Origin: Actinomycetes bacterium
GTDB lineage: Bacteria; Actinomycetota; Acidimicrobiia; Acidimicrobiales; GCA-2861595
Assembly: GCA_023264975.1 (NCBI GenBank)
Contig: JAHFUS010000042.1
Span: 1 to 35,161, forward strand
Length of the DNA stretch: 35,161 bases
Direction: 5' to 3'
Shown here: positions 1 to 35,161 of the stretch, piece by piece
Numbering within the stretch: position 1 is the stretch's first letter
Layout: every line of letters begins with the position of its first letter
The notes under the pieces: generated by a model
What the model saw: the letters and a program-made list of their open reading frames with translations, nothing else
What the model was told of the DNA's origin: nothing
Databases searched by the model: none
Position numbers and translations under genes: made by a program

Positions 1-41
1 CTAGGAGGTAGAGGCGACGCCTGCTGTGGCGCTCGACTACG

Positions 42-353
42 TCATCCCGGGCGACGCTTCACCGCCGCCTTGGCCTTGGCCGGCGCCACGACTGGCTCGG
101 CCAGGGCCTCCTCCACGTCGATGTCGCCCGGCTGGACCATGTTCTGGTCGAGCACCCGGATCACGTCGTCGCGGAAAAAGTTGTACTGGCGGGTCCCCGG
201 CAGCCGGCTGGCCTTGAGTCGGCCGTCGAGGGCCATGGACAACACTGTGCGGGCCCCGATGTGCAACAACTCGCCTACCTGGGCGGTGGTGAGCACCGGT
301 GGGTACTGCTCCCGGATGGCTTCGTACAGGTCGTCGTCAGGGGGAGTGACCAC
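42..353 (-). CDS. Helix-turn-helix (excisionase/MerR-like) small protein
   Basis: A 103-residue protein starting at GTG. Residues about 20-67 (from VLTTAQVGELLHIGARTV to the FFRDDVIRVL segment) have the layout of the short winged helix-turn-helix found in excisionases and HTH_17 proteins: a recognition-helix region, then a basic turn, then an aromatic beta strand. The C-terminal third is rich in Ala, Val and Lys and looks disordered. It probably binds DNA; the target cannot be read from the sequence. A decayed integrase lies about 0.9 kb away, so it may be left from a mobile element, but chromosomal copies of this type are also common in actinobacteria. No operon partner is visible. Confidence 0.6.
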   Translation of the reverse strand: MVTPPDDDLYEAIREQYPPVLTTAQVGELLHIGARTVLSMALDGRLKASRLPGTRQYNFFRDDVIRVLDQNMVQPGDIDVEEALAEPVVAPAKAKAAVKRRPG

Positions 354-1205
354 GCTCGCAGTGTAGGCCGTGTACCTCTAGCAAGCGAAGATCAACTTCC
401 GATGACGTGGCTTCGCGCCAGAGCCACCTCGATCACATCAGAGGGTGCTTGCCTGGGCAAGGTGAGCCCGTTGGATCCGGGACGTTCTTCCCTGCTGCCG
501 CCGCCACGTTCTCGGCCAGGAAGTGCGGCAGCGCCAGCCAGGGCCGGTGCGAACGCTGCGTTCGAGAACGCCTGAGTCGGTGCTTCCGATCGCTCTTGTA
601 ACATGCAACAAACGTTAGTAATCGTCTACGAGCGTCGTGGCATCGTCCGAAGGCCCTCTTGGTAGCTCCCGCCGCAAGGTCGGTGCCCGGACCGGGCGGC
701 CCTGATTGCCGCCGCCAGCGGTGTGTCCGGAGCGTTCTTCCATCTCGACCATTCGGCCGCGGGTTGGCCTGGCCGGGCCGTTCGTCGCTGGCCTGGTCGA
801 ACGCCGCGGCCGTTTGCTGCCCGAGAACTGGGCCCGAGGTCCTCGAGCGTGCGCCGCCGACAGCCGCGCGGAGGAGTGTGAGCGCGAGTTCTGAGCGCCC
901 GACGCCGAGGCGGCGGCCGCAGGCCGGCGCCGCTTCCTACAGCCGCTCCGAGGGAGTTTGGACGAAGCGGCGTAGTCTGTAGTGGATCGGTTCTTGGGTG
1001 TCCAGGTGATCTTGCGGTCAGGGCGCGTGGGGTTAGAAGGGCGCGCGGAGTAGCGGTGACGGCGGTCGCCTCGGAGGCGCCGCGGGCGGGGTTTGTCGTG
1101 GCGGTGAACGGCCTCCGTGGCCTTCCAGACGCGTCAGCCCGACGTGGATCGGTGAACCGCCACTCTGTAGTTCGCGGGTCGAAACCGCATGTCGGGTCAT
1201 TCGCA
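354..1205. other. Gene-free stretch, nothing recognised
   Basis: About 850 bases between the helix-turn-helix gene and the integrase remnant. The open frames here have no recognisable domains and no convincing ribosome binding sites. A short AT-richer patch lies around 598-630 and could be a promoter for the minus-strand gene ending at 42, but its distance from that start makes this weak. I see no RNA gene, repeat array or terminator. Confidence 0.4.
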
Positions 1206-1407
1206 GGGAGTTGCGCTGCCAGCCGAGAACGGCGTCGTTGATGGTGGTCTCAGGGCCCCAGTCCAACACCACGTCGCCGTCGCCGTCCTCGGCGACCAGG
1301 CGGGCGAGCTCCCGTTCCGCCTGGCGCTTCCCGCCGTGGAAACGGGCATGCCGGTGGTGGACCTTCCCGGTCGCGTCACGGCCCAGGTAGACCCGCAGCT
1401 CCCACAC
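1206..1407 (-). pseudogene. Tyrosine integrase remnant (N-terminal arm-binding domain)
   Basis: The translation starting MWELRVYLGRDATGKV and continuing through KRQAERELARLV matches the N-terminal AP2-like arm-binding domain of actinobacterial phage-type integrases. It then reaches the start of the core-binding domain (INDAVLGWQRNS) and turns into unrelated sequence. The whole catalytic domain with its R-H-R-Y residues is absent. An in-frame TAG lies two codons before the GTG at 1407, so the original start has probably been lost too. It sits 60 bases from a tRNA gene on the same strand, the usual position of an integrase at a tRNA attachment site. It is best read as the scar of an element that left or decayed. 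Confidence 0.6.
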
Positions 1408-1466
1408 AGGCTAGCCCACCCCGGAAACAAAGCGTCGGAAATGGCCTCTGAGCTGCATGTTTATCG

Positions 1467-1539
1467 TGGGCCCGGCTGGGATCGAACCAGCGACCGAGGG
1501 ATTATGAGTCCCCTGCTCTGACCACTGAGCTACGAGCCC
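1467..1539 (-). tRNA. tRNA with CAU anticodon, probably tRNA-Ile2
   Basis: A complete 73-base cloverleaf without encoded CCA. The acceptor GGGCTCG pairs with CGGGCCC (one G-U), the discriminator is A, the T loop is TTCGATC, and the anticodon loop CTCATAA places CAT at 1504-1506. The D arm, the anticodon-stem region and the GGTCGCTGG segment resemble the tRNA-Ile2 class, whose C34 is changed to lysidine by TilS to read AUA. Elongator tRNA-Met is the alternative, because both carry CAU; the short D loop (AGTGGTCAGA) favours Ile2. An integrase remnant lies just downstream. Confidence 0.85.
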
Positions 1540-1576
1540 CGGACCGGCCGGTCTTGCTGGGACCGCCCGAGGCTAC

Positions 1577-2245
1577 CTACCAGGGCGGTAGCGGAGCCGG
1601 CCGGCGCACCTCGCTGCGCAGCCACAGGGCTATGCCCACCAGGACGAAGGCGATCAGCCCGGCCGCCACCGAAGCAAGTGCACCGACGTCGACGCGGGCC
1701 GAGGCCTCCATGCCGAGCTCCATGGTGTCGTCGCCGCCGCCGATGACTTCGTCGGAGGTGTAGGGAAGCTCTGCCCCAAACCCAGGGTCACCTTCGCCGA
1801 GGTCGGCGTCGTCGACCCGACCGGCCGGCGCTGCGGTCGCAGCACCGGATTGCTTGACTGCGGTCTTCGCCGTCCTGACGGGGGTGCTCGGCGGAATGGG
1901 CGGCGGCTTGTAGGGCGTAGTGCGACTGGGTGCCGCCGCCGTCGGGAGCGGGATGATGCCGGAACCCGGCGTCGCCGGCGCAGGCAGGAGGTGCTCCGTC
2001 GAAACGAGATTCTGCAGGAGGGTCGACGTGGTGGTGGAAGGGTCCGTCGGCTCCACCGTGAGGGGCGGTAGCTCCGGCAGCTGCGCCTCGACGGGCGCCC
2101 CGAGCATGGCCGCGCCGACGACCACCGCGACGGCTGCGCCGCCGAGTCTGCGGAGCACCCGAACCACTCTTTTGCCTCCGGGTGCGAGGCCTGCGTCGTG
2201 ACGTCTCATCGGCACTGTCGGCGAATTGTAGGCAAGCTTTCTCAT
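1577..2245 (-). CDS. Secreted, C-terminally membrane-anchored protein of unknown function
   Basis: 222 residues from the ATG at 2245, which overlaps the stop of the preceding gene as ATGA; an internal ATG at 2209 would give 210 residues. After a basic stretch comes a hydrophobic segment (AAVAVVVGAAMLGAPVEA) typical of a signal peptide. Next is a Pro/Thr/Ser-rich low-complexity region, then an acidic stretch, then a C-terminal transmembrane helix (VAAGLIAFVLVGIALWL) followed by RSEVRR. The predicted topology is an extracytoplasmic linker tethered to the membrane with a short cytosolic tail. No known family was recognised. It is the last gene of a three-gene coupled set. Confidence 0.6.
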   Translation of the reverse strand: MRKLAYNSPTVPMRRHDAGLAPGGKRVVRVLRRLGGAAVAVVVGAAMLGAPVEAQLPELPPLTVEPTDPSTTTSTLLQNLVSTEHLLPAPATPGSGIIPLPTAAAPSRTTPYKPPPIPPSTPVRTAKTAVKQSGAATAAPAGRVDDADLGEGDPGFGAELPYTSDEVIGGGDDTMELGMEASARVDVGALASVAAGLIAFVLVGIALWLRSEVRRPAPLPPW

Positions 2246-2601
2246 CTTCCCAAAGCGGGCGCAACGAGTTGTCGCCGCCACGGCGATGGCTCGGTTGCCG
2301 CCCGCCCCACCCGCTCGGGGTCCGGCTGCACGCCGGCAGCCATGGCCCGGTGCACGAGGTGGGAGGCCACCACCGCCAGTTCCTCTGCTCCCCTCGCCAC
2401 CGACGCGTGCACGGCAGGGGCGGAAGTGATCACCAGCCACATCGGCGTACGCTTGGCCAGGAAGCGCAGCGGCCCCGCCCGGCGAGCCACCCTGGTGGCC
2501 AGCGCCGCCCCGGTCGCGCCGCCTAGCAACTGCGAACGGGACTGCTCCTCGAGGGCGTCCAACAAGTCGGGCCGCTCCGCCACCGGCCGAGGGTGACTCA
2601 C
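2242..2601 (-). CDS. Conserved-looking protein of unknown function
   Basis: 119 residues from a GTG at 2601 whose bases overlap the stop of the upstream gene (GTGA). Its own stop overlaps the next start (ATGA). The sequence is Ala/Arg-rich and helical, with a short hydrophobic run (TPMWLVITSAPAVHASVA) that may be a buried helix and not a membrane span. I do not recognise the family. The tight overlaps on both sides are the main evidence that it is a real gene and not the frameshifted end of its neighbour. Confidence 0.5.
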   Translation of the reverse strand: MSHPRPVAERPDLLDALEEQSRSQLLGGATGAALATRVARRAGPLRFLAKRTPMWLVITSAPAVHASVARGAEELAVVASHLVHRAMAAGVQPDPERVGRAATEPSPWRRQLVAPALGR

Positions 2602-2834
2602 CGCCCTGGTGGGACTCGGCGTGCCAGTGCCCTGCCCGGCGGTTCCAGCACATCGCCGACGGTGGACAGCGACACCGTCCCCGCCTGCGCCGCTGCCCCG
2701 ATCGCCGTGCGCACAACGGCCCGGATGGCGGCGGCACCACCGTCGTCGGCCGCCTTCTCGGTTACCAACGCCTCGGCGATCCCGGCCGCGTCGACGCGAG
2801 CAGGAAGCTCGGGCTCCGGGTGCGCCACGTCCAT
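2598..2834 (-). CDS. Small protein of unknown function, first of a coupled trio
   Basis: 78 residues from ATG at 2834. The N-terminus is acidic (MDVAHPEPELPARVDAAGI). A helical Ala-rich middle follows (EKAADDGGAAAIRAVVRTAI), then a basic end. It lies 65 bases downstream of the otsA wreck on the same strand, and its TGA overlaps the GTG of the next gene. No domain recognised. It might be the remains of a larger protein split by a frameshift, but the clean GTGA overlap argues for two coupled genes. Confidence 0.45.
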   Translation of the reverse strand: MDVAHPEPELPARVDAAGIAEALVTEKAADDGGAAAIRAVVRTAIGAAAQAGTVSLSTVGDVLEPPGRALARRVPPGR

Positions 2835-2899
2835 GGCGGATGACGTACCCAGCAACGGCCCGAACACGCCACCGCCATCGGGCACGGGCCAGAGCCTTG

Positions 2900-3440
2900 T
2901 CAGCCCGCTGCCGCACTGGCGCCGCCCTGGTCGCCGCGCAGGCGCTTCACGTAACGCCGTTGCTCGACGGAGCCACATGCCGATGTCGTGCTCGCGGATG
3001 ACAGCCGCCCAGGCGCCCAGCCGCTCACGCCGCTCGCTGCGCTCATGGTGAGAGCGCGCTGGAGGGTCTCGGCCTGCTGGCGGATGTCGAATGGGTGCAG
3101 GGTGATGGCGAACCGCCCAGCTCCCCGTGGGCACCGGTGTCCTCCGACAACGCCAGCACGCCGTCATGCTCGTTGACGGACACCGCCTTGGCCACCAGGT
3201 CCATGCCGTCGAAGATCGCATTCACGAAAAGGACGTCGAAAAGCTTGTAGGCGGCGACGCCTGGTCCAACACCACGTCGTCCAAGCGGCCGGCCAGGCCC
3301 GACAGGGCGGTGACGAGGCCGCCACCGCCTCGCTTGGTGGTGCGGCCGCCGTCGCTGCGGCCGTGCTCCACCGGCCTGCGGTTCGACACGAGGATGACGG
3401 GGATGGCGCGCTCGTCGTCGTCCACTGTCTCCCTGGTCAT
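2900..3440 (-). pseudogene. otsA: Broken trehalose-6-phosphate synthase
   Basis: Intact OtsA (about 470-500 residues, GT20 family) makes trehalose-6-phosphate from UDP-glucose and glucose-6-phosphate. The N-terminal piece here (VILVSNRRPVEHG, then KRGGGGLVTALSGLAGRLDDVV) ends near 3269 and jumps to a C-terminal piece (YKLFDVLFVNAIFDGMDLVA, then DGVLALSEDTGAHGELG) that normally lies some 300 residues later. Further frame changes follow: a LHPFDIRQQAETLQRALTMS segment in one frame, ERRERLGAWAAVIREHDIGM in another, and RRYVKRLRGDQGGASAAAG back in the first before the stop at 2900. The middle of the enzyme is therefore deleted and the C-terminus carries at least two indels. It is non-functional. 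Confidence 0.8.
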
Positions 3441-3452
3441 GGCGGGTGCACG

Positions 3453-4280
3453 CTACCGGTGGCGGAAGGACGCTCCGGACAGGTGGTGGAGGGCGATGGC
3501 GGCAGCCGTGGCCACGTTGAGCGAGTCGACGGCCCGGGCCATAGGGATCCGAACCCGCTGGTCGGATGCCGCCAGTGCGGCCTCCGAAAGACCGAGGCCC
3601 TCGGCGCCTACGAGCAGCGCCTGTCGGGGCTGCCACTCGATGTCGTGGAGATCGGCGGCGTCGGCCGCAGGGGTGAGGGCCAGCACCTCGAACCCCCGTT
3701 GTCGAAGGTCGGCCAGCAGCCCCGGCCAGGGTGATGCCACGGCGAACGGTACGTGGAGGACATGGCCCATCGAGACGCGGATCGAGCGTCGATAGAGCGG
3801 ATCGGCCGACCTGGGGTCGAGCAGCACGCCGCCGGCCCCGAACGCGGCCGCATTGCGGAACAGGGCGCCCAGGTTCTCGTGGTCGTTGATCCCCTCGGTG
3901 ACCACCAGCAACTGCGCGGCGTCGGCGACCGCTCCGGCATCGGGCAGAGCGTCCCGGTGGGCCGACGCGATGGCGCCGCGGTGGAGGGGGAAGCCGGACA
4001 CCAGGTTCACCACCTCCTGGGGCGCCACGTAGACCGGCACGTCGATGCCGGCGAGGTCGGGCCCAAGGGCTGCGAACCGCTGCGGTGTTAGGAGCAACGA
4101 GCGGACTCGGTAGCGCGACCGGAGCAGTTGGCGCACGACGCCCACGCCCTCGGCGATGAAGAAGGCACCGTCGCCGTCGCCCGCGTGCTCGCGGCGCCGG
4201 CGAAGGTCGGGGTCGGTCAGCCCGATGTAGTCCGACACCCGGTCGTCAGCCGGGTCCTCTATGGGGATGACGTGTGCCAC
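3453..4280 (-). CDS. SpoU/TrmH-family RNA 2'-O-methyltransferase
   Basis: A SPOUT-fold enzyme that transfers a methyl group from S-adenosylmethionine to a ribose 2'-OH in rRNA or tRNA. The N-terminal part (ADDRVSDYIGLTDPDLRRRR, then GDGAFFIAEGVGVVRQLLRS) is the usual substrate-binding domain. The SpoU motifs follow: NDHENLGALFRNAAAFGA (motif 1), ALLVGAEGLGLS (motif 2) and RIPMARAVDSLNVATAAAIA (motif 3). The GTG at 4280 (VAHVIPIEDPADD) is preferred because the family begins there; an in-frame ATG at 4310 would add ten residues. The exact RNA position modified cannot be told. It is transcribed toward the otsA wreck. Confidence 0.85.
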   Translation of the reverse strand: MAHVIPIEDPADDRVSDYIGLTDPDLRRRREHAGDGDGAFFIAEGVGVVRQLLRSRYRVRSLLLTPQRFAALGPDLAGIDVPVYVAPQEVVNLVSGFPLHRGAIASAHRDALPDAGAVADAAQLLVVTEGINDHENLGALFRNAAAFGAGGVLLDPRSADPLYRRSIRVSMGHVLHVPFAVASPWPGLLADLRQRGFEVLALTPAADAADLHDIEWQPRQALLVGAEGLGLSEAALAASDQRVRIPMARAVDSLNVATAAAIALHHLSGASFRHR

Positions 4281-4723
4281 CGCAGGATTGTGGCCGCGAT
4301 GGCGGCGCAAGCCGGCCTCGGTCCCGCCCGCCGGTCTCGACCCATCCTTGACCGGCCCCTAGCGCGCCGGCCCGGCGGAAAGACCAGTGGACGTGTCCCT
4401 CGCGCCGAGGTTTCGGACCAGACGCTGCCGTGCGCTGCTGACACCCGAAGTCAGGCTGATCGTCATGGAAGGTCTTCTCAAGGGGCATGAACCAGTCGGA
4501 GCCGCTTGCGGACGTGGTTCTCGGTGCAGAGGACAGTGTGCCGGCGTTACCTCGTGCCGGCGCGTAGGGCTCCGAAACGGGCCGCGTCGTGTGCTGGTCG
4601 AGGAGTACGTTGGCTCGCGGACGCGGCTACGAGGTTCCCGGCACCGGGTCGGGAAGCAGCCGGATGGAGGTCCTTGTGCAACGCAGCCATGGCCGACGGC
4701 CGGTCCGATCACCTGAGGGGTCG
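4281..4723. other. Intergenic region between divergent genes
   Basis: About 440 bases separate the methyltransferase (leftward) from the ABC transporter operon (rightward), so promoters for both should be here. No frame shows a recognisable protein and I could not assign -35/-10 boxes with confidence. The stretch is long for a simple promoter region and may hold the end of a decayed gene. Confidence 0.35.
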
Positions 4724-5557
4724 ATGGGAAGGACTCGGATCGGTGCCGCCGTCGTGGTGGCGTTGGCGCTGTTCGCGTCCAGCTGCGGTAAGAGCGGCGA
4801 CAGCAACAGCTCCAGCGGCTCGAGCTCGGGCGAGCTCACGGTCGGCTCCGATATTGCCTATCCGCCTGTGGAGTTCTACAAGGAGGGCACAAAGGAGGTG
4901 CAGGGCATCGACTTCGACCTTTGTCAGGCCATCGCCAAGGAGATGGGCCGATCGGGGTGCAAGTTCGTGAACGTCACCTTCGACGGACTGATCCCTGCAT
5001 TGAAGGCGGAGCGCTTCGACGTCATCTTCTCCGCCATGTCGGATACCGCGGAGCGCCAGAAGGAGATCGACTTCGTCGACTACTTCACCGTCGGTACGTC
5101 GATCATCGTCAAGAAGGGCAACCCGGAGAACATCCAGGGGCTCGACGACCTGTGCGGCAGGACGATCGGCGTCCAGCGCGGCACGACGCAGGAAGAGGTC
5201 GCCAACACGCAGAAGGAGAGGTGCAAGTCCTCGGGCAAGGATCTGGACACCCTGACGTTCGATACCGATGTCGACGCGCAGCAGGCCCTCCGGGCCGATC
5301 GCTCGGTTGCCGACATGAACGACTTCCCGGTTGCCGCCTACGTCGCCCAGCAGACCGGTGACTTCGAGGTCGTGGGGGAGCAGATCGAGGCGGGGCCTTA
5401 CGGCGCCGGCGTCCGAAAGAAGGACACGGCGCTGCGCGACTCGCTCCAAAAGGCCCTGCAAGCGGTGATCGCCAGCGGCGAGTACGACGCGGTGCTCGCC
5501 AAGTGGAATGTCGAGAAGGGCGCGCTGAAGACCGCTGCGATCAACGGCGGATCGTAG
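4724..5557 (+). CDS. Amino-acid ABC transporter substrate-binding lipoprotein
   Basis: 277 residues from ATG 4724, chosen because a lipoprotein signal follows at once: a basic start, a hydrophobic run (AAVVVALALF) and the lipobox ASSC. A Ser/Gly linker then leads into a solute-binding family 3 domain (ELTVGSDIAYPPVEFY, then VQGIDFDLCQAIAKEMG, then GLIPALKAERFDVIFSAMSD). The mature protein would be lipid-anchored outside the membrane and deliver a polar amino acid to the permease. Longer in-frame starts upstream lack any signal peptide. The permease start follows within six bases of the stop, so the genes form an operon. The ligand is unknown. Confidence 0.9.
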   Translation: MGRTRIGAAVVVALALFASSCGKSGDSNSSSGSSSGELTVGSDIAYPPVEFYKEGTKEVQGIDFDLCQAIAKEMGRSGCKFVNVTFDGLIPALKAERFDVIFSAMSDTAERQKEIDFVDYFTVGTSIIVKKGNPENIQGLDDLCGRTIGVQRGTTQEEVANTQKERCKSSGKDLDTLTFDTDVDAQQALRADRSVADMNDFPVAAYVAQQTGDFEVVGEQIEAGPYGAGVRKKDTALRDSLQKALQAVIASGEYDAVLAKWNVEKGALKTAAINGGS

Positions 5558-5562
5558 ATACC

Positions 5563-6501
5563 GTGGGGGTGGCGGCGTCGGACGGCAAGGCAGAGCCGGT
5601 GCCCGACGTCGTCAAGGCGATCCCGGTCCGCCACCCGTGGCGGTGGGTGTCGGCCGTGACCGTCGCCCTCGTCGCGGCGTGGATCCTCAAAGGGATGCTC
5701 GGCGTCGTCGACCCGTCAACGATCAGGAGGTACCAGCTCAACGGGCTGATCATGAAGGGTCTGCTGCTGACCGTCGAGATCTCGGTGCTCGCCCAGGTGA
5801 TCGGGATAGTGCTCGGCGTCATCCTCGCCGTCATGCGCCTGTCGAAGAACCCCGTCACGTCCACGAGCGCCTGGATCTACATCTGGCTGTTCCGCGGCAC
5901 CCCCGTGCTCGTCCAGCTGCTGTTCTGGTTCGCTGCCGTACCACTGGCGTTCAAGACGTTCAGCATCGGGATCCCATTCACCAACGTCATCTTCTACGAG
6001 GAGCCGATGGCGCAGTTCATGACGCCGTTCGTCGTCGCCCTCCTCGGTCTCGGGCTCAACGAGGGTGCCTATATGGCCGAGATCGTCCGGGCCGGTATCC
6101 TGTCGGTCGACGATGGGCAGGTCGAGGCGGCGCAAGCGCTCGGGATGACGCCAGTTCTGACGATGCGGCGGATCGTGCTCCCGCAGGCGATGCGCGTCAT
6201 CATCCCGCCCACGGGCAACGAGTTCATCTCGATGCTGAAGACGTCGTCGCTCGCGTCCGTGGTCCTCCTCGAGGAGCTGCTGCGCAACGCGCAGGGGATT
6301 TACCAGACCAACTTGAAGAACCTCGAGCTCCTCATTGTCGCCAGCATCTGGTACCTCGTCCTCACCACCGTGGCCAGCGTGGGGCAGTACTACCTGGAGC
6401 GGCGCTTCGCCCGCGGAGCAGCGCGCGAGCTGCCGCAGACGCCCGTGCAGAGGCTCCGCCGCAACCTGACGTTCCGTCGGCGCGCTCAGGTGGAGGAGTA
6501 G
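5563..6501 (+). CDS. Amino-acid ABC transporter permease
   Basis: 312 residues from the GTG at 5563, six bases after the binding-protein stop; an earlier ATG at 5503 would overlap that gene by 55 bases and is less likely. A cytosolic N-terminus leads to several hydrophobic helices (VSAVTVALVAAWILKGML; LLLTVEISVLAQVIGIVLGV). The His/Glu/Gln-type permease motif is clear: RGTPVLVQLLFW near the centre and the EAA loop EAAQALGMTPVLTMRRIVLP that docks with the ATPase. It would form the membrane channel as a homodimer. The C-terminal tail is basic. The ATPase gene begins three bases after the stop. Confidence 0.9.
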   Translation: MGVAASDGKAEPVPDVVKAIPVRHPWRWVSAVTVALVAAWILKGMLGVVDPSTIRRYQLNGLIMKGLLLTVEISVLAQVIGIVLGVILAVMRLSKNPVTSTSAWIYIWLFRGTPVLVQLLFWFAAVPLAFKTFSIGIPFTNVIFYEEPMAQFMTPFVVALLGLGLNEGAYMAEIVRAGILSVDDGQVEAAQALGMTPVLTMRRIVLPQAMRVIIPPTGNEFISMLKTSSLASVVLLEELLRNAQGIYQTNLKNLELLIVASIWYLVLTTVASVGQYYLERRFARGAARELPQTPVQRLRRNLTFRRRAQVEE

Positions 6502-6504
6502 TCC

Positions 6505-7275
6505 GTGCCCGGCTCGCAGCCACTGGTGCGGGCTGAGACAGTGCACAAGCGGTTCGGTCTCCTGCCGGTGCTCAAGGGCATAACGATGGAGGTCGAGCGC
6601 GGCGAGGTAATGGTGATCATCGGACCTTCGGGGTCGGGGAAGTCCACCTTCCTGCGCTGCATCAACCATCTGGAGAAGATCGACGCCGGGCGCATCTGGG
6701 TCGATGGCGTCCTCGTGGGCTATCGCGAGGCGAACGGCAGGATCCATGAGCTGCGCGAGCGCGAGGTGGCCGCAAGGCGCGCGGAGATCGGGATGGTCTT
6801 CCAGCGGTTCAACCTCTTCCCGCACATGACGGCGCTCGAGAACGTCACCTCGGCGCCCGTGTGGGTGAAGGGGATGCGGCGGGACGAGGCGGGCGCTCTC
6901 GCTCGCGAGCTGCTTGAGACGGTCGGGCTCGGCGACAAGCTACGGGCGTACCCATCGCAGCTCTCCGGCGGGCAGCAGCAGCGCGTGGCAATCGCTCGTG
7001 CCCTCGCTATGGACCCGAAGCTCATGCTCTTCGACGAGCCGACGAGCGCCCTCGATCCCGAACTCGTGGGTGACGTGCTCGACGTGATGAAGGACCTTGC
7101 GCGCCAGGGAATGACGATGGTCGTCGTCACGCACGAGATGGGATTCGCCCGGGAGGTGGGCGACAAGCTGGCCTTCATGGACGGGGGTGTCGTTGTGGAG
7201 CACGGCCCGCCTCGGGACGTACTCGGCGCTCCGCGTCACGAGCGCACACGCTCGTTCCTCTCGAAGGTGCTCTGA
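6505..7275 (+). CDS. Amino-acid ABC transporter ATP-binding protein
   Basis: 256 residues from GTG 6505. All ATPase elements are present in order: Walker [11 protein letters not shown] loop [11 protein letters not shown], signature [14 protein letters not shown], Walker [13 protein letters not shown], and H-loop [13 protein letters not shown]. The 20-odd residue insertion before the Q loop (from [13 protein letters not shown]) is typical of the polar amino-acid group. It energises the permease encoded just upstream. The three genes are a complete importer, with no second permease visible. Confidence 0.93.
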
Positions 7276-8259
7276 TGCATGGACCGCTGTCGCGTCGAGA
7301 CCTTGACGCCCAACCAGACCGGGCTTCGGCCGTTGGCATGACCTCGTCCGGCATCACCGTGGAGGTCCAGGCCGCCGCCCTCACGGCGGAGGCCTCATCC
7401 AGGACACGCTGGCCGTCGACCGGGCCAAACGCGGCGGTCGCCGGCCTGGCCGCGGGCGGCACCCGGGCGTGCTGCGCCTGGTCCGCGCCGGCACCGCCGC
7501 GGGGGAGGCGCACCAACGGCCGGTCGAGGTAGTGGGCGAGCTCGGCTCCGACCGCCTGGCCGTCCCGGTGCTGCTCGGTCGCGGCGTCTCGGCGTCCATC
7601 CGTACCACCTGCCCGGCGGCCGTGATGCGATCGCCAGCCAGAGACCCGGTCACCCAGCCGGCGCCGTCGATGTCGGCGTTGGCCCGACGGGTCGGCCAAC
7701 ACCGCAAACACAGCCCTCGGGGGTGGCCTCGATCGTCGTTGACGCGCTCACGCGCTCGGTCTCCATGCCGGTGCGACGGTACGCCGAGCCCGAACTCGTC
7801 GCCGTACGGGAGACGAGCAGGTCGAGGATCGAACGTGTGGCATCACCCGGCTGGTGCCCGCACTCCTGTCCCGCAACGCCGGCTCGATGGCACTGTTGAG
7901 GGTGCCCACCGAACGCGGTGCTGCCCCTCGCGAGCGCGACGGATCGACGCTCGGCTGCACCGCGACCGGCCCCCGACTGTCACAGAACGCGCTGACTTGT
8001 CGACGTGGAGATCACCCCGAGGTGCCGGTCGGGGCCCTGGAAACGACCCAGCGGAATACCCGTGTAACGGCACCGTTGGGGCGCGAGGTAACGCTCAGCA
8101 AGTCGGTCGAGCAGGCGAGGGGCGCCAAGTTGCGCACCGCGGCTGCGGCCACGCCGGGCACCTGCGCCCGGCGGTGTCCCAGATCGGCGGGATGGGAGCA
8201 GCGGTAGAACGGATCGCCCGATAGCAGCGCCGTGGGTCCAGGGGGCGAGGGTCCGTGCT
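7276..8259. other. About 1 kb without a supportable gene, probably decayed
   Basis: Frames on both strands stay open for long distances because of the high GC, but none starts cleanly or shows a complete domain. On the minus strand, short stretches look protein-like (DPFYRCSHPADLGHRRAQVPG near 8200; DADIDGAGWVTGSLAGDRIT-type sequence near 7660) and then change frame or hit stops, as expected for a degraded gene. I could not assign the family. No RNA gene or terminator seen. Confidence 0.35.
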
Positions 8260-8315
8260 CCTACGTGCCTACGTGCCTACGTGCCTACGTGCCTACGTGC
8301 CTACGTGCCTACGTG
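8260..8315. repeat. Seven-copy 8-bp tandem repeat
   Basis: Seven perfect copies of cctacgtg run from 8260 to 8315. The array overlaps the 3' end of the methyltransferase gene, whose stop codon (8309-8311) lies inside it. Unit length 8 is not a multiple of 3, so changes in copy number would alter the reading frame of the tail only if the array moved upstream of the stop. It has no spacers and is not CRISPR-like. Confidence 0.95.
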
Positions 8316-8983
8316 CGTGTGGCGATGGCGAGAAAGAGGGGGTAGGTGCGCCCATCGCGAACGATCTGGTGGCATCGCTGGAAGGAGACGTTGGGGAAGC
8401 CGGCCTTGCGCAGGTCGTTGGCCAGCGCATCGTGATCGAACCCGTGGTGGCCGTCGAAGCCGTCTCCGTGGAATGTTCCATCCTCTTCGTCGAGGTCGGC
8501 GATCGCCAGGCGACCGCCCTCGGCGAGCAAGGTGGCGAAATTCGACAACACCGGCTCCAGTCGGGAGAGGTGGTGCAGTGCCAGGACCGTGACGATGAGG
8601 TCGAACCGCTCCTCCGACGCGGGCAGCGGCGCCGACGCGAGATCAAGATCCCAGACTCGGGCGTGCGCGATCACACCTGCTGCGACCTTGCCCTCCATCA
8701 CCTTGCGCATGCCGGCCGAGGTGTCCGCCACCGTGACCGGGCCGACCGTGTCACACAGCGCCTGCGACACCAGGCCGGTCCCGGCGCCGTACTCGAAAAG
8801 GCGAACCGACGGGCCGAGTGGCACCGAGTCGCGAATTGCAGCGGCTACCACCCGGGCACGCTCGACGTGGGCAGGGTCGTCGTCCCAAGTGGCCGCTCGC
8901 TCGTCGAATCTGTTCACAGGGTCCATGCCGACATTGTTCACCGGGCGACCGGCCACTGGTGCTCCATCGGCGTATAGCGTCAC
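8309..8983 (-). CDS. Class I SAM-dependent methyltransferase
   Basis: 224 residues from the longest start; an ATG at 8926 (MDPVNRFDERAATWDDDPAH) gives 205 residues and a more typical N-terminus. Motif I is VRLFEYGAGTGLVSQAL, then the acidic motif VTVADTSAGM, and motif IV FDLIVTVLALHHLSRLEPVL. The segment GRLAIADLDEEDGTFH follows, as in small UbiE/Methyltransf_11 proteins. It transfers a methyl group from S-adenosylmethionine to an unknown acceptor. It stands alone, and its stop codon sits in the 8-bp tandem repeat, so its C-terminus may vary between strains. Confidence 0.8.
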   Translation of the reverse strand: MTLYADGAPVAGRPVNNVGMDPVNRFDERAATWDDDPAHVERARVVAAAIRDSVPLGPSVRLFEYGAGTGLVSQALCDTVGPVTVADTSAGMRKVMEGKVAAGVIAHARVWDLDLASAPLPASEERFDLIVTVLALHHLSRLEPVLSNFATLLAEGGRLAIADLDEEDGTFHGDGFDGHHGFDHDALANDLRKAGFPNVSFQRCHQIVRDGRTYPLFLAIATRT

Positions 8984-9153
8984 GCCATGCCTCGCACCGA
9001 TAGGGCGTCGCGGGTGATCATCACCGCGAAAATCACGCCTCGCGGCTCGCTCCTCCCTGAGGAACCTCGCCGATCACCGCTAGCTAGCGATGGCTGCCTT
9101 CCCGCCGGATCGGCGCCTTCTCAGTCGATGCGGGACGGCGCGACGCTGTCGGG

Positions 9154-9516
9154 ATGCTGGTGATCGACGCGGCCAACGTGATCGGGTCTCGGCCAACCGG
9201 CTGGTGGCGCGATCGGCCAGGCGCGACACGACTCTTCACGGAACGAGTGCGGGCAACGGTGGCCGCTGGATGGCTGGATCCGCCCGTGACCGTCGTGCTC
9301 GAGGGCCGAGCCCGGGCGGGAGCCGACGAGTCGGAGGTGGACGGCGTCGAGGTTGTGCACGCGCCCAGTGAGGGCGACGACACGATCGCCGCCATCGCCG
9401 AGGCCCACCTCGGGGTGATCGTGGTCACGGCCGACCGTGAACTGGCCGAACGGGTCCGAGCCGCCAACGCCGAGGTCGTCGGGCCGAGCTGGCTGCTCGA
9501 CCAGCTCCTGGACTGA
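9154..9516 (+). CDS. PIN/NYN-like small protein
   Basis: 120 residues from ATG 9154. The start MLVIDAANVIGSRPTGWW, with Asp5 and Asn8, is the first acidic strand of PIN/NYN-like folds. A central EGDDTIAAIAE and the later VVTADRELAERV supply the other conserved acidic positions. Relatives of this kind in actinobacteria are usually single-domain proteins of unproven activity, sometimes labelled NTP pyrophosphohydrolase; a nuclease role is inferred from the fold only. It is encoded alone and converges on the minus-strand gene that ends at 9621. Confidence 0.65.
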   Translation: MLVIDAANVIGSRPTGWWRDRPGATRLFTERVRATVAAGWLDPPVTVVLEGRARAGADESEVDGVEVVHAPSEGDDTIAAIAEAHLGVIVVTADRELAERVRAANAEVVGPSWLLDQLLD

Positions 9517-9620
9517 CCTACACAGACCAACCAGGGGCCGTGGCCTGACAGGGGCACACCAGCGCCGGCATCGGTCCGTGGTTGCTCACACATCTCGGAG
9601 GGAGCAACTACCGGCGAGTT

Positions 9621-10004
9621 CTAGCCCAACGTCAGTCCGCGACCGAACCATTCCGTCGCCCAGTCCGGCTCGCCGTCGTGGACCTCGACGAGCACGCGGC
9701 TTGGATCACGCCGGCCCATCTGTTCCTCGGAGTTCGCGTCGAGCGGGTCGCAATACTCGGGAAGCACCGAGGTCCGGGTCGCCTTCGCCTCGAACCAGAA
9801 CGAGCCGCCGGAGTCGACGTACACGACCACTTCCTCGACCTCGCCCTCGGGATCGGACCAGCCATCGCGGCCCTCGAAGTAGGCATTCGTCGCTTCCATG
9901 GCCGTGTCGAAGAGGCGAGGCACGAGGAGGTCCGATGTCCCGTGGTAGTTCCCGACCTTGACGGTCCCGTCGCCGAAGCGGACTAGCGCGATGCCGCTGC
10001 TCAT
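9621..10004 (-). CDS. Uncharacterised conserved-looking protein
   Basis: 127 residues from ATG 10004 (MSSGIALVRFGDGTVKVGNYHG), chosen because the sequence becomes protein-like exactly there; longer in-frame starts add Arg/Ser-rich nonsense. The protein is acidic, with alternating beta-like segments (EEVVVYVDSGGSFWFEAKAT) and an aromatic C-terminus (DWATEWFGRGL). No transmembrane segment and no known catalytic motif. I do not recognise the family. It would be a soluble cytosolic protein. Confidence 0.55.
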   Translation of the reverse strand: MSSGIALVRFGDGTVKVGNYHGTSDLLVPRLFDTAMEATNAYFEGRDGWSDPEGEVEEVVVYVDSGGSFWFEAKATRTSVLPEYCDPLDANSEEQMGRRDPSRVLVEVHDGEPDWATEWFGRGLTLG

Positions 10005-10320
10005 CGCTGCCGACCGGCCGGACTCTGCGCTCGACGAATTCCGTCGAGTCGATGATCGAGATCTGCCGGGCCACTCGACCAACATGAGGCGCTGCGAGAC
10101 GGCCAGATGGCGCTGCGGTGGTGTGCGGCCGGGATGGGCGAGGCGACCAAGCGGTTCCAGCGTGTCAACGGGTACCTCCACCTTCCCGCACTACGAGACG
10201 CTCTCGTGGTGTTCACGTCCAGGGAACTGTCGCACCCAAATGCGAAGATGCAGAAGGTAGCCGCCTGAATCAGGGGGCCGCCACCGAGGTCATACGGAAC
10301 TCGGGAGATCCTCGCTGACT
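10005..10320. other. Intergenic stretch, nothing recognised
   Basis: About 315 bases between the minus-strand uncharacterised gene and the ferritin-like remnant. It should hold the promoter of the minus-strand gene. Open frames here are interrupted and show no domain; the frame of the ferritin-like remnant has a stop at 10258-10260. Confidence 0.35.
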
Positions 10321-10641
10321 GGCGCGGGGAAGCCGGCGGTCACCACGCCGAACGCCAAGTACGAGGCGATCGTCGACCTCATGCTGACGGCGGCGAAGAC
10401 GGTGGCCGACGCCGCCACCCTGGCGCTCACCCTCGAGGACATCGCGGCCCAGACCTACCTGAAGGCCATCCCCGGCCTGAAGAGCAAGGACGAATTCCAT
10501 CTGGCCGGCCAGATCCAGGTGGTGGACCAGCAGCACCAGTCGACCCTGCGCTACGCGCTGGGGATTACCCCGTCGGCAGCGGCACCGATGCCGTCACCAA
10601 GGACTTCCAGCCCACAGCATGGGGCAAAGGACGTCGGGTGA
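10321..10641 (+). pseudogene. Truncated ferritin-like domain protein
   Basis: The frame from about 10321 reads GKPAVTTPNAKYEAIVDLM and continues into ALTLEDIAAQTYLKAIPGL, then AGQIQVVDQQHQSTLRYALG. This is the C-terminal half of a four-helix ferritin-like domain with its Glu and Glu/His-bearing helices. The frame is closed at 10260, and the first usable ATG (10381) lies inside a helix, so the N-terminal helices and any signal peptide are missing. After ALGITPSAA the tail becomes low-complexity. Intact relatives bind a di-iron centre. It converges on dabA (stop at 10686) with 44 bases between. Carboxysome operons of proteobacteria often carry a bacterioferritin-like gene, but this fragment is of a different ferritin-like type. 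Confidence 0.6.
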
Positions 10642-10685
10642 CCACTGGATCGCCGTACGGCTGGCACCATTCCCCTCGCGCCAGC

Positions 10686-13286
10686 TCATCGAACCTCCAG
10701 CGATGCCTTGGTGTGATCCACGCCGTCGGCGGCAGAACGCCACGGCGCCCACGTGCCGCCCGGGCTGCGGATGGACCAGGGGTCGTGCCCGTTCGAACGG
10801 CCGGCCAATGTGATCCACTTCCCGCCGAACAGTTCCTGGAGCACCTGGTTGCGCTGGATGATCCCCTCGATGCGCTCGAAGGGTGCCTGGACGACCGCCA
10901 GCAGGCGGAACGGGTTGTGCATGCGGCGGTCGCCGACGCCCACCGCCTGCGCGGGGAGGCCGACCTGGAGGTCCCCGCCCTCGCCCAGGACGACGCCGAT
11001 GCCGCCCACCGGGTTGTGCAGCGTCTTATCCCCCGCGCCGAACTGATCGGGGTCGACCGCCGAGAAGTAGTACTGAGCGGAGATCCACTGGGCCACGACG
11101 AGCGGCGCGGTGAGGATCGTCTCCAGTGCGCTGCCGTCGCCGTCGCTCTCGGCGTCGTAGGAGTGCAGGAACACGCGACATGCCAGGTCGAGTCCCGCGG
11201 TGATCGAACGGGGTCCGACGACGAAGGCGGCATTGCTGGCGAGCCCCCATTCGGGCCGCACCTGCGCCCAGTCGTGCCCACGGACGCGGACCTTCCCGGC
11301 ATCTCCCGGGAGGCGCCTGGAGCGCTCGCGCGCGAGCCGTTCACCGGCCAGGGCGACGTCCCGCTCGAATGCCGCGACCAGCCGTTCGTGGGTGTCGGGC
11401 ACGGCCTCGCGGTCGAGGATGGCTACTTCGTCGGAGACCGTGTCGTGCTGGGCGGCGACGAAGAGCGTGTCGTCGGGCACCTCGATGCCTCGTTCCACGA
11501 GGCCGGCACGAACTCCAGGGTCGTTGAGGATGGCCGCGGCCACCCGGGCGCTCGGACCACCGGGGGCGCCGCCGCACGCGCCGCAGTCGTAGGAGGATGC
11601 GTGCGGGTTGTTGATGTTGTAGCTGCCGTGCCCGCAGAACACGATGAGCCGGGCGAAACGGGTCAAGCCCATGGTGCGGACGATGGCCTCGCCGAAGGAG
11701 ACCCGCTCCTCGAGCGTCAAACCGGAGCTGGCGTCGTGTTCCGCCTCGACATCCGGCCGTGTCCGCCCGGGGGCGACTCCGCGCCTCGTCAGTGCTCGCA
11801 GGCGACGCACCAGGCCCGGTGCCAGCGTCCTGGCCGCGGCCGCCGGCCCCATGATGTAGCCCGCCGCCTCGGCCAGCGCGAACGGACCGCCGAGGCTCCC
11901 TTTGGCGGCGTGGAAGGCCTCGTGCCCTGCGCCGGCGGTTCGCTGCACGGTGAGGTAGCCGAGGGCGCTGTCAGGGACGACCGGCTGCTCGGCGACCTCG
12001 TGGTCGGGCGTCACCAGCACCGGGCAGCGCGGCTGGCTCTCCGTCGACCCCAGCGGCCGCCAGCGCATGGGAACGCCGAAGAACCCGGCGAACCCGAGGG
12101 TCTCGTAGGGGCCGCAAGCCTGCAGGTGCCGTTGCAGGCCCTCCGAGCGCACGTCGATGCAGAAGGCGGCCTGCACGTCGGGGCGCTCGGTCACCGGGCC
12201 GGGGTCCGGGCGGCTCAGCAGTCCCAGCAGACGATCGCGGAAGTTCCCCTCCTGCGCCTCGAGCCACATCGCCTTCCGCACCGGCGGAGGCACCTGCTGC
12301 AGGACGCCACGCACGGCGGAGGTGACGACGGGATCGCCGGGGGTGCTGCCGAGCGCGGCGAGCACCGCCGCTGCCCGGTGCTCGAGGAGCTCCTCGGCCA
12401 ACTGGTCCTCGTCCTCCGGCGGCTGCCCGGCATCGGCGCCGGCTGCGCTATGGGCCGCAGCTGCCGTTGCGGCCACCTGCACGGCGAGCAGGTCCAGGAG
12501 GCGAAACGGGGGACGATGGTGGTCGGGCGGAGCCCACTCGTCCTGCCAGCGCGCGTACCCGGCCCAGCCCGGGAGCCGACCGAGGTGGTGGCGAAGCGCG
12601 TCGACGCGATCGCCTTCGACACCCAGCGCGTCCAGGGAAGCGGCGAGTGCCTCGACCGGACGGTCAGGCAGTTGCGCCAGCCACTGCATCCCGGTCGGTC
12701 CGGCGACGCGCCGGAGCCGCCGGTCGTGTGGCGCGAGCTCCCGCCACGCAAGGAAGAACCCGTCCTCGCGGCGGGGCATGGGCCACGGGACGTGGGCCTC
12801 GTCGACGAAGACCGCACACCAGAGGCCCACCAGCTCGCTGACCCTCCGGACGGTCTCGACCTCCGTACGGCCGACCCGATCGCGGCTGGCGTCCCGGGGC
12901 TTGTCGTCCGGTCCCAGGAGGAGGTCCAATCGGACGATCTCCGCCGCGTCGACCGTTCGCTCCCCGATCTCGATGCTGAGCGGCGACGCACGCTTCCAGT
13001 CGACTTCGATGATGGCGCGCCGGAGGTCCGCGTCGGTGGTGACCCCGCGCGTGTGGGCCTCGCGGAACGCGGCAAGCGTGAGGTGGGTGCGTGCCCGCAA
13101 CCACCGCCGGGCGACGGCGGTGGCCTCGTCGAAGGGGAGGTGCTGCAGGTTGACGAGGGGATTGACCGCCACGAAGCTGCTCAGCGGCCAGAGCGGAGCG
13201 ATGATCTCCGCCGCTTTGGAGACATCGGCGAGGAGTTCGGTGTGCCTGGCGGATCGTCCGCCGTCGCCGTCGCTTCGGTTGCTCAT
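10686..13286 (-). CDS. dabA: DabA, inorganic-carbon pump zinc subunit (DUF2309)
   Basis: 866 residues from ATG 13286, which overlaps the dabB stop as ATGA. DabA is the cytosolic partner of DabB. It has a beta-carbonic-anhydrase-like zinc site thought to make CO2 hydration one-way, driven by the ion gradient, so that bicarbonate accumulates. The site is intact: Cys376 and Asp378 in AAFCIDVRSE, His553 in FCGHGSYNINN, and Cys568 in SYDCGACGG, with the 15-residue His-Cys spacing of characterised DabA. The family opening (EIIAPLWPLSSFVAVNPLVN) is also present. The long open frame upstream of 13286 is only dabB read in another frame. It closes the carbon-fixation gene set. Confidence 0.95.
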   Translation of the reverse strand: MSNRSDGDGGRSARHTELLADVSKAAEIIAPLWPLSSFVAVNPLVNLQHLPFDEATAVARRWLRARTHLTLAAFREAHTRGVTTDADLRRAIIEVDWKRASPLSIEIGERTVDAAEIVRLDLLLGPDDKPRDASRDRVGRTEVETVRRVSELVGLWCAVFVDEAHVPWPMPRREDGFFLAWRELAPHDRRLRRVAGPTGMQWLAQLPDRPVEALAASLDALGVEGDRVDALRHHLGRLPGWAGYARWQDEWAPPDHHRPPFRLLDLLAVQVAATAAAAHSAAGADAGQPPEDEDQLAEELLEHRAAAVLAALGSTPGDPVVTSAVRGVLQQVPPPVRKAMWLEAQEGNFRDRLLGLLSRPDPGPVTERPDVQAAFCIDVRSEGLQRHLQACGPYETLGFAGFFGVPMRWRPLGSTESQPRCPVLVTPDHEVAEQPVVPDSALGYLTVQRTAGAGHEAFHAAKGSLGGPFALAEAAGYIMGPAAAARTLAPGLVRRLRALTRRGVAPGRTRPDVEAEHDASSGLTLEERVSFGEAIVRTMGLTRFARLIVFCGHGSYNINNPHASSYDCGACGGAPGGPSARVAAAILNDPGVRAGLVERGIEVPDDTLFVAAQHDTVSDEVAILDREAVPDTHERLVAAFERDVALAGERLARERSRRLPGDAGKVRVRGHDWAQVRPEWGLASNAAFVVGPRSITAGLDLACRVFLHSYDAESDGDGSALETILTAPLVVAQWISAQYYFSAVDPDQFGAGDKTLHNPVGGIGVVLGEGGDLQVGLPAQAVGVGDRRMHNPFRLLAVVQAPFERIEGIIQRNQVLQELFGGKWITLAGRSNGHDPWSIRSPGGTWAPWRSAADGVDHTKASLEVR

Positions 13287-14953
13287 GTCGATCGCGTGGT
13301 TTGGACGGGCTCGCGGCGCGCCCGTAGGTGGCGGCTTTCCGGCACGGGTGCTACCCCGGTCGAACTGCCCCGGGTCGTCAACCGGGAGGCGAAGGGCGCC
13401 GAGGTGAGCACGAGGGCGTACGCCCGGCCGCGCAACCTGCGCATCCGCTCCCCTGGCGTGAACCAGACGACGGCGACGACCAGCGTGATCGCCGCGAGGG
13501 TCGCAACGAGGAGAGCGGCGCTGACCGGCTCGGCGACCTCGGCGGGAAGGGCGGGAGCGACGTAGGTCTCCAACGCGGTCAGCCCGCCGATGTAGGCGAA
13601 CACGCCGGCGACGGCACCGAGTGCCGCGGTGGCGACCGCCGGGACGGGCCGGAACGGCGCCGAGCGCAGCCACCCGTCGACGCCCCGAGCCGCCGTTCCC
13701 CACGCGAACACCGTCACGAGCACGGACGCCGCCGTCGACAGGTGCGGGTGGATGACCAGGTACGCGGCCCAAAGGGCCGCAGCCGGTACCAGCAGCGCCA
13801 CGCCCAGTCGGACGCCCGGGGCGACGGCGCGGGGGGCAGGGCGTTGGCGGTGGCGTTGGCGGGCCGTGACCGAGCCGCCGGCGCCGAGGAACAGCGCTGC
13901 CTTGTACATGCCGTGCCCGAGGATGTGGAGCAACGCCGCGGTGGACGCTCCGATGGACACCTGCACTGTCATGAACCCCATCTGCCCTGCCGTGGACCAC
14001 GCCAGGTTCCCCTTCACGTCGCTGCGCACCAGCATCACGGTCGTCGCGTAACAGGTCGTGACGGCGCCCGCTGCGAAGGCCGCGTGCGTCGCCGTGGCCG
14101 ACGATCCGAACACCGGAGCGAGTCGCACCAACAGCACGCCGGCGCCGTTGACGACGCCTGCGTGGAGCAGCGCCGACACCGGCGTGGGCGCGGCGATCGT
14201 GGCCGGCAGCCACCGGTGCAGTGGCACGAGAGCGGACCGCGAGATGCTGGCGACGGTGAGGAGCACGGCGACCACCGGCAACACGCTCCAACCGAGCACC
14301 GGGATCGACGCGTGCGCCAGCTCCTCGGCGGCCGCGGCCGGCGAGCGGAGGTCGATCTCGCCGACGGAGACGACGGCGAGAAGCGTGGCCGCCAGCAGGG
14401 CGCCGTCCCCCACCTGGAGGTTGCGCCGGGTCCGCCGGGCCGAACGCGGCGCCGGTAGCCAGGTGGCCCGGTGGGCCACCAGCGCAGCCAACGCGACGCC
14501 GGCCACAATCCAGGCGGCGCACAGCAGGCCGAGGGTGGCGGCGAATGCCACCGAGGTCGTCGTCGCTGTCAGCAGCGAGGCCAGTACGAAGAAGCGGCGC
14601 CCCCGAAGATCCCCCTGCAGGTTCCTGCTGGCGAAGGACTGGACGACCAGGCCGACGCCGGTGGTGAGCAACCCCAACAGAGTGGTGACGCGAGAGGCAT
14701 GCAGGCCGACGAGCGCGTTGCCATCGCCCCCCTCGACGACGGCTGCGACCGGTCCGTCCACAGCCACCACGACCGCCACGACGACCGCCACGGCGAACGC
14801 GGCAGAGGCCGCTCGTACCGCCCATCGGGAGGACCGCTCTCCGACCGCCACCGTGGGGGTCGACCACCCTGCGGGGCGCGCGGCGGCGATCGCCGCGGCG
14901 GCGATGGCCGGCAGCGCGGGGACGGCGATCACCAGCAGCTGGCGTGCCGTCAT
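13283..14953 (-). CDS. dabB: DabB, membrane subunit of inorganic-carbon pump (NuoL-like)
   Basis: 556 residues from ATG 14953, 49 bases after the Nudix/ThiE-like gene. It is a polytopic membrane protein of the proton-conducting antiporter group related to complex I NuoL. The antiporter core reads SALVPLHRWLPATIAAPTPVSALLHAGVVNGAG, with further conserved Lys/His positions in VKGNLAWSTAGQMGFM and HILGHGMYKAALFLGAGG (given here in short pieces of longer helices at about residues 240-350). It lacks complex I partners, as expected of DabB. It supplies the cation pathway that energises DabA. Its last bases overlap the dabA start, so the two subunits are translationally coupled. Confidence 0.93.
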   Translation of the reverse strand: MTARQLLVIAVPALPAIAAAAIAAARPAGWSTPTVAVGERSSRWAVRAASAAFAVAVVVAVVVAVDGPVAAVVEGGDGNALVGLHASRVTTLLGLLTTGVGLVVQSFASRNLQGDLRGRRFFVLASLLTATTTSVAFAATLGLLCAAWIVAGVALAALVAHRATWLPAPRSARRTRRNLQVGDGALLAATLLAVVSVGEIDLRSPAAAAEELAHASIPVLGWSVLPVVAVLLTVASISRSALVPLHRWLPATIAAPTPVSALLHAGVVNGAGVLLVRLAPVFGSSATATHAAFAAGAVTTCYATTVMLVRSDVKGNLAWSTAGQMGFMTVQVSIGASTAALLHILGHGMYKAALFLGAGGSVTARQRHRQRPAPRAVAPGVRLGVALLVPAAALWAAYLVIHPHLSTAASVLVTVFAWGTAARGVDGWLRSAPFRPVPAVATAALGAVAGVFAYIGGLTALETYVAPALPAEVAEPVSAALLVATLAAITLVVAVVWFTPGERMRRLRGRAYALVLTSAPFASRLTTRGSSTGVAPVPESRHLRARREPVQTTRST

Positions 14954-15002
14954 CTCGACCGAGGCCCCCTACGGAACAGATGCTGGTGTGAGGGCCGCCC
15001 GA

Positions 15003-16001
15003 TCACGGCGTGGCCCGGTGGCCGCCTGGCCCCGAGAGGCGGGAGATGTCGACCGCCACACCCAGCGCCCCCGCAGAGCGCGCTGCGCCGATGTCACCGG
15101 GCTCCAGCCCGCCCTGCGCGTAGACGGGCAACGGGCTGACCGCGACCAGCGCCTGCAGGCCGTCCCAACCCAGCGCCTGGTCCGCGGGGTGCGAAGCCGT
15201 GGGCAGAACCGGTGACACGAGGACGACGTCGGCACCCAGTGCACTAGCGCGCTCGAGGTCCTGTGCGTTGTGCGCTGACACCGCCCACAGTTGCGTCGGC
15301 GGCCGCTCCACCAGGCCGGCCAGCGCGGCGGCGCTGCTGTGCAGCCCGCAGGCACCGGCCTGGCGCGCCTCCAGCGCCGTCCCGGACAGCAGGAGGCGCA
15401 GCCCGGTCCCCCGCCTGAGCTCCCGCAGCCGGCGGACGAGCTGGACGCGCTGGCCAGGCGCGAGCGCCAGTGTTCGCACGATCAGGAGCCGCAGACCGCC
15501 GGCCACCAACGACGGAATCTTTGCCAGCAGCTCGTCAGCGGCGCCCGGCGCGCGGTTCACCCGCGCGACCGTCACCAGCTCGGGGAGCGCCAGCGTCGCA
15601 AAGGCGAGCTCGTTGCTCGGCAGCAGTGGCCCCACCGCCGGACGGGCGGGGTCCACCCATACCAGCTGCTGACCTTCCCTGCCCTTCGGCTCGCCCGACC
15701 ACCGGCGAACGTTGAACCAGTGCAACCGCACCCGCTTGGCGGGGAAGTCGTGCTCGTAGACCCGCCAGGGCACGAGTTCGAGGGCGCGGACGCCGACCTC
15801 CTCGAACAGCTCGCGCGCGGCGGCCTGGCCCGCGCTCTCACCCGGTTCGACCTGGCCCCCGGGAAGCTCCCAGAAGCCCGCCGCGTCCTTGCCGGCCCTG
15901 CGCTGTGCCAGCAACACGCGCCCGTCGGGCGAGCGGAGAACACCGACCGCCACGTCGACGACGGGACGACCGCCGAGGGGCAGACGGTGGGAAGGCAGCA
16001 T
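15003..16001 (-). CDS. Nudix hydrolase fused to a ThiE-like domain
   Basis: 332 residues. Residues about 15-140 are a MutT-type Nudix domain with a complete Nudix box (GQVEPGESAGQAAARE followed by LFEEVGV, fitting GX5EX7REUXEEXGU). Residues about 165-325 resemble thiamine-phosphate synthase: the TIM-barrel pieces GLRLLLSGTALEA, WAVSAHNAQDLERA, GADVVLVSPVLPTASHP and PVYAQGGLEPGDI. The pyrophosphate-binding GLH motif is partly kept (CGLHSS), but other ThiE substrate residues look changed. Proteobacteria have similar MutT-ThiE fusions. The start overlaps the previous stop (TGATG). A role in the carboxysome locus is unknown; clearing a damaged or inhibitory phosphate compound is one possibility. 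Confidence 0.82.
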   Translation of the reverse strand: MLPSHRLPLGGRPVVDVAVGVLRSPDGRVLLAQRRAGKDAAGFWELPGGQVEPGESAGQAAARELFEEVGVRALELVPWRVYEHDFPAKRVRLHWFNVRRWSGEPKGREGQQLVWVDPARPAVGPLLPSNELAFATLALPELVTVARVNRAPGAADELLAKIPSLVAGGLRLLIVRTLALAPGQRVQLVRRLRELRRGTGLRLLLSGTALEARQAGACGLHSSAAALAGLVERPPTQLWAVSAHNAQDLERASALGADVVLVSPVLPTASHPADQALGWDGLQALVAVSPLPVYAQGGLEPGDIGAARSAGALGVAVDISRLSGPGGHRATP

Positions 16002-16288
16002 CAGTCCGGCCAGACGCGTTCCGAGTGCAGCGCACGAGATCGCATCGGCGACTGCTTCGTCGCCCGATCCTCAGGGTCCAATTGCCGGATCTCAGTCGGA
16101 GGGGCCGAGGCTTGACGGGCATCGCCCTTCGCAGCTTCCTGGGCGACGGGTGCGCCGGCGGGGCTGGGCAGGTCGGTGCCCTCGTTGGTGGGTACGGGCG
16201 GCGGGCCCGCCACGACGGGCACGTCCGGGGCCGTCCTCGTCGGCCCCTTGCTCGCAGGGGTGGCCGCGCGGCGTTTCGCGGGCGTCAT
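16001..16288 (-). CDS. Small disordered Pro/Ala-rich protein in the carboxysome operon
   Basis: 95 residues, from an ATG at 16288 that overlaps the acRAF stop (ATGA), to a TGA that overlaps the Nudix/ThiE start by one base. The N-terminus is basic (MTPAKRRAATPASKGPTRTA), the middle is Pro/Ala/Gly-rich, and the end is charged (TEIRQLDPEDRATKQSPMRS, then RALHSERVWPD). No globular domain, signal peptide or membrane helix is seen, so it is probably disordered in the cytosol. I know no family for it. Its double coupling within the operon suggests it is translated. A scaffold or linker role is conceivable but unproven. Confidence 0.6.
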   Translation of the reverse strand: MTPAKRRAATPASKGPTRTAPDVPVVAGPPPVPTNEGTDLPSPAGAPVAQEAAKGDARQASAPPTEIRQLDPEDRATKQSPMRSRALHSERVWPD

Positions 16289-16566
16289 GTCACGCCTGCG
16301 TCGACGGTGGCAAGTGCCTGGGCGCGGGCGGCGAACTCCCGTGCCTCCGCGCCCACGGCTGCTCCATCCGAGCCATACACCTTGACGTTGACGGTTGTCC
16401 GGCTGAAGCTCAGATCCGGATAGAGCCCGGTCTCCAGCGACAGGCCCGCGAGCCGTTCGAGGAAGGCTTGTGCCTCGGGGTAGGCGGCGAACTCGAAGCG
16501 GCGGTAAAGCGACGACGGTCTCTCAACCTCCGTCCAGCCGTCCGGCCCTGGCGATTTCGTGGTCAT
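16285..16566 (-). CDS. acRAF, alpha-carboxysome RuBisCO assembly factor (PCD-like)
   Basis: 93 residues from ATG 16566, with a good AGGAGA Shine-Dalgarno six to ten bases upstream. The sequence follows the pterin-carbinolamine-dehydratase-like fold of acRAF: WTEVERPSSLYRRFEFAAY, then AFLERLAGLSLETGLYPDLS, then FSRTTVNVKVYG. In the enzyme proper, catalytic histidines would be expected in the helix after the first strand; they are missing here, as in acRAF. In alpha-carboxysome organisms this protein assists the folding or assembly of form IA RuBisCO. It lies after csoS1, separated by a strong hairpin. Confidence 0.88.
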   Translation of the reverse strand: MTTKSPGPDGWTEVERPSSLYRRFEFAAYPEAQAFLERLAGLSLETGLYPDLSFSRTTVNVKVYGSDGAAVGAEAREFAARAQALATVDAGVT

Positions 16567-16594
16567 CTGGTTCTCCTAGTCGATGAATGGGAAT

Positions 16595-16627
16595 CCGCAA
16601 CGCCAGCCTGACTGGCTGGCGTTGCGG
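16595..16627 (-). terminator. Perfect 14-bp hairpin between csoS1 and acRAF
   Basis: ccgcaacgccagcc at 16595-16608 pairs without mismatch with ggctggcgttgcgg at 16614-16627, around a five-base loop (tgact). In the direction of transcription no run of U follows, so it is not a standard intrinsic terminator. It is better explained as a partial attenuator or as a 3' mRNA-stabilising structure, raising the ratio of the abundant shell protein CsoS1 to the downstream genes. Confidence 0.85.
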
Positions 16628-16673
16628 GCGCCCCGGAGCACCGCGGCGGAGCGAATGGCCATCTGAAGCACGC

Positions 16674-17000
16674 CTACGAGGGTGCGACCTGGGTTTCGTG
16701 GGCACCGGCGGGAAGGATCTGCTCCACCTCGCTGTGCGGCCGGGCGATGATGTGCGCGGCAGCCAGGCCGTCGCCCACGCGCTCGCACGCGTCGGCACCG
16801 GCACGGACGGCCGCGTTGACGGCGCCCGTCTCGCCACGGACCAGCACGGTGACGTAACCACCGCCGACGAACTGGCGGCCGATGAGCCGCACCTCCGACG
16901 CCTTCGTCATCGCGTCGGCAGCCTCGATCGCAGGGACGAGGCCCCGGGTCTCGATCATGCCCAGGGCAATGCCCGGGATATTTCCATTGTTGGTGGCCAT
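16674..17000 (-). CDS. csoS1: CsoS1 carboxysome shell hexamer protein (BMC-H)
   Basis: 108 residues, a single BMC domain. The opening GIALGMIETRGLVPAIEAAD, the following MTKASEVRLIGRQFVGGGYV and LVRGETGAVNAAVRAGADA are the standard BMC-H strands and helices; six copies form the flat shell tile with a central pore. The C-terminal helix region (HIIARPHSEVEQILP) is also typical. It is the only BMC-H gene in the window, whereas many alpha-carboxysome operons have two or three csoS1 paralogues plus csoS1D. A GGAGGAAG ribosome site and an A/C-rich leader precede it. Confidence 0.97.
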   Translation of the reverse strand: MATNNGNIPGIALGMIETRGLVPAIEAADAMTKASEVRLIGRQFVGGGYVTVLVRGETGAVNAAVRAGADACERVGDGLAAAHIIARPHSEVEQILPAGAHETQVAPS

Positions 17001-17073
17001 GCTTCTTCCTCCGTATTTGAGTTGAGGTATTTGAGTTGAGGTCGGGGTGGTACAGGGGCGGTGTTGGACCGAG
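17001..17073 (-). promoter_or_regulatory. csoS1 leader with a 14-bp tandem repeat and strong RBS
   Basis: The 73 bases between csoS4B and csoS1 contain gtatttgagttgag twice in tandem (17013-17026 and 17027-17040 on the plus strand). In the mRNA this reads as two copies of an unstructured A/C-rich sequence, directly before GGAGGAAGAAGC and the ATG. Such a loose leader would favour ribosome loading on the gene whose product is needed most. Confidence 0.65.
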
Positions 17074-17334
17074 TCAGTCGCGCCAGCGCTCCTCGCTCCA
17101 GTCGTCGATTATCCCGCCGATGGTCAGGTCTGTGGTGATGTTGAAATCGCCGGTGGCATGGCGGGCCGCCGAGGTGCTGATGGTGATGACGAAGTCGCCC
17201 GGCTTTGCACCGACCGGGTCGAGCGCCACCTCGAGGTCGCCGCCACCGTCCTCGACCACCCGCAGCGACTTGTTTTGGAGCGTGGGGACCCGACTGGTGG
17301 CGACGAGGTCGCCCACGATGCGGTGGATGTTCAT
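17074..17334 (-). CDS. csoS4B: CsoS4B carboxysome shell pentamer protein (BMC-P)
   Basis: 86 residues from ATG 17334, which overlaps the csoS4A stop (ATGA). It has the EutN/CcmL-type fold: MNIHRIVGDLVATSRVPTL, then VALDPVGAKPGDFVITISTS and ITTDLTIGGIIDDW. The Gly-Ala-Lys-Pro-Gly-Asp turn and the ending IIDDW are family marks. Five copies cap an icosahedral vertex. Length is normal for the family, and the first residues fit a start at this ATG. Confidence 0.95.
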   Translation of the reverse strand: MNIHRIVGDLVATSRVPTLQNKSLRVVEDGGGDLEVALDPVGAKPGDFVITISTSAARHATGDFNITTDLTIGGIIDDWSEERWRD

Positions 17335-17666
17335 CGTCGAGCCTCACCGGGCGTCGACGCGACGGCCGAGTCCACGACCACCAGCTCCGGCTCGGACTCC
17401 TCGGAGCGCTCTCCCGGGCTCTCCTCGTCCCAGTAGTCGATGATACCGACGATGGTCAGGTCGCTCGGGTAGTCCTTGTGGCCGGCGGCTTCGCGCGCCG
17501 CCGAGCTGCCACAGGCGATCACCCAGTCGCCGGGCTTGCAGCCGACGGGGTCGACCGCCACCTGCTTGCCTCCCTTCCGGTCCTGGACGACCAGCAGCCG
17601 GTGGAGCTCGAGGCCGGGGATGCGAGCGGTGGCGACCAGCGTGCTTTCGACGCAGAAGATCTTCAT
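17331..17666 (-). CDS. csoS4A: CsoS4A carboxysome shell pentamer protein with an acidic C-terminal extension
   Basis: 111 residues from ATG 17666, overlapping the csoSCA stop (ATGA). The BMC-P core is complete in about 83 residues: MKIFCVESTLVATARIPGL, then VAVDPVGCKPGDWVIACGSS and SDLTIVGIIDYWD. The usual CsoS4A ends near this point, but here about 28 more residues follow, rich in Glu and Ser (EESPGERSEESEPELVVVDS). The tail ends on the TGA that overlaps the csoS4B start, so it may have grown by loss of an earlier stop. Larger frames upstream of 17666 are csoSCA read out of frame. Confidence 0.95.
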   Translation of the reverse strand: MKIFCVESTLVATARIPGLELHRLLVVQDRKGGKQVAVDPVGCKPGDWVIACGSSAAREAAGHKDYPSDLTIVGIIDYWDEESPGERSEESEPELVVVDSAVASTPGEARR

Positions 17667-19243
17667 CGCTGTGCCGCCTTCTGTCGCGTTCCGGATCGCG
17701 AGAACGGCTGGCCGTCGCCCTCCGCCTCCACCACTTCGAGGCGCGACCCACCCCGCGCCCGCACGACCCCTTGGGTGACGAGGCCAGCAGGGCCGGCCGC
17801 ACCCGCATACCGGGTCTCGATCGCCGCGGTGAGGCGGCGAGCGCGTTCTTGCGCCCTGGCGCAGGCGCCCGGGATGCGCTCGTCGTAGGCGACGTGCACG
17901 AGCACCGGGACCGCAAGCCCATGCGGTGCGTTCGTCCGCCCGAGGACCGCTATGCCGATGTCGAGATCGACGGCACCTTCTTCGAGCGTGCCCATTTGCG
18001 CTTGGAACGTAAGGTTGCGCAGCTGAACATCGTCGATGGCATCGCCGGCCACGACCAGCTTCTCGGCGTGGCCTGAATCTGCGTACCTTCCGCCGTTCCA
18101 ACCGACAACCGCGTCGACCTGGCCGATGTTGTTCTTCAGCAGGTAGCCGCAGAGCCAGCGCATGCCCTCGGTCGCGACGTCGGCCGCGTCCACGCCGGCG
18201 CAGTCGGCGACGGCGTGGCGGATGAACTCCTTGGCCGCCTCACGCTCGAGGCTCGCAGTCTGCTCGTAGAGCGTGGCGCTGGACACGAAGCGGTCCACGG
18301 CGGTCTCACCGCCGGCGTCGGGAACGTGGACCCGGATGGCGTCGGTGTCCGTGTCCACCCCGACGAGCAGCGTGTCCACGCCCGCCCCGCAGCAGTGGGT
18401 GCACTCGACGGCACCCGCGAACTCCTGGAGCCGCGCCAGCAGGCCGGTCGCGGCGCGCGCCTCGTCACTGCCGAACGCCGCACAGCCCTGGTGGCGTGGG
18501 TCGACGCTGCTGAAGTGGTAGAGCCCGATCTTCAGGTAGCGCGTGGGCTCGCTGGCGTCGTTCGGCCAACCCTCGCGCCAGCGTCGCAGCTCCAGCGCTT
18601 CCCAGCGGTGCAGAGCGTCCTCGACGTCGAACATCGCGCCGGCATACGCGTCGCGCCACACCACGACGGCGGGCGGCACCCGCAGGATGAAGTCCACCGC
18701 CCCAGCGAGGCGCCCGTCGGCGCAGGCGGTGATGTCGACTGCGTGGAATCCGAATCGCCGGATCAACACCTCGTTGCTCTCGCCCTCGTCGAGCAGCAAC
18801 GCGAGGTTCCGGTCGAACTCGCGCTCCACCAAGTTCCGGAAGGTGGCGAGAACGCAGCGGGCGTGGATGCAACCGAGGTCCAGCGGTGCGCTCCAGGACG
18901 ACTCGAGCTCAGCCGCCGGGATGTCGACGCCGAGCGAGTTGGCCAGCTCGCGATGCGCCTGCTCGGGGAATCCGTCGTCGAACTGGCGCCGTGCCAGCCG
19001 GCGCAGGACCGGTTCGATGAGCGCAAAGGCCGCCCCGATCTCCTCGGCTCGCTGCTTCAGGGCGGCGCTGAGCGCAGGCTCGGCCAGCGGATGCCCGCCC
19101 GCCGGCCGGCTCAACGGGAACCCCGTTGTCGGGGCCGGCTGGCCCGGATTCGACGTGACGGTCGCCGCGCTCGGACGCGACCAGGCCGCGCCCTGGTCCC
19201 AGGGAGCGAGCGTGCGCCCGTCGGGCTGGAGCAGGGACTTCAT
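17663..19243 (-). CDS. csoSCA: CsoSCA, carboxysomal beta-class carbonic anhydrase
   Basis: 526 residues from ATG 19243, overlapping the csoS2 stop. It converts bicarbonate to CO2 inside the carboxysome. The zinc ligands match the Halothiobacillus enzyme: Cys174 in ITACADGRLAG, His243 in LYHFSSVDP, and Cys254 in RHQGCAAFG. Asp176 and Arg178 form the usual dyad. The first 60 residues are Pro/Ala-rich and probably disordered; in known CsoSCA this part anchors the enzyme to RuBisCO. The C-terminal half is the degenerate second catalytic-like domain (QVDAVVGWNGGRYADSGHAE). Length and order agree with the family. Confidence 0.96.
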   Translation of the reverse strand: MKSLLQPDGRTLAPWDQGAAWSRPSAATVTSNPGQPAPTTGFPLSRPAGGHPLAEPALSAALKQRAEEIGAAFALIEPVLRRLARRQFDDGFPEQAHRELANSLGVDIPAAELESSWSAPLDLGCIHARCVLATFRNLVEREFDRNLALLLDEGESNEVLIRRFGFHAVDITACADGRLAGAVDFILRVPPAVVVWRDAYAGAMFDVEDALHRWEALELRRWREGWPNDASEPTRYLKIGLYHFSSVDPRHQGCAAFGSDEARAATGLLARLQEFAGAVECTHCCGAGVDTLLVGVDTDTDAIRVHVPDAGGETAVDRFVSSATLYEQTASLEREAAKEFIRHAVADCAGVDAADVATEGMRWLCGYLLKNNIGQVDAVVGWNGGRYADSGHAEKLVVAGDAIDDVQLRNLTFQAQMGTLEEGAVDLDIGIAVLGRTNAPHGLAVPVLVHVAYDERIPGACARAQERARRLTAAIETRYAGAAGPAGLVTQGVVRARGGSRLEVVEAEGDGQPFSRSGTRQKAAQR

Positions 19244-21885
19244 CCTTGGGCTCCGCCGGAGACGGTGACCCTGACCCCGTCCTTCGGGCTCCCGCCGACT
19301 CGGCCCGTGACATTCGCGCTCTCACCCGGCGATCCGGGCGTGGCCAGGTCCTTGAACCTGGTCGCCCCGGCCCAGCCGTGGGGTCCGCCGCCGCCCTCAC
19401 TGGGATTGCGCCCGGCCGCGATATAGCCGTCGGTGCCCGTCACCAGGTGGTGGGCCGTCCACGCCGCGGCCGAACCGGTGATCGTCCGACCTTCGATCTC
19501 GCCTTCGCCCGTGACCGCCACTGGTTGGCTGGCGTTACGGTTCAGGCGGGGCCGGAACAGGAACTCATTGTTGCCGGTCACCATGCCGTCGCCGACGGCG
19601 AAGGACCCGGAGATGCGGCCAGGCACGTTGGAAGCGGGCGGCGCCGCCTTGTCGGTCTCCCACGTGGCAGTGTCGTCGCCCCCCCCGCCTGCCAGGCGCC
19701 GCGCCAGTGCCACCGGCACCGAGAAGGCCTGCCAGCGCGCCCCGTCGTCGGCTGCCGGCTCGGCGGGCCGCATGTCGCCGTAGTAGGACGATCCGGTGAT
19801 GTCGTTCCGGCGGCCCCGCTCGATGCCGGTGACCCCCTTGGCGTACATGGGGAGGTCGCCGGTCACGGCCACACCTTTCGGCCTGGGGTCGAGGCGCTGG
19901 GCCGCGGGCTCACCCTCATCGGGCTCGCACCAGCCGAAGATGGTGGATGGCCCCTGGTACGGCGTGCCGGTCAGCTGGCGGCAAGAACCCGGCTCGTCGC
20001 CGGTGACGTTGGGGCGGTGCTCCATGCTCGGACCGGTGACGCGCTGGCCCCTCCAGGTCTGCGCCACGGTCACCTTGCCGGCCGTCACCGGGTCCAGACG
20101 GGCCCGGTTGAGGTGAGCGGCCGGCGCGGTACCGCCGCCGGTGCCGCCGCATTCGCTGGAGGATGACGAGAGAATCTGGTACTGGTCGCCGGTGATCGGG
20201 CGGCAGGCGCCGGCCTCGTTCCCGGTGACGCGCCCGCTGCGACCGACGGCCGTGCCGGTGACGGCCAGCCCGTCGTCGGTGTTCTCCAGCGGGTACCAGG
20301 GCCCCTCCCCGGTGGAAGTCCCCATTCCTGGATGCGGCACGAGCCTCGTGCCGACCGCGGTCGCGCCGTGCGGGTCGGCGCGGCGCGGGAACTGCGCCGA
20401 ACGGTAGGCCCCGTCGCGGCGTGGGGTCAGGTCGTCGTCGAACTTCTGGTCGGCTTCGCCGGTGATGCGGAGGTGCTCGCCGGCCTCGTCACCGGTGATC
20501 GGGACGTTGTTACGAACCGTGGTGCCCGAGACGACGAGGCCATGCGGCGTGCGGACCAGCCCGACCTTCGGCCCGGAGCCCATCGAAGGGGCCGACCCGT
20601 CGGCTGCGAGGTACTGGGTGCCCGACACCGGGAGCGCGGCGCCGGGCTCATCGCCCGTGACGCCCACGCCCGGACCGATCCGCAGCCCGGTCACCCGCTG
20701 GCGGCCCTGGGTGGGCGACACGACGACCTTGGGCGGGTGCGTGACCCGACCCTCTCGCTGCGGCCTGCTGGCCCCCGCGCCGCCGAAGCGGTTCGCCTCG
20801 GCACCCCGAGCCCGAGCCTGCTCGCGAACGGAGACGGCTCGGTCGCCATTGGTGGCTTCGGCGGCGGGGGCCGCGCCGAGACCGGCTGCGGCCGCGGTCT
20901 GGCCGGCGCCGGCGGTGAGGGCCTGCTGGCCCTGGGACAGCTGGCGGCGGCGCTCCTTGGAGAGGGCGCGGCCGAGGTGGGCAGCGGCCACGCCGTCGGT
21001 GGCGCCGGCCGTTCCTCCCGGAGCCCATTGGCTGCCGTTCGATGCGGCTTGACCGTCGGGCGTGGGGGCTGCTCCCGCGCCGTTGCCGTGCCGGTTGTCG
21101 GCGGCGGGGGGCGCGCCGAGACCGGCTGCGGCCGCGGTCTGGCCGGCGCCGGCGGTTAGGGCCTGCTTGCCCTGGGACAGCTGGCGGCGGCGCTCCTTGG
21201 AGAGGGCGCGGCCGAGGTGGGCGGCGGCTACGCCGTCGGTGGCGCCGGCCGTCGCGGCGGGGGCCGCGCCGAGACCGGCTGCGGCCGCGGTCTGGCCGGC
21301 GCCGGCGGTGAGGGCCTGCTGGCCCTGGGACAGCTGGCGGCGGCGCTCCTTGGAGAGGGCGCGGCCGAGGTGGGCAGCGGCCACGCCGTCGGTGGCGCCG
21401 GCCGTTCCTCCCGGAGCCCATTGGCTGCCGTTCGATGCGGCTTGACCGTCGGGCGTGGGGGCTGCTCCCGCGCCGTTGCCGTGCCGGTTGTCGGCGGCGG
21501 GGGGCGCGCCGAGACCGGCTGCGGCCGCGGTCTGGCCGGCGCCGGCGGTTAGGGCCTGCTTGCCGTGGGACAGCTGGCGGCGGCGCTCCTTGGAGAGGGC
21601 GCGGCCGAGGTGGGCGGCGGCCACGCCGTTGGTCGTGTCGGCCGTCGCGGCGGGGGCCCGTTGGCTGCCGTTCGACGGGCCTTGGCCGTTGGGGCTGGGG
21701 ACTGCTCCCGCGCCGTTGCCGTGCAGGTTCTCCGCGCTGTCCGGAGCGCTCCCGCCGTACATGGCCTGCTGGCCCTGGGACAGCTGGCGGCGGCGCTCCT
21801 TGGAGAGGGAGCGGCCGAGGTGGGCAGCATTTCGGAACTCGCCCAACTCAGCGCTGTCGGCGGACTGGACCGCGTACATTCCCAT
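19240..21885 (-). CDS. csoS2: CsoS2, carboxysome scaffold protein with expanded N-terminal repeats
   Basis: 881 residues from ATG 21885; a GTG at 21900 would add five. CsoS2 is the disordered scaffold that gathers RuBisCO and binds the shell. N-terminal domain (1-350): five RuBisCO-binding motifs of the form GRxLSKERRRQL begin at residues 24, 94, 174, 225 and 305. The middle region (about 395-640) has repeats with paired VTG elements (QRVTGLRIG, GVTGDEPGA; LAVTGTAVG, RVTGNEAGA). The C-terminal region (about 640-881) ends in the conserved VRVTVSGGAQG peptide. A GGAG site lies nine bases before the ATG, and the preceding gene stops one base before it. The N-terminal repeats are nearly identical in DNA, pointing to recent expansion. 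Confidence 0.93.
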   Translation of the reverse strand: MGMYAVQSADSAELGEFRNAAHLGRSLSKERRRQLSQGQQAMYGGSAPDSAENLHGNGAGAVPSPNGQGPSNGSQRAPAATADTTNGVAAAHLGRALSKERRRQLSHGKQALTAGAGQTAAAAGLGAPPAADNRHGNGAGAAPTPDGQAASNGSQWAPGGTAGATDGVAAAHLGRALSKERRRQLSQGQQALTAGAGQTAAAAGLGAAPAATAGATDGVAAAHLGRALSKERRRQLSQGKQALTAGAGQTAAAAGLGAPPAADNRHGNGAGAAPTPDGQAASNGSQWAPGGTAGATDGVAAAHLGRALSKERRRQLSQGQQALTAGAGQTAAAAGLGAAPAAEATNGDRAVSVREQARARGAEANRFGGAGASRPQREGRVTHPPKVVVSPTQGRQRVTGLRIGPGVGVTGDEPGAALPVSGTQYLAADGSAPSMGSGPKVGLVRTPHGLVVSGTTVRNNVPITGDEAGEHLRITGEADQKFDDDLTPRRDGAYRSAQFPRRADPHGATAVGTRLVPHPGMGTSTGEGPWYPLENTDDGLAVTGTAVGRSGRVTGNEAGACRPITGDQYQILSSSSSECGGTGGGTAPAAHLNRARLDPVTAGKVTVAQTWRGQRVTGPSMEHRPNVTGDEPGSCRQLTGTPYQGPSTIFGWCEPDEGEPAAQRLDPRPKGVAVTGDLPMYAKGVTGIERGRRNDITGSSYYGDMRPAEPAADDGARWQAFSVPVALARRLAGGGGDDTATWETDKAAPPASNVPGRISGSFAVGDGMVTGNNEFLFRPRLNRNASQPVAVTGEGEIEGRTITGSAAAWTAHHLVTGTDGYIAAGRNPSEGGGGPHGWAGATRFKDLATPGSPGESANVTGRVGGSPKDGVRVTVSGGAQG
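20861..21646 (-). repeat. 393-bp in-frame tandem repeat inside csoS2
   Basis: Copy one starts at 20861 and copy two at 21254, an offset of 393 bases or 131 codons. Positions 20861-21171 and 21254-21564 are identical by eye (311 bases), with a few changes after that. Each unit carries two GRALSKERRRQL motifs. An older, shorter unit is visible inside it, since the motif recurs at alternating 51- and 80-residue spacing. Confidence 0.9.
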
Positions 21886-21886
21886 C

Positions 21887-21913
21887 TCAGCGAGCTCCAC
21901 TGCGGTGGACGAT
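21887..21913 (-). repeat. Copy of the cbbS 3' end at the csoS2 start
   Basis: These 27 bases match 22321-22347, the last nine codons of cbbS including the stop, at 24 of 27 positions. They encode IVHRSGAR-stop here and IVHRAGAR-stop in cbbS. The match marks the break point of a local duplication that included the cbbS-csoS2 junction. Confidence 0.85.
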
Positions 21914-22312
21914 CAAGACCGGCGGCCCGGCGCCGGCAGCCGCCGCCGTCCGGTCACCGCCCAGCGCCTGCTTGCCCTTGGACAGCTGGCGGCGTCGCTG
22001 CATGGAAAGGGCGCGGCCGAGGCGGCCGGCGGCCACGCCGTCGATCGCGATCGGCGTCGCTCCCAAAGCTGCGCGCGCACCTTGGCCGTCGGACACGGCG
22101 GGGGTCGGGCCTCCCGCAGCTTCGGGTGCACGAAGCCCGACCGCCCGCGACGCGTTGCGCGCCCGCTCGTGGCCGGGCGCCGGAGCCGTCCGGCCGGCGG
22201 CGAGCGCTCGGCGGCGCGACATCGCCGCGGCGCGGCCGTCACGGGCAGCATTTCGCAGCGCGGCCACGTCACCACGGCAGGTGGTCTGGTCCTCGTGCAG
22301 TCCCATGCTCAT
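21887..22312 (-). CDS. Stand-alone CsoS2 N-terminal-like protein with a CbbS-derived tail
   Basis: 141 residues from ATG 22312 (GAGG six bases upstream; TTG 22318 is an alternative). It has two RuBisCO-binding motifs of CsoS2 type, GRAAAMSRRRALAAGR from residue 26 and GRALSMQRRRQLSKGKQAL from residue 99, joined by a disordered Ala/Pro/Gly linker. It then has DRTAAAAGAGPP, which matches the repeat linkers of the full CsoS2. It ends VLIVHRSGAR, a near copy of the CbbS C-terminus. It has no VTG repeats and no shell-binding C-terminal region. It lies 8 bases after cbbS, and one base separates its TGA from the csoS2 ATG. It could bind RuBisCO without tethering it to the shell. A frame-shifted leader of CsoS2 is the alternative. 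Confidence 0.8.
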   Translation of the reverse strand: MSMGLHEDQTTCRGDVAALRNAARDGRAAAMSRRRALAAGRTAPAPGHERARNASRAVGLRAPEAAGGPTPAVSDGQGARAALGATPIAIDGVAAGRLGRALSMQRRRQLSKGKQALGGDRTAAAAGAGPPVLIVHRSGAR

Positions 22313-22320
22313 CACCAACC

Positions 22321-22659
22321 TCAGCGGGCTCCAGCGCGGTGGACGATGAAGGCGGTGCCCTGAGACTGCTGGTAGTTGTCGTAGCCGAGGAGGCGAACGT
22401 GGTGCCCGGGATTGGCACGGTGGCAGGCCTCGATCTCCGCCAGGACCTTGTCCACCGACCGCTCACCGAAGAGCGGGAGCTCCCACAGGTACCAGAAGTT
22501 CGACATGGACTTCGCGGGCTCCGAGTGTTCGATGGCCGGGCTCCAACCGTTCTCGATGAGGTACGCGATCTGGTAGCGGAGCCGCTCCGGCGTCATCGGC
22601 GGCAGATAGGAGAAGGTCTCCACATGGCGCGGGGTGGGCCCGTAGGGGTCAATGTGCAT
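22321..22659 (-). CDS. cbbS: RuBisCO small subunit, form IA
   Basis: 112 residues from ATG 22659, with AAGGACAG about seven bases upstream. The family sequence is clear: [20 protein letters not shown], then [36 protein letters not shown] and [20 protein letters not shown]. The short N-terminus and the short loop between the first strands are typical of form I proteobacterial-type subunits. Eight copies cap the CbbL octamer. It follows cbbL by 84 bases. Its last nine codons are echoed 434 bases downstream at the csoS2 start. Confidence 0.97.
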
Positions 22660-22743
22660 GTCAGTCTGTCCTTTCGGGGCCCTCTCCTTGAGGGGCCGGG
22701 GGGGTGAGGCGCCGGGAGGGTGGAACCGGCGACCAGCCCGCTA
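22660..22743 (-). promoter_or_regulatory. cbbL-cbbS spacer with a GC-rich hairpin
   Basis: The 84-base spacer contains an imperfect stem, ggccctc at 22678-22684 against gaggggcc at 22690-22697, with one bulged base. It lies just upstream of the cbbS ribosome site. No U-run follows, so it probably stabilises or partitions the cbbL message and is unlikely to stop transcription. Confidence 0.5.
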
Positions 22744-24171
22744 TCAGGCGGTGATCTTGTCCACCGTGTCGAACTCGAACTTGATCTCTTTCCAGGTCTC
22801 CATAGCGATCGCGAGCTCGGGGCTGTGGCGGGCCGCCTCGGTCAAGATCTCGCGGCCCTCGCGTTCGACCTGCCGGCCCTGGTTCCGTGCCTCCACGCAG
22901 GCCTCGAGCGCCACCCGGTTGGCGTGGGCGCCGGGTGCGTTGCCCCACGGGTGGCCGAGCGTCCCGCCGCCGAACTGCAGGCAGGAGTCGTCGCCGAAGA
23001 TCGCCACCAGGGCGGGCATGTGCCAGACGTGGATGCCTCCCGAGGCCACGGGCATGACCCCGGGCATCGATGCCCAGTCCTGGTCGAAGAAGATGCCGCG
23101 CGTGCGGTTCTCGGGCACGAAGGCCTCCCGCATCAGATCGATCCAGCCGAGGGTGGCCTCGCGATCGCCTTCCAGCTTGCCGACCACGGTGCCGGAGTGG
23201 AGATGGTCGCCCCCGGACAGGCGCAGGCACTTGGTGAGCACCCGGAAGTGGATGCCGTGCATGGGGTTGCGGTCGACCACCGCGTGCATGGCGCGGTGAA
23301 TGTGGAGCAGCATGCCGTTCTCGCGGCACCAGTTCGCCAGGCCCGTGTTGGCGGTGAACCCGGCGGTGAAGAAGTCGTGCATGATGATCGGGGCGCCGAG
23401 CGACTTGGCGAACTCGGCCCGCTTGTACATCTCCTCCGGCGTGGCCGAGGTGACGTTGAGGTAGTGGCCCTTGCGCTCGCCCGTCTCGGCTGTGGCCTTG
23501 TGCACCGCTTCCATCACGAACTCGAAGCGGTGGTTCCAGCGCATGAACGGCTGGCTGTTGATGTTCTCGTCGTCCTTGGTGAAGTCGAGCCCGCCTCGGA
23601 GGCACTCGTAGACGGCGCGCCCGTAGTTCTTGGCCGACAGGCCGAGCTTGGGCTTGATCGTGCAGCCAAGGAGCGGGCGCCCGTACTTGCCGAGGCGGTC
23701 ACGCTCCACCTGGATGCCGTTGGGGGGGCCGCCGCAGGTCTTGACGTACGCCACTGGGAAGCGAATGTCCTCGAGGCGCAGGCTGCGCAGGGCCTTGAAG
23801 CCGAAGACGTTGCCGACGAGCGAGGTCAGGACGTTGACGACCGAGCCTTCCTCGAAAAGGTCCATCGGGTAGGCAACGAAGGCGAAGAAGGCGCCGCTGG
23901 GGTCGTTCTTCACCGGTTCGATCCGGTAGGCCCGGCCCTTGTAGTAGTCGAGATCGGTGAGCAGGTCGGTCCACACCGTGGTCCAGGTGCCGGTGGACGA
24001 CTCGGCGGCCACCGCCGCGGCCGCTTCCTCGCGGGGCACGCCTTCCTGGGCAACCACCTTGAAGCACGCCAGGAGGTCGGTGTCGTTCGGCACGTAGTCC
24101 GGGGTCCAGTAGTTGTCGGCGTAATTCTTAACGCCGGCCTGGTAGCCGCCACTGCCGTTGCTCTGCGCCAC
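22744..24171 (-). CDS. cbbL: RuBisCO large subunit, form IA (carboxysomal)
   Basis: 475 residues from ATG 24171. It fixes CO2 onto ribulose-1,5-bisphosphate. Active-site residues are present: Lys173 in [11 protein letters not shown], the carbamylated Lys199 with Asp201 and Glu202 in [14 protein letters not shown], His292 in LLHIHRAMH, and loop-6 Lys332 in [12 protein letters not shown]. The N-terminus ([21 protein letters not shown]) is of form IA type, which fits packing in alpha-carboxysomes, where CsoS2 contacts the CbbL-CbbS interface. It is the first gene of the operon, with cbbR divergent upstream. No cbbQ/cbbO or cbbX activase gene is present in this window. Confidence 0.98.
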
Positions 24172-24509
24172 GCGGTTCTCCTCCGGCTGATGCCCGATCG
24201 GGGCCCGGTCTCGGACTCCGACTACAGGGGTCTGTCACTTGTGCTGGGTAACTCCTTCAGCACATGTGCTGGATAACTCCTTCTGACGCTACACCCCTGT
24301 GGGCGCAGAGTAAAATGAATCCTTTCTTATACCTCATCAGCCTTTGCTTATGGCCGACGAGAGGATGGCGACCCCGAAGACAGCGTTCACCGGAGCGGGA
24401 CCCCTTGCTGCGATCGCTTGAGCGTCGGGGTCGTACAGGGAGCATGGTGTAGCTCGCCTCCGGATGACAACTCCTGCCTCACGAGGGAACGGTTATCTTC
24501 GAGCACCTC
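24172..24509. promoter_or_regulatory. cbbL-cbbR divergent control region, probable CbbR sites
   Basis: 338 bases hold two repeat sets. Near cbbL, gtgctgggtaactccttc (24241-24258) recurs as gtgctggataactccttc (24266-24283), a 25-base period, with the palindrome agcacatgtgct at 24259-24270 between them. Nearer cbbR, cctttcttat (24321-24330) recurs as cctttgcttat (24341-24351), about two helical turns apart, in an AT-rich patch that could supply promoter elements. LysR-type regulators normally bind such intergenic repeats and control both directions. Confidence 0.65.
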
Positions 24510-25439
24510 ATGGCGATGACGTTGAGCCAGCTCCGCACATTTCTCACGGTCGCCGACGCGGGGTCGGTCCGGGTCGCTGCCGAGTCGCTCTTCGTCTCGC
24601 AGCCGGCCGTCTCGGGCGCGATCGCCATCCTCGAGCGGGAGTTGGGGGTGGCGCTCGTCGTCCGCCAAGGCCGCGGCCTCCGCCTCACCGCGGCCGGAAC
24701 GGCCTTCGCCGATGACGTGCGCACCAGCCTCGGCCTCCTCGACTACGGCTGCCGCCGCGCACGCAGCATCGAAGACCCGGCACGGGGCATGGTTCGGCTC
24801 GTCGCGGTGGCAACCGCCACCGAGCGGCTGCTCCTGCCCATCGTCGCCCGCTTCCGTGAGCAGAACCCCGAAGCCGGTGTCACCATCCAGGTCGGGAACC
24901 GGACGACAGTGTGGGAGAGCTTGCGCCACCACAAGGCCGACCTCGTCGTAGCCGGGCGGCCGCCGGTGGGCGTACCGGCGGACACCCTGGCCCGTGGTGA
25001 GAACCGGCTTGTCCTCATCGGGCCCGCCTCGGCGACACCGCGGACGAACGGTAAGGATGCGGCGCACGACCCGGCCCGGGAGACCTGGCTGTTGCGCGAA
25101 CCGGGATCCGGGACGCGCGCGGCAGCCGATGCCCTGCTTGCCGAGCTGGACATCGACCCGCCCACGATGATCCTCGGATCCAACGCGGCCATCGAGCGAG
25201 GCGTGGAGTTGGGGCTGGGAGTTGGGCTGATCTCCCGTGACGCCGCCGGCGAAGGCATCTCCCAGGGGGCCGTCGCCGTCTGGCCGTGTCGTGGCACCCC
25301 GATGAGCCGGCCTTGGCACCTCGTCTGCTACGCAGGCGAACCGCTCGGCCCGACTGCCCTCGCACTGGTGAAGTCGATGGTCGGGCCCGGCGGCAGCCTG
25401 ACGGCGACGGCCGAGGGAAGGCGGGTCCTCCGCAGCTGA
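24510..25439 (+). CDS. cbbR: LysR-type regulator, probable CbbR
   Basis: 309 residues from ATG 24510 (a second ATG at 24516 is equally possible). The N-terminal winged helix-turn-helix is standard for the family: MTLSQLRTFLTVADAGSVRV, then AAESLFVSQPAVSGAIAILE and RELGVALVVRQGRGLRLTAAG. The remainder is the periplasmic-binding-like effector domain (GMVRLVAVATATERLLLPIV; LREPGSGTRAAADALLAEL; GVELGLGVGLISRDA). CbbR proteins sense metabolites of the Calvin cycle and activate cbb operons. Its divergent position to cbbL supports the assignment; the effector cannot be read from the sequence. Confidence 0.88.
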   Translation: MAMTLSQLRTFLTVADAGSVRVAAESLFVSQPAVSGAIAILERELGVALVVRQGRGLRLTAAGTAFADDVRTSLGLLDYGCRRARSIEDPARGMVRLVAVATATERLLLPIVARFREQNPEAGVTIQVGNRTTVWESLRHHKADLVVAGRPPVGVPADTLARGENRLVLIGPASATPRTNGKDAAHDPARETWLLREPGSGTRAAADALLAELDIDPPTMILGSNAAIERGVELGLGVGLISRDAAGEGISQGAVAVWPCRGTPMSRPWHLVCYAGEPLGPTALALVKSMVGPGGSLTATAEGRRVLRS

Positions 25440-25478
25440 GGGTGCGACCAGCGCCAGCCGTCCAACGAGAAAGTCGTT

Positions 25479-25520
25479 GCAGCCCAACGGGATTCGAACC
25501 CGTGTCGCCGCCTGAGACCG
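25479..25520 (-). tRNA. tRNA-Glu-like 3' half (attachment-site remnant)
   Basis: The minus strand reads, from the anticodon-loop region, CTCAGGCGGCGAC, then a full T arm (ACGGGTTCGAATCCCGT) and the acceptor strand TGGGCTGCA. This resembles the 3' half of tRNA-Glu(CUC). No 5' half lies upstream; an excisionase fragment takes its place. The discriminator region does not fit perfectly, so the copy may have drifted. It is not a working tRNA. Confidence 0.6.
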
Positions 25521-25622
25521 ATTTTCGAAGACGAGCCGGCGTACATGTCGCCCGTTGACTCGAAGGACATCCGCCAGCTCATTGACGTCGAGGAGCGTTG
25601 GAAGCCGGGCAGCTGGCAGCAT
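25521..25622 (-). pseudogene. Excisionase 5' fragment fused to the tRNA half
   Basis: From ATG 25622 the frame reads MLPAARLPTLLDVNELADVL followed by RVNGRHVRRLVFEN, the start of a helix-turn-helix excisionase. Intact relatives continue with the wing (a Lys-Val-Gly turn and an Arg-Phe-Asp strand). Here the frame instead runs straight into the tRNA-Glu-like half at about 25520. The gene is cut at the point where an integrase crossover at an anticodon loop would lie, so this is a junction scar of a former integrated element. Confidence 0.6.
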
Positions 25623-25639
25623 CGTCAAGGTTGCGGGCG

Positions 25640-26125
25640 CTAGCGACCATGGCGGGCTCCGCCTCCAGACGTCGGCCTACGCGCACGGCCCCGTGGGCCG
25701 CCCGCGGCGCTGCTCATGATCGAGCCGACGTCTGGCTCACGCCTTGGCCGCCTGGGGAACGACAGGTTCACCGAGGCGGGGGCGACGCCAGCCAGGACGG
25801 CGGCCACCACCCCGCCGAGGGCGAGCCCCCTGTCCTTGGACGCGTTCGACGTAGCTGCCGCCCCCCCGGCCAGCCCGTACATGGAGGCGCCGACGAGGAC
25901 CGCCGCCAGGCTGCCCCACAGGGCGAACTTCTGGGCCCAGTTCAACAGCTTCTGGACAAGCGCGGCGCCGGAATCCCCTCCGTCGTGGGATTGACGCTCA
26001 CCTGACCCAACAATGTGATCACGGGACCTCCCGAGTGGTTGCGACGACGAGGTAGGTCGCCGGGCCGCCGGCATCTCGCGGCGAAACGCGAGAATCTGCC
26101 GGCGAGACGGGGCTGGCGTGCTCAA
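25640..26125 (-). pseudogene. Conjugation-type small membrane protein, probably decayed
   Basis: The central part reads ALVQKLLNWAQKFALWGSLA, AVLVGASMYGLAGGAAATSN and RGLALGGVVAAVLAGVAPAS. These are two transmembrane helices joined by a short basic loop, as in the small TrbC/VirB2-like or DUF6112-type membrane proteins of actinobacterial conjugative elements. In this frame no good start lies just before the hydrophobic part; ATG 26125 and ATG 26071 add Arg/Ser-rich sequence unlike the family. After NLSF the tail is Arg/Pro/Gly-rich and looks frame-shifted. With the neighbouring excisionase fragment it suggests a mostly lost conjugative element. Confidence 0.5.
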
Positions 26126-26208
26126 CCAGCGTGTCGCTCAACACCCCGGAGGGTCGGCGCAGTATTGACAGAGAGCGCTCCGTCAGAGAAGACAAAACCA
26201 GACGGTTG

Positions 26209-26490
26209 CTAGGGCAACGGGCCAGTGGGCGGCGGCAGGAAGTCAGCTCCTGCCGGCGCGGCGACAGGCAAGGAGGCGTCGCCATTGGTGTGCGAATCGA
26301 CGACCTCCCGAGCCTTGGCCACCCCGGTGTCAACCACGTCCTGGACCTTCTCGGTGGCTGTCTCGTAGGCGTCGGACCGTTTGACCTTGGCGATGGTGCG
26401 GTTGATCTGCTCGTAGCGCTCGCGACCGGCCCTGGACCCCAGGTAGTAACCGGATCCGAAGCCGACGAGCAGTCCCAGTCGGAATCTCAT
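26209..26490 (-). CDS. YtxH-like small membrane-anchored protein
   Basis: 93 residues from ATG 26490. MRFRLGLLVGFGSGYYLGSR is a single N-terminal hydrophobic helix with the Gly-rich, Tyr-rich pattern of YtxH-type proteins. It is followed by AGRERYEQINRTIAKVKRSD and a long amphipathic helix (KVQDVVDTGVAKAREVV). The end is Pro/Gly/Ala-rich. Relatives are common single genes in actinobacteria and may act in envelope stress, but a role is not established. Its start is 95 bases from the first tRNA-Asn copy, so it lies just outside the integrated element. Confidence 0.7.
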   Translation of the reverse strand: MRFRLGLLVGFGSGYYLGSRAGRERYEQINRTIAKVKRSDAYETATEKVQDVVDTGVAKAREVVDSHTNGDASLPVAAPAGADFLPPPTGPLP

Positions 26491-26585
26491 ATCCGGTTCT
26501 TACCCCGGGGACCCTCCTGCCACAACCGAGCGGTCGATTTCGGGCAGGTCGACGCCGTGGTCGCTGCTACCGTGACCGAGGTCGG

Positions 26586-26623
26586 TCCGGGGTAGCTCAA
26601 TTGGCAGAGCATCTGACTGTTAA
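26586..26623 (+). repeat. attL: duplicated 5' half of tRNA-Asn
   Basis: These 38 bases are identical to 35086-35123: acceptor TCCGGGG, D arm, and anticodon arm through GTTAA (anticodon GTT at 26619-26621). After that the sequence departs completely, so this copy cannot fold as a tRNA. It is the original 5' half, still with its own upstream region, cut off by integration of the 8.5-kb element. Confidence 0.93.
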
Positions 26624-26904
26624 GCGAAAAGCCGTTAACGGTGTGCTGACCTGCGGTTTTGCCTCAAAATCGGGAGCAAAACCGGCTCAGTTATCCTCTG
26701 TATCGGGACCGCACGGCAGGCGTTACACCGGCCTGATTTCTCACCGTCCTGGGGACAGGCGCGGCCAGGGCGGTCAAGGCCGGCCGTCAGGCCGCCCGCA
26801 GGGGAAGCCTTGACGGCCCGGTGTCGGCCCGCCGGCATACTCGGGCAGGAAGCCCGCCAGGGCTTCCTGGTCGCCCCTTCCGGTTGGGCGCAGCGCCCGC
26901 GTAG
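26624..26904. promoter_or_regulatory. Left end of the integrated element with integrase-arm-like repeats
   Basis: No gene. It contains tgacctgcggttttgcctc (26647-26665), matched in inverted orientation by 35053-35071 at the other end (17 of 19 bases). It also contains gttatcctctgta (26690-26702), repeated directly at 35006-35018. Both are good candidates for integrase arm-type or excisionase sites. Further in, gtcaaggc (26773-26780) and gccttgac (26807-26814) form an 8-bp stem with a GC-rich loop. Confidence 0.6.
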
Positions 26905-27006
26905 TGTGCCCGGAATCGAGTTGAACGAGCGCCTCCGCTGACGGTCGACCGGCCTGCGGTCCGAAGGAGGTGGCGCTTCTACCGCACCGCCGGCGGCACG
27001 ACCCCG

Positions 27007-27309
27007 GTGCGGGACTTCCTCACGAGCGCGGCCGTCCCCGCCGGCGACCGGGACGAGATCCTCGCCGCCATGAAGGACGTCCAGGTCAACGGGCTGGTGG
27101 CCGCCCGTCACCTGCACGGCGACATCTACGAGGTGCGCGCCACCGGTGCGCGGGCCGCCTACCGAGTGCTCTTCGCCACCGAAGGCGCCAAGAGCCAAAT
27201 CCTGCTCGCGGTGTCGGCGTTCAGCAAGAAGACCCAGCGGACGCCGCTGGGCGAGATCGCCACAGCCGAGCGCCGGCTTGCCGACTGGCGGGCTCGTGCC
27301 CGGAAGTGA
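27007..27309 (+). CDS. RelE/HigB-type toxin
   Basis: 100 residues from GTG 27007, but the family sequence clearly begins earlier. In the same frame upstream, WRFYRTAGGTTPVRDFLTSA is the usual N-terminus, and the frame stays open back to 26905 without any ATG, GTG or TTG. Later parts fit too: GDIYEVRATGARAAYRVLFA and KSQILLAVSAFSKKTQRTPL, ending in a basic helix. Such toxins cleave mRNA at the ribosome. Either translation uses an unusual start upstream or the gene has lost its start. The antitoxin gene follows 42 bases later. Confidence 0.7.
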   Translation: MRDFLTSAAVPAGDRDEILAAMKDVQVNGLVAARHLHGDIYEVRATGARAAYRVLFATEGAKSQILLAVSAFSKKTQRTPLGEIATAERRLADWRARARK

Positions 27310-27329
27310 TAACCCAGATATAGGTTATC
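27308..27329. promoter_or_regulatory. Inverted repeat between toxin and antitoxin genes
   Basis: gataacc (27308-27314) and ggttatc (27323-27329) form a perfect 7-bp inverted repeat around an 8-base AT-rich centre, overlapping the toxin stop. This is the shape of an operator bound by an XRE-type antitoxin, and it may double as an internal promoter for the antitoxin alone. A strong GAGGAGGAGG ribosome site follows at 27335-27344. Confidence 0.6.
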
Positions 27330-27351
27330 CTGACGAGGAGGAGGTGCCAGG

Positions 27352-27684
27352 GTGGCTGCGAAGGACGACCTCGACCAACTGATCGACGAACTGGCGGAGG
27401 ACGACCCGCTGCTCCCGTCGCGTGTGGCGGCGGCCCTTGAGCGGCGCGAGCTCGCCCGTCAACTCGCCGACCGGCGCCGGGAGGCCGGCCTCACCCAGTC
27501 GGAACTGGCCAAGCGGATGCAGACCAGCCAGGGCCAGGTGACGCGCTTCGAGTCCGGCGCCGACACCCGCCTGTCCACCGTCGCTCGTTACGCGGCGGCC
27601 GTCGGGATGAAGGTTGAGTGGTCGCTTGCCCCGGTCGCTCGGCAGCGAAGGAAGGCAAGCTCCAAGGCCACCCTGGGTGGCTAG
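27352..27684 (+). CDS. XRE-family antitoxin (HigA-like)
   Basis: 110 residues from GTG 27352, eight bases after a purine-rich ribosome site. The N-terminal part is acidic and helical (DDLDQLIDELAEDDPLLPSR). A helix-turn-helix of the Cro/C1 type follows (GLTQSELAKRMQTSQGQVTR, then FESGADTRLSTVARYAAAVG), with the strand MKVEWSLAPV at the end. It should neutralise the toxin encoded upstream and repress the pair. Toxin-first order is typical of HigBA. It would stabilise the integrated element. Confidence 0.82.
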   Translation: MAAKDDLDQLIDELAEDDPLLPSRVAAALERRELARQLADRRREAGLTQSELAKRMQTSQGQVTRFESGADTRLSTVARYAAAVGMKVEWSLAPVARQRRKASSKATLGG

Positions 27685-27879
27685 AACCGCCTGGCGATAT
27701 GTGCGCCCTCGAAGTCGGATCGCGAGCTACCTCGCCCACGCAGAACGGCACTTCGGACTCCTGCTCGGCGGCCGTTGCCTCACGTTCTGGGCGAATGTTC
27801 TGGGACACCTGGTTTGTCGGTGAGCGCGCCCCGATCCGTCGATCTGTCGCGCGCGGGTCAGGCGCTCGGCGCCATCCGG
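27685..27879. other. Short convergent intergenic region
   Basis: 195 bases between the antitoxin gene (rightward) and the methyltransferase gene (leftward). I see no clear terminator hairpin with a U-run and no gene. Confidence 0.35.
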
Positions 27880-28674
27880 TCAGCCCGGGACGCGGCCCAC
27901 CGCGCAGTGGGCGACGGCTCCGAGTGTGAACGAGCCTGAGGGCGCACCCAACCTTTCGAGTAGGGCCACGCGTAGACGATCCCGATCGGGATCGTCCAAT
28001 GAGGTGCAGTAGGACCCTGCCGGGCCGACCCCCGCCAGGAAGCTGTTCCACAGCTCATCGAACGATGAGTAGCTCGACGCCACGGCCAGCGTCGACTCCC
28101 GGATCAGCTCGAGCCTTGCGGTCGCAAACACTTCCGCGATCTCGCCCGGTCGCCCGAACCGGAGCGTCCGGGCCTCGTCGGGCGCCTCGGGATCAATGCT
28201 CAACGCGGCGTCCCAGAAGGCGCGGAGCATCTCCATGCCGTCGTCGAAGTCCCACACGCACGCCGCGACCTTGCCGCCGGGGCGAACGACCCGTGCCATC
28301 TCCTGTGCCGCCGTGTCGGGCTCGCTGACGAAGTGCAGCACCAGTTGCGCCATCGCGTGGTCGGCGGTGTTCGTCTCGAACGGGATCGCTTCGGCCTGGC
28401 CCCGCTTCACGACGACGCCGGGGTAGCGCGCCGCGCACTCGTCGCAGAACGGCGGCGACGGGTCGCATGCGTACACGCACGGCGCTCCGAGCCGGTCGAC
28501 GAGCACGGCGGTGAGCGCGCCCGGGCCGCATCCGACGTCGACGGCGGTGTCGCCGGGAGCCACACCTACCGCATCGGCGAACAGTTCCGCCAAGGGGAGC
28601 GAGTATCGCCCCATGAAGGAGTCATACGTCTCACCGGCGACGCCGAACGTTCGTGCCCCTTCAACCTCGCCCAC
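27880..28674 (-). CDS. Class I SAM-dependent methyltransferase (element cargo)
   Basis: 264 residues from ATG 28674. Motif I is TAVDVGCGPGALTAVLVDRL, then CVYACDPSPPFCDECAARYP, then QAEAIPFETNTADHAMAQLV and the post-motif GGKVAACVWDFDDGMEMLRA. This is the UbiE/Methyltransf_11 layout, of normal length, with an intact C-terminal domain. It transfers methyl groups from S-adenosylmethionine to an unknown small molecule. It lies inside the integrated element between the toxin-antitoxin pair and the relaxase, so it is probably cargo; nothing shows a link to transfer. Confidence 0.85.
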   Translation of the reverse strand: MGEVEGARTFGVAGETYDSFMGRYSLPLAELFADAVGVAPGDTAVDVGCGPGALTAVLVDRLGAPCVYACDPSPPFCDECAARYPGVVVKRGQAEAIPFETNTADHAMAQLVLHFVSEPDTAAQEMARVVRPGGKVAACVWDFDDGMEMLRAFWDAALSIDPEAPDEARTLRFGRPGEIAEVFATARLELIRESTLAVASSYSSFDELWNSFLAGVGPAGSYCTSLDDPDRDRLRVALLERLGAPSGSFTLGAVAHCAVGRVPG

Positions 28675-29004
28675 GACGGCCTCCCTGCTCGGCGGCGAGC
28701 CTAGAACCCGGCGCGGCGTCCTCTACGCCGACATGCCGACTCGGCCGCGTTCTCTGGAGCGGCCAGGGGCACGATCGAGCCAGCGCGATCGGGCTCGCGA
28801 CCGATTCGGCAATCTGCGGGCCAAGCGAGTCGACAACAGGGTGTCCCAAACGCGCGACCGAGATGGGACCGGCGAACGCCCCCGAATGCCGGATCGCGAG
28901 GCTTGCCGTCGACCCGTCGGAGAACCGAACTGGCGCCCCGAACGCCTGCGATGCGCTCACAGGTCACGACTCGTAGCCCGTACAGTCGCTCAGGAAGACG
29001 ACCG
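28675..29004. other. Gene-free stretch upstream of the methyltransferase
   Basis: 330 bases between the start of the methyltransferase gene and the end of the relaxase gene, both on the minus strand. It should contain the methyltransferase promoter. No recognisable gene or repeat. Confidence 0.4.
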
Positions 29005-32000
29005 CTACAGCCCGAGCCCCAACCCGAGATCACGTGCCGGCTGTGCCCACTGCAACCAGTCCGGCGTCGGCGGCTCGACGGCCTCCAGCTGCATCCGGAG
29101 GTCCTCCCAGGCGATGGCCTGGACGCCCCGCAGGTTCCCCTCGTGCCCGAGCTGGTCTGGCTCAACCCGCCACTGTTCCCGGTAGCCCTCCACAGCTCCG
29201 GCCTTGTTCAGCCAGCGCTCCCGGGCGTGGTCCTCAAGAGGCGGCGGGCCCAGGAGGCGAAGCACATGAGCTGGAGGGTGCTGCTCGGCGGCCAGGGCCA
29301 GCTCGCTTCGCCGCTGGGCCACCCGCTCGGCCAGGTCCTCCATCCAGGCCACCTCCACGGGATGCTCGGCCATCCACGCATCCCGGGCCTCCCCTGCCGC
29401 CACCAGCTCCCGGAAACGCCCCTGGGCCTCGGCCGCGACGGGTTCGACTTCCTGCAGCGCACTCCGGGCCCGTTCGGCCTCTACTTCGAGACCACCGAGG
29501 CGGGCCAGGCCGGCTCCGAGCAAGCGCTCGGCCTGCTCGACGGCTTCGGCGTGGGCCCGGCGCCGGAACAGGCCTGCACGATCGCCGAGGGCGTCGAGCT
29601 TGGCCCGGCTGGCCTCGACCGCCGCTTGCGCCCTGTGCAACTGCTCCTCCGCCCTCGGCAGGGTCTGCGCCGCCCCATTCCTCACGTTGTCGGCCCGGAG
29701 GAACTCTTCCAGGCGCTCCTGCAGCTCGTGGTGGCGATTCGGGCCGGCGCCTCGGTTGACGAGGCGGCGGGCCTCGATGAGGGCGGGTACCAGCATGGCC
29801 AGGTCCTCCGAGCGCTCCAGCTCGGAGCGCAGCACCTCGGTGGCCGACAATTCCGCCCCGCTGCGGCCGAGGGCGTCGGCCAGCGCCTCGGCCGGCGTCG
29901 GCGGGCGTCGCCAGCCGTGCTCGTCGCCGATCTCCACCACCACGCAGGCCTGGTTCTCCAGCCGGCCCCGGGTCATGGCCACGTAGACCAGCTCGGCGCT
30001 GGCCGCCTCGTCGACCACCACCACGCCCCTGTCGACGGTGAGACCCTGCGCCTTGTGGACGGTGACGGCGTAGGACAGCGCCACGTGCTCGGCCACGTAG
30101 TCACCGGGCAGGACCACACGACCGCGCCCGTCGGCGTGGTCGACCACCAGTGAGCCGTCACGGCGGCGCTCAGTCACCACCCAGCGGTCCCCGTTGCGCA
30201 CCCAGGCGCCGAGACTGGTGACGAGGCGCCGGTCGTTCTCGATCGTGACCACCTCGTCGCCCACGCCGGCCACCTGGGCGCCCACCGCCACGCCACCGGG
30301 CTCCACCTCGCCCGCCGCCACCCGCACGGCCCGGGCCCGCATCGCCAGGGCATCGACGGTCACGTGGTCCTGCGCCAGCACCACCACCGACTCGCCGAGT
30401 TTCCGGCAGCGCTGCCAGGAGGCGAAGGCGGCCTCCACCATCTCCTCCCGGCTGCCGCCCACCAGGCGGCCGTGACGCTCGTACTCGTCCACCACGCTCT
30501 GGTCCCCTCGGCGCAGACGCAGGGTGGCGGCCGCCTCCCAGGGCTCCACGAAGCGCCGGGCGTCGGTCAGCTCGGCCGCCCGTGTGTCGGCCACCAAGAG
30601 ACGGAACAGCCCACCCGCACCCACCGCCCCCAGCTGGCGGTGGTCACCCACCAGGACCAGCTTGGCCTGGGCCGCCTCCACCGCCGCCACCAGGCGGGCG
30701 AGATCGGAGGTGGCCACCATGCTGGCCTCGTCGAGGACGACCGCCTCGCCGGCACGGAGGCGCCACTGCGGGTCGGGGACGGGCTTGGCGTTCTCGAACA
30801 GGAACTTGGCCAGGGTGTCCGACGCCAGCCCGGCCTCCTCGGTGAGCACCCCGGCCGCCACCGCCGAGACGGCCAGACCGCGAACGGGCACGCCGGAGGC
30901 CTCCCAGGCCCGTCGCGCTGCGCCCACCGAGCGGGTCTTGCCCGCTCCTGCCGGGCCGACCAGGCACACCACGGCCTCCCCGCCGGCGCACACCCGCCGC
31001 ACGGCCGCCGCCTGGTCCTCGCCCAGGCCGCCCGAGACCACCGCCGCCTCGACGGCGTGATGCGAGGCGACGGCCACGCCGGCCTCCCGGCCCCGCCCGG
31101 CGAAGTCGATCACGTCGGCCTCGAGAGCGAGCGTGGCCCTGGTGGTGTAGCGGGCACGGCCGTGGCGCTCGGTGGTGGGCAGGCCGTCGCGCCGGCGCAG
31201 GGCGTCGGGGACCTCGGCCCGGGGCGGGGCGGCCAGCGACACGACGTGGCGGTCGGCCAGCACCGCATCGGCCCCCGCCTCGATCCAGGCCCGGGCCTGC
31301 TCGGCGCTGGACACCAGGGCGGGAGGAAGGCGCCGGGCCACCAGTCGCAGCGCATCGGTGCGGCCCCACGTCGAGCGCTGCTCGGCTAGCTCCGCCACCA
31401 CCTCGGCCACCACGTCGCCCGCCGCCGCCAGGGGCAGCCCCAGCTGTGCCGGTGCGCGCCCGAGGGCCTGATCGAGCCAGGTCTCCGGCGAGCGTCCGAA
31501 GGCGGCGGCATCGGACATCCAGCGCTCGACGAGGCTCTCGGTGGTCTCGGCTCCACGTCCCTTGGCCGGACGCGTCGCCAGGGTGGCCACCTGGTACGCC
31601 TCGGCCCGCTCATCCGCCGTGAGCGACCGGCCCAGCCGGGCCTCGGCCGTGGCCACCCGCACGGCGCCGGCCACCTCGATCTCTCGCCGGCGGGAGGAGA
31701 AGTGCCGACACAGCTCCTCGGGCACGCCCACGATGTCGGACTGGCCGTTGACGTCGACCGGCGCCCACTCCACCCCCCGGCGGGCGGCCAGCTCGGCCCG
31801 CAGAGCGGCCTGGTAGACGCCACTCGCCGACTTCTGGTGGGCGTACAGCTCCCGGCCGTCGACGGCCCGCCAGCGCCCGTCCCCGCAGCGGACCTTGTTG
31901 GACACCAGCAGGTGGGTGTGCAGCTGGGGGTCGACGCCCCGCGAGACACGGTGGACGAAGGTGGCGATGACGAGGCCCTCAGTGTCGACCTGGAACACTC

Positions 32001-32421
32001 CCGCCTTGCCCATGCGGGAGAACGAGGCGTGGTCCTCCAGGAACGACACGGTGGCGGCCACCGCCGCGTCGTGCCCGGCCCGGACCTGCTCGGCCACTTC
32101 CCGGCCACCCAGGGCCCACAGCACCGAGGCCGACTTGGGCGGCGACAGCGACAGCGAGTAGCCGGCCACCACCTCCGAGCCGGCCCGGTGGTCGAAGGGC
32201 CGGCCGAGCCCCTCGCCCGTCAGCGGGTCCCGGCCCTGGCCGAACAGGGCGGCGAGGTGGGTGGGGTCGACCTCGCCGGCTAGGCCGAGCCCGGCGGCGC
32301 CCGAGCCGGCCCAGCGGCCCGGCGCCTCGCCGCGGCCGGTGTAGTAGTCCTCCAGGCCGAGGGCGACCTGGCTGGCGTAGTACTGCCAGGCGGCCGGCGC
32401 CATGTTGACAAGGCCCAGCAT
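29005..32421 (-). CDS. MobF-family relaxase/helicase (TrwC/TraA-like)
   Basis: 1138 residues from ATG 32421 (MLGLVNMAPAAWQYYASQVA); longer starts add unrelated sequence. The relaxase domain has catalytic tyrosines Tyr14/15 and Tyr26/27, and the metal-binding histidine triad His157, His168 and His170 (DPQLHTHLLVSNK). The superfamily I helicase domain starts near 460, with Walker A GPAGAGKT at 489-496, Walker B VVLDEASMVA, and motif VTVHKAQGLTVDRGVVVVDE in its late part. The last 250 residues are Glu/Arg/Ala-rich and coiled-coil-like. It nicks the transfer origin and unwinds DNA for conjugation. No type IV secretion genes are present, so the element must use another element's channel. Confidence 0.93.
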   Translation of the reverse strand: MLGLVNMAPAAWQYYASQVALGLEDYYTGRGEAPGRWAGSGAAGLGLAGEVDPTHLAALFGQGRDPLTGEGLGRPFDHRAGSEVVAGYSLSLSPPKSASVLWALGGREVAEQVRAGHDAAVAATVSFLEDHASFSRMGKAGVFQVDTEGLVIATFVHRVSRGVDPQLHTHLLVSNKVRCGDGRWRAVDGRELYAHQKSASGVYQAALRAELAARRGVEWAPVDVNGQSDIVGVPEELCRHFSSRRREIEVAGAVRVATAEARLGRSLTADERAEAYQVATLATRPAKGRGAETTESLVERWMSDAAAFGRSPETWLDQALGRAPAQLGLPLAAAGDVVAEVVAELAEQRSTWGRTDALRLVARRLPPALVSSAEQARAWIEAGADAVLADRHVVSLAAPPRAEVPDALRRRDGLPTTERHGRARYTTRATLALEADVIDFAGRGREAGVAVASHHAVEAAVVSGGLGEDQAAAVRRVCAGGEAVVCLVGPAGAGKTRSVGAARRAWEASGVPVRGLAVSAVAAGVLTEEAGLASDTLAKFLFENAKPVPDPQWRLRAGEAVVLDEASMVATSDLARLVAAVEAAQAKLVLVGDHRQLGAVGAGGLFRLLVADTRAAELTDARRFVEPWEAAATLRLRRGDQSVVDEYERHGRLVGGSREEMVEAAFASWQRCRKLGESVVVLAQDHVTVDALAMRARAVRVAAGEVEPGGVAVGAQVAGVGDEVVTIENDRRLVTSLGAWVRNGDRWVVTERRRDGSLVVDHADGRGRVVLPGDYVAEHVALSYAVTVHKAQGLTVDRGVVVVDEAASAELVYVAMTRGRLENQACVVVEIGDEHGWRRPPTPAEALADALGRSGAELSATEVLRSELERSEDLAMLVPALIEARRLVNRGAGPNRHHELQERLEEFLRADNVRNGAAQTLPRAEEQLHRAQAAVEASRAKLDALGDRAGLFRRRAHAEAVEQAERLLGAGLARLGGLEVEAERARSALQEVEPVAAEAQGRFRELVAAGEARDAWMAEHPVEVAWMEDLAERVAQRRSELALAAEQHPPAHVLRLLGPPPLEDHARERWLNKAGAVEGYREQWRVEPDQLGHEGNLRGVQAIAWEDLRMQLEAVEPPTPDWLQWAQPARDLGLGLGL

Positions 32422-32846
32422 GTCAGCCCCGTTGCGCGCAACGTTGCCGAGCGGGAGTGGCACCGAAGGGTGCAGAGGTGTCCAGGAATGAATCCATCGT
32501 GGCGATGAGTATGGACTCAATTCAATTGCTCGTCTAGCGATTCTCTCGATCTTTTAGCTGATGTGGTAGTGGTGGCTATTAGCGTCTATTGATTGTATGC
32601 GATGGCTCAATCTGGTCCGTAGAAGGTAAGCGTGGCCGTTGCATTCCTCGGTTGTCCGTGCCTCAGAAGCGTCAGCCGGGGCCTCTGCTCCACGCCTACC
32701 GCCACGGCGCACGCGACCCCGAACCCCTTGCGAAAGAGGAACTCTTTGCGTCAAGTTCCGAATTTCCTGTCGCGAACGGGCTCGGCGGCGGCCACTACCT
32801 AGGAAGTGGCGACGTCCGGGAAGTGGCGACGTCCGGAGGGATCCCC
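32422..32846. promoter_or_regulatory. Relaxase upstream region, candidate oriT and promoter
   Basis: This stretch has a palindrome gttgcgcgcaac (32431-32442) ten bases upstream of the relaxase ATG, an AT-rich patch (about 32515-32625) unlike its surroundings, and a perfect 17-bp tandem repeat gaagtggcgacgtccgg (32803-32819 and 32820-32836). GGTAGTGG-like motifs recur in both orientations (around 32566, 32791, 32920 and 32935). Position beside a MobF gene makes it the best oriT candidate; the nick site cannot be assigned by eye. Confidence 0.5.
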
Positions 32847-33038
32847 GTGACGACGGACGACCGGCGCGCAATTCGGGACGCCCGCGCCCGTCATGTGTCG
32901 CGTCTCGCCCGGCTGGCACCCAGTAGTGGAGCAACTACCTGTGACGGAGCAGTCCCACTCGAAGTGGAGCCGATGGCGATGAGAAGTTCGCGATTTGAGC
33001 CCTGCGTGCCAGTGAGGGATCGCGCAGCGCACCAGTAG
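32847..33038 (+). CDS. Possible small protein upstream of the excisionase
   Basis: 63 residues from GTG 32847, with a GGAGGG ribosome site six bases upstream placed at the end of the 17-bp tandem repeat. The N-terminal half is charged and helical (TTDDRRAIRDARARHVSRLA); the second half has no pattern. It lies between the repeat region and the excisionase gene and reads the same way. No family recognised; it may be a chance open frame. Confidence 0.3.
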   Translation: MTTDDRRAIRDARARHVSRLARLAPSSGATTCDGAVPLEVEPMAMRSSRFEPCVPVRDRAAHQ

Positions 33039-33085
33039 TGCTCCATACACCTGGGACGGCCAGGCCAACACGCAAGGAGAAGACG

Positions 33086-33367
33086 ATGGACGCCAGGACT
33101 TCGAGCGGGCCAGCGGGGGCGAGACTGACCGGGAGCGGGGTCGCCCACGGGCGCTACATCCTGCCCCACCTCATCGACGTCGCCACCCTGGCCGAGCACC
33201 TCGGGCTGACGGAGCGCACCATCCGCCGCAAGGTGGCGCAGGGCGAGATCCCCCACTACAAGCTGGGCAACTCCATCCGCTTCGACCCGGTGGAGATCGG
33301 GGCTTGTCTGGAAGCGGCCCGAGTCGCCAGCCACCCGGCCGGCACCCAGAACGGGACGAGGCCATGA
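33086..33367 (+). CDS. xis: Helix-turn-helix excisionase
   Basis: 93 residues from ATG 33086, with AAGGAGAAG a few bases upstream. After about 25 disordered residues comes the excisionase-type winged helix-turn-helix: LPHLIDVATLAEHLGLTERT, IRRKVAQGEIPHYKLGNSIR and FDPVEIGACLEAA. The Lys-Leu-Gly wing and Arg-Phe-Asp strand are complete, unlike the broken copy at 25521-25622. It probably directs the integrase toward excision. Its stop overlaps the start of the next gene (ATGA). Confidence 0.8.
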   Translation: MDARTSSGPAGARLTGSGVAHGRYILPHLIDVATLAEHLGLTERTIRRKVAQGEIPHYKLGNSIRFDPVEIGACLEAARVASHPAGTQNGTRP

Positions 33368-33648
33368 GCGCCGACCGGGAGCGGGCGCTCTGTGTCGGCA
33401 TGGACCGCACCCGCCGGGAGATGCTGGCCGGCCAGGACGACGCCTTGGACAGGGTCGAGGTCGAGCGACGCCTGGAGCTCGACGGCCACCTGGGCGACGC
33501 CGAGCCTGGTCACCGCGAGGACTGCGGACGCCTGGCGGCGGAAGAGGTGAGTTGGTACATCGCCGGCCTCGACGCCGACGATCAGCTGGCAGCCAGCATC
33601 GCCCGGGTGGTGACCAACCATGTCCGTGAAATCGAGGCTTGGGATTGA
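33364..33648 (+). CDS. Small element protein of unknown function
   Basis: 94 residues from ATG 33364, overlapping the excisionase stop, so it is translationally coupled to it. The sequence is acidic and helical (MDRTRREMLAGQDDALDRVE, then RRLELDGHLGDAEPGHREDC) and ends DHVREIEAWD-like (VVTNHVREIEAWD). A His/Cys pair (HREDC) might bind metal, though this is weak. No known family recognised. Its conserved position after xis suggests a regulatory or accessory role in the element. Confidence 0.6.
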   Translation: MSADRERALCVGMDRTRREMLAGQDDALDRVEVERRLELDGHLGDAEPGHREDCGRLAAEEVSWYIAGLDADDQLAASIARVVTNHVREIEAWD

Positions 33649-33760
33649 TCGATCGAAATCGATGGCCCAGGGCTGGAGCCGTGGTGAGCTGCGTTCACGA
33701 GAAGACCCACAACTCCGGTGTCAACCTCGGCGATCGCGGCCGTGCGCGCCGGGTGCGGAC

Positions 33761-34024
33761 GTGAACCCGGCCGAGCGGGTCCTGCGGGCCCGGCTGGCGG
33801 CGTACACGCTCCACTCCAAGTACGACGCCCGGGAGACGACGGCGGCGGCGCGGGCGGCGTTCATGGACCGTTTCGAGCGAGAGGTGGATCCCGACGGTCA
33901 GCTCAGCCTCGAGGAACGCCAGCGCCGGGCCACGGCAGCCCGCAAGGCGTACTTCACGCGCCTCGCGCTCCGGTCTGCACAGGAACGGCGAGCCCGTTCT
34001 GCCACCCGCTCGACGGGGCGGTAG
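33761..34024 (+). CDS. Small conserved protein of actinobacterial mobile elements
   Basis: 87 residues from GTG 33761; the sequence becomes protein-like at this point and earlier in-frame starts add unrelated sequence. ERVLRARLAAYTLHSKYDAR, TTAAARAAFMDRFEREVDPD and SLEERQRRATAARKAYFTRL form a basic helical protein of a type often found beside integrases and excisionases in actinobacterial elements and prophages. Its function is not established; the basic helices would suit nucleic-acid contact. It converges on the integrase gene. Confidence 0.65.
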   Translation: MNPAERVLRARLAAYTLHSKYDARETTAAARAAFMDRFEREVDPDGQLSLEERQRRATAARKAYFTRLALRSAQERRARSATRSTGR

Positions 34025-34059
34025 CGCGGGCGCGCTCAGGACGCACTCGGTTTCCTGAC

Positions 34060-34974
34060 CTACAGCCGGTCGCCCGGCGACAGGCGGCGGTGGGCTTCGC
34101 GAGCCCGCTCGTCGGCTGCCGAGGCCCCGTAGCGCTGGAGCATGGCCCGAGACCGCCAGCCGGCGAGCCGCATGAGGTCGCCCTCGTTGCCACCGTTGGC
34201 CAGCCAGGAGTGGGCGAAGCTGTGACGAAGTTGGTGCGGGTGCAGGCCGACGATCCCGGCCTCGGCGCCACGGCGGGCGACGATCTGCGCGATCCCGCTC
34301 GGCGTCATCCGGCCCTTCTTGCCGAGCCACAGCCACGGCTCGGGAGCGGCGCCGTGGCCTCTGCGAGCCCGTAGGTACCGGTCGAGTTGGGCGGCCGTCT
34401 TGCGGCCGAACGGGCATGCCCGCGGGCGCCGGCCCTTGCCCAGCACGATGGCTACGTCCTGGTCGAGGTCGAGGTCGCTCACCGTGAGGCCGGACAGCTC
34501 GTTCAGCCTCATGCCGGTGTCGAGGAACAGCGCGATGACGGCCGTGTCGCGGCGCTGCTCGTACTCCTTGCCGACGCAGGCGGCGAGCAGGCGGCGCAGC
34601 TCGTCGTCGCCGAGGACGGGCACGGGCACCTCGGGCACCTTCGGCGGATGCATCCTCGCCATCGGAGAGACGGTCACCTCGCCCTCCTCCTCGAGCCACT
34701 TGAACAGCTGCTGAAGGCTGCGGAAGCGGTTGGAGGCGGTCGCCGGCTTGTAGGCCTGCACCAGGTGGTCGATGAAGTGCTCGACGTGCTCCCGGCGCAG
34801 CTTCGCCACCTCGGTCGGCATCCCGTTGGCTTCGAGGAAGGCGTTGAGCCGGCGGGCCGCCTCGGCGTAACCCTGCCGGGTACGGGGCGCCTTGTTGGCC
34901 GCCCGCAACGACCGCTCCCAGGACGGGATGAGGTCGGCGAGATGGCCTATCGTGGCATCCGTGACCTGCGCCAT
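34060..34974 (-). CDS. int: Tyrosine recombinase, integrase of the tRNA-Asn element
   Basis: 304 residues from ATG 34974. The core-binding SAM-like domain is at about 10-105 ([20 protein letters not shown]). The catalytic domain has Arg156 ([13 protein letters not shown]), Lys180 ([13 protein letters not shown]), His247 and Arg250 ([13 protein letters not shown]), Trp273 in place of the second His (LAGWRSRAM), and the nucleophile Tyr282 (LQRYGAS). There is no arm-binding AP2 domain, so it is of the short XerC/D-like type. It reads away from the right attachment site 110 bases upstream of its start. A tgttatcctctgta repeat and a gttgcgcaac palindrome lie in its upstream region. Confidence 0.92.
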
Positions 34975-35085
34975 GGCAACCTCCGAGCTCGTGAGACGGC
35001 TCGATGTTATCCTCTGTAGCAGCGTTGCGCAACCGTCGGGATCTGCATTGGAGAGGTAAAACTGCAGGTCACAGACCTAAATCCT
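34975..35085. promoter_or_regulatory. Right end of the element: int promoter and arm-like sites
   Basis: It holds gttatcctctgta (35006-35018), directly repeated at the left end, the 10-bp palindrome gttgcgcaac (35024-35033), and gaggtaaaactgcaggtca (35053-35071), which is the inverted partner of 26647-26665. These 111 bases must contain the promoter for int on one strand and now also the promoter that drives tRNA-Asn on the other. Confidence 0.6.
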
Positions 35086-35161
35086 TCCGGGGTAGCTCAA
35101 TTGGCAGAGCATCTGACTGTTAATCAGAGGGTTCTGGGTTCGAGTCCCAGCCCCGGAGCCA
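35086..35161 (+). tRNA. tRNA-Asn(GUU), rebuilt at the right attachment site
   Basis: A complete 73-base cloverleaf plus encoded CCA (35159-35161). Acceptor TCCGGGG pairs fully with CCCCGGA, the discriminator is G, the anticodon loop CTGTTAA gives GTT at 35119-35121, and the T loop is TTCGAGT. Its 5' 38 bases come from the integrated element and its 3' half from the chromosome. It is the only intact copy in the window. Confidence 0.97.

What the first reader, a model, noticed from the sequence alone, without database searches (positions are those of the whole stretch)
21887..22347. A free CsoS2 N-terminal protein made by duplication of the cbbS-csoS2 junction
Between cbbS and full-length csoS2 lies a separate 141-residue gene with two CsoS2-type RuBisCO-binding motifs but none of the VTG repeats or the shell-binding C-terminus. 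Its last codons (IVHRSGAR-stop) copy the end of CbbS (IVHRAGAR-stop), with 24 of 27 bases matching. The simplest history is a tandem duplication spanning the cbbS end and the csoS2 start, followed by deletion that fused the first csoS2 N-terminal domain to the copied cbbS tail. The product would bind RuBisCO without linking it to the shell. It might condense RuBisCO, tune carboxysome size, or imitate the short CsoS2A form that other species make by ribosomal frameshifting. I know of no described stand-alone CsoS2 N-terminal gene.
Basis: partly seen in the sequence, partly recalled or inferred. Interest (0 to 1): 0.88.

Follow-up and report, generated by a model that had tools for sequence, protein, structure and literature searches.

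The report
Split-off carboxysome scaffold head gene
Some actinobacteria carry, beside the gene for the carboxysome scaffold protein CsoS2, a small separate gene that encodes only its RuBisCO-gripping head, probably making a free RuBisCO glue; it arose by an ancient duplication, and in most carriers selection still appears to preserve its gripping motifs.

Summary
Window 21887-22312 (-) is a 141-codon gene between cbbS and csoS2 with two RuBisCO-binding motifs, no shell-binding repeats, and an end copied from cbbS. It is no artefact: 6 of 18 readable cbbS-csoS2 junctions carry it (three families of one order, plus a more distant genome of the phylum), each with a detectable cbbS-tail copy. It comes from one old tandem duplication; no extra deletion is needed. 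The short gene keeps the ancestral csoS2 head (74-78% identical to a single-copy relative); the head of full-length csoS2 is the derived copy. All nine alignment gaps are multiples of three. In the four genomes with both motif positions, the motifs are under purifying selection (pn/ps about 0.3) while the rest drifts. One carrier has lost one motif and another both, so function is not uniform. Best reading: a free, mostly disordered, basic RuBisCO cross-linker, working like CcmM35 of beta-carboxysomes, from a translationally coupled gene whose copied cbbS tail supplies the csoS2 ribosome-binding site. The CsoS2A analogy fails: that isoform enters shells through M-repeats. Expression and binding are untested; a coupling relic is the main rival.

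The parts
21887..22312 (-). short CsoS2-head gene, 141 aa (P0001); predicted pI about 12, mostly disordered
   Evidence: relatives
22190..22234 (-). N1 motif RAAAMSRRRALAAGR, the type found in single-copy relatives
   Evidence: coordinates worked out
21971..22015 (-). N2 motif RALSMQRRRQLSKGK
   Evidence: coordinates worked out
21881..21917 (-). copy of the cbbS 3' end: last codons of the short gene, GGAG ribosome-binding site and start region of csoS2
22315..22351 (-). original cbbS 3' end, the other copy of the 37-nt repeat
22321..22659 (-). cbbS, form I RuBisCO small subunit; D94 and Y96 kept
22744..24171 (-). cbbL, form I RuBisCO large subunit; Y76 (Y72 in Halothiobacillus) kept
19240..21885 (-). 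full-length csoS2, 881 aa, five N motifs, M and C regions
17663..19243 (-). csoSCA, carboxysomal carbonic anhydrase
17331..17666 (-). probable second csoS4 vertex protein (MKIFCVESTLVATARIPGLE...), not scanned against families
   Evidence: read in the ORF list
17074..17334 (-). csoS4 vertex protein (carboxysome peptide B)
16674..17000 (-). csoS1 shell hexamer protein

Best explanation
A single old tandem duplication of the segment from the last codons of cbbS through the first two N motifs of csoS2 split the csoS2 head into a separate, translationally coupled gene. It encodes a free, basic, mostly disordered protein with two helical RuBisCO-binding motifs. Shown: the gene, its ancestry, its retention in six genomes, its open frame, and selection on the motifs in four genomes. 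Inferred: the protein is made, binds the RuBisCO hexadecamer at the same CbbL/CbbS groove as CsoS2, and, being bivalent without any shell anchor, cross-links RuBisCO to RuBisCO, so it adjusts cargo clustering and the cargo-to-shell ratio. The cbbS-tail copy survives because it carries the ribosome-binding site of csoS2; the short gene stops one to two bases before the csoS2 ATG.
For: Present in 6 genomes. The five carriers with usable CbbL are one side of a branch of the CbbL tree, support 83/95. Heads of short and full genes separate with support 97/99; in the five carriers compared, orthologues are 72-85% and own-genome paralogues 60-67% identical. Nine of nine alignment gaps are multiples of three. 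Motif pn/ps 0.31-0.32 (p 1.4e-4 to 2.2e-4) against 0.82-0.92 elsewhere, synonymous rates not different between the two; N1 alone 0.17-0.22 in four genomes without G003, N2 alone 0.18-0.23. Predicted helices cover the motifs (11-38, 95-118), with one further short helix 49-57 and the rest coil (low confidence). RuBisCO contact residues are kept. One RuBisCO small-subunit match in each of 7 draft genomes, the 6 carriers and G082, so the carboxysomal enzyme is the only form I target seen. The isolated CsoS2 NTD condenses RuBisCO in vitro (PMC10614612, passages), at low salt (PMC11365436, passages).
Against: No expression or binding data. G878 has lost N2, G033 keeps no intact motif, and G003 has lost the glycine of N1. 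Whole-gene dN/dS is 0.47-0.88, and for 2 of 6 pairs (G000-G003, G003-bin2) the bootstrap range of pn/ps includes 1; for G000-G003 one wrong-frame control is even lower (0.71) than the true frame. The motif test used the four genomes that still have both motif positions, which favours the result. With G003 in, N1 alone is 0.39, p 0.052. Codon-position GC bias is weaker than in cbbS and csoS2. Full-length CsoS2 with RuBisCO gave only transient condensates at 150 mM salt without shell protein (PMC11365436, passage), so a two-motif protein may not condense RuBisCO by itself in cells.
Confidence: 0.58

Rival explanations
1. Coupling relic: after the duplication the short ORF is kept only because ribosomes must read it in frame to reach and re-initiate at csoS2; its protein is a by-product without function.
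For: In 6 of 6 carriers the stop lies 1-2 bases before the csoS2 ATG, with GGAG inside the last codons. The frame is kept even in G033 and G878, where motifs are lost. The linkers and the tail evolve freely.
Against: Amino-acid changes are suppressed in the motifs but not outside them, while synonymous changes are alike in both; pure coupling predicts no such difference. N1 is no longer like the N1 of its own csoS2, so conversion by csoS2 is an unlikely cause.
Confidence: 0.27
2. Competitor or regulator rather than glue: with one or two motifs the free protein occupies RuBisCO sites that CsoS2 or carbonic anhydrase would use, and so limits their loading. Not fully exclusive of the linker reading, since a linker would also compete.
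For: CsoS2 and CsoSCA peptides compete for the same RuBisCO site (PMC10614612, passages). G878 has a one-motif form, which could compete but could not cross-link by motifs alone.
Against: Four of six carriers keep both motif positions, three of them with both motifs intact, as expected for a linker. CsoS2 repeats are described as binding RuBisCO with low affinity and multivalently (PMC11365436, passages), so a one-motif competitor should be weak.
Confidence: 0.15
3. Decaying pseudogene: a duplication remnant that has had no time to disappear.
For: Motif losses in G033 and G878 and a damaged N1 in G003. A substitution-only neutral simulation keeps a 146-codon frame open in 53-77% of runs, because the sequence is so G+C-rich.
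Against: Nine of nine gaps are multiples of three, and motif pn/ps is about 0.3, at synonymous distances of 0.28-0.42.
Confidence: 0.1
4. Assembly error in the repetitive csoS2 head.
For: The csoS2 head of the window holds an exact 300-nt repeat 393 nt apart, which could confuse assembly.
Against: The same gene with diverged sequence is in five other genome assemblies, and the two repeat copies at the junction are only 84% alike.
Confidence: 0.02

Closest known systems
CsoS2 N-terminal domain (alpha-carboxysome scaffold)
   Same: Homologous; same R-x5-RR...G[KR] motifs, basic, helical motifs in disordered linkers, same operon position after cbbS
   Different: A separate gene of two motifs, no M or C region, ends in a copied CbbS tail
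CsoS2A short isoform (frameshift product, Halothiobacillus)
   Same: Carries RuBisCO-binding motifs and lacks the C-terminal shell anchor
   Different: CsoS2A keeps M-repeats and enters shells through them (PMC11481516, passages); the short gene has none and is an independent gene
CcmM35, the short CcmM isoform of beta-carboxysomes (recalled; long and short CcmM forms are mentioned in a passage of PMC4499774)
   Same: Would work alike: RuBisCO-binding modules without the shell-linking part
   Different: Unrelated modules; CcmM35 comes from an internal start in ccmM (recalled), not from a separate gene
EPYC1, RuBisCO linker of algal pyrenoids (recalled)
   Same: Free disordered multivalent RuBisCO linker
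   Different: No sequence relation known to me, not tested; eukaryotic, no shell

Membership tests
CsoS2 (full scaffold) | N-terminal RuBisCO-binding repeats | tested here: met
   Two motifs in the short protein of the window; homology of its head to csoS2 heads
CsoS2 (full scaffold) | M-region [VIM][TS]G repeats (PF12288) | tested here: not met
   No Pfam family at E<=0.1
CsoS2 (full scaffold) | Conserved C-terminal shell-binding region | tested here: not met
   The sequence ends in a cbbS-tail copy instead; no NCBIfam match at E<=0.1
CsoS2A isoform | Produced by frameshifting inside csoS2 and containing M-repeats | tested here: not met
   Separate ORF with its own start and stop, no M-repeats; frame offset to csoS2 is 1 in G000 and 2 in the five others
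CcmM35-like RuBisCO linker (functional analogy only) | RuBisCO small-subunit-like modules | tested here: not met
   No PF00101 or NCBIfam CcmM match in the short protein at E<=0.1
RuBisCO-binding protein of alpha-carboxysomes | Physical binding to form I RuBisCO | not testable with these tools
   Only indirect: motifs and conserved contact residues

The most novel reading that the evidence does not exclude
Alpha-carboxysomes of this actinobacterial lineage have divided the scaffold's work between two genes: full CsoS2 ties RuBisCO to the shell, and a dedicated free linker, split from the ancestral csoS2 head, ties RuBisCO to RuBisCO. This would be an evolved counterpart of CcmM35 that lets cargo packing be set independently of shell anchoring.
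Probability: 0.4. Interest if true: 0.75.

Novelty: new variant of a known kind. Interest (0 to 1): 0.6.

Why it matters
CsoS2 links cargo to shell in alpha-carboxysomes, and in the papers whose passages I saw the roles of its parts were studied with engineered truncations. A natural, conserved, stand-alone head gene would be a truncation that evolution has already tested. It makes the question of how much RuBisCO-only cross-linking a carboxysome needs directly testable, and it gives a small part for engineering carboxysome size and loading.

Tried and rejected
Rejected: assembly artefact (same gene in five other genomes). Rejected: programmed fusion of short protein and CsoS2 (frame offset 1 in G000 but 2 in the other five; a stop in the csoS2 frame just upstream of its start in the window; in G033 that frame is open upstream). 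Rejected as unnecessary: duplication plus deletion. Rejected: independent recent duplications (orthologues closer than paralogues). Judged unlikely: gene conversion as the cause of motif conservation (synonymous rates not different between motifs and the rest).

Led nowhere: Pfam, NCBIfam and a PDB sequence search of the short protein gave nothing (two PDB matches at E 3.5 and 3.7, chance). The structure model is low-confidence (mean pLDDT 51) and was used only for the place of helices; no fold search was run on it. The weak G250 match (E 5e-4, one stop) was not followed. A plasmid search found 120 records with a match, none covering 80% of the query; of the 10 listed only H1 showed an annotated csoS2, and its junction has no short gene. 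A mobile carboxysome island was considered: a TrwC relaxase (29008-32520) lies on the window's contig, but G000 has relaxase matches on many contigs, and no match in the other seven genomes searched lies on the contig of a csoS2 locus, so this stays a side observation.

Dropped rows: G878 and G033 were left out of the two-motif selection test because they lack one or both motifs. G003 was left out of the N1-alone tests that gave 0.17-0.22 (with G003: 0.39, p 0.052). G878 was left out of the CbbL tree (its CbbL is cut by the contig end). short_G033 was left out of the head tree. The three pairings reuse the same four genomes and are not independent tests. The DNA alignment used gap settings that favour few long gaps. 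The first tail test with only 80 bases upstream failed for G878 (1463 of 2000 random windows as good), because its cbbS end carries an insertion; with 150 bases it gave 0 of 2000.

Full report
What is there. The window is one whole contig of a 3.78-Mb draft genome. On its minus strand runs an alpha-carboxysome operon: cbbL, cbbS, the short gene, csoS2, csoSCA, two csoS4-type genes (one confirmed by family search, one read in an ORF list), csoS1. The short gene (21887-22312) encodes 141 aa, predicted pI about 12 (computed on the 139-aa form), with two motifs of the type R-x5-RR-x5-G[KR]. The published CsoS2 motif is RxxxxxRRxxxxxxGK (PMC10614612, passages); the spacing one residue shorter is shared by the full-length CsoS2 proteins of this group, so it is a trait of the lineage. 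The contact residues that I could place are kept in the window's RuBisCO: CbbL Y72 and D99 (here Y76 and D104) and CbbS Y96, all three named in that paper for CsoS2 or CsoSCA peptides; CbbS D94, which I recalled as a contact, is kept too. The numbering follows chain 1svd, where positions 72 and 99 are Y and D as the paper says.

Is it more than chance? The last 36 bases of the short gene align with the cbbS end above all 2000 random windows of the same locus in each of the six carriers (margins are narrow for G033, 17 against 15, and G878, 17 against 14.5).

Distribution. csoS2 is rare in this group: 11 of 397 sampled genomes of the order and 3 of 396 of the phylum, the window's genome included. 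I read the cbbS-csoS2 junction of the csoS2 loci found by the genome searches and the scan of named genome contigs, plus one plasmid: 18 readable junctions and one unreadable one (G095, masked bases). Six carry the short gene: G000 (window), G003 (same family), G137 = locus L036 (second family of the order; MAG 0711_bin2), G239 = L029 and G033 = L030 (third family of the order), and G878 (kinship given only as same phylum). Twelve do not: G082, L031-L035, G036, G040, G085, G155, G345 and the Nitrobacter hamburgensis plasmid. Among the ten loci whose CsoS2 begins MGMYAV, six carry it.

History. In the CbbL tree the five carriers with usable CbbL are one side of a branch (83/95; 83% of 200 bootstrap trees). 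A DNA tree of the first 45 codons separates short heads from full-length heads with 97/99. In the five carriers compared, short heads are 73-85% identical to each other and full heads 72-84%, but a short head is only 60-67% identical to the full head of its own genome. So the duplication most likely happened once, before these lineages parted. The single-copy csoS2 head of G082 resembles the short genes (74-78%) more than the full-length heads (59-68%). The N1 of four single-copy relatives reads RRRALSAGR (three) or RRRAVAAGR (one), like RRRALAAGR of the short gene. The short gene is therefore the conserved original head, and the N1 of full csoS2 became the RRRQLSQGK type. A tandem duplication running from about the last dozen codons of cbbS to the linker after N2 gives the layout in one step.

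Junction design. In all six carriers the short gene stops 1-2 bases before the csoS2 ATG, and GGAG of the copied cbbS tail sits 9-10 bases upstream of that ATG. The cbbS stop precedes the short gene by 2 bases in five carriers and by 8 in G000. The copied tail is thus a portable ribosome-binding site; its amino acids are about as variable as the linkers.

Selection. Nine of nine gaps in the DNA alignment of the six short genes are multiples of three: 3, 12, 6, 162, 69, 33, 33, 252 and 36 nt. Two of them may share an event, and deletions between similar motifs could be in frame for mechanical reasons, so this is strong but not proof. Open frames alone are weak evidence: 53-77% of substitution-only neutral simulations stay open. 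Whole-gene dN/dS is 0.47-0.88 over six pairs; for two pairs the range includes 1. Split by region, in the four genomes with both motif positions, the motifs show pn/ps 0.31-0.32 (p 1.4e-4 to 2.2e-4) and the rest 0.82-0.92 (not different from 1); synonymous rates do not differ between motifs and the rest (p 0.63-1), which argues against gene conversion. Against this stand the losses: G878 lost N2, G033 keeps no intact motif, and G003 has a damaged N1. The fair statement is that the motifs are preserved in most carriers and abandoned in some.

Mechanism. Reported by others: the CsoS2 head binds RuBisCO with low affinity and multivalently, and the isolated head condenses RuBisCO in vitro at low salt (passages of PMC10614612, and PMC11365436); at 150 mM salt full-length CsoS2 and RuBisCO without shell protein gave condensates that dissolved within 30 minutes (PMC11365436). 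Inferred: a free two-motif protein would cross-link RuBisCO without tying it to the shell, perhaps only together with CsoS2 and shell. Each of the seven draft genomes checked shows a single RuBisCO small-subunit match, so the carboxysomal enzyme is the only form I target seen. The closest working analogue is CcmM35 of beta-carboxysomes (recalled), a RuBisCO linker without the shell-linking part. CsoS2A is a poorer analogue: it enters shells through at least two M-repeats (PMC11481516, passages), and the short protein has none. The serious rival is a translational-coupling relic; it predicts the kept frame but not the motif-restricted protein conservation.

Literature. Searches for CsoS2 with N-terminal domain (25 of 30 papers listed), actinobacteria (8 of 8), paralog (none found), Acidimicrobi (1 of 1), CsoS2-NTD (1 of 1), truncated/fragment/-like/free/two/homolog (12 of 12), and CsoS2A (10 of 16) listed no title or abstract beginning about a stand-alone CsoS2 N-terminal gene, and the passages I saw in seven papers did not mention one. 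No paper was read whole. The library holds open-licence PMC papers only; the main paper on CsoS2-RuBisCO binding (Oltrogge 2020) is not held. So novelty is likely but not proven.

Verdict. A real, old, conserved split-off scaffold head: a new variant of a known kind, with a testable function and no functional data yet.

Noticed in passing
window 20861-21553: The head of full-length csoS2 contains an exact 300-nt repeat at 393 nt spacing; N motifs seem to expand by tandem duplication, and the true copy number may be uncertain in a draft assembly.
   Followed up: partly
window 29008-32520, 34060-34974, 42-353: TrwC-type relaxase, tyrosine recombinase and a small HTH_17 protein lie on the same contig as the carboxysome operon; the locus may sit on or near a mobile element. 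No relaxase match lay on the csoS2 contig in the other seven genomes searched.
   Followed up: partly
window 10686-14867: A DabA-type inorganic carbon transporter subunit (PF10070) lies downstream of the carboxysome operon.
   Followed up: no
L038 7036-7434 (G878) and L024 8120-8488 (G239): The cbbS C-terminus is lengthened by local insertions; in G878 the codons for SNGAR, which contain the GGAG ribosome-binding site, recur three times. The junction seems to be a hotspot of small duplications.
   Followed up: partly
CbbL tree: The CbbL tree groups G000 with G033 and G003 with G239, against their family assignment, and a same-genus genome (G001) shows no csoS2 match: the carboxysome locus may move between these actinobacteria.
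   Followed up: partly
window 27007-27684: A Gp49-like (DUF891) gene followed by an HTH_3 gene, possibly a toxin-antitoxin pair.
   Followed up: no
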